64,000 nt of DNA from a bacterium. Lineage in GTDB: Bacteria > Pseudomonadota > Alphaproteobacteria > Caulobacterales > Caulobacteraceae. Below the pieces are notes generated by a model. The model ran no database searches, was not told the DNA's origin, and saw only the letters and a list, made by a program, of their open reading frames with translations. This document shows, one piece after another, positions 1-64,000 of this stretch. Made by a program: the position numbers and the translations under genes. Positions within the stretch are counted from its first letter, which is position 1. Each line of letters starts with the position of its first letter. The stretch covers positions 1 through 64,000 of the forward strand of contig JAVBXP010000021.1 in assembly GCA_030824495.1 (NCBI GenBank), written 5' to 3'.

Positions 1-2
1 TT

Positions 3-116
3 CAGACCGCCCGCATGATTGCGGCCCTGGTGGTGCTGGGACTGATGGGGGTGGTGCTCCACGCCCTTCTCGACCGCGCCGAGCGGGCCGGCCTGAAGTG
101 GTGGCGAGGCCGTTAA
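3..116 (+). CDS. 3' end of an ABC transporter permease (partial)
   Basis: The window opens inside a reading frame whose last 37 residues are visible. They form one hydrophobic segment (IAALVVLGLMGVVLHALL) followed by a short basic tail ending in WWRGR. This is how inner-membrane permeases of the nitrate/sulfonate/taurine (SsuC/TauC) group usually end: a final membrane helix and a charged cytoplasmic end. The assignment rests on this tail alone, so any polytopic membrane protein would also fit. The stop lies 50 bases before the next gene on the same strand. Confidence 0.45.
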   Translation, partial: QTARMIAALVVLGLMGVVLHALLDRAERAGLKWWRGR

Positions 117-166
117 GCTCAACCGTTAGGCGGCGATTAAGCGCCTTGGGTTAACCCTGCGGGCCG

Positions 167-1258
167 ATGCGCAGCAAACTTCACGACCTGATCGAGATGG
201 CCCATGAGCCGTCCAGCGAGCGGCGGCGAGAACTGCTGCGCGGCGTCACCGACCTGTTCTTCTCCGCCGAAGCGACGCATGGCGCCGACGAGCTTGGCCT
301 GTTCGACGATGTCATGAGCCAGTTGGCCGGCGAGATGGAGGAAGCCGTCCGCGCCGAACTCGCCCAGCGCATGGCTGAGGCCGAGACCGCCCCGCGCGGC
401 CTGCTGCGCGACCTCGCCCGTGACACCTCCATCGACGTGGCCCGTCCGGTGCTGGCGACATCCAAGGCCCTGACCGAAGACGACCTGCTCTCTGTGGTGC
501 GGACCCGCGGCCAGGACCACCTGCGCGCCATATCCCAACGCCCCTTGGTCCCGGAGGCCGTCTCCGAGGCCATCGTGGAGCGGGGCGATGACGCCACTCT
601 CGGCGTGCTGCTGGCCAACGAGGGCGCGCTGATGTCGCGTCAGACCCAAGAGATCGTGGTCGACCGCGCCGTCGAAAACCCGGACCTGCACGAGGCCGTC
701 GTTGCGCGCAAATCCCTGCCGATTGACCTGCTGAACGAGATGTATTTCGTGGTCGAGAGCCGGCTGCGCGGTGACATCCTGGCCCGGAACGCCGCCGTCG
801 ATCCGGCGGCGCTGGATGCGGCGCTCGCCGCTGGCCGCACGCGCCTGGCCACCCGCGACGGCGCCCTCCCGGCCGACTATGCCGAGGCCCAGACCCAGAT
901 CCGCACGCTGCGCGAGCGTGACGCTCTTACCCCGCCAATCCTGGCCGGCTTCCTGCGCGCGCGCGAAACCACCAAGTTCCTCGTGGCGCTGAGCGAACTG
1001 GCCGATATCGACTTCCACACCGCCCGCCGCATCCTGGAACGCCGCGAACTGGACGCGCTGTCCATCGTCTGCAAGGCGGCGGGCTTCGATCGCTCCCTCT
1101 ACCTCACCTTCGCTGTCCTGATGCTGGACCGCGACACCAACGCCATGGGCCGGGCGCGCGAGTACGGCGAACTCTACGAAGCCCTGCCCCGAGAAGCGGC
1201 CCAGCGCACCATCCGCTTCTGGCGCGTTCGCAGGAACAGCACCGACATCGCCGCCTAG
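167..1258 (+). CDS. DUF2336 domain-containing protein
   Basis: A 363-residue soluble protein with no signal peptide or membrane segment. It is built from short helical repeats, with recurring patterns such as RPVLATSKALTEDDLLSVV and ISQRPLVPEAVSEAIVERGD, that match the DUF2336 family of alphaproteobacteria. The family has no established biochemical role. It resembles HEAT-like helical scaffolds, so a protein-binding role is an inference. A second, diverged family member lies at 12830-14053, 110 bases or less from unrelated genes. The ATG is preceded by TTAA/TTAAC half-sites at 137-155, but their spacing is not that of a CtrA box. Confidence 0.8.
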   Translation: MRSKLHDLIEMAHEPSSERRRELLRGVTDLFFSAEATHGADELGLFDDVMSQLAGEMEEAVRAELAQRMAEAETAPRGLLRDLARDTSIDVARPVLATSKALTEDDLLSVVRTRGQDHLRAISQRPLVPEAVSEAIVERGDDATLGVLLANEGALMSRQTQEIVVDRAVENPDLHEAVVARKSLPIDLLNEMYFVVESRLRGDILARNAAVDPAALDAALAAGRTRLATRDGALPADYAEAQTQIRTLRERDALTPPILAGFLRARETTKFLVALSELADIDFHTARRILERRELDALSIVCKAAGFDRSLYLTFAVLMLDRDTNAMGRAREYGELYEALPREAAQRTIRFWRVRRNSTDIAA

Positions 1259-1269
1259 GTGTCTTGACG

Positions 1270-2313
1270 CTACTGCGATGCTCCAGCTGTTTGAGGCGGC
1301 TGATAGCGAATGGGCAGACGAATTTTTCCGCCAACCGTGGGCAAGCCTTCGGCCGTCCAGGTCTTCACTTGAAAAGCCGTCGCTAGCGCCAACGCAGCCT
1401 GATCGAAGCCCAAGCCCCTTGGGTCTTCGCTCTCAACCAAGCAGCCGGTCAGCCGGCCTTCGGCGCCCACCTCGCACAGCATCACGACTCGAGCGCCCTG
1501 GATTCCGGCCGCCGCCGCCGCGGCAGGGTAGACCTTGGCGAAGTCCGAACCGGTAGGCAGAGCGCGCCACTGCGGCTTGCCCATGACCCGCTTGTCGGGG
1601 ACCAGCATCTCCACCGCAAAGGTGAAGGGGATCTGCATATCCATTCCGGCGGTGTCTGATCCGTCGCTCAGGGTGGTGGGGCCGACGAAATTGCCGGTGA
1701 GCGACTTCGCCGCCGCCGCGAACCCATGCCCTTTTGGTTCCTCAGCGACGGTGTCGCAGGACCCGATACGCCCTCCAGCCCTGAACGTGCAACTCAAGGT
1801 CGCCCGCCCGCCGACCTGCTTCGCGCGGGCCTTTTCGGGGTATGCGGCGGCGACTTGCGCGTAGGACGGGGCGGCCGTCCAGGGAATGTCGCTGAGGCTG
1901 ACACGGGCCATATTGGTGTAGAAGCCCGCTCCGCGCAGCAGCGTGCCCGTCGGGACCTCAGGGGTCGGAAAGATGACTGGAATGCGGACCGCGCTAACGA
2001 CGGGAATTCCGTCACGCGTCGCAGGTTTCATCAGGAATTGAGGCGTCAGCGCGACCGCCGCCGAACCAAAGCCGGCCCCAGCAGGCGATTCACTCTCGAC
2101 CGCGCACTCGCGCAGAGCCCCCTGCACGCTCACCTGGCACGCGATGATCGCTTTCCCGCCATAGCCTCTCTTATAGGCGTCGCGCGGCCACACCGTCAGA
2201 AGATCCTCTGGGGTCGGGCCTTTCAGCCAGTCCGCGGCCGTTTCGCCGGCCGCGACCGGACCTGCGATCGCAACAGCGAGCGCGAGACTAAGCACCAAGC
2301 AAGATGTTTTCAT
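1270..2313 (-). CDS. Secreted protein with three TonB-C-like repeats (copy A)
   Basis: A 347-residue protein if started at the ATG at 2313, which is preceded by a GGGGGAA ribosome site and opens a clear signal peptide (MKTSCLVLSLALAVAIAGPVAAG). The longer frame starting at 2391 adds an Arg-rich tail that overlaps the upstream gene, so I reject it. The mature part holds three modules, each with a pattern like AYPxxAxxxxxxGxxxxxCxVxxxGxxxxCxVxxExPxGxGF, the core of the TonB C-terminal/energy-transducer fold. There is no N-terminal membrane anchor or proline-rich spacer, so it cannot be a classical TonB. Conserved cysteine pairs suggest disulfides. It is a tandem paralog of the next gene, 49 bases away. 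Confidence 0.75.
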   Translation of the reverse strand: MKTSCLVLSLALAVAIAGPVAAGETAADWLKGPTPEDLLTVWPRDAYKRGYGGKAIIACQVSVQGALRECAVESESPAGAGFGSAAVALTPQFLMKPATRDGIPVVSAVRIPVIFPTPEVPTGTLLRGAGFYTNMARVSLSDIPWTAAPSYAQVAAAYPEKARAKQVGGRATLSCTFRAGGRIGSCDTVAEEPKGHGFAAAAKSLTGNFVGPTTLSDGSDTAGMDMQIPFTFAVEMLVPDKRVMGKPQWRALPTGSDFAKVYPAAAAAAGIQGARVVMLCEVGAEGRLTGCLVESEDPRGLGFDQAALALATAFQVKTWTAEGLPTVGGKIRLPIRYQPPQTAGASQ

Positions 2314-2362
2314 TGTTTCCCCCAGGACAGCGCCAAGGCTCCCAGCCGTTGAGCCGCCACGA

Positions 2363-3406
2363 CTACGGCGTCTCGGTTTCCGGCGCCTCATAGCGGATAG
2401 GCACGCGGATTTTTCCGCCGATCGTGGGCAGCCCTTCGGCCGTCCACGCGGTCACCTGAAATGCGCCTGAAAGCGCGACAGCCGCCGCGCCAAATCCCAG
2501 GCCCGCGGGCTGTTCCGATGTCGCGACGCAGTTCTCGACTTTTCCTCCGCCGCCGACGCCGCAGCTCATCACGACCCTGCCGGCGTTGACCCCGGCCTTC
2601 ACAGCCTCGGCTGGGTAGCCTCCGGCGAACTGGTCGCCAGTCGGAAGCGCGCGCCACTGCGGCTTCCCAATTACCCGCTTATCAGCGTCGAGCATGTCGG
2701 CGGTGAATGTGAAGGGGATCTGGGTGGAGACGCCCAGGGTGCTGGAGCCATTATCAAACTCGGTCGGCCCGACGAACTGGTCCACCAGAGACTTCGCGGC
2801 GCCGCCGAAGCCCTCGCCCTTGGGTTCCTCGGCGAGCACGCCGCAGTCCCCTATCCGCCCCTTGGTCTTGAAGGTGCAGTCCAGCGTCACCCGGCCACCG
2901 ATCTGCTTCGTCCGCGCCTTCGCCGGATATGCAGCCGCCACGTCGCCATAGGTGGGTGCGGTCACCCACGGCACGTCGGAAACACTTTTGCGCGTGAGGC
3001 CAGAAAACCCGCCTACGCCGGGAAGACGGGTGCCGGTAGCCACCTCGGGCTTCGGGAAGTTCACAGGAATACGAACGCCGCTCACCACCGGCTTTCCACC
3101 CAGGGTCGCCGCCTTCATCAGGAGTTGTGGCGTCAAGGCGATCGCCGCGCGCCCAAAGCCCGCCCCCGTCGGTGACTCGCTCTCCACCGTGCAGGCGCGC
3201 AACGCGCCCTGCAGGCTGACCTCGCAGATGATCGTAGCCTTGCCGCCCATGCCCCTGTTCCAGGCCTCGGTCGGCCAGACGGACAGCAAATCCTCGGACC
3301 TTGGCCGCTTGAGCCAAGTCGCCTCAGTAGCAACAGGCTCGGCCAAAGCCGTCGACGCCCATGCGATCGCCAGGGCTAGCCCGGCGGGAAAATAGATTGA
3401 TGACAT
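2363..3406 (-). CDS. Secreted protein with three TonB-C-like repeats (copy B)
   Basis: A 347-residue paralog of the downstream gene with the same order: signal peptide (MSSIYFPAGLALAIAWASTALA), a WLKxPxxEDLLxVWP opening, then three TonB-C-like modules with paired cysteines. I prefer the ATG at 3406, which follows a GGGGGC stretch and gives a clean signal peptide; an ATG at 3430 is possible. The two genes are probably one transcript and arose by tandem duplication. The role is unknown. Periplasmic location and the absence of a membrane anchor argue for binding rather than energy transduction. Confidence 0.75.
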   Translation of the reverse strand: MSSIYFPAGLALAIAWASTALAEPVATEATWLKRPRSEDLLSVWPTEAWNRGMGGKATIICEVSLQGALRACTVESESPTGAGFGRAAIALTPQLLMKAATLGGKPVVSGVRIPVNFPKPEVATGTRLPGVGGFSGLTRKSVSDVPWVTAPTYGDVAAAYPAKARTKQIGGRVTLDCTFKTKGRIGDCGVLAEEPKGEGFGGAAKSLVDQFVGPTEFDNGSSTLGVSTQIPFTFTADMLDADKRVIGKPQWRALPTGDQFAGGYPAEAVKAGVNAGRVVMSCGVGGGGKVENCVATSEQPAGLGFGAAAVALSGAFQVTAWTAEGLPTIGGKIRVPIRYEAPETETP

Positions 3407-3466
3407 CAACGCCCCCGTTGTCGCGGTCATGCTCGCACGACCGATCAGGGGTTGTATAGCGCCGGC

Positions 3467-4849
3467 TTAGTAGGACGAACGCGCGCTCGCTATCGGGCCG
3501 CCCGCCAGGCGTTCAAGGGCGTCGGCGGCGACGATGCTGAGGGAGCGAAGGCCGAGCTCGCCGAAAACGTCGAGAGCGGCGTTGAGGGCCAGGGCGGCGC
3601 TGGCGCGTTCGCCGCGATCCTTGCCGGTGATATCGAGCCGGGCCTCGTACAGCCGTGCGAGGTTCACCTGCAGCAGCGCCCAGGCGGCCGGATCGCGCCT
3701 GGCGGTGATCGCCGTCAGTTCTATCTTGAAGGCGGACTCCGCGGCGTCGAGCACGGTCAGATCGCCCGACAGCTCGGCCGAGCGCGCCAGGCACAGAGCC
3801 CGGTTCGAGGCGCCGAAAGCCCGCAGCGAAAGCGCCGGAATTTTCTTGAGGACGTGAGCGGCGCGATCATAGCAGGTCACCGCCTGTTCGTAGGCGCGCT
3901 CCGAGCCGCCCGCCTCGCCCAGCGCCTGCAGACCTTGCGCGAGGGCGGTCTGGCTTCGCGCCCAGTCCAGCGGACTTTGTTCTCGGGACAGCTCTCCGAC
4001 CACGTCAGCCAGATCGCCAACGGCCTGGGCCAGAACCTCGACTTCGCCATTGACCTCGCCCATCAGGGCCAGGGCCTGGCCGCGAAGCGCCATGGCGCGG
4101 GCCCAGCTCAAGGGTTCATAGGCCACGTCCAGCCCCTTGGCGGCCCGGTCGGCCTCATCCCGAGCCATGGCCAGCAGTTCACCGTCGCGCAGCCGCGCGC
4201 CCCAGCCGATCAACAGGTCGGCCAGAACAAGGCGCGCCTCGACCGCCAGCAGTCGCGCGGCCCGGCAACGCCGCGTAAGGCTCTGAAGTCCGGCGATCGG
4301 ATGAGCAAACCTGGCCGCCGCGACACGCGCGGCCTGGGCGTCGCCGGTCGCCATCATGGCGCGGGCCTCGATGGCGGCGATGCCGACATCGGCGAGCGGC
4401 AGGGAGAGCCCGCCCCGAGCGGCGGATCGGGCGTCGCGGAAAGCGACGTCGGCGGCGGCGTTGAGACCCTCATCGCCAAACAACTCCGCGCCGAGCATGG
4501 CGCAGAAGGCCTGTTCACAGCGTGCGCGCGCCCAGCCATCTGGCCGGCGGTCTCGCCCGAAAGCGTCTGCGGCGGCTTCCGCGGTCGCGGCGGCCTTGCG
4601 CAATGAAGCAGCGTCCCCGGACCGGCGGGCGACCTCGCGCCAGACGATGGCGCTTTCCAGTCGGCGTTGAGCCTCGTCCTTGGCGCCGACGCGCCCCGCG
4701 GCGATGTCGGCGGCGCGGCCTTCCTTGGCGATCATCCGCAGGTCGAGCAATTCCAGCAGCGACGCGTCGCCTCCGGTCAGACCATCACGCGGCGCATTGA
4801 CGGCGTCCGCGCCGAACAACCGCTTTAGCTCCCGACCGAACTCGAACAT
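3467..4849 (-). CDS. Uncharacterised TPR-like helical protein
   Basis: A 460-residue protein with no signal peptide. From about residue 60 it is an almost continuous Ala-rich helical array with motifs such as EARLVLADLLIGWGA, WARSQTALAQGLQALGE and WALLQVNLARLYEARLD, typical of degenerate tetratricopeptide repeats. The ATG at 4849 has GGAG seven bases upstream; the frame also allows an ATG at 4870. No enzyme motif is visible. Its 195-base upstream region is unusually AT-rich and carries several TTAA/TTAAC elements. A scaffold role is inferred from the fold only. Confidence 0.7.
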   Translation of the reverse strand: MFEFGRELKRLFGADAVNAPRDGLTGGDASLLELLDLRMIAKEGRAADIAAGRVGAKDEAQRRLESAIVWREVARRSGDAASLRKAAATAEAAADAFGRDRRPDGWARARCEQAFCAMLGAELFGDEGLNAAADVAFRDARSAARGGLSLPLADVGIAAIEARAMMATGDAQAARVAAARFAHPIAGLQSLTRRCRAARLLAVEARLVLADLLIGWGARLRDGELLAMARDEADRAAKGLDVAYEPLSWARAMALRGQALALMGEVNGEVEVLAQAVGDLADVVGELSREQSPLDWARSQTALAQGLQALGEAGGSERAYEQAVTCYDRAAHVLKKIPALSLRAFGASNRALCLARSAELSGDLTVLDAAESAFKIELTAITARRDPAAWALLQVNLARLYEARLDITGKDRGERASAALALNAALDVFGELGLRSLSIVAADALERLAGGPIASARSSY

Positions 4850-5044
4850 GGCAAGGCTCCGATCACCCACCGGCGTCCCATGACGAGACGCCTACGGAAG
4901 GTTCAGACCTCTTGGAGCAAACGCGGAGCCGAGATCGTAAACAAGTGGTTAATTGGCCAAGTATGGTTAACGAAGTCTGACTTTCTTGTGTGTGGACGTT
5001 AACCCTAACTGGCCCAGAACTTGCGTGGATCGGCTAGTTTCTCG

Positions 5045-6646
5045 CTAGGCGCGTTCCTTGGAACGCTCGAACCCGATCTTGGGGAAGCGCTCGGCGACAT
5101 AGCCCATTTCCCAGGAGGACTTGGCCAGGAACACGTGCTGATCGTCGATGTCCGTGCCCATGGCGCTCTTGTGCTTGCTGGCGAAGTCCTCGACGTCGGC
5201 CTTCTCACCCGTGAGCCAGCGGGCTTCGGAATAGGGCGCCTGCTCGAACAACACGTCGAGCTGGTACTCGTTGGCCAGGCGGTCGGCCATCACCTCGAAC
5301 TGCAGCGGCCCCACCGCCCCGACGATGAAGTCGGCGCCGATCACCGGGCGGAACAGCTGGGTCACGCCCTCCTCGGCCAGGCCTTCCAGCGCCTTCTTCA
5401 GGTGCTTGGCCTTCAACGGGTCCTTCACGCGCACGCGCTGCAGGATTTCCGGCGCGAAGTTCGGCAGGCCGGCGAAGCGCAGCGTGCCGCTCTCCGACAG
5501 ACTGTCGCCCACCCGCAGGACGCCGTGGTTCGGAATGCCGATCACGTCGCCGGCGAAGGCTTCTTCGGCCAGCTCGCGGTCGGAGGCGAAGAACATGATC
5601 GGCGCATTGACCGACAGCTGGCGGCCGGTGTTCTGCACCTTCAGCTTCATGCCGCGCTGGAACTTGCCCGAGGTCAGCCGCAGGAAGGCGATCCGGTCGC
5701 GGTGGTTGGGGTCCATGTTCGCCTGGACCTTGAAGACGAAGCCGGTGACTTCCGGATCGCCCGGCGCGACATGGGTCGGCTCGCCGCCCTTGATCGCCGC
5801 GACCGCCTTGGGCGGCGGCGCATAGGCGCCCAGCCCCTCAAGAAGCTGGTCGATGCCGAAGTGGCGCAAGGCCGACCCGAAGAACACCGGGGTCATGTGG
5901 CCTTCGAGGAAGGCCTTGGGGTCGAAAGGCTTAGAAGCTTCCTGGATGAGCATCGCGCCCTCTTCCAGTTCCGCCTGTTCGTCGGGGTCGAGGTAGCTGT
6001 TGATCGCCGCGCCATGGAACGCGATGGCGCCGGGGTGGCCCTCGTCCTTGTTGTCGTTGGTCTTCTTGGCGAACGGCAGGAACTTGTCGTTCCGTAGATC
6101 AAGCATGCCCTTGAAGCGCCCGCCCGAACCGGCTGGCCAGTAGAGCGGCGCCGGATCGAGCGCCAGCTTCGAGGCGATCTCGTCCAGCAGTTCGATCGGG
6201 TCCTGGGCCTCGCGGTCCATCTTGTTGATGAAGGTGACGATGGGGATGTCACGCAGGCGGCAGACCTCGAACAGCTTCAGGGTCTGCGGCTCGATGCCCT
6301 TGGCGGCGTCCAGCACCATGACGGCCGCGTCGGCGGCGGTCAGGGTGCGGTAGGTGTCTTCCGAGAAGTCTTCGTGGCCCGGGGTGTCCAGCAGATTGAA
6401 CATCAGACCGGCGTGGTCGAAGGTCATGACGCTCGCCGAGACGGAGATCCCCCGCTCGCGCTCAATCTTCATCCAGTCCGAGCGGGTGCGTCGGTTTTCG
6501 CCACGGGCGCGCACCGCGCCGGCCGCGCGGATCGCGCCCCCGGCCAGCAGCACGTTCTCGGTCAGGGTCGTCTTACCGGCGTCCGGGTGCGAGATGATGG
6601 CGAAGGTGCGCCGGCGGGCGGCCTCGGCGGCGGGGGAATTGCTCAT
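5045..6646 (-). CDS. prfC: Peptide chain release factor 3
   Basis: A 533-residue translational GTPase of normal length for RF3, which recycles RF1/RF2 from the ribosome after peptide release. The G domain is complete: P-loop HPDAGKTT at 20-27, switch region with RERGISVSAS, DTPGHEDF near 86 and NKMD near 140. The sequence RRTRSDWMKIERERGISV before the DTPG box is characteristic of RF3 rather than EF-G or TypA. The gene stands alone on the minus strand, with short gaps to both neighbours. Confidence 0.97.
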   Translation of the reverse strand: MSNSPAAEAARRRTFAIISHPDAGKTTLTENVLLAGGAIRAAGAVRARGENRRTRSDWMKIERERGISVSASVMTFDHAGLMFNLLDTPGHEDFSEDTYRTLTAADAAVMVLDAAKGIEPQTLKLFEVCRLRDIPIVTFINKMDREAQDPIELLDEIASKLALDPAPLYWPAGSGGRFKGMLDLRNDKFLPFAKKTNDNKDEGHPGAIAFHGAAINSYLDPDEQAELEEGAMLIQEASKPFDPKAFLEGHMTPVFFGSALRHFGIDQLLEGLGAYAPPPKAVAAIKGGEPTHVAPGDPEVTGFVFKVQANMDPNHRDRIAFLRLTSGKFQRGMKLKVQNTGRQLSVNAPIMFFASDRELAEEAFAGDVIGIPNHGVLRVGDSLSESGTLRFAGLPNFAPEILQRVRVKDPLKAKHLKKALEGLAEEGVTQLFRPVIGADFIVGAVGPLQFEVMADRLANEYQLDVLFEQAPYSEARWLTGEKADVEDFASKHKSAMGTDIDDQHVFLAKSSWEMGYVAERFPKIGFERSKERA

Positions 6647-6721
6647 AGCCCGCAGGTAGCGCAGCCGGGCCTCGCGCGAAAGCCCGCGCTTGGTTTCGCG
6701 GGCCAGCTAGCGCCAGAAAGC

Positions 6722-7102
6722 CTAGGCCGCCAGGCGCCGCCAGACCTGGCGGTCGGTCCAGACAGCGTCCATCCGCCCCTCGTCCTGACGCTTGCTCAGC
6801 CGGGCCATGACCTCGAAGTCGACATTGGCGTATCGCAAGGCCACCTCTTCGGGGGCGCAGCCGTACCGCGGCGCGACAAACAGGGCCGCGTTGATGGCCG
6901 GCGCCTTGGCGATAATCAGGGTGGCCAGGCGGCGGGCACGTTCCGGCCGATCGAAATGCAGCAGCGGATCCTCGGAATAGAGTTCCTGTCCGAGCTGGCT
7001 GACCACATTGAAAGGCAATTCCCTGAACCGCTTGCTGGCCAGCTTTGGCGACAGGCTCATGCCGCTCAAGTTCAGCACCAGGTCGTTCAGGAGAAAGAGC
7101 AT
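6722..7102 (-). CDS. Hypothetical protein, 126 residues
   Basis: A small soluble protein starting MLFLLNDLVLNLSG and ending VWRRLAA. The segment FDRPERARRLATLIIAKAPAINAALFVAP followed by GCAPEEVALRYANVDFEVMARL looks like a compact helical domain. I do not recognise the family. The ATG at 7102 is chosen over a TTG at 7111; neither has a strong ribosome site. It lies upstream of prfC on the same strand with a 75-base gap, so co-transcription is possible. Confidence 0.6.
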   Translation of the reverse strand: MLFLLNDLVLNLSGMSLSPKLASKRFRELPFNVVSQLGQELYSEDPLLHFDRPERARRLATLIIAKAPAINAALFVAPRYGCAPEEVALRYANVDFEVMARLSKRQDEGRMDAVWTDRQVWRRLAA

Positions 7103-7201
7103 ACGCGGCAAGCGCTCACATTACGGGAACGCGACTGTTTGCCACGGGCGTGCTTTCGCAGCCGTTGAGGAAGGCGGTAAACGGGCCGCTAACCTTAGCT
7201 G

Positions 7202-7534
7202 CTAACCCTCTTCGACCGGCTCGGTCAGGAAGTGGCGGCCGTCCTTGTCCTCGACCTCGACGACCCAGATATCGGGATCGATGCGGATCGCGCGCTCGAT
7301 ATAGCGGTCCAGGTCAGTTTCCTGATCCGACAACGCCGGGCGCATCCAGACCCGCTCGCCGTCGCCGCGCGTGGCCTCTCCATAGAGCCGGAAGGTGCGG
7401 TCGCTGCGGTTCATCACCTTGACCAGAACGCTGCCGGCGCGGGCGTCGCCCTTGCGGACCACGACCGCGTATCCGCCGCCAAGTTCCACGCGGCGGATCA
7501 GGGCCGCGACCCAGATGTCGGTGGAAAGCAGCAT
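7202..7534 (-). CDS. DUF1491 family protein
   Basis: A 110-residue protein matching the DUF1491 family of alphaproteobacteria. It begins with a STDIWVAALIRRVELGGGYAVVVRKGD segment, has a beta-rich middle (GSVLVKVMNRSDRTFRLYGEA) and the family's DLDRYIERAIRIDPDIWVVEVED motif near residues 74-96, ending FLTEPVEEG. It has no signal or membrane segment and no known function. It is divergent from the secreted protein at 7619; the 84-base gap must hold both promoters. Confidence 0.8.
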   Translation of the reverse strand: MLLSTDIWVAALIRRVELGGGYAVVVRKGDARAGSVLVKVMNRSDRTFRLYGEATRGDGERVWMRPALSDQETDLDRYIERAIRIDPDIWVVEVEDKDGRHFLTEPVEEG

Positions 7535-7618
7535 TTTTTGTGGTCTCGATAACAGAGCGGAAAGGCTGAGCTTCTACGGTCGCCCGAGGTTCTCGAACAT
7601 ACGAGAAAAGCAGGAAAC

Positions 7619-8536
7619 ATGACGAGTACGCGCAGAACCGCGCGGCGCGTCGTGTGTGGATGGATGGGTCTGGCCGTGGCGGGGGTGCTCCTCGCAGCGC
7701 CCGGTGTGTCGATGGCCCAGGCCGCCGACCTCTTCTACGAGCGCACGGTGATGACCGCCGCCGACGCCCGCTGCGGGCTGTTCCAGGCCCCGGTCAGGGC
7801 CGCCCTGTCGGCGAGCCGCATGCAGGCGCGCGGCGCGGCCCTGCGCGCCGGGGTCGACAAAGCCGGGCTGGCCGCTGTGGAGCAGCGCGCGTGGGCCAAG
7901 GCCGCCGCGACGCCTTGCGACTCGGACGATCTCAACCTGGCCGCTGCGCGCGTACGCCAGGCCTTCGACGGTTACGCTCAACTCAGCCGCATGACCTATC
8001 CTGGCGAACTGGCCGAATGGCGCGCCGACCGGGCCAGCGGCGCGGCTGCGCGTTGGCGCCTGCAACAGACCGCCAGCTTTGGCTGGAACCGGATGATCTT
8101 CGGCCTGGCGGGCCGCGACGGCGCCAATTCGCTCATAGCCGTGGCTCAGTTTCCGGACGGCAAGACCCCATATGCAGCGCGCTTGGTCCTGCGCGACGCC
8201 ACGACGACCCAAGGTCCTTATCTCGACACCCGCGGCCAGCCGCTGGCCACCCTGCCGCTGGCTCGCCGGCTGCCCCCGGCCTCGGCCCGCAGCGTCTATT
8301 CCGCCGAAGCCCGCAGTCCGGCGGGCCTGGACCTGATGGCCAAGGACATGAAATCGGCATGGGCGTTCCGCTTCCCGCCCAGCGCGGCCTACGCCTTGGC
8401 TCAGCTCGATCCCCGCGAGGCCGTGGCCGTCGAGTTTCTGTTCGCCGCGGGCGAGGGGGAAAATGTTCGCCGCGCCTATGTCGAGGTGGGCGACTTCGCC
8501 GCCGGACGCGCCTTCCTTCAGGTCGCCAGCCGCTAG
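7619..8536 (+). CDS. Secreted hypothetical protein
   Basis: A 305-residue protein with a twin-Arg-rich N-region and signal peptide ending GVSMAQA, so it is predicted to be periplasmic. The ATG follows AGGA at good spacing. The mature part has two halves: a helical Cys-containing region (DARCGLFQAP through TPCDSDDLN) and a beta-rich half with LDLMAKDMKSAWAFRFPPSAAYALAQLDPREAVAVEF. I do not recognise the family. Its TAG stop shares the four bases CTAG with the stop of the convergent histidine kinase. Confidence 0.7.
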   Translation: MTSTRRTARRVVCGWMGLAVAGVLLAAPGVSMAQAADLFYERTVMTAADARCGLFQAPVRAALSASRMQARGAALRAGVDKAGLAAVEQRAWAKAAATPCDSDDLNLAAARVRQAFDGYAQLSRMTYPGELAEWRADRASGAAARWRLQQTASFGWNRMIFGLAGRDGANSLIAVAQFPDGKTPYAARLVLRDATTTQGPYLDTRGQPLATLPLARRLPPASARSVYSAEARSPAGLDLMAKDMKSAWAFRFPPSAAYALAQLDPREAVAVEFLFAAGEGENVRRAYVEVGDFAAGRAFLQVASR

Positions 8537-10041
8537 GAAACGTGGGCCGGCTCTGGATGTTCGATCACCGGCAGCCGGACGGTCACGGTGGTTCCCTCGC
8601 CCAGGCGGCTTTCGATTTCCATCTCGCCGCCATGCAGCTCGGCGAACGATCGTACGAGAGACAACCCTAGCCCTGTGCCGGTCGCGCGCTGCGCCGGGCC
8701 GCCAGCCTGTTCGTAGGGGCGTCCCAGCCGCTGCATGTCCTCGGCGCTGATACCAACGCCGGTGTCGGCCACGACCAATTCCAGCACCGGGCCGTCTGCA
8801 TGGATGGTGACGGTGACGGCGCCGCCACGCGGCGTGAACTTCAAGGCGTTGGAGACCAGGTTCAGGGCGATCTGCTTCATCGCGCGCCGGTCGGCCGTGA
8901 CGTCGAGCGGCTCGCGCGGCAGCAAGCCACGAAGCTGCACCCCCGCCCGGTCGGCCTGGCCGCGCATCAGTCGCAGAACCCCGGCGACGGCGTCGCGGGC
9001 GTCGAAGATGTCGCGCGACAGCTCGAACCGCTCGGCCTCGATCTTCGACATGTCCAGGACGTCGTTGATCAGGTCCAGCAGATGGCCGCCGGAATCGTGG
9101 ATCAGTTCGGCATACTCGGCGTAACGGTCCGACAACGAGCCGAACAGGCCCTGCCGCATGATGTCGCTGAAGCCCATGATGGCGTTCAGCGGCGTTCGCA
9201 ATTCGTGGCTCATATTGGCCAGGAACCGCGACTTGCCGGCGTTCTGCGCTTCGGCGTCGGCGCGTGCGCGTTCAAGCTCGGCCTCGCGATCCCGGGCGGC
9301 CTGACCGTCGCGAAGCGTTCCCATGATGCGGCCGCCGGCGACACGTCGAAGACTGAGCATCAGCCAGCCGTCCAGCTCACGCGTCGGCGCGAACCCGACC
9401 TCGGCGGCTCCATCGGCGACGGCGGCGGCGATAGCGGCCTGCACCTGCGCCTGATCGCCCGACGCCACGAAGTCGGTCAACAGCCGTCCCTGCGCCAGTC
9501 CGGCCACGCCGGCCGGTTCAGGCCCCCAGGCGCCGACGAGCTTACCGGCAGCGGTCATCGCGACGAGCAGATGCGGTTGATCGTTCAGGGCCTGACGTAG
9601 CCGCGCCTCGGCCTGACGATGAAGATTGGCGTCAGCGCCTGCTCCGCGCTGGAGGATCACCAGCCCAGAGGCCAGCCCCACCACGGTCGTGGTCAGGGCG
9701 ACCAAGCCCAGCACATTGGCGAGGGCCGGGCTTAAAATCGGAACGTCCAAGGTCAGGCCGGCCAGCGCCGCGACGCCGACCGACGCCAGCGAGACCGCCG
9801 CACCGAGCGCCAATCGCGCGCCATGGCCAATCACCGCCGCCGCCGCCAAGGGCAGCAGGCACAATACCGCGAGCGGACCGGCCACGCCGCCGGTGAAAAT
9901 CGCCGCAAAGGCGCCGGCCACGCCAAGACCGATGATGACCAGGATCGAGCCTGCGGCCGACGACCTGGTCTTTGACGTCGTCCGAGCGATGGGGCTCTCG
10001 ATCACGAAAAGTCTCGACGCCTCCTTCGCTGAGCGCTGCAC
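8533..10041 (-). CDS. Membrane sensor histidine kinase, PleC/DivJ type
   Basis: A 502-residue hybrid-free kinase. Residues about 30-130 contain roughly four membrane helices, 145-245 a PAS-like region, and the rest a HisKA plus HATPase core. The phosphoacceptor is His279 in SHELRTPLNAIMGFSDIM; N-box, DTGVGIS (G1) and GTGLGLS (G2) are intact. The HisKA sequence, with SDRYAEYAELIHDSGGHLLDLINDVLDMSKIEAERFEL, closely recalls the Caulobacter cell-fate kinases PleC and DivJ, but the sensor part is short, so I do not assign a name. The GTG start at 10041 is uncertain; a GTG at 10005 follows AAGGAGG. No receiver domain or cognate regulator is adjacent. Confidence 0.88.
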   Translation of the reverse strand: MQRSAKEASRLFVIESPIARTTSKTRSSAAGSILVIIGLGVAGAFAAIFTGGVAGPLAVLCLLPLAAAAVIGHGARLALGAAVSLASVGVAALAGLTLDVPILSPALANVLGLVALTTTVVGLASGLVILQRGAGADANLHRQAEARLRQALNDQPHLLVAMTAAGKLVGAWGPEPAGVAGLAQGRLLTDFVASGDQAQVQAAIAAAVADGAAEVGFAPTRELDGWLMLSLRRVAGGRIMGTLRDGQAARDREAELERARADAEAQNAGKSRFLANMSHELRTPLNAIMGFSDIMRQGLFGSLSDRYAEYAELIHDSGGHLLDLINDVLDMSKIEAERFELSRDIFDARDAVAGVLRLMRGQADRAGVQLRGLLPREPLDVTADRRAMKQIALNLVSNALKFTPRGGAVTVTIHADGPVLELVVADTGVGISAEDMQRLGRPYEQAGGPAQRATGTGLGLSLVRSFAELHGGEMEIESRLGEGTTVTVRLPVIEHPEPAHVS

Positions 10042-10209
10042 ATTGATGCGATCTTAGCGGCCCTAGTGAGTCCCCGCGAGGCCGCTCGCCTTGGACGCGA
10101 CCGCATTCGAGGCCTCGAACCACATGATCTTGTTGATTGAAAGGAAATCGTAAGCGCGGCGGGACTAAGGCTAGCTAAGTCAAAGACCGCGAGGCTTTCA
10201 GTTCAGTCC

Positions 10210-11010
10210 ATGGCCCAGGCGGCTCCCATACGACCGGTTCACGCGTCAGAATCGGAGCAGTCCCCGCAGGCTGACGTCGCCCCGCGATCAAGCGCCCGCG
10301 CGCGTCGCGAAGCGGCCTTGGACGAAACCAAGCGATCCTTCCTTCGAATGGCCAGCCACGAGCTGCGCACGCCGCTCAACTCGATCCTGGGCTTCTCCGA
10401 GATCATCGCCTCGGAGCTGTACGGCCCCTTGGGCGCGCCGCAGTACAAGGAATACGCCGAGATCATCCGCATGAGCGGGGCTCGGCTATTGAAGCTGGTG
10501 AACCAGGTCCTGGAGATCGCTCGGCTGGAAGGCCGCGCCATGGACATCGACCTGCAGCAAGAGTCGATCGACCACGCGCTAGACGACGTTCTTGACGGCC
10601 TTCGCGAGGAAATCGCCCAGGCCGGCGTGAAAATCGACATTCAAAACCAGGGCGCCCTGCCCGCTGTCATCGCCGACGCCAGGGGCCTGAGAAACATCCT
10701 CACCAACCTGATCCAGAACGCGGTGATCTTCGCGCCACCGGGCTCGGACGTCACCATCCGCGCGCAGGCCGCCGGCCGCCACGTCGAAATTTCCATTATC
10801 GACCACGGTCCCGGCGTCGATCCGGCAGACATCCCAAGACTGCTGATGCCATTCGAGCAGGGCGAAAACGCCCTGACCCGCAGAAGCGAAGGCGCGGGCC
10901 TAGGCCTGCCGATCGTCGAACTGCTGTGCCTGGCGATGGACGGGCGGTTGAAGCTCTCGTCGGTCGCCGGCCAGGGCTTGACCGCGCAGGTTCGCCTACC
11001 CGCGGCCTAG
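10210..11010 (+). CDS. Soluble sensor-less histidine kinase
   Basis: A 266-residue kinase with no membrane helix and no recognisable sensor: about 35 residues of charged linker, then HisKA with His50 in ASHELRTPLNSILGFSEII, an N-box (NILTNLIQNAVIF), DHGPGVD and GAGLGLPIVELL. It is divergent from the membrane kinase at 10041, with 168 bases between starts. Its HisKA dimer region is of the same PleC/DivJ class, so the two could share a response regulator or form mixed dimers; this is inference. The substrate is unknown. Confidence 0.88.
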   Translation: MAQAAPIRPVHASESEQSPQADVAPRSSARARREAALDETKRSFLRMASHELRTPLNSILGFSEIIASELYGPLGAPQYKEYAEIIRMSGARLLKLVNQVLEIARLEGRAMDIDLQQESIDHALDDVLDGLREEIAQAGVKIDIQNQGALPAVIADARGLRNILTNLIQNAVIFAPPGSDVTIRAQAAGRHVEISIIDHGPGVDPADIPRLLMPFEQGENALTRRSEGAGLGLPIVELLCLAMDGRLKLSSVAGQGLTAQVRLPAA

Positions 11011-11055
11011 GGCCCTGTTGCGTTTACCCCTGCTGGCGCCTAAGTCGCCAATGAC

Positions 11056-11481
11056 ATGACGACGATCGCGCAAGACCTCGAAGACCTCTCCCAAGAATTC
11101 GACCTGCTGGGCGATTGGGAGGAACGCTACCGCTACGTGATCGATCTGGGCCGTGAACTCGCCCCCCTGACCGACGCCGAACGGAACGACGCCAACAAGG
11201 TTCGCGGCTGCGCCAGCCAGGTCTGGCTGGTGACCGAACCGCAGGCTGATGGAACTGTCGTGTTTCGCGGCGATTCAGATGCGCACATCGTGCGCGGCCT
11301 GATCGCGGTGCTGCTGCGCTTGTTCTCCGGCAAGCAGGCCAAGGACATCCTGGCCAGCGACGCCAAGGCCGCGTTCGACAAGCTGGGTCTGAGCGGTCAC
11401 CTCTCGGCGCAAAGATCCAATGGCCTGGCGTCTATGGTAGGTCGCGTTCGGCGTGACGCCGAGGCCCTGACCGCGGCCTAG
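11056..11481 (+). CDS. SufE family cysteine desulfurase accessory protein
   Basis: A 141-residue protein of SufE/CsdE type, which takes sulfur from a SufS/CsdA cysteine desulfurase for Fe-S cluster assembly. The active-site Cys52 lies in NKVRGCASQVWL, the family signature. The rest follows the expected pattern (DWEERYRYVIDLGRELAPL at the start, IVRGLIAVLLRLFSGK in the middle, LSAQRSNGLASMVGRVR at the end). No other suf genes are nearby. It starts 45 bases after the soluble kinase and may be co-transcribed with it. Confidence 0.93.
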   Translation: MTTIAQDLEDLSQEFDLLGDWEERYRYVIDLGRELAPLTDAERNDANKVRGCASQVWLVTEPQADGTVVFRGDSDAHIVRGLIAVLLRLFSGKQAKDILASDAKAAFDKLGLSGHLSAQRSNGLASMVGRVRRDAEALTAA

Positions 11482-11484
11482 GTC

Positions 11485-11976
11485 TCAGGCGGCGCGAATG
11501 CCGCTGACGACAGTGTCGCCTTGGACGCCGACCACGGCGTCATAGCCGAGGATCATATCCACATCACGACCGTTCGAGGCCAGCGGCAACCGCAGCCACA
11601 GGATGGAGAGATGGGCCGCGCCGCGCCAAGCAAGGCTGTGGACCCCGACCGCCGGGCGCCGTTCATGCACCAGCTTGGTCAGTTCCTGGCGCCAGTAGTC
11701 GGTCGCCGATGAGTTGTATACCTCGCCTAGCGAACGCCCGGTGATCTCCCGGCCGTAGACGCCATAGAGGCCGGTTCCGGCAAGCCGCAGGCGAAACTCC
11801 ATGGTTTCGCGACACACGTCGATCAGGCTGACCGTCGGCAGCAAGCGCTTGAAGTCTTCTGGGCGAATGTCGTTACGCCCTGGGAGTTGGCCGCCATGCC
11901 GAAGGCGGGCCCAATAGGCGTACAATTCCTCATGTGCGCGGGCGGCCGCCGCCGAAGCTCCGATCTGTGCGGCCAT
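11485..11976 (-). CDS. PAS_5 domain protein
   Basis: A 163-residue protein consisting of a single PAS_5-type domain. Visible motifs are LYAYWARLRHGGQLPGRNDIRPEDFKRLLP near the start, FRLRLAGTGLYGVYGREITGRSL in the middle and LPLASNGRDVDMILGYDAVV at the end, the usual layout of this alphaproteobacterial family. The ATG at 11976 follows AAGGA and replaces a longer frame from 12018. No output domain is present. It converges with sufE, with only three bases between stops. Confidence 0.82.
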   Translation of the reverse strand: MAAQIGASAAAARAHEELYAYWARLRHGGQLPGRNDIRPEDFKRLLPTVSLIDVCRETMEFRLRLAGTGLYGVYGREITGRSLGEVYNSSATDYWRQELTKLVHERRPAVGVHSLAWRGAAHLSILWLRLPLASNGRDVDMILGYDAVVGVQGDTVVSGIRAA

Positions 11977-12133
11977 ATTCAGATTCCTTAACAACCCCTT
12001 GGAATCGCGACGAATCACTTATCGCCCAGAGGGTGATTCGCCCGCAAGTGGAAATCTGCGACGCCCCCAGGAAATCAGGCCAAAAGGTGGCGTTCATCGC
12101 CAGGTGGGCGCTTCCGCCGCACCCTGCGGACAC

Positions 12134-12159
12134 AAAAACGCCCGCCGGTTAGGCGGGCG
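12134..12159 (-). terminator. Rho-independent terminator of mucR
   Basis: On the minus strand an 8-bp perfect stem (CGCCCGCC with GGCGGGCG, loop 12147-12151) is followed directly by TTTTTG. It lies 27 bases past the mucR stop. Confidence 0.85.
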
Positions 12160-12186
12160 CTTCTAAGTCGGCAGTGCGCCGTACTT

Positions 12187-12609
12187 TTACTTGGTGCGCT
12201 TGCGCGGGGCCTGACGGCCACCTTGGCCAAGGCCCATTTGCTTGGCCAGATCCGAACGAGCCTTAGCATAGTTGGGTGCAACCATAGGGTAGTCCTTCGG
12301 GAGACCCCACTTCGCACGGTATTCTTCAGGGCTCATATTGTACTTCGTACGAAGGTGACGCTTGAGCGACTTGAATTTCCGGCCGTCTTCCAGGCAAACC
12401 AGATGATCAGGCGTGATCGAACGGCGAACCGGAACCGCAGGTTCCTTGGGCGCGGCTTCCTGGACATCGGAACCAGAGGAAATACCCGCCAACGCACGGT
12501 GGACGCTCTGGATCAGATTGGGGAGATCGGCCGCAGCGACCGAATTGTTTCCGACATACGCGGAAACAATATCCGCCGTCATCTCAATGACTTCCGATTT
12601 CTCGTCCAT
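12187..12609 (-). CDS. mucR: MucR/Ros family transcriptional regulator
   Basis: A 140-residue DNA-binding regulator of the Ros/MucR zinc-finger family. The N-terminal half (EMTADIVSAYVGNNSVAAADLPNLIQSVHRAL) is the oligomerisation part. The zinc-finger region follows as ITPDHLVCLEDGRKFKSLKRHLRTKYNMSPEEYRAKWGLP, with Cys72 and His85. In Caulobacter, MucR proteins act with SciP and CtrA in cell-cycle control. The basic tail RQAPRKRTK fits DNA binding. The 220-base leader is less GC-rich than its surroundings, as expected for a gene that binds its own AT-rich promoter. Confidence 0.93.
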   Translation of the reverse strand: MDEKSEVIEMTADIVSAYVGNNSVAAADLPNLIQSVHRALAGISSGSDVQEAAPKEPAVPVRRSITPDHLVCLEDGRKFKSLKRHLRTKYNMSPEEYRAKWGLPKDYPMVAPNYAKARSDLAKQMGLGQGGRQAPRKRTK

Positions 12610-12829
12610 ATTTCTCGGTTCCGTGAGTGCGGTTGCACCAAGTTGGGGGATGACTGATTCACGACATCAGTGATCGCGTTGATATCTGGAAGCCAACTCA
12701 AGCACAAGCATGGAACAGACTCTTGTTCTTCAACGAACGTGTTCACGACTAAGAATAGCTGCTGCACCGCACCAATTTCTTGTGCAAGGCGCCACTATTG
12801 CATGCGGTGAAATGCCACAACCGCAGTGA

Positions 12830-14053
12830 TTAGCGGTCAAAATCCTTCGAAAGCGTCAGCATGGCCGCCCATTCTGGGTCTGAGTATTCGCCTGGAGTGA
12901 ATTCGCCGTCGTTTCGAACTGCGCGAACCAGCGCCGGCGTGAGCACCGAAGTCATCGACCAGTTCCAATATCGAAGCACTGTTTGGGCGCGATCCACCGC
13001 GATCATGTCGTAGACGATCATAACCCGCTCCAGCGCAGGCGATGTGCGGCCCTCGCCATCGACTTCGGAGCGCTTCAATCCGCGCCACAGAGCGCGGATG
13101 GCCTGCTTCGGCAGGCCCGTAGCCTTGCAAAGCACGGCGATCGGCTCACCGCCTGGATCGGTGAAGATGCGGGCGCCGATCATCGGTTTGATCCCGGAAA
13201 GATAGGAAATCTCCTCCGCGATCTCCGGCGTCAGGCCGTGCTGCGCCCCGGTCACGGCGTCCTCGAGGCTCTTGGCCGCCTCATCCTCGGAGGCAAGACG
13301 GCTGCGCTGGCGACGCTCGATGAACTGCAGCGCCTTTCGCGACACCGGATCTTGCCAGTTCTCTTCGGCCGCCATGGCGAAGATGTCGCTGGCGGCGTCC
13401 TGCAGGATCTCTCGCGAGACCGCGAAACGGCGAAGGATCACATTGCGTGTCTCGGCGTCCGCCCACCAGAAGAGCATATAGGCGTGGGCCGGGCGCAATT
13501 CGGGACGCTTCAGCAGGGCCGAGGTCAGGCGGGTGTCGCCGCGCGTCAGAGCGACCACAGCCTCGATCCCGCCTGTCGAGAACCGCGCGTCATTGTTCTT
13601 GAGCAAGCACTCAAGAACCAGGATCTCCCCGAACTCGATCAATACATCGCACACGACCTCGCTGACGCCGCTACGCAGGGCGATCAGACGCCGGTGCTCC
13701 AGCCCCGTCATACGGGCGCAGTCGAGCAGATCAGCGTCCGAGAGAACCGCGGCGTTGATCAGCAGCTCTTCGGCGACATCGACCTCATCGCGCAGCAGGA
13801 AGCCCACGAGGCTGGCGGGAATTTCGATCATCCCGGACAGCCGGGCCGCGACCTTCTTTCGCTCGGCCGGCTCAGCCTCGCGCAGCATGTCGACCAGCAG
13901 GTCGGCGGTCATCGCCCGCTCGAACACGTTCACACGGGAGGTCGGCAGACAGACGACGTCGGCCAACCGCCGCAGCAAGATCCCGCGCGCGCGGGAAGCC
14001 AAGGCGGCCTCCCGCGAGGGTTCAAGATCGGTCGGCGACTGCGGCAGGTTCAT
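12830..14053 (-). CDS. DUF2336 domain-containing protein (second copy)
   Basis: A 407-residue soluble helical-repeat protein of the DUF2336 family, more diverged than the copy at 167-1258. Family-like parts include DVVCLPTSRVNVFERAMTADLLVDMLREAEPAERKKVAARLS near residues 33-74, RRLIALRSGVSEVVCDVLIEFGE, and a C-terminal half with AEEISYLSGIKPMIGARIF and VLCKATGLPKQAIRALWRGLKR. No enzyme motif is seen. The role is unknown. It is the next gene upstream of mucR on the same strand but separated by 220 bases. Confidence 0.82.
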   Translation of the reverse strand: MNLPQSPTDLEPSREAALASRARGILLRRLADVVCLPTSRVNVFERAMTADLLVDMLREAEPAERKKVAARLSGMIEIPASLVGFLLRDEVDVAEELLINAAVLSDADLLDCARMTGLEHRRLIALRSGVSEVVCDVLIEFGEILVLECLLKNNDARFSTGGIEAVVALTRGDTRLTSALLKRPELRPAHAYMLFWWADAETRNVILRRFAVSREILQDAASDIFAMAAEENWQDPVSRKALQFIERRQRSRLASEDEAAKSLEDAVTGAQHGLTPEIAEEISYLSGIKPMIGARIFTDPGGEPIAVLCKATGLPKQAIRALWRGLKRSEVDGEGRTSPALERVMIVYDMIAVDRAQTVLRYWNWSMTSVLTPALVRAVRNDGEFTPGEYSDPEWAAMLTLSKDFDR

Positions 14054-14109
14054 GAGCGGTCCGGAGCAAGGCCAGACCCCATCGAATCACAACGCGCTTA
14101 ATCACCCGT

Positions 14110-14994
14110 TCACTTGAATTCCGGCGCCTGCCAATGAGGCCAAATATCAGGCAAGTCGGTCGAAACCTGGTTGGGGAACACCGGCGAACGCTTCTCCAGG
14201 AACGACATCACGCCCTCACGAGCATCGCCCATCGCGCCCCGGATTTGGATGCCACGACTGTCGGCGCGGTGCGCGTCCATCGGGTGCGGCGCGCCGGCCA
14301 TACGCCAGATCAGTTGGCGGGTGATCGCGATCGAAACCGGCGCGGTGTTTTCGACGATCTCCCGGGCCAAGGCCTTGGCCGCCGGCAGCAGTTCGTCGGG
14401 CGCATGCAGCGAACGCACAAGGCCGCGATCCAGCGCCTCCTGCGCCGAGAACACCCGGCCGGTATAGCACCACTCAAGCGCGGTCTGAACGCCGACCAAC
14501 CGAGGCAGGAACCAAGAAGAGGCCGCTTCTGGATTGAGGCCGCGCCGCGCGAAGACCAGCCCGAACCGCGCCTCGGTGGACGCCAAGCGGATATCCATAG
14601 GCAACTGCATAGTCACGCCGACGCCGACCGCCGGCCCATTCACCGCCGCGATCACCGGCTTGAGGCTGTCGTAGATCCGCAACGACACCAGCCCGCCGCC
14701 GTCACGCTGAACGCCGTCGCGTTGGCGGGCGGCTTGGTCCTCACCCCCGCGCTTATCATAGTCGAAGGTCTCGCCGCCGGCCGAAAGGTCGGCCCCGGCG
14801 CAGAAGCCGCGCCCGGCCCCGGTGACGATCACCGCCTTCACCGCATCGTCGGCGTCGGTGACGTCGAACACCGCGATCAGGTCTTTCATCATCTGGGTGT
14901 TGAAGGCGTTGAGCTTGTCGGGGCGATTGAGGGTGATCGTCGCCACCCCGTCCTCAAGCTCGTAGGCCAGGGTTTCGAAGCTGTGGTTCGCCAT
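14110..14994 (-). CDS. Enoyl-CoA hydratase/isomerase family protein
   Basis: A 294-residue crotonase-fold enzyme acting on acyl-CoA thioesters. The two oxyanion-hole segments are visible: GAGRGFCAGADLS near residue 60 and NGPAVGVGVTMQLPMDIRLAS near 120, followed by FVFARRG-like FGLVFARRGLNPEAASSWFLPRLVG. A glutamate-rich hydratase pair is not clear, so hydratase, isomerase and thioester hydrolase remain possible. It is divergent from an acyl-CoA synthetase, and the region between them contains a perfect palindrome, so the two are probably co-regulated in fatty- or aromatic-acid use. Confidence 0.88.
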   Translation of the reverse strand: MANHSFETLAYELEDGVATITLNRPDKLNAFNTQMMKDLIAVFDVTDADDAVKAVIVTGAGRGFCAGADLSAGGETFDYDKRGGEDQAARQRDGVQRDGGGLVSLRIYDSLKPVIAAVNGPAVGVGVTMQLPMDIRLASTEARFGLVFARRGLNPEAASSWFLPRLVGVQTALEWCYTGRVFSAQEALDRGLVRSLHAPDELLPAAKALAREIVENTAPVSIAITRQLIWRMAGAPHPMDAHRADSRGIQIRGAMGDAREGVMSFLEKRSPVFPNQVSTDLPDIWPHWQAPEFK

Positions 14995-15028
14995 CTCATC
15001 CTCCCGTGGTTTTGTTCATTCCGCCCCG

Positions 15029-15049
15029 CTTGACGGACGGTCCGTCAAG
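15029..15049. promoter_or_regulatory. Perfect 21-bp palindrome, probable TetR-type operator
   Basis: Two 10-bp arms (CTTGACGGAC and its exact reverse complement) surround a single G. The site lies between divergent enoyl-CoA hydratase and acyl-CoA synthetase genes, 35 and 86 bases from their starts. A TTGACG that could serve as a -35 box is embedded in the left arm. The shape fits a TetR-family dimer site; the regulator is not in the immediate vicinity. Confidence 0.75.
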
Positions 15050-15134
15050 CACCGCATATGTGAGTGAACAACGATAATTCAGGGAGGATGGTCGAGGCGC
15101 GAAAACAGCGCCCGGCCGCCGCAAGGAAGAGTTC

Positions 15135-16673
15135 ATGCATCCGGCTACCCACGCGCAGACCCACCCCGACCGCGCCGCCTACATCATGGCCGGCTCCGGC
15201 GAACAGGTGACCTATAAGCAGCTCGACGACCGCTCGAACCAGGGCGCGCAGCTGTTCCGGTCGCTGGGGCTGAAGGCCGGCGACGTGATCGCGATCCTGA
15301 TGGACAACCATCCCCGGTTCTTCGAGATCGCCTGGGCCGCCCAGCGCGCCGGTCTCTACTACGCCTGCATTTCATCGAAGCTGACCGCCGGCGAGATCGA
15401 GTACATCCTGACCGACTGCGAGGCGAAGGTGCTGATCACCTCGGCCGGCGTCGGCACGGTGATCGATGAAATCCCGGCCCTGGCGCCAAACCTGAAGCTG
15501 TTCATGGTTGGCGAGGCCCGCGCGCCCTACGAAAGCTTCGAAGCGGCTCGCGACAAGCAGCCGGCCACGCCGATCGCCGATGAAACCGCCGGCGCGGACA
15601 TGCTCTACTCGTCCGGGACCACAGGCCGTCCGAAAGGCATCAAGCCGCCGCTGAGCGGCGGGCCGATCGACGCGCCCTATGCGCTGGCGATGATGGCCCA
15701 GGGGCTGTTCGGGTTCCAGAACGACAGCATCTACATTTCCCCGGCCCCGCTCTACCACGCCGCCCCGCTGCGCTGGTGCATGAGCGTCCACCGCCTTGGC
15801 GGCACGGTCGTGGTGATGGAGAAGTTCGACCCGGAAGAGGCGCTGGCGCTGATCCAGAAATACAAGGTCGATGTCGGCCAGTTCGTGCCGACCCACTTCG
15901 TTCGGATGCTGAAGCTGCCGCCGGAGGTCCGGGCCAAGTATGACGTCTCGTCGATGCGCTCGGCCGTCCACGCCGCCGCCCCTTGCCCGGTGCCGGTCAA
16001 GGAACAGATGATGGCTTGGTGGGGGCCGGTGATCCACGAGTACTACGCCGGCAGCGAGGGCAACGGCTTTTGCTACATCGGCCCGCACGATTGGCTGACC
16101 CACAAGGGTTCAGTGGGCAAGGCGACCACCGCCGAGCTGCACGTCGTCGGCGAGGACGGCGAAGAGGTCCCACCACGCACCGAGGGCACGATCTACTTCG
16201 GCGGCGGCACGCCGCTGAGCTATCACAATGCTCCGGAGAAGATCGCCGAGAACACCAACAAGCATGGCTGGACGACGCTGGGCGATGTGGGCTGGGTCGA
16301 CGAGGAGGGCTTCCTCTACCTAACCGACCGCAAGAGCTTCATGATCATCTCCGGCGGCGTGAACATCTATCCGCAGGAGCTTGAGAATCTGCTGATCACC
16401 CACCCGAAGGTCGCCGACGCCGCGGTGGTCGGCGGGCCGCACGAGGAAATGGGCGAGCAGGTGATCGCGGTGATCCAGCCGATGGAGTGGGCCAACGCCG
16501 GCGAAGACCTGAAGGCCGAACTGGCCGCCTTCTGCCGCGCCAATCTCAGCCACGTGAAGTCGCCACGGGTCATCGACTTCATGCAGGAGTTGCCCCGCCA
16601 CCCGACCGGTAAACTCTACAAGCGCCTGATCCGGGACGCCTATTGGGGCAAGGAAGGCTCCAAGATCGTCTAA
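15135..16673 (+). CDS. AMP-dependent acyl-CoA synthetase
   Basis: A 512-residue adenylate-forming enzyme that activates a carboxylic acid with ATP and joins it to CoA. Motifs in order: the P-loop YSSGTTGRPKG near 158-168, HEYYAGSEGNG (A5-like), GDVGWVDEEGFLYLTDRKSFMIISGGVNIYP (hinge and CoA region) and a C-terminal HPTGKLYKRLIRD with the catalytic lysine. The ATG follows AAGGAAGAG. Length and hinge fit the medium/long-chain class. It is divergent from the enoyl-CoA hydratase. The substrate cannot be read from the sequence. Confidence 0.93.
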   Translation: MHPATHAQTHPDRAAYIMAGSGEQVTYKQLDDRSNQGAQLFRSLGLKAGDVIAILMDNHPRFFEIAWAAQRAGLYYACISSKLTAGEIEYILTDCEAKVLITSAGVGTVIDEIPALAPNLKLFMVGEARAPYESFEAARDKQPATPIADETAGADMLYSSGTTGRPKGIKPPLSGGPIDAPYALAMMAQGLFGFQNDSIYISPAPLYHAAPLRWCMSVHRLGGTVVVMEKFDPEEALALIQKYKVDVGQFVPTHFVRMLKLPPEVRAKYDVSSMRSAVHAAAPCPVPVKEQMMAWWGPVIHEYYAGSEGNGFCYIGPHDWLTHKGSVGKATTAELHVVGEDGEEVPPRTEGTIYFGGGTPLSYHNAPEKIAENTNKHGWTTLGDVGWVDEEGFLYLTDRKSFMIISGGVNIYPQELENLLITHPKVADAAVVGGPHEEMGEQVIAVIQPMEWANAGEDLKAELAAFCRANLSHVKSPRVIDFMQELPRHPTGKLYKRLIRDAYWGKEGSKIV

Positions 16674-16779
16674 CCGCCAAGCCCAGGCGTCCACGTAACA
16701 TTGGTGTGGCGCATCGCGAGACAAGCTCCTAAGCTCAACCCTGATGCGCGCCCAGCCCAACCTAGTTCTGAACGTAACC

Positions 16780-16796
16780 GTCCCCTCCTCGGGGAC
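16780..16796. other. Short hairpin between acyl-CoA synthetase and methyltransferase
   Basis: A 6-bp perfect stem (GTCCCC/GGGGAC) with a 5-base loop, without a T-tract. It is the only structure I see in the 226-base gap. It may weakly end the synthetase transcript or be part of the methyltransferase leader. Confidence 0.3.
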
Positions 16797-16900
16797 CTGA
16801 CGGACGAACTCGGCCTGACGCGGCCGCTCTCTCGCCGGTTCCTTTCCCTCGCGGATGGACCGGCTAGAGCTCTCCATCCGCCTATTCGATGGAGATAGAC

Positions 16901-17590
16901 GTGACCCAACCCGACTGGTGGTACGACGACCTTAAGCAGGTCGGCCTCGATTTCGAGGACGAGGCCGAGGTCGCCACCTATGACGCCCGACAAGGCGGCT
17001 CAAGCGACGCCGACCGCGCTCTGCTGACCCGCCTGGGCGTGACGCCGACGACCGCCATGGCCGATATCGGGTGCGGAACCGGCCTCTTGGCCTGCACGGC
17101 CGCAACGATGGCCGGATCGGTCCGCGCGATCGACGTGTCGGCGGCCATGCTGCGCGCAGCGCAGGCCAGGGCCAAGTCGCAGGGCTTGGCCAACATCACC
17201 TTCGAGCGCGAGGGCTTCCTAACCTTTGCCGGGTCAGGCGATCTGGATCTGATCGTCACCAAGGCGGCGTTGCACCACTTGCCCGACCTATGGAAGGCCG
17301 TGGCCCTCACGCGGATGCGCGACGCGCTGAAGCCGGGCGGCCGCATCTACATCCGCGACGTGGTCTTCAACTGCACGCCGGACGCCGTGCCGCTTACGGC
17401 GGCGCGCTGGATCGAAGACCTGATCCAGCAGAGCGGCTACAGCCGGGCCGACGGCGCTTGCCACGTGCGCGAAGAGCACTCGACCTTTGGCTGGATCCTC
17501 GAGCGGATGATCAGCGAGGCGGGCTTTACGCTGCTGGAGCGCACCCACGATGGCGTCTACGCCACCTACCTCGCCGAGGCGCCCGGCTAG
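16901..17590 (+). CDS. Class I SAM-dependent methyltransferase
   Basis: A 229-residue methyltransferase. Motif I is ADIGCGTGLLA near residue 54, followed by an acidic turn (VRAIDVSAAMLRAAQARA) and motif IV/V (LDLIVTKAALHHLPDLWKAVALTRMRDALKPGGRIYIRDVVF), as in small-molecule methyltransferases of the UbiE/COQ5 type. The GTG at 16901 has GGAGA six bases upstream; an in-frame ATG at 16889 has no ribosome site. The substrate is unknown. Its stop shares CTAG with that of the convergent proS. Confidence 0.88.
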   Translation: MTQPDWWYDDLKQVGLDFEDEAEVATYDARQGGSSDADRALLTRLGVTPTTAMADIGCGTGLLACTAATMAGSVRAIDVSAAMLRAAQARAKSQGLANITFEREGFLTFAGSGDLDLIVTKAALHHLPDLWKAVALTRMRDALKPGGRIYIRDVVFNCTPDAVPLTAARWIEDLIQQSGYSRADGACHVREEHSTFGWILERMISEAGFTLLERTHDGVYATYLAEAPG

Positions 17591-19146
17591 TAGGAACGCC
17601 CGATCAGGATCTCTTCAACACCGGGCTCACCGGTGAAGACGCAGGGTCCGAAGCTGGACGGTTGGTTCATCGGCGCGTTGCGCAAGGTGAGCTTGAAGCC
17701 CTTGAGGCGCTGCTCGACAGCGTCCAGGGCCTCGCCCGTCGGGCGCGACCAGGAGGCGCGGACCCAGCCCTTGAAGGCCGAGGTTTCTTCCTCTTCGTCC
17801 GACACCTTGCCGAAGTACTCGGCCACCTGATCGAAGGTGGTCAGGTCACCGCGGATGTTGGCGTCCAGGCTGGCCTTGGCCTCTTCGAACAGGGTCTGCT
17901 GGATCGCGGCCAGCAGGCCAGGGGCGGCGTCGACGAAGTCGTCGCGCGACATCGCCTGGGACTGCACCTTGTCGCCATCGCGGAGGTTGTCGCGGCGCAT
18001 GAAGGTCACCTGACCCGACGCCGCATCGCGCGGGCCCAGCTCGACGATGATCGGGGCGCCGCGGCGCACCCAGTTCCAGCGTTTGTCACTCGACTTCTGG
18101 TCCTTGGTGTCCAGCAGGGCGCGGATCGGCTCGCCCAGGGCGAACTTCTCATGCAGGGCCTTCACCAGGCCCTCGGCGAAGGCCAGGACTTCGGCGTCCT
18201 CGGGCTTGCCGCGCAGCATCGGCACCACGACGATCTGGCGCGGGGCGATGGCGGGCGGCAGGCGCAGGCCGTCGTCGTCGCCGTGGGTCATGATCACGCC
18301 GCCGATCAAGCGGGTCGACACGCCCCAGCTCGAGGTGTGGCAGAATTCTAGATCGCCGCTGTCGCTCTGGTAGCGGATGTTCTGAGCACGGGAGAAGCTG
18401 GTGCCCAGATAGTGCGAGGTGCCGGCCTGCAGCGCCTTGCCGTCCTGCATCATCGCTTCAATGGAATAGGTGGCTTCCGCGCCAGGGAAGCGTTCGTTCT
18501 CGGGCTTCTCGCCGGCGATCACCGGCATGGCGAGCACGGTCTCGGAGAACTCCCGGTACATTTCCAGCGCCTGAAGCGTGGAGGCCAGGGCGTCCTCGCG
18601 GCTGACGTGGGCGGTGTGGCCCTCCTGCCAGAGGAACTCCGAGGTGCGCAGGAACAGGCGCGTGCGCATCTCCCAGCGGACCACATTGGCCCACTGGTTG
18701 ATCTTCATCGGCAAGTCCCGATAGCTCTTGATCCAACGCGAGAAGGCGTCGCCGATGATCGTCTCCGAGGTCGGACGGACGATCAGGGGCTCTTCCAGCT
18801 TGGCGTCGGGATCAGGCTGCAGCTTGCCGTCGATGTTCTTCAGCCGGTGGTGGGTGACCACCGCCATTTCCTTGGCGAAGCCTTCGACGTGTTCAGCTTC
18901 CTTGGCGAAGAAGCTCAGCGGGATGAACAGCGGGAAGTAGGCGTTGTCGACGCCCATCTCCTTGATGCGGCGATCCATGGTCTGCTGAATGCGCTCCCAG
19001 ACCCCATAGCCCCATGGCTTGATAATCATGGACCCACGCACAGGGCTGACCTCGGCCATGTCCGCCTCGCGGACGATGGCTTGATACCAGTCGGGGAAAG
19101 TCGACTTGTTGCCGGTCATCCGGCTGACGCTGAGAGCTCGTTGCAT
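17587..19146 (-). CDS. proS: Prolyl-tRNA synthetase, archaeal/eukaryotic type
   Basis: A 519-residue class II synthetase that charges tRNA-Pro. The opening FPDWYQAIVREADMAEVSPVRGSMIIKPWGYGVWERIQQ, motif 2 region (WEMRTRLFLRTSEFLWQEGHTAH) and terminal ...EEILIGRSY belong to the archaeal/eukaryote-like ProRS group with a C-terminal extension. They do not match the roughly 440-residue ProRS typical of alphaproteobacteria. No INS editing domain is present. The ATG at 19146 has AAAGAG upstream; a TTG at 19194 is rejected. Whether the genome has a second ProRS cannot be seen here. Confidence 0.92.
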   Translation of the reverse strand: MQRALSVSRMTGNKSTFPDWYQAIVREADMAEVSPVRGSMIIKPWGYGVWERIQQTMDRRIKEMGVDNAYFPLFIPLSFFAKEAEHVEGFAKEMAVVTHHRLKNIDGKLQPDPDAKLEEPLIVRPTSETIIGDAFSRWIKSYRDLPMKINQWANVVRWEMRTRLFLRTSEFLWQEGHTAHVSREDALASTLQALEMYREFSETVLAMPVIAGEKPENERFPGAEATYSIEAMMQDGKALQAGTSHYLGTSFSRAQNIRYQSDSGDLEFCHTSSWGVSTRLIGGVIMTHGDDDGLRLPPAIAPRQIVVVPMLRGKPEDAEVLAFAEGLVKALHEKFALGEPIRALLDTKDQKSSDKRWNWVRRGAPIIVELGPRDAASGQVTFMRRDNLRDGDKVQSQAMSRDDFVDAAPGLLAAIQQTLFEEAKASLDANIRGDLTTFDQVAEYFGKVSDEEEETSAFKGWVRASWSRPTGEALDAVEQRLKGFKLTLRNAPMNQPSSFGPCVFTGEPGVEEILIGRSY

Positions 19147-19250
19147 AGGGCGCTCTTTAAAGTCCCTTTCGGCGACGTCAAAGCCGTTGCTCAAGGCTGG
19201 GCAACTGCTAGACGTCGAACACCTGTTTCAATTCGATTTGGGAGAAAACA

Positions 19251-19700
19251 ATGAACCCGGTGGAGTTCAAGGACCTGGCTGGCCTGGTAGGCCAAGAAGT
19301 CGGCGTGTCGGATTGGGTGGAAATCACCCAAGAGCGCGTCAACCAATTCGCCGAAGCCACCGGCGACCATCAATGGATTCACGTTGATGTCGAACGCGCC
19401 ACGAAGGAAATCGGCGGCCCGATCGCTCACGGCTACCTGACCCTGTCGCTGATCCCGTTCCTGGGCGCCGGCATGCTGCCGATCAAGGGTGTGACCCGCG
19501 GCATCAACTACGGCTCCGACAAGGTCCGCTTCATCAACATGGTCCGCGTCGGCAAGCGCGTGCGCATGCGCCAGAAGCTGATCGGCGCCGAGGCCAAGGC
19601 CGGCGGCATGCAGCTGAAGAATGAGTGCACCATCGAGATCGAAGGCGAGGCCAAGCCCGCTTGCATCGCCGAGACCATTTCGGTCGTCTACGGCGCCTAA
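19251..19700 (+). CDS. MaoC family dehydratase
   Basis: A 149-residue hot-dog-fold enzyme, the usual length for a single-domain (R)-specific enoyl-CoA hydratase. The catalytic Asp/His pair is visible in FAEATGDHQWIHVDVERA (the D-x4-H motif near residues 39-44), followed by GGPIAHGYLTLSLIPFL, the family signature. The ATG has GGGAG upstream. It is divergent from proS, 104 bases apart. It likely hydrates short or medium enoyl-CoA. Confidence 0.93.
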   Translation: MNPVEFKDLAGLVGQEVGVSDWVEITQERVNQFAEATGDHQWIHVDVERATKEIGGPIAHGYLTLSLIPFLGAGMLPIKGVTRGINYGSDKVRFINMVRVGKRVRMRQKLIGAEAKAGGMQLKNECTIEIEGEAKPACIAETISVVYGA

Positions 19701-19709
19701 GACCTGACG

Positions 19710-19739
19710 GCCGCCCTTCCCCCTGGCGGGAGGGGCGGC
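19710..19739. terminator. Hairpin between convergent maoC-like and protease genes
   Basis: A GC-rich stem of about 12 bp (GCCGCCC... pairing with ...GGGCGGC, one wobble) lies between two convergent stops. There is no clear T-tract, so efficiency is uncertain. It may serve both strands. Confidence 0.45.
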
Positions 19740-19749
19740 GTCACCTGCT

Positions 19750-20580
19750 CTAATATTCCCTAGAAACCGCCTCTTCGGCCGACGCGGCGCGAGCGCCCGT
19801 GACGACTTCGTTGCGCGCCTGGGTGATCTGCGCGTGCGGATTGTCCATCAGCATCAAGGTTTCGCGGATGAACTTGGCATGGGTGACGATGCCGATCTCC
19901 AGGCGTTCGCTGTTCAACTCGACCTGCTGGGTCAGCAGACCGGCGATGAACTGAACATCGCGTCCCTCATCGGCCCCGACGCGCCGACGCGCGGCCTGGG
20001 ACATGAAGACCGGGCCGCCCGAATTGCCCGGGAACACCGTGAAATCGAGCAGGAAGGTCGGGAAGACCTGGGCCGGCGCGATCGGGAACGAGGCCACGCG
20101 ACCGGAGCGCAGGATGGGGAAGCCGGCCTGATTGGCCGCCAGCCCGCGCGGGAAGCCCAGCGCCATCATCTCGTCGCCCGCCCCGACCTGATTGATCTGG
20201 AAGGTTTCGTCCTGCGCCAGCCAGTTCAGCGGAATGGCGGCCTTGGCGAACTCATCGGGCGCCTTGATGGTGATCGCCGCGACGTCGCGCGACGGGTGCT
20301 GTGTCCAGAGCTTGGCGCCGTCGGCGTCGCGGATGCGCAGGGTCTGGGGCGAATAGCTCCAACTGCCGTCGGGATTGGCGATGCGATAGCCAATGCGCGC
20401 CTCGTTCCCCGGCATCTTGGCGAGCACGTGATTGGCCGTCACCAGCACGGTTCGCGGCGTGCCGTCCGGCGCCGTTTCCGCGATCAGGAAGCCGGTGCCG
20501 ACGGTGCGCGTACCGTCGCCCAGCGGTTGTTCAAGCTGAACCGTCGCATGGATCAGCTCCACGGCAAGGTCCCAAGCCAT
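19750..20580 (-). CDS. Trypsin-like serine protease without a signal peptide
   Basis: A 276-residue protein with a complete S1-type triad: His51 in LVTANHVL, Asp99 in SRDVAAITI and Ser187 in FPGNSGGPVF. It resembles the protease core of the DegP/HtrA group but has no PDZ domain. The N-terminus MAWDLAVELIHATVQLEQ is neither hydrophobic nor cleavable, so the protein should be cytoplasmic, unusual for this fold. A GTGFLI beta strand after residue 27 is the normal first barrel strand, so the protein is not truncated. Targets are unknown. Confidence 0.85.
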   Translation of the reverse strand: MAWDLAVELIHATVQLEQPLGDGTRTVGTGFLIAETAPDGTPRTVLVTANHVLAKMPGNEARIGYRIANPDGSWSYSPQTLRIRDADGAKLWTQHPSRDVAAITIKAPDEFAKAAIPLNWLAQDETFQINQVGAGDEMMALGFPRGLAANQAGFPILRSGRVASFPIAPAQVFPTFLLDFTVFPGNSGGPVFMSQAARRRVGADEGRDVQFIAGLLTQQVELNSERLEIGIVTHAKFIRETLMLMDNPHAQITQARNEVVTGARAASAEEAVSREY

Positions 20581-20776
20581 CGACGCCCCTAACTACTGAA
20601 TTCGTACCTACCCGACACTTGCGATATTTAATTAAGAACATGGTTAACGCAAAGCACCTTGCCGTCATTCAGCGATGCGCCCGATCGCCGCGCGGCGTGG
20701 ATGCGACAGGTCAAACTGAACACGCAATTCGCGTCGAACCTTGAGCCTGGAACGTCTCCATCGCATGTAGTTGGGC

Positions 20777-22861
20777 ATGACCGCTTCCACGCCCCCCGTC
20801 GCCCGCCGCGAACCCAAAGTCATCGAACAACTCGGGCGCACGCGCACCGACGACTATGCCTGGATGAAGGATGACAACTGGCGCGAGGTCCTGCGCGACC
20901 CAAAGGTGTTGCGCGCCGATATCCGCGAGCATCTCGACGCCGAGAACGCCTACACGAAGGATCTCCTGGCCGGCACAGAGGGGCTCCAGGCGCAGCTGTT
21001 CGCGGAGATGAAGGGCCGGATCAAGCAAGATGATTCGTCCGTTCCCGCCTCCGACGGCGCCTGGGACTATTATGTTCGCTACGAAATCGGCGCCGAACAT
21101 CCCGTCCATGGTCGGCGCCCCCGCGGGCGGGACGACGGCGAGGTCGTGTTGCTGGACGAGGTGGCGCTGGCCAAGGACAAGGCCTTCTTTCAGGTCGGCG
21201 CGGCTCACCACAGCCCCGACCACCGGCTCTACGCCTGGGCAGCCGATGAGCAGGGCTCCGAATACTACACGATCCGGGTGAAGGACCTCGCCACCGGCGA
21301 GACCCTCGAACACGTCATCGACAGCGCCTATGGCGACTTCACCTTCTCGCCCGACAGCCAGTGGCTGTTCTGGATCTGGCGCGACGAGAACGCCCGCCCC
21401 TCGAAAGTCTTCCGCCGCCCCGCGCGCGGCGGCGAGGATGTGCTGGTTTATGAAGAAGCCGACGAGGGGATGTTCCTGGGCGTCGGCGCGACCTCCGACG
21501 ACAGCCACGTGGTGATCCATGTCGGCAACCAGGAAACAACCGAGATCTGGCTGATTCCGGCCGCCGAACCTGAACGGCCGCCCTTCGTCGCCGAGCCCCG
21601 GCAGGTGGGCGTGAAGTACGACCTCGATCACTGGACCGACCGCTGGGTGATCCGCACGAACGCCGATGACGCGGTGGACTTCAAGCTGTCGACCTCGGGC
21701 GCCGAGATCCCGGCCCGCTCGACCTGGACCGACTTCGTCCCGCATGAGCCCGGCCGCTACATCACCGGCTTCGCCGCCTTCGCCGGCCATCTGGTCCGCG
21801 CCGAACGCGTCAACGCCAGCGACCGCATCATCGTCATGGCCCGCGACGGCGAAGACCATGAGATCGCCTTCGAGGAAGAGGCCTACGCCCTGTCGCTGGA
21901 AGGCGGCTACGAATACGACACCACCCTCACCCGCTTCGTCTATCAGTCGCCGACCACACCCCGACAGTGGTTCGACTACGACATGACGAGCCGCGAGCGC
22001 ACCCTGCGCAAGACGCAGGAAATTCCCTCCGGCCACGATCCGGCCCGCTATGTGGCGCGCCGGCTCTACGCCACCGCCAAGGACGGGGCGCAGGTGCCGG
22101 TCACGGTCCTGATGTTGAAGGACACCCCGCTCGACGGCTCGGCGCCCCTGCTGCTCTATGGCTACGGCTCCTATGGCCATGCGATGGAGCCCAGCTTCTC
22201 GATCCGCAATCTCAGCCTGGTGGATCGCGGATGGATCTGGGCCGTGGCCCATGTCCGTGGCGGCTCCGACAAGGGCTGGGGCTGGTTCCTGGACGGCCGC
22301 AAGGAGAAGAAGACCAACACCTTCACGGACTTCATAGCCTGCGCTGAGCATCTCTCAGAGCAAGGCTACGGCAAGGCCGGCCGCATGGTCGCCTATGGCG
22401 GCTCGGCCGGCGGCATGCTGATGGGCGCGGTGGTCAATCTGCGCCCCGACCTGTGGTCCGGCATCATCGCCGCGGTGCCGTTCGTCGATGTGCTCAACAC
22501 CATGAGCGACACCTCCCTGCCGCTCACCCCGCCGGAGTGGCCCGAATGGGGCAATCCCATCGAGGATCCGGAGGCCTACGACCGGATCGCCAGCTACAGC
22601 CCCTATGATCAGGTCAGCGCCCAGGCCTATCCGCCGGTGCTGGCCACCGGAGGCCTGTCGGATCCCCGTGTCACCTACTGGGAGCCGGAGAAGTGGGTCG
22701 CCAAGCTGCGTCAGTATTCGACCGGCGATGCTCCCATCCTGCTCAAGATCAACATGGAAGCCGGACACGGCGGCGCCTCGGGCCGGTTTGATTTCCTGAA
22801 GGAGATCGCTCTCGACTACGCCTTCGCCATCTGGGCGAACGAAAAAGGCTGGGAGCAATGA
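20777..22861 (+). CDS. ptrB: Oligopeptidase B (S9 family)
   Basis: A 694-residue S9A prolyl-oligopeptidase-family enzyme that cleaves short peptides after Arg or Lys. It has an N-terminal beta-propeller (residues about 70-400) and an alpha/beta-hydrolase domain with Ser543 in GGSAGGML, Asp629 in GLSDPRV and His664 in EAGHGG. RGGSDKGWGW and GYGSYGHAMEPSFS are typical of oligopeptidase B. No signal peptide, so cytoplasmic. The ATG at 20777 is preferred over TTG at 20771. Its stop overlaps the next start (ATGA), so the two are translationally coupled. Confidence 0.94.
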   Translation: MTASTPPVARREPKVIEQLGRTRTDDYAWMKDDNWREVLRDPKVLRADIREHLDAENAYTKDLLAGTEGLQAQLFAEMKGRIKQDDSSVPASDGAWDYYVRYEIGAEHPVHGRRPRGRDDGEVVLLDEVALAKDKAFFQVGAAHHSPDHRLYAWAADEQGSEYYTIRVKDLATGETLEHVIDSAYGDFTFSPDSQWLFWIWRDENARPSKVFRRPARGGEDVLVYEEADEGMFLGVGATSDDSHVVIHVGNQETTEIWLIPAAEPERPPFVAEPRQVGVKYDLDHWTDRWVIRTNADDAVDFKLSTSGAEIPARSTWTDFVPHEPGRYITGFAAFAGHLVRAERVNASDRIIVMARDGEDHEIAFEEEAYALSLEGGYEYDTTLTRFVYQSPTTPRQWFDYDMTSRERTLRKTQEIPSGHDPARYVARRLYATAKDGAQVPVTVLMLKDTPLDGSAPLLLYGYGSYGHAMEPSFSIRNLSLVDRGWIWAVAHVRGGSDKGWGWFLDGRKEKKTNTFTDFIACAEHLSEQGYGKAGRMVAYGGSAGGMLMGAVVNLRPDLWSGIIAAVPFVDVLNTMSDTSLPLTPPEWPEWGNPIEDPEAYDRIASYSPYDQVSAQAYPPVLATGGLSDPRVTYWEPEKWVAKLRQYSTGDAPILLKINMEAGHGGASGRFDFLKEIALDYAFAIWANEKGWEQ

Positions 22862-23403
22862 TCGTCAGGCCATCGACACCTCAGGACGTCGCGGCCCTGG
22901 CCGCCATCTACGGCCACCACGTGCTGAACGGCTTCGGCACCTTCGAGGAGGTCCCGCCGACCTTGGAGGACATGGCCGGACGCCGTGAGGCGATCGTCGC
23001 CCGCGGCCTGCCCTATCTGGTCGCCGAGGATGCGGGCGAGGTTCTGGGCTTTGCCTACGCCAGTCCCTTCCGACTACGAGCGGCCTATCGCTACACGGTC
23101 GAGGACAGCGTCTATGTCGCCCCGCAAGCGGTCGGCCGCGGGGTCGGCAAGGCGGTGCTATCGGGCGTGCTCGACGCCTGCCAGGCCTTTGGCATCCGCC
23201 AGGTGGTCGCGGTGATCGGCGACAGCGACAACGCCGGTTCGATCGGCCTGCACACCTCGCTCGGTTTCGCACCGGCCGGCGTCGGCAAGGACTTCGGCTA
23301 CAAGATGGGTCGTTGGGTCGACATCGTGTGGATGCAGAAGACCCTCAACGGCGGTGCGGCGACCGCGCCCGACGCACCGGGCATGATGTTGGCCGGCGTC
23401 TAA
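22858..23403 (+). CDS. GNAT N-acetyltransferase, phosphinothricin-type
   Basis: A 181-residue GNAT enzyme. The order IRPSTPQDVAALAAIYGHHVLNGFGTFEEVPPT, YLVAEDAGEVLGFAYASPFRLRAAYRYTVEDSVYV and the acetyl-CoA motif GRGVGKAVL near residue 100, then IGDSDNAGSIGLHTSLGF, is that of the phosphinothricin/methionine-sulfoximine acetyltransferase group (Pat/MddA). Such enzymes N-acetylate amino-acid analogues. The four-base overlap with ptrB suggests one operon linking peptide breakdown with amino-acid acylation. The last 15 residues are an unstructured tail. Confidence 0.9.
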   Translation: MIVRPSTPQDVAALAAIYGHHVLNGFGTFEEVPPTLEDMAGRREAIVARGLPYLVAEDAGEVLGFAYASPFRLRAAYRYTVEDSVYVAPQAVGRGVGKAVLSGVLDACQAFGIRQVVAVIGDSDNAGSIGLHTSLGFAPAGVGKDFGYKMGRWVDIVWMQKTLNGGAATAPDAPGMMLAGV

Positions 23404-23455
23404 CGCCTGGCGCTCAGGTGGAGGCCGCGAACGCGGCGCTATGTCGGAAAGGAAG

Positions 23456-23529
23456 TGGCTGGGGAACTAGGACTCGAACCTAGAATGACGGTACCAAAAA
23501 CCGCAGTGTTACCATTACACCATTCCCCA
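23456..23529 (-). tRNA. tRNA-Gln (anticodon TTG)
   Basis: A complete 74-base cloverleaf on the minus strand: acceptor TGGGGAA/TTCCCCA, D-arm GTGT...ACAC, anticodon stem GCGGT/ACCGT with loop TTTTGGT, T-arm CTAGG TTCGAGT CCTAG, discriminator G and encoded CCA. Confidence 0.97.
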
Positions 23530-23640
23530 GCAGGAACGGCTCGCGGGATAGTCGCCCCGCGGCGAGGGCGTGGAGATAGCCCAACAATTCGCCGGATGCA
23601 ACGCCCCCAAAAAGGTTCTTTCAGAGGTATGCGAGGGCGC

Positions 23641-23669
23641 TTGCGGCGCAGACGAGCCTCCCCTATAAG
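23641..23669 (+). promoter_or_regulatory. Promoter of tRNA-Pro
   Basis: TTGCGG (-35) and TATAAG (-10) separated by 17 bases, placing the transcript start about eight bases before the tRNA. Confidence 0.6.
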
Positions 23670-23683
23670 GCGCCCTCCCAAGT

Positions 23684-23760
23684 CGGAGTGTGGCTCAGTC
23701 TGGTAGAGCACCGCGTTCGGGACGCGGGGGTCGCAGGTTCGAATCCTGCCACTCCGACCA
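23684..23760 (+). tRNA. tRNA-Pro (anticodon CGG)
   Basis: A complete 77-base cloverleaf: acceptor CGGAGTG/CACTCCG, D-arm GCTC...GAGC, anticodon stem CCGCG/CGCGG with loop TTCGGGA, T-arm GCAGG TTCGAAT CCTGC, discriminator A and encoded CCA. It reads CCG codons, frequent in this genome. Confidence 0.98.
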
Positions 23761-23788
23761 AGGGACCTTCGGCGAAGAGCGCTCCAGA

Positions 23789-24997
23789 CTAGCGCCTCGC
23801 CCCCGCCTCAGCGGCCTTCAGCACCCTCAGGAAGTTACCACCCCAGATCTGGTCGATCTGCACCTCGCTATAGCCGCGCGCCACCAGCTCGCGCGTGATG
23901 TTCGGCGCCTGGCTCTCATTCCTGAAACCTTCAATTCCCGCGCCATGATTGAAATCGGTCCCGATTCCCACGTGCTCCACGCCGATCCGCTTGGCGATGT
24001 AGTCGATGTGATCGACATAGGTTTTGACGTCGGCCTGGGGCGATAGCGCCCTGTAGGCGGCGAAGAAGGCGTCCCGTCTTGGCTGGGGCAAGTCGTCGCC
24101 GCCCTGATAGCCGCTTCCCGTTGGAGATAGGCCGTACGCGGCCCGCAGCGCCGCCAGCTTGGCCGAATAGTCCGGGGCCTGCGGCAAGAGGTAGCTGTTG
24201 AATGGGGTCACCTGCACCACGCCGCCGTTGGCCTTGATCGCATCAAGCTCGGCGTCGGACAGATTGCGGGTGTGGTCGGCGAGGGCGCGGGCTGCGGAGT
24301 GAGTCGCTACGACGGGCGCGCGGGACAGCTCCAGGGTCTGGAACACCCCCTTGGACGTCAGCTGCGAGACATCGATCAGGACGCCCAGGTCGTTGAGCCG
24401 GGCGACCGACGCCTTGCCCAGCGGCGAGAGGCCGCCATGCTCCTCGCCCGTTCCCACCTTCGGCCGGGACGAATCGGCGAAGGCGTTGTTTCCGGCATGG
24501 GTCAGGCCAGCGACGCGGACACCTTCCTTCTGCAGCCCGTCGAAGGCGGCGACGTCCTCACCCAGCGAATAGGCGTTCAAAAAGCCAAGGATGATCGCGA
24601 CCTTGCCCTGGCTCACGACCTTGCGGACCTCGTCCGCCGAAAGCGCGATGACGACGTCATTTGGGTTGTCGGCGGCGATCTGCCTTACAGCTGCGAGCTT
24701 GGCGGCGACTTCCGCCCGCGCCGCAGCGTAGGCCTCCGGCGTGCGCGGTCCGGTCGAGACGGCCAGGGCGTAGACCAGGGCGTCCACCCCGCCGGCGCGA
24801 AGCTTCGAAAGCTCGGCGTAGGACGCCCCATCGGCGTCGAACGAGCGGGGATTGGAACCTGGCGGCAGCACGTCGACATGGCTGTCGAGGACCAGCACTC
24901 GGCGATGGATGGCGTCGGCGGCGCTCTGGGCGGCCGCGGGGCCGGCGAGCAGTAAGGCGACGGCTGCGCCCGCCATCAGCAGGGATCGTGGGCTCAT
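23789..24997 (-). CDS. M19-family (renal dipeptidase-like) secreted protein with altered metal site
   Basis: A 402-residue protein with signal peptide MSPRSLLMAGAAVALLLAGPAAAQ; the ATG at 24997 has GGAGAT upstream. The fold is that of membrane dipeptidases: HxD as His40/Asp42, THAGNNAFADSS near 167, THSAARALADHTRNLSD with His233, and GTDFNHG. However, the bridging glutamate of the usual xIENGY/EGG motif is Leu140 (ILGFLNAYSLG), and the ligand histidine of DVSH is Gln (IDVSQLT, residue 212). A normal two-metal site therefore seems impossible. It may use one metal, or be a binding protein. Confidence 0.85.
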   Translation of the reverse strand: MSPRSLLMAGAAVALLLAGPAAAQSAADAIHRRVLVLDSHVDVLPPGSNPRSFDADGASYAELSKLRAGGVDALVYALAVSTGPRTPEAYAAARAEVAAKLAAVRQIAADNPNDVVIALSADEVRKVVSQGKVAIILGFLNAYSLGEDVAAFDGLQKEGVRVAGLTHAGNNAFADSSRPKVGTGEEHGGLSPLGKASVARLNDLGVLIDVSQLTSKGVFQTLELSRAPVVATHSAARALADHTRNLSDAELDAIKANGGVVQVTPFNSYLLPQAPDYSAKLAALRAAYGLSPTGSGYQGGDDLPQPRRDAFFAAYRALSPQADVKTYVDHIDYIAKRIGVEHVGIGTDFNHGAGIEGFRNESQAPNITRELVARGYSEVQIDQIWGGNFLRVLKAAEAGARR

Positions 24998-25038
24998 GGA
25001 TATCTCCAGACGAACTCGACGACTAGAGGCGGCCGCCG

Positions 25039-25065
25039 TTATTCCTAGTTTGAAGCTAGGAATAA
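25039..25065. promoter_or_regulatory. Perfect AT-rich inverted repeat upstream of the M19 gene
   Basis: Two 10-bp arms (TTATTCCTAG and its exact reverse complement) with a 7-base spacer, ending 42 bases from the dipeptidase-like start. It is AT-rich in a GC-rich region and has no T-tract, so an operator is more likely than a terminator. Confidence 0.55.
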
Positions 25066-25116
25066 GCGTCACAATGGAGATTTTCTGCGCCGGCTAGGAG
25101 CTGCGGCGTGGCGAGC

Positions 25117-25142
25117 GGCGGGCTCCCGCAGGAGAGCCCGCC
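25117..25142 (-). terminator. Hairpin after nodT
   Basis: A perfect 9-bp stem (GGCGGGCTC/GAGCCCGCC) ten bases past the nodT stop. There is no T-run, so it may stabilise the 3' end or work with Rho. Confidence 0.5.
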
Positions 25143-25151
25143 CTCTATGGT

Positions 25152-26549
25152 CTAGCTGTCGCCCCAACCGCCGCCCAGCGCCTTGAACAGGGCGATCTGG
25201 TTGGTGGTCACTTGGGCGTCAGACAGGGCGAGCTGGGCTTCCAGCTGCGCCAGGTTCTTTTCGGACACCAGCAGGACCAGCAAACTGTCCACGCCGGCCT
25301 CGTTTCGAAGGCGCGCAAGGCGAACAGCCTTGGCTCCCTCGTCCCGCGCGCGGCGCAGGGCCGTGCGACGGTCAAGTTCGCGCGCATACTGGGTCAGCGC
25401 GGTCTCGGTTTCCTGCAAGGCGGTGAGGTTGGCCTTCTCGAAGTTGGCCAACGCCCCCTCGGCGCCGGCGCCGGCCTGCTTGATGCGGGCGCGACTGGCG
25501 GCGATGTTGGGGAAGTTCCAGCTGATCAACGGCCCGACATTGAACCGGAAGTCGTCGCCGAGATCGCCGGTGTTGGCGGCCGCCGTCGAGATCGAGCCGC
25601 CGATGGTCACCGAGGGATAGAGCGAGGCCGTGGCCACGCCGATCCGGGCGGTGGCCGCCGCCAGTTCACGCTCGGCCTGACGCACGTCCGGGCGACGCGC
25701 CAGCATGGCCGCGCCATCGCCCACCGGCAGAGCGGCGGCGACTTGCGGCACGTTCTTGCACGCCAAAACCGCATTGGGCGCCTCGGCCGGCGGCTTGCCG
25801 ATCAACAACGCCAGACGAAACAAGGCCGACGAACGCTGCGCCGCCAAGGGCGGCAGCAGGGCGCGCGAGGTCTCAAGCTGGGTCGCGGCGCTGGAGGTGT
25901 CCAGGGCCGTGCCGCGGCCCGCCTCAAGCTGCCGGGCCGTGACGTCGTAGGTCTGCTGTTGCAGCGCCAGCGTCTGGTTCACCACCGCGATCTGGGCGTT
26001 GGCGGCGCAGATGTCGGCATAGGCCCGGGCGGTTTCGGCGGCGACCGAGACCCGCACCACGTCCAGCGCGGCCTGGGCCGCGGCGGTGTCGGCGCGGTTG
26101 GCCTCCAGGCTGCGGCGCACGCGGCCGAACAGGTCGACCTCGTAGGACATGTCGAAGCCGGCCGAATAGGCGTCGGCCTCGCCGAACTGCCCGCTCACCG
26201 GATTCTGGTCACGCACGCGCTGGCCGGACGCCGAGACGTTCGTCGAGGGCAACAGGCCCGCGCGCGTCTCGCTGAGCACGGCGCGAACGCGGGACAGGTT
26301 CGCCGCGGCGATGGCCACGTCCTTGTTGGCGACCAACGCCTCCTGAACCAGACCGTCCAAGGTCGGGTCCTGGAACAGTCGCCACCAGTCGCCCGGAGGG
26401 GCGTCGGCGGTGGCGACCGTGGGTTCGGCGCTTACGAAGGTCCCCTGCGCCGAGGCGATGGGCCCCGGCGCCTGGTAGGTCGGCCCGACCGCGCAGGCGC
26501 TAAGCGCCGTGGCGGACAGGAGGGCGGTGATAAGCGAACGGCGGATCAC
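25152..26549 (-). CDS. nodT: NodT-family outer-membrane efflux lipoprotein
   Basis: A 465-residue TolC-like factor that forms the outer-membrane channel of an RND pump. It has a lipoprotein signal with lipobox ending LSAC at Cys19. Two OEP-type coiled-coil repeats follow, with LVANKDVAIAAANLSRVRA and DVRQAERELAAATARIGVATASLYPSVTIGG as hallmarks. It overlaps the permease stop by four bases, so the pump and channel are translated together. Gene order acrA-acrB-nodT matches the Caulobacter AcrAB2-NodT system. Confidence 0.93.
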   Translation of the reverse strand: MIRRSLITALLSATALSACAVGPTYQAPGPIASAQGTFVSAEPTVATADAPPGDWWRLFQDPTLDGLVQEALVANKDVAIAAANLSRVRAVLSETRAGLLPSTNVSASGQRVRDQNPVSGQFGEADAYSAGFDMSYEVDLFGRVRRSLEANRADTAAAQAALDVVRVSVAAETARAYADICAANAQIAVVNQTLALQQQTYDVTARQLEAGRGTALDTSSAATQLETSRALLPPLAAQRSSALFRLALLIGKPPAEAPNAVLACKNVPQVAAALPVGDGAAMLARRPDVRQAERELAAATARIGVATASLYPSVTIGGSISTAAANTGDLGDDFRFNVGPLISWNFPNIAASRARIKQAGAGAEGALANFEKANLTALQETETALTQYARELDRRTALRRARDEGAKAVRLARLRNEAGVDSLLVLLVSEKNLAQLEAQLALSDAQVTTNQIALFKALGGGWGDS

Positions 26550-29500
26550 TTGGCGCCTCCTTCATACTCGATCGGGGTGTGGGGCGTGCCGCCACCGGTG
26601 GTCGGATAGTCATTCTCCTTGCGCTGAGCCTTCGGGAGCTTGGCCGCGAGGCCGCGGCAGAGCACGTAGAAGACCGGTGTGAAGATCAGGCCGAAGATGG
26701 TGACCCCGATCATCCCGAAGAACACCGCGGTGCCCAGGGCCTGCCGCATCTCGGCGCCTGGTCCGCTGGCGATGGCCAGAGGCAGCACGCCCAGAATGAA
26801 GGCGAACGACGTCATCAGGATTGGCCGCAGGCGGGTCTTGGCGGCGCGGACGGCCGCTTCGAAGCGGTCGACCCCGTGCTCTTCTTCCGACTGCTTGGCG
26901 AACTCCACGATCAGAATGGCGTTCTTGGCGGCCAAGGCGACCAGCACGATCAGACCGATCTGAGTCAGGATGTTGTTGTCCTGGCCCCGTAGATTGACGC
27001 CCAGAATGGCCGCCAGAATACACATCGGCACGATCAGGATGACCGCGAGCGGCAAGGTGAAGGCCTCGTACTGAGCCGCCAGCACCAGGAATACGAACAC
27101 GACGGCCAGGCCGAAGACCAGGACGCCGGCGTTGCCAGCGGCCTTTTCCTGGAAGGCGAGTTCGGTCCACTCGTAGCTGAAGCCCTGCGGAAGGTTCTTC
27201 GCCGCAAGTTCTTCCATGGTCGCCAGCGCGTCGCCCGACGCGACGCCGGGAGGCGCCCCGCCCTGGACTTCGGCGGCCGGGAACATGTTGTAGCGAACAA
27301 CACGGATCGGGCCGGTTTCGTCGTTGATGGTGGCGAGCGAGCCCAAGGGCACCATGCCGCCGCTGGCGGAACGGACCTTGATCGCGGCGATGTCGGCCGG
27401 ATCGTCCCGTGCATCGGCCTCGGCCTGGGCGGTCACGCGGAAGGTGCGGCCGAGCAGGTTGAAGTCGTTCACATAGGTCGAGCCGAGATAGGTGCCCAGC
27501 GCGTCATAGATGTCGCCCGGCTGGACGCCCATCAGCAGCGCCTTGTCGCGGTCGATCTCGGCGCTCAAACGCGGCGAACCCGTATTGAACTGTGAGAACA
27601 CCCCGACGGTCGTCTGCGGAGACTGAGCCGCAGCGCCGACCAGTCCGTTGGCGGCCTGTTCCAGCGCTTGATAGCCAGCGCCCGAACGGTCCTGAACCAT
27701 CATCTTGAAGCCGCCGGCGTTGCCCATGCCTTCGACAGGGGGAGGCGCCAGGAAGAAGATGTTGGCTTCCTCGATGCCGCCCAACCGGCCCATGACCTGA
27801 CCGGCCATGGCGTCGGCCGACATGTCCTTGCCGCGCTTGGACCAATCGTCGAGCTTCACGAAGAACACGCCGCCGTTCGAGCTGGACGAGAAGCTCGCCC
27901 CGTCGAGACCGGCGAAGGCCGCAACGTTCTGAACGCCTGGAGTGTCCATGATGATGGCGCTGGCCTTGCGGACCACCGCGTCGGTGCGCTCCAGCGAAGC
28001 GCCCGGCGGAAGCTGCACGACTCCGATCAGGAAGCCTTGGTCCTGTTGCGGGATGAACCCGGCCGGAGTGGCCGTCAGGCGCCATCCGGTCATCAGGATC
28101 AGGCCGGCATAGATGACCAGCATGATCATCCCGGCCCGCACGAGACGCGCGGTCAGGGCGCCGTACTTGTCGCTCAGCCAATCGAAACCGGCGTTGAACT
28201 TGTCGCCGGCATACTTGATCGGCTTCATCCAGCGAGGGCCGGAATTGGCGTCATGCTCGACATGCGGCTTGAGCAGGATCGCCGCCAGCGCCGGTGACAG
28301 AGTCAGCGACACCAAGAGCGAGATCACCGACGCCGCGGCGATGGTCACGGCGAACTGGCGGAAGAACATGCCGGGGATGCCGGGCATGAAGGCGGTCGGC
28401 ACGAACACGGCCAGCAGGACCAGGCCGATGGCGATCAGGGCGCCCGACACCTCGTCCATGGTTCGATAGGCCGCCTCTCGTGGCGTCATGCCTAACTTGA
28501 TATTTCGCTCCACGGCCTCGACGACGACGATGGCGTCATCGACGACGATGCCGACGGCGAGAACCAGGGCGAACAGCGACAGCGAGTTCAGCGAATAGCC
28601 GAGCGCGAGCTGGATCGCGAAGGTCCCGACCAGCGCGACGGGAATGGCGATGATCGGAATGATCGCCGCCCGCCACGTCTGCAGGAAGACCATGATGACG
28701 ATCATGACCAGGATCACCGCTTCGAAAAGGGTGCTCTGGACCGAGGCCACCGAGGCCTGCACGAACTCCGTCGGGTTGTAGGGGATCTGATAGGTGACGC
28801 CCTGGGGCATCGTCGGCTTCAGTTCCTCGACCGCCTTCAGAACCTCGGCGGCCGTCGCCAGGGCGTTCGAACCCGGCTGCTGGACGATCGCCAGACCAAT
28901 GCCGCGATCGCCGCTGAAGTAGCCGCGCATCCCGTAGTCCTGCGCGCCGAGTTCGACACGCGCGACGTCGCGAACGCGGGTCACACGGCCGTCGGCGTCG
29001 GTGCGGATAACGATATTCGAGAACTGTTCGGGATCGGCGAGGCGACCCTGAACCTGCACGGGCAGCTGATAGGCGGCGCCCGTGTCGGACGGAGCCTGGC
29101 CAAGCGCGCCACCGGCGGCCTGGACGTTCTGGGCGCGAAGCGCGGCGACGATTTCACCCGCGGTCAAGTTACGAGCCGCGGCCTTGCCGGGGTCGATCCA
29201 GACCCGCATCGAGTAGAAGCCGCCGCCGAACACCTGGACGCCGCCGACGCCGTCGATCCGCAACATGCGGTCGCGCAGGGTCGAGTTGGCGTAGTTGCCG
29301 ATGTAGTCGAGGTCGGCGTTCGGATCTTTTGAGGTCAGCGCCACGATCAGCAAGAAGCCGGAAAGCTGCTTGTTTACCGTCACGCCGGTCTGGCGCACCT
29401 GCTCAGGCAGGCGCGGCTCAGCCAGGGCGACCCGGTTCTGAACCAGAACCTGAGCCGCATCGAGGTCAGTGCCAGGTTTGAAGGTGACCGAGATCTGCGC

Positions 29501-29767
29501 CATGCCGTCGGCGGTGGACGACGAGGTCATGTAGAGCATGTCCTCGACGCCGTTGATCTCCTGCTCAATCGGTGCGGCGACCGTCTCGGCGAGCGTCTCG
29601 GCGGACGCCCCAGGATACATGGCGGTGACGGCGATCGTCGGCGGCGCGATGTCCGGATACTGCGATAGCGGCAGCAGCGGCAGCGCGAACGCCCCGATCA
29701 GGGTGATGAACACCGCGATGACGCCCGCGAAGATCGGGCGATCGATAAAGAAGTGCGAAAAGCGCAT
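26546..29767 (-). CDS. acrB: RND efflux pump inner-membrane subunit
   Basis: A 1073-residue RND (HAE1) transporter, full length. It starts MRFSHFFIDRPIFAGVIAVFITLIGAFALPLLPLSQYP and has twelve membrane helices and two large periplasmic loops. Visible signatures include the proton-relay segment GIVVDDAIVVVEAVERN in helix 4, TPAGFIPQQDQG and LGVNLRGQDNNILTQIGLIVLVALAAKNAILIVEFAK. It takes drugs or bile-like compounds from the periplasm using the proton gradient. It lies 24 bases after acrA in one operon. The C-terminal 60 residues form a cytoplasmic tail. Confidence 0.97.
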   Translation of the reverse strand: MRFSHFFIDRPIFAGVIAVFITLIGAFALPLLPLSQYPDIAPPTIAVTAMYPGASAETLAETVAAPIEQEINGVEDMLYMTSSSTADGMAQISVTFKPGTDLDAAQVLVQNRVALAEPRLPEQVRQTGVTVNKQLSGFLLIVALTSKDPNADLDYIGNYANSTLRDRMLRIDGVGGVQVFGGGFYSMRVWIDPGKAAARNLTAGEIVAALRAQNVQAAGGALGQAPSDTGAAYQLPVQVQGRLADPEQFSNIVIRTDADGRVTRVRDVARVELGAQDYGMRGYFSGDRGIGLAIVQQPGSNALATAAEVLKAVEELKPTMPQGVTYQIPYNPTEFVQASVASVQSTLFEAVILVMIVIMVFLQTWRAAIIPIIAIPVALVGTFAIQLALGYSLNSLSLFALVLAVGIVVDDAIVVVEAVERNIKLGMTPREAAYRTMDEVSGALIAIGLVLLAVFVPTAFMPGIPGMFFRQFAVTIAAASVISLLVSLTLSPALAAILLKPHVEHDANSGPRWMKPIKYAGDKFNAGFDWLSDKYGALTARLVRAGMIMLVIYAGLILMTGWRLTATPAGFIPQQDQGFLIGVVQLPPGASLERTDAVVRKASAIIMDTPGVQNVAAFAGLDGASFSSSSNGGVFFVKLDDWSKRGKDMSADAMAGQVMGRLGGIEEANIFFLAPPPVEGMGNAGGFKMMVQDRSGAGYQALEQAANGLVGAAAQSPQTTVGVFSQFNTGSPRLSAEIDRDKALLMGVQPGDIYDALGTYLGSTYVNDFNLLGRTFRVTAQAEADARDDPADIAAIKVRSASGGMVPLGSLATINDETGPIRVVRYNMFPAAEVQGGAPPGVASGDALATMEELAAKNLPQGFSYEWTELAFQEKAAGNAGVLVFGLAVVFVFLVLAAQYEAFTLPLAVILIVPMCILAAILGVNLRGQDNNILTQIGLIVLVALAAKNAILIVEFAKQSEEEHGVDRFEAAVRAAKTRLRPILMTSFAFILGVLPLAIASGPGAEMRQALGTAVFFGMIGVTIFGLIFTPVFYVLCRGLAAKLPKAQRKENDYPTTGGGTPHTPIEYEGGAK

Positions 29768-29791
29768 TGGGTCCTGTCCCGTTGCCTGGCG

Positions 29792-30937
29792 CTACTGAGC
29801 GCCGGCGGGGGTGGCGCTCGAGGCCACGGGAATGGTGACAGTCGTCGTGCGTTCGGCCGCGGCCTTGGGCGTGATCTTGACCTGCGTCGCCTTCACCTTC
29901 TGACCCGGCATCATCATACGGGCGGTGCCGTTGACGATGATCTTGTCATTAGCGCTGACGCCGGTGCGGATGACCCGCAGCCCCTGGCTGAGCGGACCCA
30001 GCGTCACGGGCTTCAGAGTGACCGTGCCGTCGGGAGAGACGACATTGACCGCCTTGCGGGCGCCATCGGGGACAATCGCGTCTTCCGGCACCAGCAACGC
30101 CTCATAGGCCTGACCGCCCTCAACCTTCGCCTTGCCGAACATCCCGGGCTTCAGGAAGCCGTTGGGGTTGGCCACGACAGCGCGCATGCGCACCGCGCCG
30201 GAGGCGTTGTCGAGCGTATTGTCGGTGAAGTCGATCTGGCCGGTCCAGCGATAGTCGCTCTCGTCCTGAAGACGGATCTGGACCTTGCCGCCCTTTCCGG
30301 CGTCGCGTTGGTTCTTCAGGAACTGGGCTTCCGAAGCGTCGAACACGAAGTGGATCGGGGTGGTCGAGACAATGGTGGTCAGGACGTCGGCGCCGGAGCC
30401 GCCGCCCGAGATCACGTTGCCCGGATCGACGCGGCGGTCGGAGACGACGCCGGAAACAGGCGCGGTCACGCGGGTGAACTCAAGATCAAGCTCGCGAGCG
30501 CGAACGCTCGCCTGGGCGACTTCGTTGGCCGCACGCTTGCTGTCGTATTCTTCGCGGCTGATGGCCTGGACCTTCAGCAGGCTTTCAGCCCGGGCCAGAT
30601 CGCTGGAGGCGAGCTGGGCCTGGGCGCGGGCGGCGGAGAGCTGGGCCTGCGCCGGGCGCGGATCCAACTGGAACAGCAGCTGTCCCTTCTGGACGAACTG
30701 GCCTTCGCGGAAGTTCGCGCTTTGCAGGTAGCCGCCGGCCCGAGCGCGCACGTCGACGCGCTCCGGAGCCTCGAAGCGACCGGTGAAATCATCCCAGTCG
30801 ACGACAGACTGCTTAAGGGGCGTAGCCACAGAAACCTGCGGCGGAGGCATCTGCGGGGGGCCTTCGGTCTTGCTGCAAGCGGCCAAAACCATTGCAGCAG
30901 CAGCCGTTGCGACGAACGGCGCGAGAAACTTGCGCAT
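29792..30937 (-). CDS. acrA: RND efflux periplasmic adaptor lipoprotein
   Basis: A 381-residue membrane-fusion protein that bridges the RND pump and NodT. The lipobox LAAC gives a lipidated Cys21. Lipoyl halves (VDVRARAGGYLQSANFREGQFVQKGQLLFQLDPRP and LEFTRVTAPVSGVVSDRRVDPGNVISGG) flank an alpha-hairpin, followed by the beta-barrel and membrane-proximal domains. It is the first gene of the operon, directly behind a strong promoter at 30989-31017 with operator-like repeats. Confidence 0.96.
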   Translation of the reverse strand: MRKFLAPFVATAAAAMVLAACSKTEGPPQMPPPQVSVATPLKQSVVDWDDFTGRFEAPERVDVRARAGGYLQSANFREGQFVQKGQLLFQLDPRPAQAQLSAARAQAQLASSDLARAESLLKVQAISREEYDSKRAANEVAQASVRARELDLEFTRVTAPVSGVVSDRRVDPGNVISGGGSGADVLTTIVSTTPIHFVFDASEAQFLKNQRDAGKGGKVQIRLQDESDYRWTGQIDFTDNTLDNASGAVRMRAVVANPNGFLKPGMFGKAKVEGGQAYEALLVPEDAIVPDGARKAVNVVSPDGTVTLKPVTLGPLSQGLRVIRTGVSANDKIIVNGTARMMMPGQKVKATQVKITPKAAAERTTTVTIPVASSATPAGAQ

Positions 30938-30971
30938 AAATTATCCCAGCCGGGCGCGGGGAGGCGCCCAA

Positions 30972-30987
30972 GTCAACAGTTGATGAC
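30972..30987. promoter_or_regulatory. Operator-like repeat 1 in the acrA/tetR control region
   Basis: GTCAACAGTTGATGAC, an imperfect palindrome of form GTCAnCAnnTGnTGAC. It partly overlaps the promoter's downstream side. An almost identical copy lies 41 bases away. Confidence 0.7.
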
Positions 30988-30988
30988 T

Positions 30989-31017
30989 TTTACAGCCACA
31001 CCCCCTACATATGTCAA
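30989..31017 (-). promoter_or_regulatory. acrA-acrB-nodT promoter
   Basis: On the minus strand a consensus TTGACA (31012-31017) and TGTAAA (30989-30994) are separated by exactly 17 bases. The -35 box lies inside repeat 2 and the -10 box abuts repeat 1, so a repressor bound to both would block RNA polymerase. Confidence 0.75.
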
Positions 31018-31028
31018 CAGTCGATGAC
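31013..31028. promoter_or_regulatory. Operator-like repeat 2 in the acrA/tetR control region
   Basis: GTCAACAGTCGATGAC, one base different from repeat 1. It overlaps the acrA -35 box and lies just upstream of (or over) the tetR start, fitting both repression of the pump and autoregulation. Confidence 0.7.
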
Positions 31029-31050
31029 AACAAGGGTGGAACGAGAAGAA

Positions 31051-31623
31051 ATGGTGGAGCTACCGGCCCCGAGCCGCACGCGTAATGCAGCCGCGACACG
31101 GCAAGCCATTCTGGACGCGGCACATAACCGTTTCGCGAAGGAAGGTTATGACGGCGCGAGCCTGCGCGAAATCGCGGCCGACGCGAAGGTCGACGCGGCC
31201 CTGGTCTCCCGCTACTTCGGCTCGAAAGAAGAGCTCTTTGTCGAGGTGCTGAACTGCGCGCCCGACGCCTCGGACCTGTTCGAGGGCACGCTCAGCGACT
31301 TCGGCACGCGTGTCGCCGCCAAGATACTCGACGATCGCGACGTCGATCAGGGCGTCGAGTATCTGCTCATCATGCTGCGCTCTGCCTCGTCGCTCGCCGC
31401 GGCCGAGCCGCTACGTCGCTCCATGCGCACCCATTTTCACGATCCCTTCGCCGCCTGGCTGGGCGGACCCCAGGCCGACGTTCGCGCCCGGCTGGCGGGC
31501 GACCTGATCATGGGCGTCTGCATGTCCCAGGCGATCACCTCCGACCACGACCTGGACGAGGAAGGCCGGGCCAGCCTGCGCAGCCGCCTCGCCAAGGTGC
31601 TCCAGGCGGCGGTCGAACCCTAG
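31051..31623 (+). CDS. tipR: TetR-family repressor, TipR-like
   Basis: A 190-residue TetR regulator. The helix-turn-helix is RQAILDAAHNRFAKEGYDGASLREIAADAKVDAALVSRYFGSKEELFVEVL; the rest is an all-helical ligand domain. It is divergent from acrA-acrB-nodT. This matches TipR, known in Caulobacter to repress AcrAB2-NodT and respond to its substrates; the symbol is assigned from this context. I choose the ATG at 31051 because the alternative at 31024 lies within the second operator copy and lacks a ribosome site. Its stop shares CTAG with the next, convergent gene. Confidence 0.85.
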   Translation: MVELPAPSRTRNAAATRQAILDAAHNRFAKEGYDGASLREIAADAKVDAALVSRYFGSKEELFVEVLNCAPDASDLFEGTLSDFGTRVAAKILDDRDVDQGVEYLLIMLRSASSLAAAEPLRRSMRTHFHDPFAAWLGGPQADVRARLAGDLIMGVCMSQAITSDHDLDEEGRASLRSRLAKVLQAAVEP

Positions 31624-32084
31624 AGCGGGACGGCCGCCCCGAACTTCACCCGCCGCCGTACGAAGATGGTCTCGTAACGCCCGACCGACGGGTGGCCGGC
31701 GATCTCGGCGTCGGCGAAGGCGTTGAAGCTATCCATGCTCTCGAACATGGTGATGCACATCAGGTCGTGGGCCCCGGCGATCTCCATCATCACCTGCACG
31801 TGCGGCGACCTGCCCAGCCGGAGCCGCAGATCCGACAGATGGGCCGGCCCCTGCTGCGCTAGCTGGATTAGCAGGACGACCGAGAGATGCTCCCCGGTGA
31901 CCTTGGGATTGAGCACCGACACGTCGGCGGTGATCACCCCGTTGTGGCGATAGGAGCGAATCCGCCGCTGGATCGCCGACGCCGACAGCGGGACGCGGTC
32001 GGCGAGCTCATGGGCGCTGGTCTGGTTGCACTCCTGCAGCGCCGACAGGATCCGCATGTCCAAGCGATCGAGCTGCAGCTCCAT
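31620..32084 (-). CDS. Lrp/AsnC family transcriptional regulator
   Basis: A 154-residue feast/famine regulator. It has an N-terminal HTH (LDRLDMRILSALQECNQTSAHELADRVPLSASAIQRRIRSYRHNGVI) and a C-terminal RAM ligand domain (VVLLIQLAQQGPAHLSDLRLRLGRSPHVQVMMEIAGAHDLMCITMF). Members sense amino acids and control nearby amino-acid genes. The ATG at 32084 follows GGGGAGG and replaces a longer frame. The target is not evident; the peptide-use genes nearby are candidates. Confidence 0.92.
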   Translation of the reverse strand: MELQLDRLDMRILSALQECNQTSAHELADRVPLSASAIQRRIRSYRHNGVITADVSVLNPKVTGEHLSVVLLIQLAQQGPAHLSDLRLRLGRSPHVQVMMEIAGAHDLMCITMFESMDSFNAFADAEIAGHPSVGRYETIFVRRRVKFGAAVPL

Positions 32085-32229
32085 CCTCGCCTCCCCTCTT
32101 GAAATCGAGAGGACCATGGGCGCGCCGTCGCCAACCCGTCATCGCTTTCGCGACGAACCGCGGTGAATGAGCGTCCAATCGCGATAGGTGCGGGCGAGCA
32201 ATCCCATTCCATCGATGAAACCGGATCGT

Positions 32230-32589
32230 TCACCCGGCTTCAGGGGCGATGCGAACACCCTGGCCGATGATCTCATCCAGGCGCTCACGCATCGCCACCC
32301 CGGCCGGCGTCAGGTGCAACACCCGGCTGCGGGCGTCCCGGGGGTTCATGAAGGCCTCGACGAGCCCGCACGCCGGGGCGCGGGCCCACTCCGCGCCCTC
32401 TCGGCCAAAGGAGCGGATACTGCGCGAAGCGGTCGGCTCGGTCATTTGGGACACGAAAGCCAGTTCCTGGACGCTCAGCCCCTCGTTCTCGCAGGTATAG
32501 AGGAAGCTGATGATCTCATTGACCGTGATGGTCGGGTTGAGCCCTCGGAACAGCGACAGGGCCTGAAGCAGCGAGTCCTTGGGACGCAT
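32230..32589 (-). CDS. MarR-like winged-helix regulator
   Basis: A 119-residue protein with a winged helix (NPTITVNEIISFLYTCENEGLSVQELAFVSQMTEPTASRSIRSFGREG) and the wing and dimer segment (NPRDARSRVLHLTPAGVAMRERLDEII). The layout is MarR-like. The frame could run much further upstream, but only this part is protein-like. The start at 32589 lies five bases after the stop of the 74-residue gene, so they are translated from one message. Confidence 0.82.
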   Translation of the reverse strand: MRPKDSLLQALSLFRGLNPTITVNEIISFLYTCENEGLSVQELAFVSQMTEPTASRSIRSFGREGAEWARAPACGLVEAFMNPRDARSRVLHLTPAGVAMRERLDEIIGQGVRIAPEAG

Positions 32590-32594
32590 GGTCG

Positions 32595-32819
32595 TCAGGA
32601 TTCGGCATAGGCGTTGAGCCGCCCGGTCGCGGTGTTGGGCGGCGCAGGTCGCACGGCCGGTGTTGGACGCCGCTGCCGCCGCTCGCGCATGGCCAGCGTC
32701 GCCTCCGGATAGGCGGCCCGCACCTGTTGGAGAAAATCCTCCAGGCGCTTTTGATGATCGGCGGCCTCGACATAGTCGCCGACGTTCAACTCGACCGAGA
32801 TCTGGCCCCACAGCTTCAT
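32595..32819 (-). CDS. Small hypothetical protein, 74 residues
   Basis: A short protein starting MKLWGQISVELNVGDYVEAADHQKR and rich in charged residues; LEDFLQQVRAAYPEATLAMRERRQRR looks like an amphipathic helix. The ATG at 32819 has GGAG eight bases upstream. It is the first gene of a two-gene unit with the MarR-like regulator. The family is unknown to me. The tight spacing and good ribosome site support it as real. Confidence 0.65.
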   Translation of the reverse strand: MKLWGQISVELNVGDYVEAADHQKRLEDFLQQVRAAYPEATLAMRERRQRRPTPAVRPAPPNTATGRLNAYAES

Positions 32820-32896
32820 ACGCAACGCTCCAATGTGTTTGTTCGGCGGTTGCTAAGCGTAGGCCGCGCGGCATGCACATCGGAGGCGTTGAGCCG

Positions 32897-32952
32897 CCTC
32901 CCCTCGCCGCCTCGCCGCGTTGTCACGGGTGATGAGGCGGCGAGGCGGGAGG
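32897..32952 (-). terminator. Long hairpin behind ggt
   Basis: An 11-bp perfect stem (CTCGCCGCCTC with its complement), a 2-base bulge and a further 6 bp, enclosing a 20-base loop. It starts nine bases past the ggt stop. It has no T-run. It separates ggt from the small gene downstream. Confidence 0.5.
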
Positions 32953-32960
32953 TCGCCCGA

Positions 32961-34733
32961 CTAGAAGACGCGAACCCCAACAGCCTCGGCGTCAGGGCGG
33001 CGCGTATCGGCCGCGCCATAGAAGACGCCGTCAGGCCCGATCATGATCGATTGGGTGCTGCCGATGATCTGCGAGCGCTGGACGACGTGGCCCTTGGCCC
33101 GCAGCCCGGCCACCAGATCCTCCGGGATCGATTCCTCAAGCTGGATCGGCGCGTCAGGCCCGCCCTGTGAGATGCGCGGGCGCTGCACGGCTTCGGAGAT
33201 GTTCAGACCGTGGTCGATCACATTGACCAGCACCTGGACCATGGTCGAGATGATGGTGCCGCCGCCGGGCGTGCCGGTGGCCAGCCACGGCTTGTCGTCC
33301 TTGAACACCAGGATCGGCGAGATCGTGGATTGGGCGCGCTTGCCGGGCTCAGGCTTGTTCGCAGGGCTTTGGCTGTAACCGGCCCAATCGAAGTTGGCCA
33401 AGGAGTTGTTCAGCAGGAAGCCGGTCCCCGGCGCCACCACATGGGCCCCGTACGACGAGCTGAGCGTATAGGTGTTGGTGACCACGTTGCCGAACTTGTC
33501 GGCCACAGAATAGTGAGTGGTGTCCGGGCTCTCATAGGGACGCGGATCGAGCGGCGGCAGGCTGGCGGCGTCCAACGACTTGTCCATCGAGATCAGCTTG
33601 GCGCGTTCCTTGGCGAAAGCCTTGCTGGCTAGGCCGATCGCCGGCGTCTTCCACTGCGGGCCGCCGCCGGAATAGCGGCGATCGACCGCCCCGATCTTCA
33701 GCGCCTCGGAGATGACGTGCATGCTCTGCACATTGCCCCAGCCATAGGATTGCATCGGGAACTGCTCGAGGATGTTCATCACCTCGGCGACGCTGGAGGC
33801 CGCCGAGGTCGGCGACATGTAGGCGATCTTCAGGCCGCGATAGTCAGACCAGATTGGCTCCATGACATTGGCCCGATAGCCGGCCAGGTCTTCGAGCGTC
33901 ATCACGCCGCCTCCCGCCTGGACGCCGGCCACCAGCCGCTCGGCCACCAGCCCGCGATAGAAGCCGTCCGCGCCGCGCGCCTGGATCTGCTTCAGGGTCC
34001 AGACAAGATCCTTGTTCCGGAAGGTCTCGCCCGGCCCGTAGGTCGAGCCGTCAGGCTTGTAGAACACCTTCAGCGCGCCAGGGTCCTTGCCCAGCGCCTG
34101 GCGACGCTCGGCCAGGGTTACAGCCTCGTCGTCGGTCATGACCATGCCCTTGGAGGCCAGGTCGATGGTCGGCTGAATCAGTTGCTTCCACGGCAGCTTG
34201 CCAAAGCGCTTGTGAGCCTCATAGAGCCCGGCCACCGTGCCAGGGATGGTGACGCCCTTGAAGGACATCACCTTGGCTTCCGACAGCTTGCCGTCTTCAC
34301 CCAGCAGCAGATCCGGGGTCACCGCGTTCGGCGCCTGGCCGTAGTACTCGATGGCGACCGTCTTCTTGGTGGCCGCGTCATAGACCAGCATGTAGCCGCC
34401 GCCGCCGACATTGCCGGCGCGCGGCAAGGTCATGGTCTCGGCGATGCCGACCGCCACGGCGGCGTCCACCGCATTGCCGCCCTTGCGCAGGATCTCGGCG
34501 CCGATGCGCGCGGCGATCTTGCTCTGGGCCACGACCATGCCGTCGCGGCCGATCGCCGGGTGATGGATGGAGTTGTAGCCGACCAGATCGCCGCCGGTGG
34601 CGACGCCGCGTGCGGGGGCGACCGCCTCCTGCGCAAAGGCGCCGGACGCCAGCGGCGCTTGCAGTCCGACCACCAGGGCCGAGACGAGGGCCAGACGGCC
34701 GATGGAATGGGATGTGCGGCGTACGGGGTTCAT
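32961..34733 (-). CDS. ggt: Gamma-glutamyltransferase
   Basis: A 590-residue periplasmic N-terminal nucleophile hydrolase that removes or transfers the gamma-glutamyl group of glutathione and related peptides. A signal peptide ends GAFAQ. The autocatalytic nucleophile is Thr405 in SPDTTHYSVADKFGNVV, which also marks the cleavage site between large and small subunits. The small subunit shows NTYTLSSSYGAHVVAPGTGFLLNN and TPGGGTIISTMVQVLVNVID. It lies downstream of a TonB-dependent receptor on the same strand with a 130-base gap. Confidence 0.96.
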   Translation of the reverse strand: MNPVRRTSHSIGRLALVSALVVGLQAPLASGAFAQEAVAPARGVATGGDLVGYNSIHHPAIGRDGMVVAQSKIAARIGAEILRKGGNAVDAAVAVGIAETMTLPRAGNVGGGGYMLVYDAATKKTVAIEYYGQAPNAVTPDLLLGEDGKLSEAKVMSFKGVTIPGTVAGLYEAHKRFGKLPWKQLIQPTIDLASKGMVMTDDEAVTLAERRQALGKDPGALKVFYKPDGSTYGPGETFRNKDLVWTLKQIQARGADGFYRGLVAERLVAGVQAGGGVMTLEDLAGYRANVMEPIWSDYRGLKIAYMSPTSAASSVAEVMNILEQFPMQSYGWGNVQSMHVISEALKIGAVDRRYSGGGPQWKTPAIGLASKAFAKERAKLISMDKSLDAASLPPLDPRPYESPDTTHYSVADKFGNVVTNTYTLSSSYGAHVVAPGTGFLLNNSLANFDWAGYSQSPANKPEPGKRAQSTISPILVFKDDKPWLATGTPGGGTIISTMVQVLVNVIDHGLNISEAVQRPRISQGGPDAPIQLEESIPEDLVAGLRAKGHVVQRSQIIGSTQSIMIGPDGVFYGAADTRRPDAEAVGVRVF

Positions 34734-34827
34734 GCCGTGTCCTCCTGGCGATCAAGTCGAACGGCGAGGATGGGGGCAGAGGCGGCCTGGGAGCGACGCG
34801 CCGACGTCGACGCTCCCACCGTGAACC

Positions 34828-34850
34828 GGCCGGCCCCGCTGGGACCGGCC
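34828..34850 (-). terminator. Hairpin between TonB receptor and ggt
   Basis: Six paired bases (GGCCGG/CCGGCC), one mismatch and three more pairs around a 3-base loop, shortly after the receptor stop. No T-run follows, so it is a weak candidate. Confidence 0.3.
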
Positions 34851-34863
34851 GGGATGCAGGTCC

Positions 34864-37800
34864 TTAGAAGGACTTGCGGACGCTGACGTACCAGTAGCGG
34901 CTGTAGGGCTGGTAGAGCTCGCCCAGATAGCCGTCCGAGGACAACGGCGGCTTCTCGTCGGTCAGGTTGCGGACCCCGACGCGCAGGCGGGTGTTGGCCG
35001 CCAGGCCTTCGGTGAACTCGTACTGGCCGTACATGTTCGCGGTCAGTTGCGAGTCGATGATCCAGGCGTCGCCTTCGGCGTCGAGCAGCTGGGTGTCTTC
35101 GACGTCACCGATGTACTGGGTGAAGGCGCCGACGGTCCATTGCTCGTAGTTCCAGGTCGCCGAGGCGGACCACTTCCATTCCGGACGGCCGTTCTGACGG
35201 ATCAGGTCGCCGCCGCCGCCGATGAAGATCGACGGGTCAAGCTGGCCGGCCGCTTGGGCAGTGACCAGTTCGGCCACGCCCGGCGAAGGCGAGCGGTAGA
35301 ACTTCATCAGGTGGGCGGCGTTGAAATTGACGCTGAAGTCGCCGTACTGCGTGCCGCGAAGGCTCCACATCACGCCGATGTCCAGGCCCCGCGCCTCTTG
35401 CGGCAACAGGTTCTGGTACTGGTCGGCGATGTAGAGGATCTGGCCAACCGGGGCCAGGCCCGTGCCTTGGAAGGCGGCGATGTCGTCAGCGGTCGGCGCG
35501 GCGCGAACCACGTCGGCGTAGGACGAACCGTTCAGGCGGGCCAGATAGTCGGCGGTGATGGCGTTGCCGCCGCCGAACAGGCCGACAATGCCTTCTTGCT
35601 TCACGCGCCAGTAGTCGACGGTGAAGGTGAAGCGACCGAATTCTTCCGGCACGAAGTGCGGTTGATAGACAACGCCCAGGCCCCAGGTTTCCGACTCTTC
35701 CGGCTTCAGCTCGGAGTTGCCCGAACGGCGCTCGAGGGTCGAGGGCTGGGCGCAGGCCTGCAGGCTGGCGATACGGCCAGCGCGGCGGTCAGCCTCGCAG
35801 CGGTACCAGTCGCGGCGGTTGTTGGACCGCGTGACCAGGGTGGCGTTCACCTGCTCCAGGTTCGGAGCCTTGAAGCCCTGGGCCCAGGAACCGCGGAAGC
35901 GCAGGCCATCATAGATGTCCCAGGCCACGGCGACCTTCGGCTTGGCGACGTCGCCGACGTCGCTGAAGTTCTCATAGCGACCAGCGAGCTGGGCTTCGAG
36001 GTTGTAGATGAACGGGATTTCCATATCCGGCGAGATGACCGGAATGGCGAGCTCGGCGTAGAGCGAGGTGACGTTGCGCGCGCCCTTGGTGTCCGGCGAA
36101 GCGCTGGAACCGATCAGGTCGTTCTCATAGGTGACGCCGGTGACCGAGTTGGTGAACTTGATCGTGCCGTCGAGGCGGGCGTCGCGGTCGTCCTTCTGGG
36201 TTTCGCGGCGGTACTCGACGCCGGCGGCGAAGCCGATGTCACCGGCCGGAACCGAGAACAGATCAACCTTGGAGACCTTGAAGTCGGCCAGGGCCAGCGA
36301 GCTGGTGCTCTTGCGCACGGTCTTGACGCGGATGGCGTCGATCGCCGCCTGCGAGCTCGGGGTTCCGTCGCCAATGCTCGGATTGCCGAGCGTGCCGCCG
36401 TTGAAGGGATTGTAGGCGTCAGGCGTCGACAGGGCGAGTTGGCGCTGGAGCAGGGTAGCGCTGATGCCGTCCGAGGTGTCCTCGACCTCGGCCTGCGAAT
36501 AGAGCAGCGCGCTTTCCCACTTGAAACCGAACTTCTCGCCCTTCAGGCCGCCGAGGAAGCGCCATTGGGTGTTCTCGACGTCAACGTGGTTTGGACCCAC
36601 ATCGACGAAGTTGTAGGCGCTCATGATCACCGGGGCGCCGGCGGCCGAGATGCTGAGGCCGGGCAGGCGGTTCGGGTTGGCTTGGCCGTTCAGAACCGCC
36701 GCGCCGAAGGGATTGTAATAGTTCGTCGTCGCGATCGCGATCGGCAGGCCGCTGAGGTTGGTCGTCGAGGTCTGCACCGCGTGGGTGGTAGCCGAGTAGT
36801 AGCCGATCTCGCCGAACGCCCGCAGGTCCTCGGTCAGGTCGTACTTGCCGGTCAGGAACAGGTTGACCCGTTCCAGCTCAGGCATGACCGACGGGTTGAA
36901 GGTGCCCGCCGTGTCGAAACGCAGGTTGCGGTCGGCGCCCGTCGCGCCGGTCGCCGCCGCGCCGGTCGCAAGGCAGATGCCGTTCGGCAGGATGCTGGCG
37001 CACGCGCCGTTGGTGGTCGGTTGGATGTGGAAGGCGCCGGCCGCAGTGGTCAGCGCCACGCCGTTCTGACGGATGATCCCGAACGACGACGGCGTGTTCA
37101 GGCTGCCCCACGGCGTCGAGGTCACGCGGTCGTCCAGCGTCACGTTGCTGGCGTAGTCGGTGCCGGCGAACAGCGAGGTCCGGTCGACCGACGAGGTGAA
37201 GTCCTGATCCCAGGCCTTCAGCGCCGAACGGTTGGTGTAGTTGGCGAACAGGGTGACGTTGCCGCGACCCTCGTTGAAGTTCCGACCAGCTTGCAGCGAG
37301 AACTCGCCTTCACGCAGGTTGGTGCCTTCGGCCGAGCCGTACTGGGCTTCGACGGTCAGGCCGTCATAGTCGTCCATCAGCACGGTGTTGATCACGCCGG
37401 CCACGGCGTCCGAGCCGTACAGCGCCGCGGCGCCGTCGCGCAGGACTTCCAGGCGCTTGATGCCGCTGACCGGAATGGCGTTGGTGTTGTAGGTCAGAAC
37501 CGGAACCAGGTTCTCGTCGGCGCGGCTGGTCGGGTGGGCCACGACGCGGCGGCCGTTCAGCAGGACCAGTGTGTTGCCGACGCCGAGGTTGCGCAGGTTC
37601 ACCGAACCGACGTCGCCACGGGCGCTGTTGCTGGAGTTCGGCAGGTAGCTCGAATTGAAGCTCACATCGCCCATCTGCGGGATGGAGCGGAACAGGTCGT
37701 CGCCCGAGGTGGCGGCGACGTTGTCGAGCTGGGCTTGGTCAACCACGGTGACGGGGAGAGCCGCCGTGACCTTCGAGCCTTCGATCTGCGAACCAACAAC

Positions 37801-37917
37801 GACGATCTCTTCGACCATGTCGTCGGTGGCCTGGGCCGACGCGGCGCCAGCCCAGGAAGCGGCGCAAAGCGCCGAGGTCGCCAGCATGGCGTGACGCCAA
37901 GACATACGAGAACGCAT
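34864..37917 (-). CDS. TonB-dependent receptor
   Basis: A 1017-residue outer-membrane receptor. Signal peptide ending GAASAQ, a TonB-box region DDMVEEIVVVGSQIEGSKV, a plug domain (DLFRSIPQMGDVSFNSS, VNLRNLGVGNTLVLLNGRRVV, VLRDGAAALYGSDAVAGVINTVL) and a 22-strand barrel ending in ...YWYVSVRKSF with the terminal Phe needed for barrel assembly. The ATG at 37917 is chosen over TTG at 37920. Plug motifs are those of peptide- and siderophore-type Oar-like receptors common in Caulobacter. It sits between M14 and ggt, suggesting a peptide substrate (inference). Confidence 0.95.
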   Translation of the reverse strand: MRSRMSWRHAMLATSALCAASWAGAASAQATDDMVEEIVVVGSQIEGSKVTAALPVTVVDQAQLDNVAATSGDDLFRSIPQMGDVSFNSSYLPNSSNSARGDVGSVNLRNLGVGNTLVLLNGRRVVAHPTSRADENLVPVLTYNTNAIPVSGIKRLEVLRDGAAALYGSDAVAGVINTVLMDDYDGLTVEAQYGSAEGTNLREGEFSLQAGRNFNEGRGNVTLFANYTNRSALKAWDQDFTSSVDRTSLFAGTDYASNVTLDDRVTSTPWGSLNTPSSFGIIRQNGVALTTAAGAFHIQPTTNGACASILPNGICLATGAAATGATGADRNLRFDTAGTFNPSVMPELERVNLFLTGKYDLTEDLRAFGEIGYYSATTHAVQTSTTNLSGLPIAIATTNYYNPFGAAVLNGQANPNRLPGLSISAAGAPVIMSAYNFVDVGPNHVDVENTQWRFLGGLKGEKFGFKWESALLYSQAEVEDTSDGISATLLQRQLALSTPDAYNPFNGGTLGNPSIGDGTPSSQAAIDAIRVKTVRKSTSSLALADFKVSKVDLFSVPAGDIGFAAGVEYRRETQKDDRDARLDGTIKFTNSVTGVTYENDLIGSSASPDTKGARNVTSLYAELAIPVISPDMEIPFIYNLEAQLAGRYENFSDVGDVAKPKVAVAWDIYDGLRFRGSWAQGFKAPNLEQVNATLVTRSNNRRDWYRCEADRRAGRIASLQACAQPSTLERRSGNSELKPEESETWGLGVVYQPHFVPEEFGRFTFTVDYWRVKQEGIVGLFGGGNAITADYLARLNGSSYADVVRAAPTADDIAAFQGTGLAPVGQILYIADQYQNLLPQEARGLDIGVMWSLRGTQYGDFSVNFNAAHLMKFYRSPSPGVAELVTAQAAGQLDPSIFIGGGGDLIRQNGRPEWKWSASATWNYEQWTVGAFTQYIGDVEDTQLLDAEGDAWIIDSQLTANMYGQYEFTEGLAANTRLRVGVRNLTDEKPPLSSDGYLGELYQPYSRYWYVSVRKSF

Positions 37918-38061
37918 CAAGTCTTATCCCCTCAACTCATAAGTGCAAGCATCGGGGCGCACAGCTACACTTGCGCGGCCCCAAAGTTGACGCGACAAAC
38001 ACATGATCCTTGCCGTCGCGTCACTCATTCCCTTGTCATCTAATGGGATATAACGGCGTTT

Positions 38062-38077
38062 GTGACATTACAGTCAC
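38062..38077. promoter_or_regulatory. Inverted repeat at the M14 stop, upstream of the TonB receptor
   Basis: GTGAC and GTCAC flank six bases. It spans the M14 stop and lies about 145 bases before the receptor start. The spacing is not that of a CRP site. Confidence 0.3.
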
Positions 38078-40815
38078 TGTGTTGCCGCTATTGCCGGCCC
38101 GTACTGAAGACCGTTGAACAAGAACTTGAACGCAGCGTGTGATTGAGCCCGCTGTGCAACTTCTGGTCCCATCAGGAACAGTTTGCCCTTGCCAACATTC
38201 AGGTCGAGCACGGCGCCCGCCCCGACCAACCTGTCCTGCCCCACAGCCCAACCGCTCCGCAGAACGTCGCCTTGCGGATACCAGGCGGCGCGAGCGCCGG
38301 CCCCAGCCGCGAAGGCCGGACTGCGATCGAAGAACACATCCATGGTCGAGGGCGCGCCAAAGGCGAGCGGCTGGGTGTTGTCCACCGAGACCTGCAGCAA
38401 CGAACCGGGAATGTAGAAGTCGTTGCGCGCCAGCGGCTTGCCCGCCGCATCAACCAGCGCGTCTCCGACCGGCGCCCCGACCAGTTGAGCCAGGCGGGTG
38501 GACGGGCCGATGGCTACGACCGAGCCGCCGCCCTGCAGGAAGGCCGCGATCTGCGGCGCGCTCTTTTCCGGGGTGATCTCGCCCAGCCAACCGCGGAACT
38601 CGGCCGGAATATCCTCGGCCTTAGGCTGGCGGCCGCCGTAGCCCTCTCCGGCCAGCGACGGCAGCACCCCGTTGGTGAAGACCAGGACGTCGAAGTCTTT
38701 AGCGAGATCGCCAGCGTCCAGTCGCTGCGGGTACACGACTTGATAGTCGAACTCGAACTGCTCCATCAGCCATCGGGTCCAGCCCGACGTCATGACCCCG
38801 CCGTACTTGTCGACGAGGCCGACGCGGACAGGCTTCAGCTTTAGAGTTTCGCCGACCGGAGCCTTGGCGACCGCATAGGCGTCGACGCCCAGCTCGGCCG
38901 TGGCCTTCTCCAGAATCGCGCGGTTGGCGGGCGTCGCCGGGATCCAGACGGCGCCGGGCGCGAACGCCTTGCCGCCGGCCTTGGTCGCTGTCTTCACCCA
39001 ATAGACGCCCTCCCCCGCCTTCAGCAGGCGATTGGAGAGGATGAAGCTGTCATTGACCTCGTGGCTGACGAGGTAGCCAGCCTTGCCCGAGCCGATGATC
39101 TTGCCAGGCGCGGGCGCCATCACATCGGCGACCGGCGTGAAGGGACCATCGAACCCGTCGAGGACGCGGTCGAACTTCACGCCCATCTGCATGGCCAGCG
39201 TGTAGCCGGTGGAGTCGTAGGGCGCGATCGGCGGTCCGCCCGGATAGGCGAAGTCGTGCGGGTGATCCTGCGGCTCGAACATATCCAGCACGTGCGGACG
39301 GTAGGCCTGGTCGGCGCGCACCACATAGGAGCCGGCCGGATAGGATTTTCCGGCGACCTTGAACGCCTTGTCGGCGCGCTCGACATCGACCCCGGTCTTG
39401 ATCAGCGCGTTCAGGAACTTGACCGCCGTCGGTAGGTCGGCCTGGTCGGCGGGGATGATGTAACCGCGCGCATCGCGCAGGGCGGGGTCGCGCAGGATCT
39501 GGTTGTAGAGCGTCGGATCGACGCTGGCGTTGCGGCCGCTGCCGACCTCGGGACGCCCCTTGGCCGCCGCCTCCAGCGCCTCGATACGCTTCGGTGTCAC
39601 GGTCCAGCTATCCTGACGCCCGCGCTCGATGGAGTTGTCGCCCATCCGCCAGATGTTCATCAGCAGCCGCTCGCGGTTGCGCGAGGCGTAGTCGAGCACG
39701 GCGCGATTGATCGACATCGAGTAGTCGATCGACTGGCGGAACTTCCATTCCTGTGGCGCGATCGGCGCCGGCAGGTCGTTGCGGGCGATCTGGTTCTTGG
39801 GGATCAGCGGGATCTGCATCGGCGTCGGATGGCCGATGATCTCCGTCAGCAGGCCGACGGTGTTGTGGAAATAGGTGATGGAGCGCTCCATCCCGTTGTT
39901 CCAGGTCGAGTAGGTCGCGCCACTGCGCATGGTCGAGCCAGGCTTGCCCTCGCTGATCAGCCGGCTGTGCATGGCCGAGCCGACCTCGCTCAAGGTCGAC
40001 ATCACCAGCGGGTCGTAGTTGTAGTTGAAGGGGTCGCGGAACGGCGGCATGAACACCACGGTCCCGGCCGGGCCGGTCTGGTGGTGATTGTAGACGATTT
40101 GCGGATACCACTCTCGGAAGAAGATCCGGTTGACGTTCGTGGTCTCCTTCATCGCCGACATGTAGTAGTCGCGATTGTTATCGTGGCCGATATACTTCTG
40201 ATACAGGCGCGGCAGGCTGTTGAACTCGCGCTTCGCCGGATCGGCGTTACGCATGTACCAGTTGGAGACCAGTTCCTGGCCGTCCGGGTTCACCTGGCCG
40301 AACAAGATGATGACGTCGTCCAGGATGCGGCGGGTCTCGGCGTCATCCTTGGTCAGCATGTCATGCAGGGCCGCGATCAAAGCCTGGGGCGGGACGACCT
40401 CGGTGGCGTGAAGCCCGCCGTCAATCCAGATCACCGCCTTGCCTTCAGCGGCCAGCGCCTTGGCTTCCTCTTCGCTGACACCCTCGGCCTTGGCCAGCCT
40501 GCGCGCGATCTCCCGATAGCGATCCAGTTTGGCCAGATTGGCCGGCGAGGAGACGATCGCCATGTATTCGCGGCGGCCCTCCTCGGTCGGACCGATGTCG
40601 ACCAGCTTCATGCGGTCGGACTGTCCGGCGAGGGTTTTGAAATAGGCTTCGAGCTGGGTGTAGTTGGCGAGGAAGTAGTCGTCACCGATATCGTGACCAA
40701 ACGCCTCTTTGGGAGAGGTGATCCCACTGGGCGCAGCCGCCCATACGGGCGCGCCGAGCGCCACAGTGATGGCCACCACGGCGGCGGCGTTTTTTAGATA
40801 TCTGGAAAAGTGCAT
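38074..40815 (-). CDS. Secreted M14-family zinc carboxypeptidase-like protein
   Basis: A 913-residue secreted protein, signal peptide ending APVWAA. The N-terminal 380 residues hold an M14 peptidase domain: zinc ligands His136 and Glu139 in GLHATEVVPP, a further His near 244-245 in IVYNHHQTG, and a glutamate in LLTEIIGHP near 328. The remaining 500 residues include LKAGEGVYWVKTATKAGG and a late flavodoxin- or glutamine-amidotransferase-like region (LVFTNGVLPSLAG, FLQGGGSVVAIGPS), as in the large bacterial M14 group. It probably removes C-terminal residues from peptides in the periplasm. Confidence 0.92.
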   Translation of the reverse strand: MHFSRYLKNAAAVVAITVALGAPVWAAAPSGITSPKEAFGHDIGDDYFLANYTQLEAYFKTLAGQSDRMKLVDIGPTEEGRREYMAIVSSPANLAKLDRYREIARRLAKAEGVSEEEAKALAAEGKAVIWIDGGLHATEVVPPQALIAALHDMLTKDDAETRRILDDVIILFGQVNPDGQELVSNWYMRNADPAKREFNSLPRLYQKYIGHDNNRDYYMSAMKETTNVNRIFFREWYPQIVYNHHQTGPAGTVVFMPPFRDPFNYNYDPLVMSTLSEVGSAMHSRLISEGKPGSTMRSGATYSTWNNGMERSITYFHNTVGLLTEIIGHPTPMQIPLIPKNQIARNDLPAPIAPQEWKFRQSIDYSMSINRAVLDYASRNRERLLMNIWRMGDNSIERGRQDSWTVTPKRIEALEAAAKGRPEVGSGRNASVDPTLYNQILRDPALRDARGYIIPADQADLPTAVKFLNALIKTGVDVERADKAFKVAGKSYPAGSYVVRADQAYRPHVLDMFEPQDHPHDFAYPGGPPIAPYDSTGYTLAMQMGVKFDRVLDGFDGPFTPVADVMAPAPGKIIGSGKAGYLVSHEVNDSFILSNRLLKAGEGVYWVKTATKAGGKAFAPGAVWIPATPANRAILEKATAELGVDAYAVAKAPVGETLKLKPVRVGLVDKYGGVMTSGWTRWLMEQFEFDYQVVYPQRLDAGDLAKDFDVLVFTNGVLPSLAGEGYGGRQPKAEDIPAEFRGWLGEITPEKSAPQIAAFLQGGGSVVAIGPSTRLAQLVGAPVGDALVDAAGKPLARNDFYIPGSLLQVSVDNTQPLAFGAPSTMDVFFDRSPAFAAGAGARAAWYPQGDVLRSGWAVGQDRLVGAGAVLDLNVGKGKLFLMGPEVAQRAQSHAAFKFLFNGLQYGPAIAATQ

Positions 40816-40906
40816 GGGGCCCCCTCGCGGCTCACGACCGCTGGCTTATGTACGCAAGACGCAGGGCGCAAAGAAACCCACCCCTTCGCCGACACCCTGA
40901 CCAGAT

Positions 40907-40939
40907 GAAGCGGCCCAGCGGCGTCGCCGCGAAGCCGCT
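40907..40939 (-). terminator. Nested hairpin after the amidohydrolase gene
   Basis: An outer 7-bp stem (AAGCGGC/GCCGCTT) encloses a 6-bp stem (GCGGCG/CGCCGC), eleven bases past the stop. No clear T-run, so a modest candidate. Confidence 0.35.
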
Positions 40940-40949
40940 TTCCGGCCGA

Positions 40950-42737
40950 CTAGTAGAAGGTCACGTTGTCCACCTCGGCCCACAGCTTCTGGCCGCCCGG
41001 CCGGCTGCCGCTGATCGAGACTTCCAGCAGATCCGTCGCCGTCCAGGCGCCCTTGGCCCCGCCGCGTCCTTGGGCCGGCTTCAATGCGGTGAACGGAATC
41101 TCGACCGTCCGCCACTCCGGCCCGCCCACGACCTCGGAGCTCCAGCGGCCGCCGAGGGTATTGACGCCAAGCTCGTAAGCGCCGTCGCCCCGCAGTTCGA
41201 ACCGCACGCCCGTATAGGCGCGCGCGTCGACCGGCTGCACCGAGCCGCGCGTCAGCGGAATGATCACGCCCGCGCTCGGATCGTCCTTGATCGACATCTT
41301 GGCGTCGATGCTCAGCGCATGATTGGTCGCCGTGCGCGGGATGACCTGCGCCACCTGAACCGTACGATCGACACCGCCATCGGTGTCGTTGAGGCGCAAA
41401 GTGCCCAGGCTGGAGCGCTCCTTCGCGCCCTCGAAGTCGTCGATCAGGGCGGCGACCTTCACCGCAGGCATGGACGCCTGACTGTTGGCGGCGGGCAGCT
41501 TCACGCCCGGCCCATGCACCAGCTTCCCATCGACGAAGACCCGGTCGGTCTTGCGGACATCGGCGATGTTGATCCAGGGCGCGCCGGCGACCAGGACCAG
41601 ATCGGCGCGCTTGCCCTTCTCGATCGTGCCGCGGTCGTCCAGTTCGCCCAGCACCTTGGCGCTGTTGGCGGTGCCGACGATCAGCGCCTCGCTGGGCGTC
41701 AGGCCGGCCTGAACCAGCAGTTCCATCTCGCGCAGCGTCGAGACGCCGTGCGGCGTACCGGTCATGCCGGCGTCGGTGCCGAGCGCCACGACGACGCCGG
41801 CGTCATGCAGCGCCTTGGTGTTGTGCAGGGCGTAGCCGAACTTGATTTCGCTGCGCTTCCTGGCTTCCGGCGTGGTGGCCGCACCCTCGCCCTTGTTCGG
41901 ATCATAGACAGCCAGGGTCGGCGCATAGGCGGTGCCCGAGGCCTTGATCAGGTCGATGGTCTGCTGGTCGATCTCGCGATCCTGCAGGCTGTGGGCGATG
42001 ATATCGACCTTGGCGCGGGCGGCGATCTGGCCGCGCTCGACCGTCACCGTGTGGGTCAGCACCTTGATGTTGTTGCGGTGGGCTTCATCGACCAGGGCCG
42101 TGAGCGTGCCTTCGTCCATGCTGGTGTTGTCCGCCGATGCGCCATAGCGCCAGCCGTCGGTGAAGGCCTTGATGAAGTCCGGCTTGTAGGGAACCAGCGC
42201 CTTGACCTCGGTCCGCGCGGCCTGGGGGGTGTTCACCCACTTGGTGGTGGCGGTGTCAGCCCAGTCGGCGCCATGACCGCCCGGCGTGCTCATGCGGGCG
42301 ACGAAGTTCACGTGCGGCGAGGCCATGGTCCCGATCCACTGGCGACGCGGCGCGAACGACTCCGGCTGCTGGTGGAAGTCATTCACCGTGGTGACGCCCG
42401 CGGCGATGTAGGCGTTGGCGATCTGCGGCGAGATGCGCGGGTCGCCGGCCGGGGTCCAATGGGTGTGAACGTCGAAGAAGCCCGGCAGCAGCGCCTTGCC
42501 CTTGGCGTTGATCACCGTCGCGCCGCGCGGCGCCTTAACGCCAGGGCCGACCTCGGCGATCCGGCCGTCCTTGATCACGACATTCGCCAGGTGGGGGGCC
42601 GCGCCGGTGGCGTCGAACACGGTGGCGCCCATGATGGCGACCGGTTGTCCTTGCGCATGCGCCGCGCCAGCGATGGCCAGAAACCCGCCGGCCGCCAGAG
42701 CCCCAGCCACGCGCCAACCGTCTTTAGCTAGGTTCAA
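40950..42737 (-). CDS. Secreted amidohydrolase with C-terminal carbohydrate-binding-like domain
   Basis: About 595 residues with a signal peptide (RVAGALAAGGFLAIAGAAHAQ). The amidohydrolase domain has HTH metal ligands in GFFDVHTHW, KVLTHTVT and DIIAHS histidines, and Asp in ALGTDAGMTGTPHG. The composite beta-sandwich covers VAIMGATVFDATGA and KRADLVLVAGAPW. The last 170 residues (VKVAALIDDFEGAKERSSLG to AEVDNVTFY) look like a CIA30/CBM-type jelly-roll. It resembles imidazolonepropionase/prolidase-like dipeptidases. The start is uncertain: TTG at 42737 follows GGGGGC; GTG at 42752 and TTG at 42770 are alternatives. Confidence 0.87.
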   Translation of the reverse strand: MNLAKDGWRVAGALAAGGFLAIAGAAHAQGQPVAIMGATVFDATGAAPHLANVVIKDGRIAEVGPGVKAPRGATVINAKGKALLPGFFDVHTHWTPAGDPRISPQIANAYIAAGVTTVNDFHQQPESFAPRRQWIGTMASPHVNFVARMSTPGGHGADWADTATTKWVNTPQAARTEVKALVPYKPDFIKAFTDGWRYGASADNTSMDEGTLTALVDEAHRNNIKVLTHTVTVERGQIAARAKVDIIAHSLQDREIDQQTIDLIKASGTAYAPTLAVYDPNKGEGAATTPEARKRSEIKFGYALHNTKALHDAGVVVALGTDAGMTGTPHGVSTLREMELLVQAGLTPSEALIVGTANSAKVLGELDDRGTIEKGKRADLVLVAGAPWINIADVRKTDRVFVDGKLVHGPGVKLPAANSQASMPAVKVAALIDDFEGAKERSSLGTLRLNDTDGGVDRTVQVAQVIPRTATNHALSIDAKMSIKDDPSAGVIIPLTRGSVQPVDARAYTGVRFELRGDGAYELGVNTLGGRWSSEVVGGPEWRTVEIPFTALKPAQGRGGAKGAWTATDLLEVSISGSRPGGQKLWAEVDNVTFY

Positions 42738-42840
42738 GGGAGCCCCCGTCACATTGTCCAAATTGCGCAAAGGGCGGCCACGCCGCTCTCAGGCGCGTTG
42801 CATACTTTGGGGGCGGGCCGAAAAGCCAAACCTAACGGTG

Positions 42841-42866
42841 TTCAGGGGTAAGATTTTACCTCTGAA
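42841..42866. promoter_or_regulatory. 26-bp inverted repeat between amidohydrolase and sppA
   Basis: Two 11-bp arms (TTCAGGGGTAA and TTACCTCTGAA) with a single mismatch (a G-T pair) and a 4-base loop, in the 245-base divergent intergenic region. No T-run. It could be an operator for one or both genes. Confidence 0.55.
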
Positions 42867-42982
42867 GGGCCGCGCGGCGCGTTTCTGCGACCCTACGCGC
42901 GACAATTGCAGGGTCTTCATTTGAACGAAACGCGGGGCCATGTAGCTTGGGCGGCGAACCTCCCTCCTGGCGACCTTCCCTT

Positions 42983-44758
42983 ATGAAGCAATTCCTCATC
43001 ACCACGGCCGGCGTCTTCGCGGGCTTGGTGCTCTTCCTGATCGGCGTGCCGTTCCTGTTGATCGTGATGGCCGCCGGCGCCGCCAAGCCGGCGCCGACAC
43101 CGAGCCATGCGGTGCTGGAACTGGATCTGCGCGATCCGCTCACCGACCAGGATCCGATCAATCCGTTCGCCTCCTTCGGCCGCCGCTCGATGTCGGTGAT
43201 GTCGGTGATCGAGACGCTCGACCGCGCGGGCAAGGATGGCAAGGTCAAGGCGTTGCTGGTGCGGCTGCCCGATGGCGGCATGGCGCCGGCCGCGGCCGAT
43301 GAGATCCGTCTGGCGCTGAAGAAATTCCGCGCCGCCGGCAAGCCGGTCTTCGCCCACAGCCAGGGCCTGTATCCGTCAGGCGTCGTGACCTCGACCTATA
43401 TGCTCGGCGCATCCGCCGACGAGCTCTGGATGCAGCCGGGCGCGTCGTTCCAGGCGGTCGGGATCTCCAGCGAGGACGTGTTCCTCAAGCGCGCGTTCGA
43501 CAAGTATGGCGTCAAGGCCGACTACGAGCAGCGCTATGAGTTCAAGAACGCCGTCAATCCTTACCTCTACAGCGACTACACGCCGGCGCACCGGGAGGCT
43601 CAGCTGTCCTGGATGGGTTCGGTCTACGGCTCGGCGCTCGCCAACGCCGCCACCGACCGCAAGCTGACGCCAGAAGCGCTGCGCACCAATCTGGAAGCTG
43701 GCCCCTATCTGGCCGAAGAGGCCCTGAAGCTGCGCCTGATCGACAAGGTTGGGCAGGTCAAGGAAATCGAAACCGCCGCCCTGGCCAAGGCCGGCAAGGA
43801 CTCTGAACTGGTCAGCTTCGAGAAGTACATGCGCGCCAGCCGCGAGCGGGTCCACAAGCCCGGCCCGGCCATCGCCATCGTCGAAGGCGAAGGCGCGATC
43901 GTCACCGGCCACGATGGATCGACGAACCCGTTCTCCACGTCCTCGTCGATGTACTCCGACGACATTTCTGAGGCGCTCTATGACGCCATTGAGGACAAGG
44001 ATGTGAAGGCCATTGTCTTCCGCGTCTCCTCGCCCGGCGGTTCGGACACCGCCTCGGAACAGATCCTGGCCGCCGTTCGCGCGGCCAAGGCCGCCAAGAA
44101 GCCGGTCGTCGTCTCGATGGGCACCTATGCAGCCTCCGGCGGCTACTGGGTTTCGAGCGAAGCCTCGGCCATCGTCGCTCACCCGACCACCCTCACCGGC
44201 TCCATCGGGGTGTTCGGCGGCAAGTTCGCGGTGGGAGAAGCCCTCCAGCGCTTCGGCGTCGACATGCGGCAGATCGGGGTGGGCGGCGCCTACGCCGGCG
44301 CCTTCAGCTCAGGCGCCCCGATGACCCAGGCCCAGCGCGCAGCCTTCTCCGGCTGGATGGACCGGATCTATGACAACTTCATCACCCGCGTCGCCTCCGG
44401 CCGAAACCTCCCGCCTGAGCGCGTTCGCGAGATCGCCAAGGGCCGCGTCTGGACCGGCGCCCAGGCGCGCGAGATCGGCCTGGTCGATGAGGTTGGCGGC
44501 TTCTACCAAGCCGTCGATAAGGCCAAGGCCCTGGCCGGCCTGAAGGGCGAGGTTCGCCTCAAGCGCATGACCACTCAGACCTCGCCGTTCGAGGCGCTGG
44601 AAAGCGCGCTCGGCATCTCGGCCACATCCGTCCGCACCCTGGCGGCCGCCGCGTGGGTGATGGGCGATCCCCGCGCCCAAGGCGTGTTGGACGAAATGGC
44701 TCAGGAACGCCTGCGCAGCGGCGGCGCCATGGTGCTGGCCCCTACCCCTGTGAAGTAG
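42983..44758 (+). CDS. sppA: Signal peptide peptidase SppA (67K type)
   Basis: A 591-residue inner-membrane protease that degrades cleaved signal peptides. One N-terminal membrane helix (FLITTAGVFAGLVLFLIGVPFLLIVMAAG) precedes two tandem S49 domains, as in the E. coli enzyme. The catalytic dyad should be Lys188 (EFKNAVNPY, first domain) and Ser385 (YAASGGYW, second domain). RVSSPGGS and TLTGSIGVFGGKF are typical. The ATG at 42983 is preferred over a TTG at 42947. The next gene starts four bases after its stop. Confidence 0.95.
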   Translation: MKQFLITTAGVFAGLVLFLIGVPFLLIVMAAGAAKPAPTPSHAVLELDLRDPLTDQDPINPFASFGRRSMSVMSVIETLDRAGKDGKVKALLVRLPDGGMAPAAADEIRLALKKFRAAGKPVFAHSQGLYPSGVVTSTYMLGASADELWMQPGASFQAVGISSEDVFLKRAFDKYGVKADYEQRYEFKNAVNPYLYSDYTPAHREAQLSWMGSVYGSALANAATDRKLTPEALRTNLEAGPYLAEEALKLRLIDKVGQVKEIETAALAKAGKDSELVSFEKYMRASRERVHKPGPAIAIVEGEGAIVTGHDGSTNPFSTSSSMYSDDISEALYDAIEDKDVKAIVFRVSSPGGSDTASEQILAAVRAAKAAKKPVVVSMGTYAASGGYWVSSEASAIVAHPTTLTGSIGVFGGKFAVGEALQRFGVDMRQIGVGGAYAGAFSSGAPMTQAQRAAFSGWMDRIYDNFITRVASGRNLPPERVREIAKGRVWTGAQAREIGLVDEVGGFYQAVDKAKALAGLKGEVRLKRMTTQTSPFEALESALGISATSVRTLAAAAWVMGDPRAQGVLDEMAQERLRSGGAMVLAPTPVK

Positions 44759-44762
44759 AACC

Positions 44763-46247
44763 GTGAGCACTGACCATCGCAGGGCCTATGAGCTGTTGGG
44801 GCGGGGCGACGTCGAGGGCGCCCTGGCCCTGACCGGCGAATTGGTCGCTCGCCCGGACGCGACGGCCGGCGCGCTCGCCGCCCGGGCCACGGTCCTGAAA
44901 GCCGCAGGCCGACCTCGGGAAGCCCTGGCCGCCAACCAGACCGCGGTCGGGCGCTTTCCAACCAACGCCGTGTGCTGGCACAATCTGGCCTCCACCCTTG
45001 GCGATCTAGGCCAGGCCGCCGAGGCCGAAGCGGCCGCGAACAAGGCCATCGGCCTTGGCCTCGCCGCCCCCGAGACCCGCCTGGTCCTGGCGCGTGCGCT
45101 GCAGGAACAACGCCGGTTCGACGAGGCGGAACGGGCCTTCATCGCCGCGATCGACGCGCGCCCCGAGTACGAAGAAGCCCACAGGGAACTGGCCCAGCTC
45201 ATCTGGATGCGAACCGGCGACCGCCAGGGCGCTCTGGCGCGGCTTGAACGGGCTATCTCGAGCCACCCCGGCAGTCCGGGCCTACGCTATACCCTCGCCA
45301 TCGCTCATGAATTCACCGGCGAGCCTGAAGCGGCGAGACGGACCATCGAGACCGCCCTGGCCATCGCGCCGCGAGACGCACGGCTCCTGGGCCTGGCGGT
45401 GGAGGTATGCTGCGAGTTGGACGACGCGCAAGCCGCCGTGCGCTGGGCTCAGGCGACCCGCGAGTTCGGCATCGGCGGCGCGAACGCCCTGACCACGCAG
45501 GCCCTGCTGGCGGCCGGTGACCTGGACAACGCCCGCCGGGCCGCCGAGGCCGCGGTCGCCGAAGCGCCCAACCACCAGTTCGCCCTGGCCCTGCAGGCCA
45601 CGACATGGCGGCTGACCGGCGATCAACGCTATGGCGCAATGTACGACTATGACCGCCTGGTCGGCGCCTACGATCTCTTCGATGAGAGGAAGGCCGAGGA
45701 CCGCGAATATCTGGAGGCGCTGCGCGCCGCGCTGCACCGGCTGCACGGCTTTACGGTTCATCCCTTCTCGCAATCGGTGCGAGGCGGCGGCCAGACGCCC
45801 TTGCGCCTCGACGGGGCTCACGAGGCGCCGATCGAACACCTGCTCGAGCGGTTCCGAGCAACCATGCAGGACCACATCGAGAAGATTGGGTTCGGCGACA
45901 CTCCCTTTGATCGCAGAAACAACGGCTCGGCCCAGTTGACCGGGGCCTGGTCGGTTCGGTTGGAAGCGTCAGGCCACCACACCAATCACGTCCATCCAAT
46001 GGGATGGATATCCTCGGCCTTCTACGTATCGGTTCCGCGCGACACCGAAGACACAGAGGCCAAGCCAGGCTGGATCAAGTTTGGCGAACCCGGCATTCGG
46101 ACAGCTCCGGCGCTGGAGGCGGAGCGCCTTATCCAGCCCAAGCCTGGCCGGCTGGTGCTGTTCCCATCGTACATGTGGCATGGGACGGTTCCGTTCGCGT
46201 CGAACGAACAGCGCATGACCGTCGCCTTCGACGCCGTCCCGGCCTAG
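44763..46247 (+). CDS. TPR protein with C-terminal 2OG-Fe(II) oxygenase domain
   Basis: A 494-residue protein with GTG start. Residues 1-290 are TPR repeats (for example AVCWHNLASTLGDLGQAAEAEAAANKAI and PEYEEAHRELAQLIW). Residues about 330-494 form a putative 2OG-Fe(II) oxygenase of the PF13759 type: ligands in HTNHVHPMGWISSAFYVSVP (His409/His411) and His473 in SYMWHGTVPF, with Arg of QRMTVAFD for 2-oxoglutarate. It starts four bases after sppA and is probably co-transcribed with it. The substrate is unknown; such proteins often accompany TonB-dependent receptors, and one follows. Confidence 0.85.
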   Translation: MSTDHRRAYELLGRGDVEGALALTGELVARPDATAGALAARATVLKAAGRPREALAANQTAVGRFPTNAVCWHNLASTLGDLGQAAEAEAAANKAIGLGLAAPETRLVLARALQEQRRFDEAERAFIAAIDARPEYEEAHRELAQLIWMRTGDRQGALARLERAISSHPGSPGLRYTLAIAHEFTGEPEAARRTIETALAIAPRDARLLGLAVEVCCELDDAQAAVRWAQATREFGIGGANALTTQALLAAGDLDNARRAAEAAVAEAPNHQFALALQATTWRLTGDQRYGAMYDYDRLVGAYDLFDERKAEDREYLEALRAALHRLHGFTVHPFSQSVRGGGQTPLRLDGAHEAPIEHLLERFRATMQDHIEKIGFGDTPFDRRNNGSAQLTGAWSVRLEASGHHTNHVHPMGWISSAFYVSVPRDTEDTEAKPGWIKFGEPGIRTAPALEAERLIQPKPGRLVLFPSYMWHGTVPFASNEQRMTVAFDAVPA

Positions 46248-46292
46248 TCCCCGGCAACACGGGCCAGATCGGCCCAACATCCCGTTCGTGCA

Positions 46293-46324
46293 AAGAAAAA
46301 GGGCGGCGACCGAAGTCGCCGCCC
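46293..46324 (-). terminator. Rho-independent terminator of the second TonB receptor
   Basis: A perfect 10-bp stem (GGGCGGCGAC with its complement) with a TTCG tetraloop on the minus strand, followed by TTTTTCTT. It lies 26 bases past the receptor stop and may also stop the convergent oxygenase transcript. Confidence 0.9.
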
Positions 46325-46349
46325 TTCAACTTTTACGGTGCTGGAAGGA

Positions 46350-49300
46350 CTAGAAGTCCATCCGGGCGCCGATGAACAGATAACGACCCATCGAGTCGTA
46401 GGTCTGCGGATAGGTGTTACCCGAGCAAGGGCCGGCCGGGCAGTTGCTTTGGCTGGCCAGCGGCGGATCCTTGTCGAACAGGTTGTTGACGCCAAAGCGC
46501 AGGGTCACGTTTTCACGCACGCCCCAGTTACCGGCGAGGTCGAAGTAGTCCATCGCCTTGAGGGTCGCGTCAGCGGCGGTTTCAACACCACGGTCGGAGG
46601 TAACCTCCGAGATGTGGCGCCACGTACCGGACACTTCGAGATCCCACGGCGCGTTCCAGGTCAGGCGCAGCTTGTGGCGCCATTCCGGCATCGGAGCCGC
46701 CGCGGAAACGGCCGAACCGGTGCAGATGTTGCCGTACTGGCCAGCGCAGTCGAAGGGCTCGTCGCCCGGCAGGGTGGTGACGAGGTAGTCCTTCAGGTAG
46801 CTGCCTTGGAAGTTGAAGCTCAGGCCGCCGTAGTTGCTGATGCCGTTCGTGACGCCCATGTCGGCGAAGTCGAAGCGATAGGTGGCTTCGAGGTCGACGC
46901 CTTCAACTTCGAGGCCACCGGTGTTGAAGGTGGTGTCGACGATGAAGCCGTTGTTCGAAAGCCAGAGCGAACCGGTGCCCGGCGCGCGCTTGATCAGGCC
47001 GCAGAAGAAGGCGTCGCCGGTGAGGGCGCAACGCTCAAGCGTCACGTCCTGGCCGATTTGGCCAATGCGCTTCTCAACTTCGATGTTGTACCAGTCCACC
47101 GAGAAGGTGAAGCCGGGGAAGAAGGTCGGGGTCAGCACCAGGCCGAGCGACTTGGTCGTCGACTTTTCCGGATCCAGGTCCGGGTTACCGCCGGTCTGAC
47201 CGTTGTATTGCTCGGCCAGGTTCACCGCCAGATTGCCGTACTGCGAAGCGCTGACGCCGGTGTTGGCGCACTGAGCCGCAGTGAAGTCCGGGGTCGCGCC
47301 GGCGCACGGATCAGTCGTGCCGTTCAGGACGACGTTAGCCGTCGAGAACAGTTCGATGATGTTCGGGGCCCGAACCGCGCGGTTGTAGCTGGCGCGGAGA
47401 CGGAAGTCCTCGGTCGGCGCCCAGTCACCCGCGATCTTGTAGGTGTTGGTGTTGAAGCGCAGCGAGTAGTCCGAGAAGCGATAGCCGAGTTCCGCCGACA
47501 GGCTGTGGAAGAACGGGCGATCTTGGACCAGCGGGATGCGGGCTTCGCCGAACAGTTCGTACAGGTCGTACGAACCTTGCGACGGCAGGGTCGCGCCGCC
47601 TTGGCCGAGCAGGTCGCCGGTTTGGAAGGCGATGTCGGTGTTCAGGTCGAGGCTTTCACGGCGATATTCGGTGCCGAGCGCGATGCCCACGCCGTCTTCA
47701 GCCCAAGGCGTCTTGACGCCGTACTGGCCCAGTTGGCCGGTCAGCACGCCGCTGACGACGGTCTGGGTGTAGGTGCCGTTCTGGAAGCCGGGGGTCTGGA
47801 CGTAGTTCAGCGATTCGGCGCTGGGGCCGGCGGTGCCGAACACGTCGTACGGACGGCAGGCGGCGTCGACATTGGCGCCGGCGAGCGACGGCACGGCCGA
47901 ACGGCAAGCCGGTTGGCCGGTCAACGGATCGATGACAACGTCATTGGCGCGCAGCGAGCGGGCCAGCGAGAATTCGTTGTTGTAGATCTGCTGATAGCTG
48001 ACCGTGCCGTATTGCGCGAAGGCGTCGTAGTTCCAGCCGTCGCCCAGGTCGCCGCGCATGCCGATCACGCCGCGATACGAGGTGTGACGCAGGTCGGCCT
48101 GACGGCCACCGCCTTCAACGTTCCGGCGCAGGATGGCGACCGAAGCTTGTTGGCCCGGGGTCACCGGGTCGGCATCGGGGTTGACGCCGATGGTGTTCGG
48201 GAAGTTGTCGTCGTCCGGAAGCTGGTCGATGGTCGGCGCGCAGAGCGACGTCGCCATGGTCGGCGTCAGGTACGGGTTGTTTTCGCAGTTGATGTTGATG
48301 TTCTGGCCGAAGATGCCCGAAGGGGCGATCTGCGCGACCGTGTGGTCGTCCATGAACATCAGCTGGGTGTAGAGTTCGGCCGCCGGGCTGAACTCGTAGT
48401 GCGCGAAGGCGCCCAGCACGTAGCGCTCATCCGAACGCTGGAAGTAGTTGTAGGGCGCGAAGTTGAAGGCGTCACGACCCGCGACATACGGGCGGAACGC
48501 GCGGCCGCCAGGGGCGGTCGGGTCCAGGGTGATCGACGACAGGGTGCCGCCGCCGGGGACGAACTGCGCAGGAGCCGTGGTGCCGGAACCGCCGCAAGCA
48601 TAGCCGTGAAGGCCAGTGGCCGAGAGGCCCAGGGCGCAGGAGCTGAAGTCGCGCTGGTCTTGCGTGACAGCCTGGGTGTTACGGTAGCCGACATAGGCCG
48701 TCACGTTACCGCGGTCGTCGGCGGTGTTGGCGCCGATCACCAGGTTCAGGTCGGTGGTGCCGCCGTCCCAGACGGTTTCTTCAGGCAGGGCGAACCGCGA
48801 CGGGTCGATGGCGCCTTCCTGGCGACGACGAACCACGTCTTGGATCTTGCTGTCGTTCTTGTGCTGGTAACCGCTGTACTGCAGGTCGAGGCGAACGCCT
48901 TCGAAGTCCTGCTGCATGATGAAGTTCACAACGCCGGCGACGGCGTCCGCACCGTAAACGGCCGAGGCGCCGCCGGTGACGACTTCGACGCGCTCGATCA
49001 GAGCGGCGGGGATGAAGTTCAGGTCAGGGGCGGTGTTGCCGGCGGTCGCGGCCGGAGTACCGTTCATCAGGCGACGGCCGTCGATCAGCACCAGGGTGCG
49101 GTTCGGGCCAAGGCCGCGAAGGTCGACGGTGGCGGTGCCGGTGGCGCCGTTGGCGTAGTTGGAGCCCTGGGCCGCGAACACTTGCGGCAGTTGGTTCACC
49201 AGGTCTTCCGTGCGAGTGACGCCGCGGGTCTGGATGTCTTCGGCGCCGACCACGGTCACCGGGCTGGCGCTGGTCAGGTTAGGCTGAGGAATACGCGAAC

Positions 49301-49430
49301 CGGTAACCACCAGTTCGGAGACTTCCCCGGACTCTTGGGCGCTCGCCTGCGTTGCGCTGAGCCCCAGAAGGGCCGCGCCGCAGATCATGGATGACGCCAG
49401 TAGGCGCTCCCGCATCGACTTGAATTTCAC
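46350..49430 (-). CDS. TonB-dependent receptor (second)
   Basis: A 1026-residue outer-membrane receptor. I start it at a GTG at 49430 that follows GGAGGATAC; the frame from 49475 is rejected. The signal peptide ends ATQASAQ, the TonB box is GEVSELVVTGSRIPQPN, and the plug has VNQLPQVFAAQGSNYANG, VDLRGLGPNRTLVLIDGRRL and VEVVTGGASAVYGADAVAGVVNFIM. The barrel contains several Cys pairs (CENNPYLTP...C, CRSAVPS...C) and ends MGRYLFIGARMDF. This Oar-like class is common in Caulobacter and Sphingomonads. The ligand is unknown; the adjacent peptide ABC genes suggest peptides. Confidence 0.95.
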   Translation of the reverse strand: MKFKSMRERLLASSMICGAALLGLSATQASAQESGEVSELVVTGSRIPQPNLTSASPVTVVGAEDIQTRGVTRTEDLVNQLPQVFAAQGSNYANGATGTATVDLRGLGPNRTLVLIDGRRLMNGTPAATAGNTAPDLNFIPAALIERVEVVTGGASAVYGADAVAGVVNFIMQQDFEGVRLDLQYSGYQHKNDSKIQDVVRRRQEGAIDPSRFALPEETVWDGGTTDLNLVIGANTADDRGNVTAYVGYRNTQAVTQDQRDFSSCALGLSATGLHGYACGGSGTTAPAQFVPGGGTLSSITLDPTAPGGRAFRPYVAGRDAFNFAPYNYFQRSDERYVLGAFAHYEFSPAAELYTQLMFMDDHTVAQIAPSGIFGQNININCENNPYLTPTMATSLCAPTIDQLPDDDNFPNTIGVNPDADPVTPGQQASVAILRRNVEGGGRQADLRHTSYRGVIGMRGDLGDGWNYDAFAQYGTVSYQQIYNNEFSLARSLRANDVVIDPLTGQPACRSAVPSLAGANVDAACRPYDVFGTAGPSAESLNYVQTPGFQNGTYTQTVVSGVLTGQLGQYGVKTPWAEDGVGIALGTEYRRESLDLNTDIAFQTGDLLGQGGATLPSQGSYDLYELFGEARIPLVQDRPFFHSLSAELGYRFSDYSLRFNTNTYKIAGDWAPTEDFRLRASYNRAVRAPNIIELFSTANVVLNGTTDPCAGATPDFTAAQCANTGVSASQYGNLAVNLAEQYNGQTGGNPDLDPEKSTTKSLGLVLTPTFFPGFTFSVDWYNIEVEKRIGQIGQDVTLERCALTGDAFFCGLIKRAPGTGSLWLSNNGFIVDTTFNTGGLEVEGVDLEATYRFDFADMGVTNGISNYGGLSFNFQGSYLKDYLVTTLPGDEPFDCAGQYGNICTGSAVSAAAPMPEWRHKLRLTWNAPWDLEVSGTWRHISEVTSDRGVETAADATLKAMDYFDLAGNWGVRENVTLRFGVNNLFDKDPPLASQSNCPAGPCSGNTYPQTYDSMGRYLFIGARMDF

Positions 49431-49517
49431 TGTTTGTATCCTCCAGCGGTCCGCCAGAAGGCAGCCGCTCCCCACAAAGGAAAGGTCCCAGAAACGAGCT
49501 GTTTCCGGTTACGTCCG

Positions 49518-49546
49518 AGTTACGGGGCGAACATGTCGGAGGTCAA
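49518..49546 (-). promoter_or_regulatory. Possible promoter of the second TonB receptor
   Basis: On the minus strand TTGACC (49541-49546) and GTAACT (49518-49523) are spaced 17 bases apart, about 90 bases before the receptor start. The -10 match is partial. Confidence 0.4.
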
Positions 49547-49650
49547 CGAACAACAATAGATGGTCACGTTATGGGCGCCAGTCTGTAGCATTCTGGTCAC
49601 AGATCGCCCGCACTGCCCGCCTTAGCGCACGACTCGTGCCGACCTCGCCG

Positions 49651-51306
49651 TCAAAGGGGCGGTTTGTTGCCGGCGACGCACAGATACCGGGTCCGATGAT
49701 GATCGATGACATTATCTACGAACCCAGTAACTTTCGGGTTCACCAGGTTCTTTGTGACATAGAAATAGGTGGGCGCGACGGCCGTATCTTCGAGCATCAG
49801 GTGTTCGGCGTCGGCGAGATACTGTCCGCGCTTTGCAGCGTCAGGCTCTTTGTCGGCCTTGGCCAGCAACGCGTCATAGTCTGAATTTTTGTAGTCGCCG
49901 TAGTTCTGCTGCCCCGTCGCCGACTGCATCAAGTACAGGAAACTCATCGGATCGTTGTAGTCGGCGATCCACGCCGCGTCGGCGACCTGGAAGTCACGCG
50001 CCCGATACGAGGCATAGGCGATCTGGGTTTCGTTCTGCGCCAGGCGCGCGTCGACGCCGATCGATTTCCAGTCGGCCTGGATGGCGGGCATGACCAGCAT
50101 CGGGTCTGGGGTGTTGCGATGCTTGATCTCCACCTTCAGTGGACGACCGGGCCCAAAGCCCGCCTCGGCCAGCAGGCGACGCGCCTCGGCCTGGCGCTTG
50201 GCGAACGGCCAACTCGCCCACTCCGGGGGCTTGGCGCCCTGGTAGTTTGCAACGCCTGGCGGGACGAAGGTGTAGGCCGGCATCTGCCCGCCGCGCAGCA
50301 GCTTCTCTGCGATGAATTCCCGGTCGATCGACATCGAGAGCGCCTGCCGCACCCGCGGGTCCTTGAACTCGGGCACGTTTGAATTGAACGCCACGTATGA
50401 CACGCCGAGATAGGTGTGGGTGCGGACGTACTCTGGGATTTCCTTCCGCAGGAAGGCGATTCGATTCGATTGGATGTCGGCGTTCGAATCGAGTTCGCCG
50501 CGCCTCACGCGACGCTCGGCGCTGATCGCGTCGTTGGTCGGGTAGTAGTAGACCTCGTCGGCGCAGACCTTGTCCGCCTCGTAGAAGGTGGGGCTCTTGA
50601 CCGACCGGACGTAGTCACCCAACCGCCACTCCCGCACGGTGAACGGCCCGTTGCCGACGAAGTGCTCAGGCCGGGTCCAGGCGTCACCCCACTTCTCCAC
50701 CACGTGCCGCGGCACCGGATACATCGAGTAGTGCTTGGCCACCTCCGGAAGATACGGGGCCGGATGGTTCAGGCGGAATTCGAGAACGCTGGGCGATACC
50801 GCCCTGACCCCGACGCTCTCCAACGAACCCTTGCCCTCCGTGGCCGCCTGCGCGCCTTCGATCATGTAGAGCAATGACGAGTACTGCGAGGCGGTCTTGG
50901 GATCGAGGATGCGGCGAATCGCGAACACGAAGTCATCGGCGGTCACCGGCGCGCCGTCCGACCACTTGGCGTCGCGCAGATAGAACCGCCAGGTCAGCCC
51001 GTCCGCCGACGTTTCCCAACGCTCGGCCATGCCCGGGATCGGCCGCCCCGCGGCGTCGTCCTGAGTCAGGCCCATCAGCGCGTCGGAGATGATTCGATCT
51101 TCCCAGGTGCCGCTGGACTTATGGGGGTCGAGCGTCGTCGGTTCAGAGCCGTTGCCCAGGTGCAGGCACACCTTGCCCGCCGGGCATTGCGCCCGCGCCG
51201 GCCCGCTCTGACCGCCGCACGCCTGCACCGCCACCGCGACGGCGGACAGAATCAGGAGATTGCGTGCATGGTGGCTGGCGGCTTCAATGAGCTTACGCAG
51301 TGACAT
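49651..51306 (-). CDS. Peptide ABC transporter substrate-binding lipoprotein
   Basis: A 551-residue periplasmic binding protein of SBP family 5 (OppA/DppA/MppA). The signal peptide leads to a lipobox-like VQAC at Cys30. Family marks are GSEPTTLDPHKSSGTWEDRIISDALMGLTQ, WRFYLRDAKWSDGAPVTADDFVFAIRRILDP and YVAFNSNVPEFKDPRVRQALSMSIDREFIAEKLL. It ends with the usual C-lobe YGDYKNSDYDALLAKADKE. It binds short peptides and delivers them to Opp-type permeases, which lie 1.7 kb upstream on the same strand, separated by two other genes. Confidence 0.93.
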   Translation of the reverse strand: MSLRKLIEAASHHARNLLILSAVAVAVQACGGQSGPARAQCPAGKVCLHLGNGSEPTTLDPHKSSGTWEDRIISDALMGLTQDDAAGRPIPGMAERWETSADGLTWRFYLRDAKWSDGAPVTADDFVFAIRRILDPKTASQYSSLLYMIEGAQAATEGKGSLESVGVRAVSPSVLEFRLNHPAPYLPEVAKHYSMYPVPRHVVEKWGDAWTRPEHFVGNGPFTVREWRLGDYVRSVKSPTFYEADKVCADEVYYYPTNDAISAERRVRRGELDSNADIQSNRIAFLRKEIPEYVRTHTYLGVSYVAFNSNVPEFKDPRVRQALSMSIDREFIAEKLLRGGQMPAYTFVPPGVANYQGAKPPEWASWPFAKRQAEARRLLAEAGFGPGRPLKVEIKHRNTPDPMLVMPAIQADWKSIGVDARLAQNETQIAYASYRARDFQVADAAWIADYNDPMSFLYLMQSATGQQNYGDYKNSDYDALLAKADKEPDAAKRGQYLADAEHLMLEDTAVAPTYFYVTKNLVNPKVTGFVDNVIDHHRTRYLCVAGNKPPL

Positions 51307-51319
51307 GGGGCTCTCAGAA

Positions 51320-51862
51320 ATGACTATCGCTATGGTTCGGGTAAGACACGCGGCCGTCGTTCTTGCCGCCTCGACCCTCTGCGCTTGGCCAGCATACGCC
51401 CAGCCCAGTATGGAAGGCCGGGCCGCGCTGGTCCAGAAGCTGGCCGACTGTCGTAAGGTCGCAGACGATTCGGCTCGCCTCGCCTGCTTCGACGGCGCCG
51501 CCGCCGCCCTGGAAACGGCCGAGGCCAAGGGCGACATTGTCGTCGTCGACCGGGCTCAGGCCCAGCAGGTTCGCCGCCAGGCCTTCGGGTTCCGCCTGCC
51601 CTCGCTGTCGGTGTTCGATCGCGGCGACAAGCCCGAGGAAGTCGACAGCATCGAGAGCCGCATCGTTTCGGCGCGCACCGAGGCGACCGGCAAGTGGGTC
51701 CTGAAGCTGGAGGACGGCTCGACCTGGACGCAGATCGATGTCGATTCGCCGTCCATCAAGCCGAAGGCCGGAATGCCCGCGCGCGTCCGCAAGGCGACGA
51801 TGGGCAGCTTCCTGCTGAGCGTCGATGGCCAGCGCGCCTTCCGGGCCCGCCGGACGGAATAG
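51320..51862 (+). CDS. Small secreted protein with a Cys-pair motif
   Basis: About 180 residues. A signal peptide (VRVRHAAVVLAASTLCAWPAYAQ) is followed by LVQKLADCRKVADDSARLACFDGAAAAL. This L-C-x(8-12)-RLxCFD motif occurs in a family of small periplasmic proteins of unknown role. The second half has VDSIESRIVSARTEATGKWVLKLEDGSTWTQ, a beta-rich OB-like stretch. The start is uncertain (ATG 51320 or 51332). Its start is 13 bases from that of the divergent binding protein, so any promoter must overlap coding sequence. Confidence 0.72.
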   Translation: MTIAMVRVRHAAVVLAASTLCAWPAYAQPSMEGRAALVQKLADCRKVADDSARLACFDGAAAALETAEAKGDIVVVDRAQAQQVRRQAFGFRLPSLSVFDRGDKPEEVDSIESRIVSARTEATGKWVLKLEDGSTWTQIDVDSPSIKPKAGMPARVRKATMGSFLLSVDGQRAFRARRTE

Positions 51863-51864
51863 CA

Positions 51865-53028
51865 TCAGCCTGCGTAGAACTGGTTTCGGGCTTCCATCAG
51901 CACCTTGACCAGTTCTCGCTCACCCGGCTCCAGGTAGGGGTTCCAGATATCGAAGATCAGGATGACGCGGGTCTCATCGGCGTCATTCCAGGCCTCGTGT
52001 TCAATGGTGTCGTCGAACACCCAGGCCTCGCCCATTCGCCATTCGCGCATATCGTTGCCGACGCGGAACCGTGCCGGACCCGGCAGGATCAGCGGCAGGT
52101 GGGTGATCAGCCGCACATTGGTCGATCCTGTGTGCGCCGGGATGCGGGTATGCGGCTGCAGCGCAGAGAACATCGCCACCGGGGCGAAACCTTCCTGGTC
52201 CGCCATCGGCAGGCTTTCCAGCAAGGCCGCTGTTCGCGGGCAGCTGTCGCAGACCGCGTCCTGGCGCAGGCCATCCTTCCAGAGGAACAGCGAGCTCCAA
52301 CGCTCCGAGTGGTTGAGCTCCTCCCACTGATTCACCGGCACGTTGGGCGGGAAGGCGATATAGGGCGCGAACTCATCCATGCGCGAGGCCAGGACCGCCT
52401 GAAGTTCGTCGCGAATGGCGTCGGTGCCGGCTTCCAGGTCCCGCAACCAGGGAAACAGGTCGCGAGGATAGAAGGGCAGCGCCGGAAGCCGGGGATAGTG
52501 CAGCAGCAGCGGCTGCTGCTGGTAGACCTTGCGGCGGCCCGCATAGACACCGATCGCCTCATCCAACCGGTTCATCGCCAGTTCGCCGCCGGCGGCCGTG
52601 AGCGGCCCGATCTGGCCACGCAGAAAGGTCTCCAGTTCCTCATCGACGCCGTCTACGACGGCCCGGGCCCGCGCCAGGGGCGTCGCCAGATGCGGCGGCA
52701 ACTTGTCGTCCGGCGGCGCGATCTCGATGGCGTGGCGATAGACACGGGCGGCGGCGCGCGCTCCCGACAGCTTCTCCAGCACCGCACCCTTTGAGAGCAG
52801 GGCCAGGAAGTTGTACGGATCGATGGCCAGCGCCTGATCCAGGGCTGCGATCGCCTGCGGCAAGGCGCCAGTGATCCGGTAGACCAGCGCCTGCTGCATT
52901 TTCAAATTGGGATCACCGGGCGCAGCAGCTTCGGCTTTCCGGAGCAAGGCCAGGGCGCCTGAAGCATCGCCGCGCCGCGCAGCGACCATGGCTTCGGCGA
53001 CAAGGGCGTCAATGGCGGCTGGATCCAT
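51865..53028 (-). CDS. TPR-aspartyl/asparaginyl beta-hydroxylase fusion
   Basis: A 387-residue protein: TPR repeats (1-110) and an aspartyl/asparaginyl beta-hydroxylase domain (about 170-380). Iron and 2-oxoglutarate ligands are His299 in IPAHTGSTNVRLITHLPL, His310 in the same motif, and His344 in TIEHEAWNDADETRVILIFD. The family hydroxylates Asp/Asn side chains or small molecules. The ATG at 53028 begins two bases after the permease stop, so it is translationally coupled to a peptide transporter. The substrate is unknown. Confidence 0.87.
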   Translation of the reverse strand: MDPAAIDALVAEAMVAARRGDASGALALLRKAEAAAPGDPNLKMQQALVYRITGALPQAIAALDQALAIDPYNFLALLSKGAVLEKLSGARAAARVYRHAIEIAPPDDKLPPHLATPLARARAVVDGVDEELETFLRGQIGPLTAAGGELAMNRLDEAIGVYAGRRKVYQQQPLLLHYPRLPALPFYPRDLFPWLRDLEAGTDAIRDELQAVLASRMDEFAPYIAFPPNVPVNQWEELNHSERWSSLFLWKDGLRQDAVCDSCPRTAALLESLPMADQEGFAPVAMFSALQPHTRIPAHTGSTNVRLITHLPLILPGPARFRVGNDMREWRMGEAWVFDDTIEHEAWNDADETRVILIFDIWNPYLEPGERELVKVLMEARNQFYAG

Positions 53029-53030
53029 CC

Positions 53031-53939
53031 TTACCTGTCCTGCGGATCGATGGCGTCGCGCAGCCCGTCGCCGATGAAGTTGAAGCTCATCAGGGTGATG
53101 ATCATCACCAGCGACGGGAAGATCAGCAGCCAGGGCGCCAGTTCCATGTCCTGGGCGCCATTGGCGATCAAACTGCCCAGCGAGGCCATCGGCGGCTGAA
53201 CGCCCAGGCCCAGGAAGCTGAGGAAGCTTTCGGCCAGGATCACGGCCGGGATCGTCAAGGTCACATAGACCACCACCGGCCCCAGCAGGTTCGGGATGAT
53301 GTGCTTGGTGATGATGGAGCCCTGGTTGAGGCCGGCCGCGCGGGCCGCCTCGACGAACTCCTTGTGCTTCAGACCCAGGGTCTGCCCGCGGACGATCCGG
53401 CTCATGGTCAGCCACTCGACCGCCCCGATGGCGACGAAGATGAGGATGATGTTCGACCCGAACGTCACCATCATCAGGATGACGAAGAAGATGAACGGCA
53501 GCGAATAGAGCACGTCGACGACGCGCATCATGAGCTCGTCGAGCGCCCCGCCGACATAGCCGGCGATCGCCCCCCAAAGGACGCCGATCACCAACGAGAC
53601 CACGGTCGCGACCAGACCGATCGCCAGCGACACCCGCAAGCCCATCAGCAGTCTGGCCAGCAAGTCGCGTCCAAGGGAATCGGCGCCGAGCAGGTGCCCG
53701 CCCGTCAACGGCGGCGCCCAGACGTCGTTCTTGTTGATCTGGTCATAGCTGAACGGGACAAGATGCGGGCCGATCAACGCCACCACGACGAGGACCACCA
53801 GCACTATCATGCCGGTGACCGCGGCCCAGTTGCGGAACAGCCGGCGGCGGGCGTCGTCCCAGAGGCTTCGGCCCTTGACGGCCTTTTCCATGACCTGGGC
53901 CCCGGCGCGCGAGCCGGGAGCGAGAATGGGAGCCTTCAA
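53031..53939 (-). CDS. Peptide ABC transporter permease (OppC/DppC type)
   Basis: A 302-residue permease with six membrane helices. An N-terminal region with FRNWAAVTGMIVLVVLVVVALIGP is followed by HLLGADSLGRDLLARLLMGLRVSLAIG, the DppC signature. The EAA loop contacting the ATPase is EFVEAARAAGLNQGSIITKHIIPN. The TTG start at 53939 overlaps the upstream permease stop by four bases; an ATG at 53891 is the alternative. It works with the upstream permease. No ATPase subunits are encoded nearby. Confidence 0.94.
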   Translation of the reverse strand: MKAPILAPGSRAGAQVMEKAVKGRSLWDDARRRLFRNWAAVTGMIVLVVLVVVALIGPHLVPFSYDQINKNDVWAPPLTGGHLLGADSLGRDLLARLLMGLRVSLAIGLVATVVSLVIGVLWGAIAGYVGGALDELMMRVVDVLYSLPFIFFVILMMVTFGSNIILIFVAIGAVEWLTMSRIVRGQTLGLKHKEFVEAARAAGLNQGSIITKHIIPNLLGPVVVYVTLTIPAVILAESFLSFLGLGVQPPMASLGSLIANGAQDMELAPWLLIFPSLVMIITLMSFNFIGDGLRDAIDPQDR

Positions 53940-54859
53940 GACAGCCTCACGCGGGGATCGAGCACCGCATAGAGAAGGTCGGCGATCAGGTTCAAGACAA
54001 GGATCAGGGCGGCGTAGAAGATCACCATGCCCATGACCACGGTGTAGTCCCGCTGGAGCGCGGAGATGACGAAGAACTTCCCCAGGCCCGGCAGGTTGAA
54101 GATCTTCTCCACCACCAGGGAGCCGGTCAGCAGGCCGGCGCAGGCGGGGCCGAGGTAGCTGACCAACGGAAGTATGGCCGCGCGCAGGGCGTGCTTTGCG
54201 ACAATGCGATGCTCAGGCAGGCCCTTGGCGCGGGCGGTGCGGACGTAGTTGGAGCGTAGCACCTCGATCATCCCGGCGCGCGTCAGCCGCGAGATGATGG
54301 CGATCTGCGGCAGGGCGAGCACGGTCACCGGCAGGATGAGATTCGCCAGTGCGCCGCCGTTCCAGCCCCCCGACGGCAAGATCTGAAGCTTGGATCCGAA
54401 CAGCAACACCAGCAGCGGCGCGGTCACGAAGGTGGGAATACACACCCCGAGGATCGCCACGCCCATCACGCCGTAGTCGATGAGGCCGTTCTGGCGAAGG
54501 GCGGCCAGGACGCCCAGCGTCACCCCCACGATACTGGCGATCAAGATCGCCGATAGCCCCAGGACCAGGCTGACCTTGTAGTTCTCTTGCAGGATCTCCA
54601 GGACGCTCTTGTCCTGATACTTCAACGACGGACCGAAGTCGCCCTGCACAACCCCTTTGATATAATTGAAATATTGCTCACCGATCGGCTTATCCATGCC
54701 GTACTTCGCCATCACGTTCCGCTCGATCTCCGGCGCGAGCTTGCGATCGCTGTCGAACGGACTGCCGGGCGCCGCACGCATCATGAAGAAGGCCACTGTG
54801 ACGACCAGGAACAGCGTCGGTATGGCCACGAGCAGGCGGCGGCCGATGAAACGCAACAT
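53936..54859 (-). CDS. Peptide ABC transporter permease (OppB/DppB type)
   Basis: A 307-residue permease that starts MLRFIGRRLLVAIPTLFLVVTVAFFMMRAAPGSPFDSDR, the usual OppB opening. The EAA loop is YVRTARAKGLPEHRIVAKHALRAAILPL. Six membrane helices are visible, with periplasmic loop GGALANLILPVTVLALPQIA. It is first in a three-gene unit with the OppC-type permease and the beta-hydroxylase, and has no upstream SD of note. Confidence 0.94.
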   Translation of the reverse strand: MLRFIGRRLLVAIPTLFLVVTVAFFMMRAAPGSPFDSDRKLAPEIERNVMAKYGMDKPIGEQYFNYIKGVVQGDFGPSLKYQDKSVLEILQENYKVSLVLGLSAILIASIVGVTLGVLAALRQNGLIDYGVMGVAILGVCIPTFVTAPLLVLLFGSKLQILPSGGWNGGALANLILPVTVLALPQIAIISRLTRAGMIEVLRSNYVRTARAKGLPEHRIVAKHALRAAILPLVSYLGPACAGLLTGSLVVEKIFNLPGLGKFFVISALQRDYTVVMGMVIFYAALILVLNLIADLLYAVLDPRVRLS

Positions 54860-54967
54860 TTGAGGGGGCTCAAGGTGGAAGCCATTTGACGGCCGGACGT
54901 TGCGAAACTTTCATCGCCCCCCGATGATGTCAACGAAGGGTCCTCTTCCCAGCCTCCGGTAGCTCAC

Positions 54968-55378
54968 ATGACTGATTTTCGACGCGTCACCGACCAGCTC
55001 TCCGTCGCCCCCCAGATCGGGCTCGACGATCTCGCCACGGCCGCCGGCCAGGGCTTCAAGCTGGTGATCAACAATCGCCCCGACGGCGAAGAGCCCGGTC
55101 AGCCGACGAGCGCCGAGGTCGAGGCCGCCGCCAAGGCCGCTGGACTTGGCTATGTGCACATTCCGGTGCGCGGCGCGCCGACGCCGGATCAGGTCGAAGC
55201 CAATTATCGCGCGGTCGAGGCCGCCGAAGGTCCGGTTTTGGCCTTCTGCCGTTCAGGGACCCGGTCCATCGTCACCTGGTCGCTGGGCCAGTTCCAGGCT
55301 GACGAGCGCAGCGCCCAGGAGCTTGTCGAGCTAGGCTCGCAGGCCGGCTATGATCTGTCCGGCGCGTTTCCCCGTTAG
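54968..55378 (+). CDS. TIGR01244 family phosphatase-like/sulfurtransferase protein
   Basis: A 136-residue protein of the DSP-like group found as domains of beta-lactamase-hydrolase-like (Blh) proteins. The nucleophile loop is FCRSGTRS with Cys94, and FRRVTDQLSVAPQIGLDDLATAAGQGFKLVINNRPDGEEPGQPTS is the family signature. It could act on phosphorylated or persulfide substrates. It is divergent from oppB. Its stop shares four bases with the small gene on the other strand. Confidence 0.9.
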   Translation: MTDFRRVTDQLSVAPQIGLDDLATAAGQGFKLVINNRPDGEEPGQPTSAEVEAAAKAAGLGYVHIPVRGAPTPDQVEANYRAVEAAEGPVLAFCRSGTRSIVTWSLGQFQADERSAQELVELGSQAGYDLSGAFPR

Positions 55379-55539
55379 GGCTGGTTGAATTCGAGCGGGA
55401 CGCGGGTTGCTCCCATGGCGACCTGCTCGGGTTCGCAGCTCGCGACCGCCAGCACCAGTTGGGCCGCCACGAGACACAGCAAGGCCGACACCACCCTCTG
55501 AAGCCGTTTTGATACAAAAATCGCCGCGTCCGTCGCCAT
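55375..55539 (-). CDS. Small predicted lipoprotein, 54 residues
   Basis: A gene below the usual length cutoffs. It encodes a basic start, a hydrophobic stretch (VVSALLCLVAAQLVLAVAS) and a lipobox ending at Cys35, then a 19-residue tail EPEQVAMGATRVPLEFNQP. The ATG at 55539 has GAGG upstream at good spacing. The stop overlaps that of the convergent gene. It is divergent from the MBL hydrolase. The role is unknown; it could be a peptidoglycan or membrane anchor protein. Confidence 0.55.
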   Translation of the reverse strand: MATDAAIFVSKRLQRVVSALLCLVAAQLVLAVASCEPEQVAMGATRVPLEFNQP

Positions 55540-55605
55540 GACCGACCTCATTCATCACGTCGAGGTCGGGACGAGCAATTAGGGCGCCGCCCAAGGATAT
55601 TGCCG

Positions 55606-56502
55606 ATGATCCCCTATGTCCGCGAGATCAAGTTCGACTACGGCGCCTGCGACCAGGTCTCGCCGCTGATCCGGCGGGTGGTGGCCAACAATCCCGGCCC
55701 GTTCACCTATCTGGGCACCGGCACCTACATCATCGGCAAGGGTGAGGTCGCGGTCATCGACCCGGGTCCCGACCTGCCCGAACACCTCGATGCGCTGATG
55801 GCCGCGCTGGAGGGTGAGACGGTGACCCACATCCTGATCACCCACCATCACTCCGACCATTCCCCCCTCGCCCGCCCGCTGCAGGAGAAAACCGGGGCGA
55901 AGATCTATGGCTGCGCCGTCGGCGGCCAGGCGGTCGATTCGGTGGTGATCACCGAGGCCGGCCACGATCTGGAGTTCACACCCGACATCGACATCTGCGG
56001 CGGCGGCGCCATCTTCAAGGGGCCCGGCTGGACCCTGGAGGCGATCGCCACGCCAGGTCACACCTCCAACCACATCTGTTTCGCCCTGCTCGAAGAGAAC
56101 GCCCTGTTCTCCGGCGACCACATCATGGGCTGGTCGACCACGGTGGTCTCGCCGCCGGACGGCGACATGACCGCCTATATGGAAAGCCTCGATCTGGTGA
56201 AGGCGCGCAACTTCACGACGCTGTGGCCGACCCACGGTCCGCCCGTCCTGGACGTCGATCCCTTCATCGCCGCCTATATCGCCCACCGCCGCGCGCGCGA
56301 AGCCCAGGTCCTCAAGGCCGTCGCCGATGGGCATGGCCGGATTAAGGACATGGTCCCGGTGCTCTATGCCGACGTCGACAAGCGCCTGTGGCCGGCCGCG
56401 GCGCGCTCGGTGCTGGGCCATATCATCGACCTGGAGCGGCGCGGCATACTGACGACCGATGGCCAGCCGGGGCCTGAGAGCGACTACCGGCTAGCCGGCT
56501 GA
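55606..56502 (+). CDS. MBL-fold metallo-hydrolase
   Basis: A 298-residue metallo-beta-lactamase-fold hydrolase of the LACTB2/glyoxalase-like group. The metal motif THHHSDHSPL is at about 83-92, with His in ATPGHTSNHICF and Asp in LFSGDHIMGWST. The C-terminal winged-helix-like region DKRLWPAAARSVLGHIIDLERRGIL is typical of LACTB2 relatives. The ATG at 55606 follows AAGGA; a TTG at 55600 is possible. Its stop overlaps the convergent lipase gene by 12 bases. Confidence 0.9.
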   Translation: MIPYVREIKFDYGACDQVSPLIRRVVANNPGPFTYLGTGTYIIGKGEVAVIDPGPDLPEHLDALMAALEGETVTHILITHHHSDHSPLARPLQEKTGAKIYGCAVGGQAVDSVVITEAGHDLEFTPDIDICGGGAIFKGPGWTLEAIATPGHTSNHICFALLEENALFSGDHIMGWSTTVVSPPDGDMTAYMESLDLVKARNFTTLWPTHGPPVLDVDPFIAAYIAHRRAREAQVLKAVADGHGRIKDMVPVLYADVDKRLWPAAARSVLGHIIDLERRGILTTDGQPGPESDYRLAG

Positions 56503-57723
56503 CGGGCAACTTTGCGCCAGCGGCTCACCGCGCAGCCGCATCTCGAGCCACCGGAGAATTCCATCGCGGCCCGTGGGAATGATGCTGCGATGGTCGCCGC
56601 CCTCGATGCGGTCGATCTGAAGCTTCGTCCCCACGGCGCAGGCGCGAGCCTGATAGAGCTCGGTGCTGCCGAACGGCACGATGGCGTCGGCCGATCCATG
56701 AACGACCAGCACCGGCGCGGCCGAGACCCGCAGCCCCGACTGGTTGCGCTCCAGGGCCGCGGTCCACGCCGGATCGTCGGTGACATCGGCGATCACGCCC
56801 GGCTCTTTCGAGCGCCCGATCTCCTTGAAGACCTCCAGGATGCAGCCCTGACCAGCGACCTCGACCAGATCACGGCCGCGCGGCGAAAGCAGGTCAGTCG
56901 ATAGGCCATAGGCCGAGGCGTAGCTGCGGATGATCTCGTAGACGTGCGGCGTGTTCGACCGGAACAACTGGTTCACCACCGGCGACATGATCGTCGCGCT
57001 GGGGGCCAGGGTGGCGATCGCCCGCACGCGCAAGTCCGGAGCGTAGGCGCTCGCAATCTCTCCAGCCGCCAGCGCCGCTTGTCCGCCCTGCGACCAACCC
57101 AGCATCACCACGTCCGCGCCGGCCTTTGCGCCTCGAACCTGTCGCGCCGCCCGCGCCGCGTCGAGACTGCCGCGCGCAGCGGTGTCGCCGACCAGGTACT
57201 GGTGAACGCCAGGACCGCCGAGCCCCTGATAGTCAGGCGCCGCCACCACGTAGCCACGCGCCAGCAGATCCTCCAGATACGGCGTGCCGATATCGATGGG
57301 ATACCCAGCCGCCCCGCCCCGTTCGAGGAAAGCCCGCGCGGGATTTGGAGCCAGCGAAGGCGCGCATCCGCGCGCCCCGCCGGTCGTGCCGTGCGCCCAG
57401 ACCAATACAGGCCGCGGCCGCGAGGCCTTGTCGTCCGGCACAATGATCAGCCCGGTGGCGGCCACCGGCTGATCGTCCCAGGTACGCGAGGCGTACATCA
57501 CCCGCCATGCCCGTGCGCCGGCCGGCGCAGCCACTGGCTCGGCCTTCAGCAGATCGCCGGGCTTGGCTCCCGCGAGTTTCGGCGACGCCTCGTAGAAGGA
57601 CGTCACCGGCAGGGCCGCCGGGACATCCACCGCCGGGTCGAAGCCTTGCAAGGGCTGAGCGACCACTGCGGTCGAGACCAACGCCGCGCCGACGACGCCG
57701 ATCAAGACCCTACGAAAGTTCAT
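56491..57723 (-). CDS. Secreted alpha/beta-hydrolase, secretory-lipase type
   Basis: A 410-residue protein with signal peptide ending STAVVAQ. The alpha/beta-hydrolase core has an oxyanion WAHGTTGG, nucleophile Ser211 in GWSQGGQ, an acid in VVHGSADAIVPF and a His in GGDHRS, the order of the fungal/bacterial secretory lipase family. RGYVVAAPDYQGLGGPGVHQYLVG is typical. It probably hydrolyses esters or lipids outside the inner membrane. It overlaps the next, upstream gene on the same strand by 14 bases. Confidence 0.88.
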   Translation of the reverse strand: MNFRRVLIGVVGAALVSTAVVAQPLQGFDPAVDVPAALPVTSFYEASPKLAGAKPGDLLKAEPVAAPAGARAWRVMYASRTWDDQPVAATGLIIVPDDKASRPRPVLVWAHGTTGGARGCAPSLAPNPARAFLERGGAAGYPIDIGTPYLEDLLARGYVVAAPDYQGLGGPGVHQYLVGDTAARGSLDAARAARQVRGAKAGADVVMLGWSQGGQAALAAGEIASAYAPDLRVRAIATLAPSATIMSPVVNQLFRSNTPHVYEIIRSYASAYGLSTDLLSPRGRDLVEVAGQGCILEVFKEIGRSKEPGVIADVTDDPAWTAALERNQSGLRVSAAPVLVVHGSADAIVPFGSTELYQARACAVGTKLQIDRIEGGDHRSIIPTGRDGILRWLEMRLRGEPLAQSCPSAG

Positions 57724-58093
57724 GCACCATCGCCGCGCTGGAGTGAGACAATGTCGGCGCCCAGGGCTGGGCCTGACGCTCCCAGACGTAGGCGAGCAGC
57801 GTCAGGGTGGTGATGACGATCACGAGCAAGGCCCGCACCCAAAAGCGCGAAAAGCCGGCCATCAGGGCGACGATGACGCCAAAGATCCCGGCCGCCACGC
57901 TGGCCGAGGCGACATGCGGCGCCCACTGATAGGCCATGACCCCCAGGCCGAACTCAGCGCTCAGCAGGCCGAACTTGGCGCCCGTCCAGCCGACAGCGAC
58001 CATGAGCGCGGGGGCCAGCGCGATGAGCGTGGCTGCGTGCAGATAGAGATCGGCGAAGCGCCGCGAGACCGCCCCCGGCCGAGCCGCCGCCAC
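57710..58093 (-). CDS. Small membrane protein, 127 residues
   Basis: About three membrane helices (LYLHAATLIALAPALMVAVGW, ASASVAAGIFGVIVALMAGF and ALLVIVITTLTLLAYVW). I do not recognise the family. The start is a GTG at 58093 that lies inside a perfect 9-bp hairpin (58087-58108), so translation may be weak or begin elsewhere; no closer start exists until a Met near residue 30. It sits between an acyl-CoA ligase and a lipase on the same strand. Confidence 0.6.
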   Translation of the reverse strand: MAAARPGAVSRRFADLYLHAATLIALAPALMVAVGWTGAKFGLLSAEFGLGVMAYQWAPHVASASVAAGIFGVIVALMAGFSRFWVRALLVIVITTLTLLAYVWERQAQPWAPTLSHSSAAMVHELS

Positions 58094-58108
58094 CGAAGAC
58101 GGTGGCGG
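58087..58108 (-). terminator. Hairpin after the acyl-CoA ligase and over the next start
   Basis: A perfect 9-bp stem (CCGCCACCG/CGGTGGCGG) with a 4-base loop, 20 bases past the ligase stop. No T-run. It includes the GTG start of the small membrane protein, so it may control its translation rather than end transcription. Confidence 0.45.
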
Positions 58109-58128
58109 TGACCGGAGGCCGGACGCGA

Positions 58129-59967
<1,839 letters not shown>

Positions 59968-60148
59968 ATTTTTATTCCTCCCGACGTTGCCCTTTTGGGC
60001 TGGCCCGCAAGCTAGATTCACCAAGTCGGCAAAGCAACGCGGGTCGGTGAAGCAAGCGACGTAAACTGAACCGCGCCACGGCTCAGGTTGACTTGGAGAC
60101 CGGCCTCTTATCGAAGGGCGGCATCTTCACTTGGTCGCGAGGCGGCAA

Positions 60149-61327
60149 TTGGACTCTTTTGACGTCGTCGTGATCGGCGCGGGCGCGGCGGGCATGATGT
60201 GCGCCATCGAGGCTGGTAAGCGCGGCCGCAAGGTGCTGGTCGTCGACCACGCCGCGGCCCCTGGCGAGAAGATCCGTATCTCCGGCGGCGGCCGCTGCAA
60301 CTTCACCAACATCCACGCCGGACCGGCCAACTTCATCTCGGCCAATCCGCACTTCGCCATCTCGGCGCTGCGCCGCTACACGCAGAAGGACTTCGTCGCC
60401 TGGGTCGAGCGCGAGGGCATCGCCTATCACGAGAAGACCCTGGGCCAGCTCTTCTGCGACGACTCCGCCAAGCAGATCATCGAGATGCTGACGCGGGCGA
60501 TGCGGGCGAACGGCGTCGAACTGCGCCTGCGGACAGCGGTCGAGAAGATCGAGAAGACCGAGAGCGGTTTCCGCCTCGCCCTGCCCCACGGCCCCGTCAC
60601 CTGCGCCGCGGTGGTGATCGCCAGCGGCGGCAAGTCGATCCCGAAGATGGGCGCGACCGGTTTCGGCTACGAGATCGCCCAGCAGTTCGGCCTCAACATC
60701 ATCGAGACCCGGCCGGCGCTGGTTCCCCTGACCTTCGAGATCAAAACCCTGGAGCGCCTGAAGCCGTTGGCCGGGGTCGCGGTCGACGCGGTGGCCGCCT
60801 GCGGCAAGACCAAGTTCGCCGAGGCCATGCTGTTCACCCATCGCGGTCTCAGCGGCCCGGCCATCCTGCAGATCTCGTCCTACTGGCGCGAGGGCCAGGC
60901 GATCACGGTGACGATGGCCCCCGGCGTCAAGCTGACCGAGGTCCTGAAGACCGCGCGCGGCTCGCGGGGCAAGCAGGGGGTGATCACGGTGCTGGCCGAG
61001 CACCTGCCGCGCCGCGTGGCCCAGATGATCCTCGACGAGATCGGGGCGCCGGCCAATGTCGGCGACCTGTCGGACAAGCTGATCGCCCGCATCGACGAGG
61101 CGGTGAACGCGTGGACCGTCAAGCCGGTCGGCTCGGAGGGCTACCGCACCGCCGAGGTGACCCTGGGCGGCGTCGACACGAGCCAACTGGATTCCAAGAC
61201 CATGGCCGCCAAGGACGTACCGGGGCTCTATTTCATCGGCGAGGTGGTGGACGTCACCGGCTGGCTGGGCGGTTATAATTTCCAATGGGCGTGGTCATCG
61301 GGTTGGGTCGCGGGGCAAGCCGTCTAG
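60149..61327 (+). CDS. BaiN/RdsA family NAD(P)/FAD-dependent oxidoreductase
   Basis: A 392-residue flavoprotein of the HI0933/TIGR00275 family. The FAD fold is FDVVVIGAGAAGMM near the start, followed by the characteristic GEKIRISGGGRCNFTN and a late GEVVDVTGWLGGYNFQWAWSSG. The TTG at 60149 has GAGG six bases upstream; a TTG at 60131 is possible, and there is no ATG. The family includes bile-acid enzyme BaiN, but its usual bacterial substrate is unknown. No partner gene is evident. Confidence 0.93.
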   Translation: MDSFDVVVIGAGAAGMMCAIEAGKRGRKVLVVDHAAAPGEKIRISGGGRCNFTNIHAGPANFISANPHFAISALRRYTQKDFVAWVEREGIAYHEKTLGQLFCDDSAKQIIEMLTRAMRANGVELRLRTAVEKIEKTESGFRLALPHGPVTCAAVVIASGGKSIPKMGATGFGYEIAQQFGLNIIETRPALVPLTFEIKTLERLKPLAGVAVDAVAACGKTKFAEAMLFTHRGLSGPAILQISSYWREGQAITVTMAPGVKLTEVLKTARGSRGKQGVITVLAEHLPRRVAQMILDEIGAPANVGDLSDKLIARIDEAVNAWTVKPVGSEGYRTAEVTLGGVDTSQLDSKTMAAKDVPGLYFIGEVVDVTGWLGGYNFQWAWSSGWVAGQAV

Positions 61328-61415
61328 CGGGCCTCACCGGTTGTTCATTTGGCGCAGGCGCTGGAAGCCGAGATAGTTTCGTCGGCTGGCTCCAACCAAG
61401 CGGAAACCTTCGACT

Positions 61416-62537
61416 GTGAACTTGGCGGCGACAGCCATAGTCCCCGTGCTGACGGCCACCGCGGCGACCACCCCGCACGCCGACAAAACCTCGTTCGCGC
61501 CGCCGCCCGTGCTGACGATCGAGCGCCCTGCCCCGGCTGACACCCACAGCGCCGAAATCAGCGTCCTAACCTACAACGTCCGCGGCCTGCCCTGGCCCAT
61601 CGCGACCGGTCGGGCGAAGGCGCTGAAGAAGATCGGAGCCGAGCTGGCCGCGATGCGCGCGGAGGGCCGCCAGCCCGACGTCGTGCTGATCCAGGAAGGC
61701 TTCCGCAGCGAAGTCGCCGATCTGGTGAAGACCAGCGGCTACCGCTATTGGGCCCAGGGCCCGACGCGCGGCGAGCGGGCGTCCGGCACGGCCCCGCAGG
61801 ACGGCCGCAAATATCGCCGCGTCCGCTATGTGCGTTTCGGAGAGGGCTGGGGAAAGTTCACCAGCGCCGGCCTGCATGTGCTGAGCGACGTGCCCATGGT
61901 GGAGGTGCGCAACACACCCTACCGCTTCTGCGCCGGCTTCGACTGCCTGGCCAACAAGGGCGCCATGCTGGTCCGCCTCGCGCCGCCAGACCTGCCGCAA
62001 GACCTCGACATCATCAACACGCACCTGAATTCGCGAGGCGCATCGCGGGTGCCGGTGAAGCGCTCCCTGCGCGCCCACAACCTGCAGACCGAGGAGCTCA
62101 ACGCCTTCATCAACAACCACTGGAAGGCCGAGACCCCGCTGCTGATCGGCGGCGATTTCAACGTCAGGAATGCGCCCGAACGCTACGACTACCGGGCGGC
62201 CGAACGGCCCTATGTCGTGGTCAGCGAATTCTGCAATCACCCATCCGACCCTTGCGAGGGGCAACCCTCCGTCGATGGCGAGCAACCCTGGTTGCGCTCC
62301 CAGGACCTTCAGGCGTTCGCCAGCGACGGCGCAGTGAGCGTTCGCCCCATCCGGGTGGAAAAGGTGTTTGGACCCCAGCCCGGCCGCCGCCGCCTCTCCG
62401 ACCACGACGGCTATCTGGTCAGCTATCGCTTCAGTTGGAACGCCGAGGTCGCCGCTGCCCCCGCGCCCCCTCAGGTAGCCCCTATGGAAACGCCGCAGGT
62501 CGCGAGTTCAGATGTGAAAATGTCCGGTAAGCCCTGA
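61416..62537 (+). CDS. Endonuclease/exonuclease/phosphatase family protein
   Basis: A 373-residue EEP-fold enzyme of DNase I/sphingomyelinase type. The metal and catalytic motifs are LTYNVRGLP, VLIQEGF, NTHLNSRG, GGDFNVRN and SDHDGYLVSY, in the normal order. A hydrophobic start (LAATAIVPVLTATAATTPHA) may be a weak signal peptide. The GTG start is uncertain. The substrate may be a phosphodiester lipid or nucleic acid. The last 30 residues are a disordered Pro/Ala tail. Confidence 0.88.
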   Translation: MNLAATAIVPVLTATAATTPHADKTSFAPPPVLTIERPAPADTHSAEISVLTYNVRGLPWPIATGRAKALKKIGAELAAMRAEGRQPDVVLIQEGFRSEVADLVKTSGYRYWAQGPTRGERASGTAPQDGRKYRRVRYVRFGEGWGKFTSAGLHVLSDVPMVEVRNTPYRFCAGFDCLANKGAMLVRLAPPDLPQDLDIINTHLNSRGASRVPVKRSLRAHNLQTEELNAFINNHWKAETPLLIGGDFNVRNAPERYDYRAAERPYVVVSEFCNHPSDPCEGQPSVDGEQPWLRSQDLQAFASDGAVSVRPIRVEKVFGPQPGRRRLSDHDGYLVSYRFSWNAEVAAAPAPPQVAPMETPQVASSDVKMSGKP

Positions 62538-62541
62538 GAAA

Positions 62542-64000
62542 TCAGGGCAGCGGCGAGCCACCGTGCTTGACCGACCATGCTTCGGCCGCGTCCTGAGCCG
62601 GACCGGAGGCGTCCACCCGCACCCAGTCGATCGGGCCGACATCGCGATCAAGCTGCATGCGCAAGGTGGCGACGGTGGCGTCGGAAGCATCACCCTTCCG
62701 GCCCTCGATGCGCTCGGCCAACACCTCTGGCGCGGCCTCCAGCCAAACGCCATGGAATGGCACGCCAGCCTCTACCGCGAGGTTCTCGACCCGCGCGCGC
62801 AAGTCCGGCTGGATGAAGGTCGCGTCCACCACCACCGCGCGGCCGACGGCCAACAAGGTACGAGCCTCGCTCAACAGGGCCTCGTACACCTCGGCATAGA
62901 AGGCCGGTGAATAGACGGTCGACGGCAGCGCTGCATCGGGCGCAACGCCAAGCAGCCGTTTGCGGATCTCGTCCGTGCGCAACACCACCGCGCCCGGCGA
63001 CGCGCCCAGACCCGGGGCGATGAGGCGCGCGAAGGTCGACTTGCCGCTGCCCGAGAGTCCTCCAACCGCCGTCAACTTCGGCGGCGGCGGCGACAGATGG
63101 CGCAGGCCGGCGTCCAGATAGTCGCTGGCGGCCTGATAGTCGCCGCTGTGAGCCTGGACATGGGTGCGCACGCCCGCCCGAACGGCCATCATCAGCGGCA
63201 GCGCGGCCAGACCGGTCAGCAGATCAGGTCCGGAATGGCGCAGACCCTCATCCAGATAGGCCGACAGCACCCGCACCGCGGCGTCACGACGGCGGCGGAA
63301 GTCCAGATCCATCAACAGGAATGCGAGATCGTACTGGATATCGATGTCCGACAGCACGTCGTTGAATTCGATGCAGTCGAAGAGGATGGGCTTGCCACCC
63401 TCCAACAGGATGTTCCCCAGGTGCAGGTCGGCGTGGCATTGGCGCGCGAACCCCGCGGTCCGGCGCGCGTCCAGCAGCGCCTCGCGGCGGAAGTACTCGG
63501 CGTACGTGGCCGTCACCAACGCCTCGACCCGCTCCTCGCCCAGTTGCGGCGCCAACTCTCTGATCAGCTTGGCGTTGGAATCGATGGTGTATTTCAGCGC
63601 CTTGCCGCCGCCGCCCTGCGGCCGAACCGGCGCGCGGGCATGCAGGTTCGCCACTTCGCGGCCCATGGCCTCGGCAAGTTCGCCGTCCACGGCCCAGGGC
63701 CGCGCGGCCAGCACGAAACTCTCGTCGAAACGGCGCATTTCCAGCGCGAACTCGACAACAGGCCCAGGGCCCTCCAGCTCCAGCCCCCCGTTAGCCGCGC
63801 GGGTCAACCTGCGGACGGCGCGATAGATGTCGGAGGTGGCGGCCAGGTTGAACCGAAGCTCGCGTTCCAGCGCCCAGTGGCGCAGGTCGAGGGTCGAATA
63901 GTCCAGATAGCCGAGCTCGACCCGCCGCTTGACCTTGAAGGCGGTGTCTCCGGCCAGGAATACGCGAGCACAGGCCGTCTCGATCGTCCGCTCGGCGCGC
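62542..64000 (-). CDS. APH-type kinase fused to a P-loop ATPase (partial at window end)
   Basis: A bifunctional protein that continues past the right edge; 486 codons are visible. The first part is an aminoglycoside-phosphotransferase-like fold with CHADLHLGNILLEGGKPILFDCIEFND. A P-loop NTPase of the AAA/zeta-toxin-like type follows, with GLSGSGKSTFARLIAP, and ends ...VKHGGSPLP. The apparent start at 63807 is internal: the frame is open to 64000 with protein-like sequence (KVKRRVELGYLDYSTLDLRHWALE). Such fusions are widespread in proteobacteria and uncharacterised. Confidence 0.9.
   Translation of the reverse strand, partial: RAERTIETACARVFLAGDTAFKVKRRVELGYLDYSTLDLRHWALERELRFNLAATSDIYRAVRRLTRAANGGLELEGPGPVVEFALEMRRFDESFVLAARPWAVDGELAEAMGREVANLHARAPVRPQGGGGKALKYTIDSNAKLIRELAPQLGEERVEALVTATYAEYFRREALLDARRTAGFARQCHADLHLGNILLEGGKPILFDCIEFNDVLSDIDIQYDLAFLLMDLDFRRRRDAAVRVLSAYLDEGLRHSGPDLLTGLAALPLMMAVRAGVRTHVQAHSGDYQAASDYLDAGLRHLSPPPPKLTAVGGLSGSGKSTFARLIAPGLGASPGAVVLRTDEIRKRLLGVAPDAALPSTVYSPAFYAEVYEALLSEARTLLAVGRAVVVDATFIQPDLRARVENLAVEAGVPFHGVWLEAAPEVLAERIEGRKGDASDATVATLRMQLDRDVGPIDWVRVDASGPAQDAAEAWSVKHGGSPLP

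Follow-up and report, generated by a model that had tools for sequence, protein, structure and literature searches.

A putatively secreted M19-fold protein that has lost two residues of the two-metal site and may act with a single metal ion

Within the window, by which we mean the whole 64,000-nucleotide stretch of Caulobacteraceae DNA analysed here (contig JAVBXP010000021.1, positions 1 to 64,000), the minus strand of positions 23789–24997 carries a gene for a putatively secreted protein of the M19 fold, with its ATG at 24997 and 402 codons plus a stop. Re-reading of the frame and its codons upheld the coordinates, residue numbers and codon assignments of the initial annotation. The protein belongs to the M19 family (PF01244) both by domain score and by its barrel fold: the Peptidase_M19 profile is matched over model positions 2–318 of 319 (E 3e-90, 303.1 bits against a cut-off of 26), and the AlphaFold2 model (mean pLDDT 93.1) finds its top fold match in PvdM of Pseudomonas aeruginosa (3b40; Foldseek E 2.6e-36; VIA Z 51.7, rmsd 4.3 over 374 residues), followed by the canonical M19 proteins CC2746 (2rag, Z 48.6), Sco3058 (3id7, Z 47.1) and human renal dipeptidase (1itq), whose likeness to the window protein rests on this fold comparison (Z 45.5). 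PvdM is also the nearest solved structure by sequence (277 bits), and no NCBIfam profile assigns the protein to a family at E 0.001. Residues 1–23 (24929–24997, minus strand), a hydrophobic stretch ending in AAA/QS that we read by eye, probably form a Sec signal peptide, in keeping with the secretion proposed earlier; mean pLDDT is 55 over residues 1–10 and 64 over residues 11–20. With dN/dS of 0.14–0.26 against four Phenylobacterium relatives (Nei–Gojobori), we judge the gene to be under purifying selection.

The gene begins some 150 bp beyond an efflux operon that encodes an outer-membrane efflux protein (OEP, 25152–26549), an RND transporter (26546–29767) and a membrane fusion protein (29792–30937). 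The order membrane fusion protein, RND, OEP, M19 is kept in three other loci (L004, L005 and L006), while in a fourth, L010, OEP was not called. The gap between OEP and the M19 gene holds a perfect 9-bp G+C-rich hairpin (25117–25142, minus strand) with no T-run after it, and a consensus scan of this gap found neither a promoter nor a terminator. We considered the gene as a member of the efflux operon and make no claim of co-transcription, since the hairpin and a conserved upstream block separate it from OEP. That block, conserved in five Phenylobacterium-type loci, contains the dyad TTCCTA-N9-TAGGAA (25042–25062), a candidate operator. The dyad has no other exact copy in the genome and, with two one-mismatch sites, amounts to three occurrences against four for a control pattern; as near-matches are thus no commoner than the control, and as patterns with a 6–8 base spacer gave no matches, we set aside the idea that the dyad marks a regulon. 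About 8 kb from the gene, positions 32961–40815 of the minus strand place a gamma-glutamyltranspeptidase, a TonB receptor and an M14 carboxypeptidase side by side, an arrangement that looks like a peptide-use cluster. A second TonB receptor lies at 46350–49475 on the minus strand (domain match 46479–48215), and the plus-strand frame overlapping it (46338–49394) has no Pfam match and is probably spurious.

Canonical M19 enzymes bind their alpha metal through the HxD motif, a bridging Glu and the final Asp; that Glu, with two His residues, also binds the beta metal. The window protein, to which we carry over residue roles from renal dipeptidase as an assumption, keeps the alpha ligands of the HxD motif and the Asp and lacks the bridging Glu and one of the two beta-site His residues. 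His40-Val41-Asp42 (24872–24880; all sites on the minus strand), with codons CAT and GAC for the two ligands, is the HxD motif and is invariant in relatives (35/35 and 7/7 rows, see below); His233 (CAC, 24299–24301), the second beta-site His, stands in ATHS, and Asp348 (GAT, 23954–23956) in GTD. The position of the bridging Glu is occupied by Leu140 (TTG, 24578–24580), and that of the DVSH His by Gln212 (CAG, 24362–24364). Leu140 pairs with Glu and Gln212 with His of both Sco3058 and CC2746, in alignments free of gaps near both motifs, so that neither position can be filled by another Glu or His. No shifted Glu or His able to fill either site appeared in the alignments to solved structures and relatives. 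Among aligned positions the single new candidate is His351 (DFNHG, 23945–23947), three residues past Asp348, which may be a replacement ligand or a catalytic residue. Other pocket residues are also kept: His167 (24497–24499), its codon confirmed together with that of His351, aligns with His152 of renal dipeptidase and is presumably the transition-state His, and Arg244 (24266–24268), placed in TRNL by the group alignments, is taken to be the equivalent of the Arg that binds the substrate carboxylate, a role we assume it fulfils with Tyr269. The two losses and the retained motifs described by the initial annotation are therefore borne out; it did not mention the invariant His351, nor that PvdM carries the same Leu and Gln.

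The rebuilt site is shared by a group of relatives. All 42 group sequences, the window's included, show HxD, Leu or Gln, Gln, His and Asp at the six ligand positions. Thirty-five of them, the window protein and 34 others, are the full-length rows of one alignment, A1, which includes some near-copies and in which H40, D42, H167, Q212, H233, R244, Y269, D348 and H351 are invariant (35/35); seven later members have the same motifs at 40, 42, 167, 212, 233, 348 and 351, one of them (L102) with an in-frame TAG. A1 excludes three loci that are partial or split (L020, L026 and L035); their visible motifs at 212, 233, 348 and 351 agree, with 40, 42 or 140 partly missing or misaligned, and in L026 the variant gene is spread over two overlapping frames (7839–9148), through a frameshift or an assembly error. 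In a 29-row group set, position 140 is Leu in 14 rows and Gln in 15 (Gln also in 7/7 of the later rows), and His351 is present in all 29. Only 68 of the 365 columns of this set are invariant, so the retention of every alpha-site residue exceeds background.

A scan of the genome collection gave 34 loci that range from the variant through to distant M19 relatives. Strict thresholds applied to sampled genomes, whose counts are not a full census, then gave the following picture. Of 149 Caulobacteraceae genomes, 13 have a match of at least 379 bits (the next, at 235 bits, being canonical). At 1e-80, 23 of 398 Pseudomonadota genomes match: that of the window, five with proteins of the PvdM type and 17 with canonical ones. 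At 1e-115, 16 of 385 alphaproteobacterial genomes match, including seven variant carriers, the window's genome among them. At 1e-105, seven of 145 genomes of the order of G484 match, of which one is variant, one of the PvdM type and five canonical. Named carriers belong to the Caulobacterales and Sphingomonadales, with one Steroidobacter MAG and two Planctomycetes. A canonical copy and a group copy coexist in at least five genomes (G000, G544, G615, G642 and G737), L001 being the canonical paralogue in the window's genome, which argues that the group protein is no simple stand-in for the dipeptidase.

Canonical relatives serve as the control. The full two-metal set is present in 41 of 42 canonical rows, a set that contains a few duplicate loci and from which PDB rows and six distant rows (L033, L003, L032, L034, L037 and L036) were excluded before counting, and in all 18 nearer canonical rows (HDEHHD). 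Position 140 in the 42 rows is Glu in 41 and Lys in one, position 212 is His in all 42, and position 351 is Gly in 40 with two gaps, as it is in 18/18 of the nearer rows; His351 thus occurs in 0/42 and 0/18. CC2746 shares with the window protein its fold, HxD, His167, His233 and Asp348, whereas both it and Sco3058 have Glu, His and Gly where the window protein has Leu140, Gln212 and His351. Among the excluded rows, L033 is canonical at all six ligand positions, L036 lacks the HxD His, and L003, L032, L034 and L037 have Gln at 140 with the His at 212 kept and HxD lost or altered, so that the Glu by itself has been lost in other M19 proteins too. No aligned row outside the window's group and PvdM has Gln212. 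What is peculiar to the group, as read from these alignments, is the combination of Leu or Gln at 140, Gln212 and His351 with HxD kept. L003 (G000:C25:1965-2903) is itself a third M19-like protein of the window genome; having lost HxD and carrying Gln at the bridging position with both beta-site His residues kept, it shows a pattern of loss roughly opposite to that of the window gene, and L032, L034 and L037 look like it.

PvdM has the M19 fold and the same Leu and Gln at the two lost ligands, the Gln in 5/5 PvdM rows, and like the window protein it keeps the equivalents of His233, Arg244, Tyr269 and Asp348. The two differ elsewhere in the pocket. In the five PvdM rows, which comprise 3b40 and four from one genus and so form a narrow set on a long branch (1.6–1.9), the HxD Asp is replaced by Thr (four rows) or Ser (one row) after Arg or His, Tyr stands at the His167 position in all five, and position 351 is Asp in four and Glu in one. 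The residues that the window group keeps, namely the HxD Asp, His167 and His351, are thus the ones dropped or changed in PvdM. The neighbourhoods differ as well: pvdM sits in pyoverdine gene clusters, as reviewed in PMC6206403, whereas the window gene is accompanied by efflux genes, a prolyl oligopeptidase and a GNAT protein. With the HxD Asp and His167 kept and the pyoverdine neighbourhood absent, the window protein is not PvdM proper.

In trees, nevertheless, a single branch separates the variant group and PvdM from the remaining rows, with support of 100/100 over 74 rows and 100/99 over 52 rows. PvdM appears nested inside the variant, with support of 100/95 and 90/92, respectively, but the alternative, in which a branch separates the variant from PvdM, is not rejected by an AU test on 23 rows (p 0.457). 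The simplest reading is that the Glu and His would have been lost once, in a change shared by the window group and PvdM; since canonical outgroups have HxD, loss of its Asp is most simply placed on the branch leading to PvdM. The extra losses of PvdM may reflect fast change, given five rows on a long branch.

We propose, as the best explanation though one that we hold at just under even probability, that the window gene encodes a secreted M19-derived protein whose beta site has been dismantled and which would act at the alpha site as a single-metal enzyme on a peptide-like substrate. Replacement of the bridging Glu by Leu or Gln and of one beta-site His by Gln would remove the second, beta metal site, and a lone alpha-site metal could still be bound by His40, Asp42 and Asp348, perhaps aided by His351, Gln212 or His233. 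A short peptide or peptide-like ligand could be held through Arg244 and Tyr269 and acted on in the periplasm by a single-metal mechanism, the likely substrates being small peptides or peptide-derived compounds that in many hosts might arrive via outer-membrane receptors. Enzymes of the amidohydrolase superfamily with the alpha metal only include the adenosine and cytosine deaminases. Retention of His167, Arg244 and Tyr269 suggests that the pocket still recognizes, and probably acts on, a peptide-like substrate, and these kept residues, together with the invariant His351, tilt us towards a single-metal enzyme over a pure binder. Purifying selection, the invariance of the alpha-site residues and of His351, the loss or change of the same residues in PvdM and the coexistence of both copies are all consistent with such an enzyme. 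Conversely, His351 is a ligand candidate by its place in the alignment; the conserved residues may serve folding or metal-free ligand binding; the Leu found at position 140 in 14 of 29 rows deprives the alpha metal of a protein ligand; the comparison with PvdM draws on five rows of one narrow, long-branched set; and the nearness of TonB receptors in some loci also fits a binder.

The strongest competitor, which we regard as a serious possibility though a little below the single-metal enzyme, is a metal-free binder resembling PvdM, whose pocket would hold or present a peptide or siderophore-like ligand to a periplasmic partner enzyme or transporter with no cleavage. The Leu and Gln common to the group and to its best sequence and fold match, and the firmly supported branch that unites the two, favour this account. 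Sugue et al. in 2022 (J Biol Chem 298:102201) reportedly found PvdM to be without metallopeptidase function while keeping the peptide-binding site, and are said to have placed it in a new subfamily of zinc-inactivated, TonB-linked proteins, often near FAD oxidoreductases, that they proposed to be peptide binders. The window group would have in common with that subfamily the loss of zinc ligands and the nearness of some members to TonB receptors; FAD oxidoreductases, said to be frequent neighbours there, are rare near window-group genes, a crude Rossmann motif scan having found seven frames in 35 loci; Pfam, run on two of them, identified a flavin amine oxidase (L096) and an FAD-NAD(P)-binding protein (L020). 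In 11 of 30 loci a TonB receptor is found at most 1.4 kb from the variant gene, where segments drawn at random from these loci give 0.119, and in 20 of 30 one is present anywhere in the examined stretch. Both figures are rough: the profile used to detect receptors derives from those of the loci themselves and of the window, and some of the loci cover little sequence. The count omits four repeats or close repeats (L005, L099, L100 and L101) and L026, none of which has a receptor, so that it becomes 11/35 overall. With 57 receptor domain matches in the window genome, receptors are common and the link is moderate. Moreover, in the loci with the window's gene order (the window, L004, L006 and L010), examination of about 7 to 9 kb to either side of the gene found no receptor. 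HxD, His167 and His351 are invariant in the group and lost or changed in PvdM, and a pure binder should have no need of the presumed transition-state His167.

What PvdM does bears on the binder too. According to reviews, the tyrosinase PvdP depends on PvdM for its action (PMC13119372, where PvdM is still labelled a dipeptidase, and PMC9569983), and PvdM is essential for pyoverdine formation (PMC6206403 and PMC10782663). PMC9569983, citing a thesis, further states that PvdP is believed unable to acquire its copper without PvdM. The last statement, and the several His and Asp residues left in the pocket, lend something to the idea that the window protein is a metal or copper carrier whose remaining ligands pass metal to a periplasmic partner; yet PvdM itself lacks several of these ligands and no copper enzyme was found among 20 window neighbours scanned with Pfam (three of them without a family), so we consider a carrier improbable. 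An ordinary two-metal dipeptidase with other side chains in place of the Glu and His is a slim prospect: the fold and the remaining active-site residues are intact, but position 140 is Leu or Gln and position 212 always Gln in the group, with no new Glu or His beside them and His351 as the sole new candidate. Decay or sequencing error, for which nothing speaks beyond the two losses themselves, was rejected as having next to no chance, on the intact frame, the low dN/dS, the same state in 42/42 group sequences and the recurrence of the substitutions in independent assemblies of two phyla, Pseudomonadota and Planctomycetota; together with the near-complete domain match, these results sustain the earlier view of a full-length gene that has not decayed.

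We therefore see neither a decayed gene nor, as the residues indicate, a standard two-zinc peptidase; the whole group appears to share a rebuilt pocket, whose activity we infer. The two options offered by the initial annotation, a mononuclear enzyme or a peptide-binding pseudoenzyme, both remain live, and what falls is the picture of an isolated oddity, given a group of 42 and PvdM. As two residues of the two-metal site are absent, the Pfam label of membrane dipeptidase cannot safely be applied to any member of the group. That M19 relatives lose zinc ligands has probably been published already; HxD-keeping M19 proteins with an invariant His351 were not found in the open-licence literature searched, whose partial coverage makes this weak evidence of absence. 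On the question of descent, we hold that the beta site was lost once and that PvdM became a helper of pyoverdine maturation, the window protein more likely keeping one alpha-site metal. We can also imagine, although we think it rather unlikely, that discarding the beta metal and recruiting His351 produced a mononuclear centre whose reaction or substrate was new, with PvdM descending from such an intermediate through loss of the remaining residues; the group would then document how a two-metal enzyme became first a one-metal enzyme and later a binding protein. In any case, the series from canonical enzyme through HxD-keeping variant to PvdM is a ready-made case for studying the conversion of a metallopeptidase to a one-metal enzyme or a binder.

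The variant's neighbours elsewhere, among them TonB receptors, oxygenases and ABC binding proteins, hint at partners and substrates. In L093–L095, all of one genus, a TonB receptor lies about 2.8 to 2.9 kb off, and in L093 it adjoins an ECF sigma factor and FecR. Further neighbours include a luciferase-like monooxygenase, TauD, an NlpA-type binding protein and a peroxiredoxin. The variant genes of L008, L009, L016, L020, L022 and L027 lie near members of one luciferase-like monooxygenase cluster (by Pfam on the L009 member), with TauD in L009, PhyH and an NlpA-type protein in L027 and an NMT1-type protein in L020 as companions; our guess is that such loci resemble sulfur-scavenging islands. 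Finally, a second M19 gene stands within a few kb of the variant in L009 (4076–5560), L013 (5404–6726) and L014 (3253–4665), with the bridging Glu in L009 and L014 and Lys there in L013, and the two M19 proteins of each of these loci may share a pathway.
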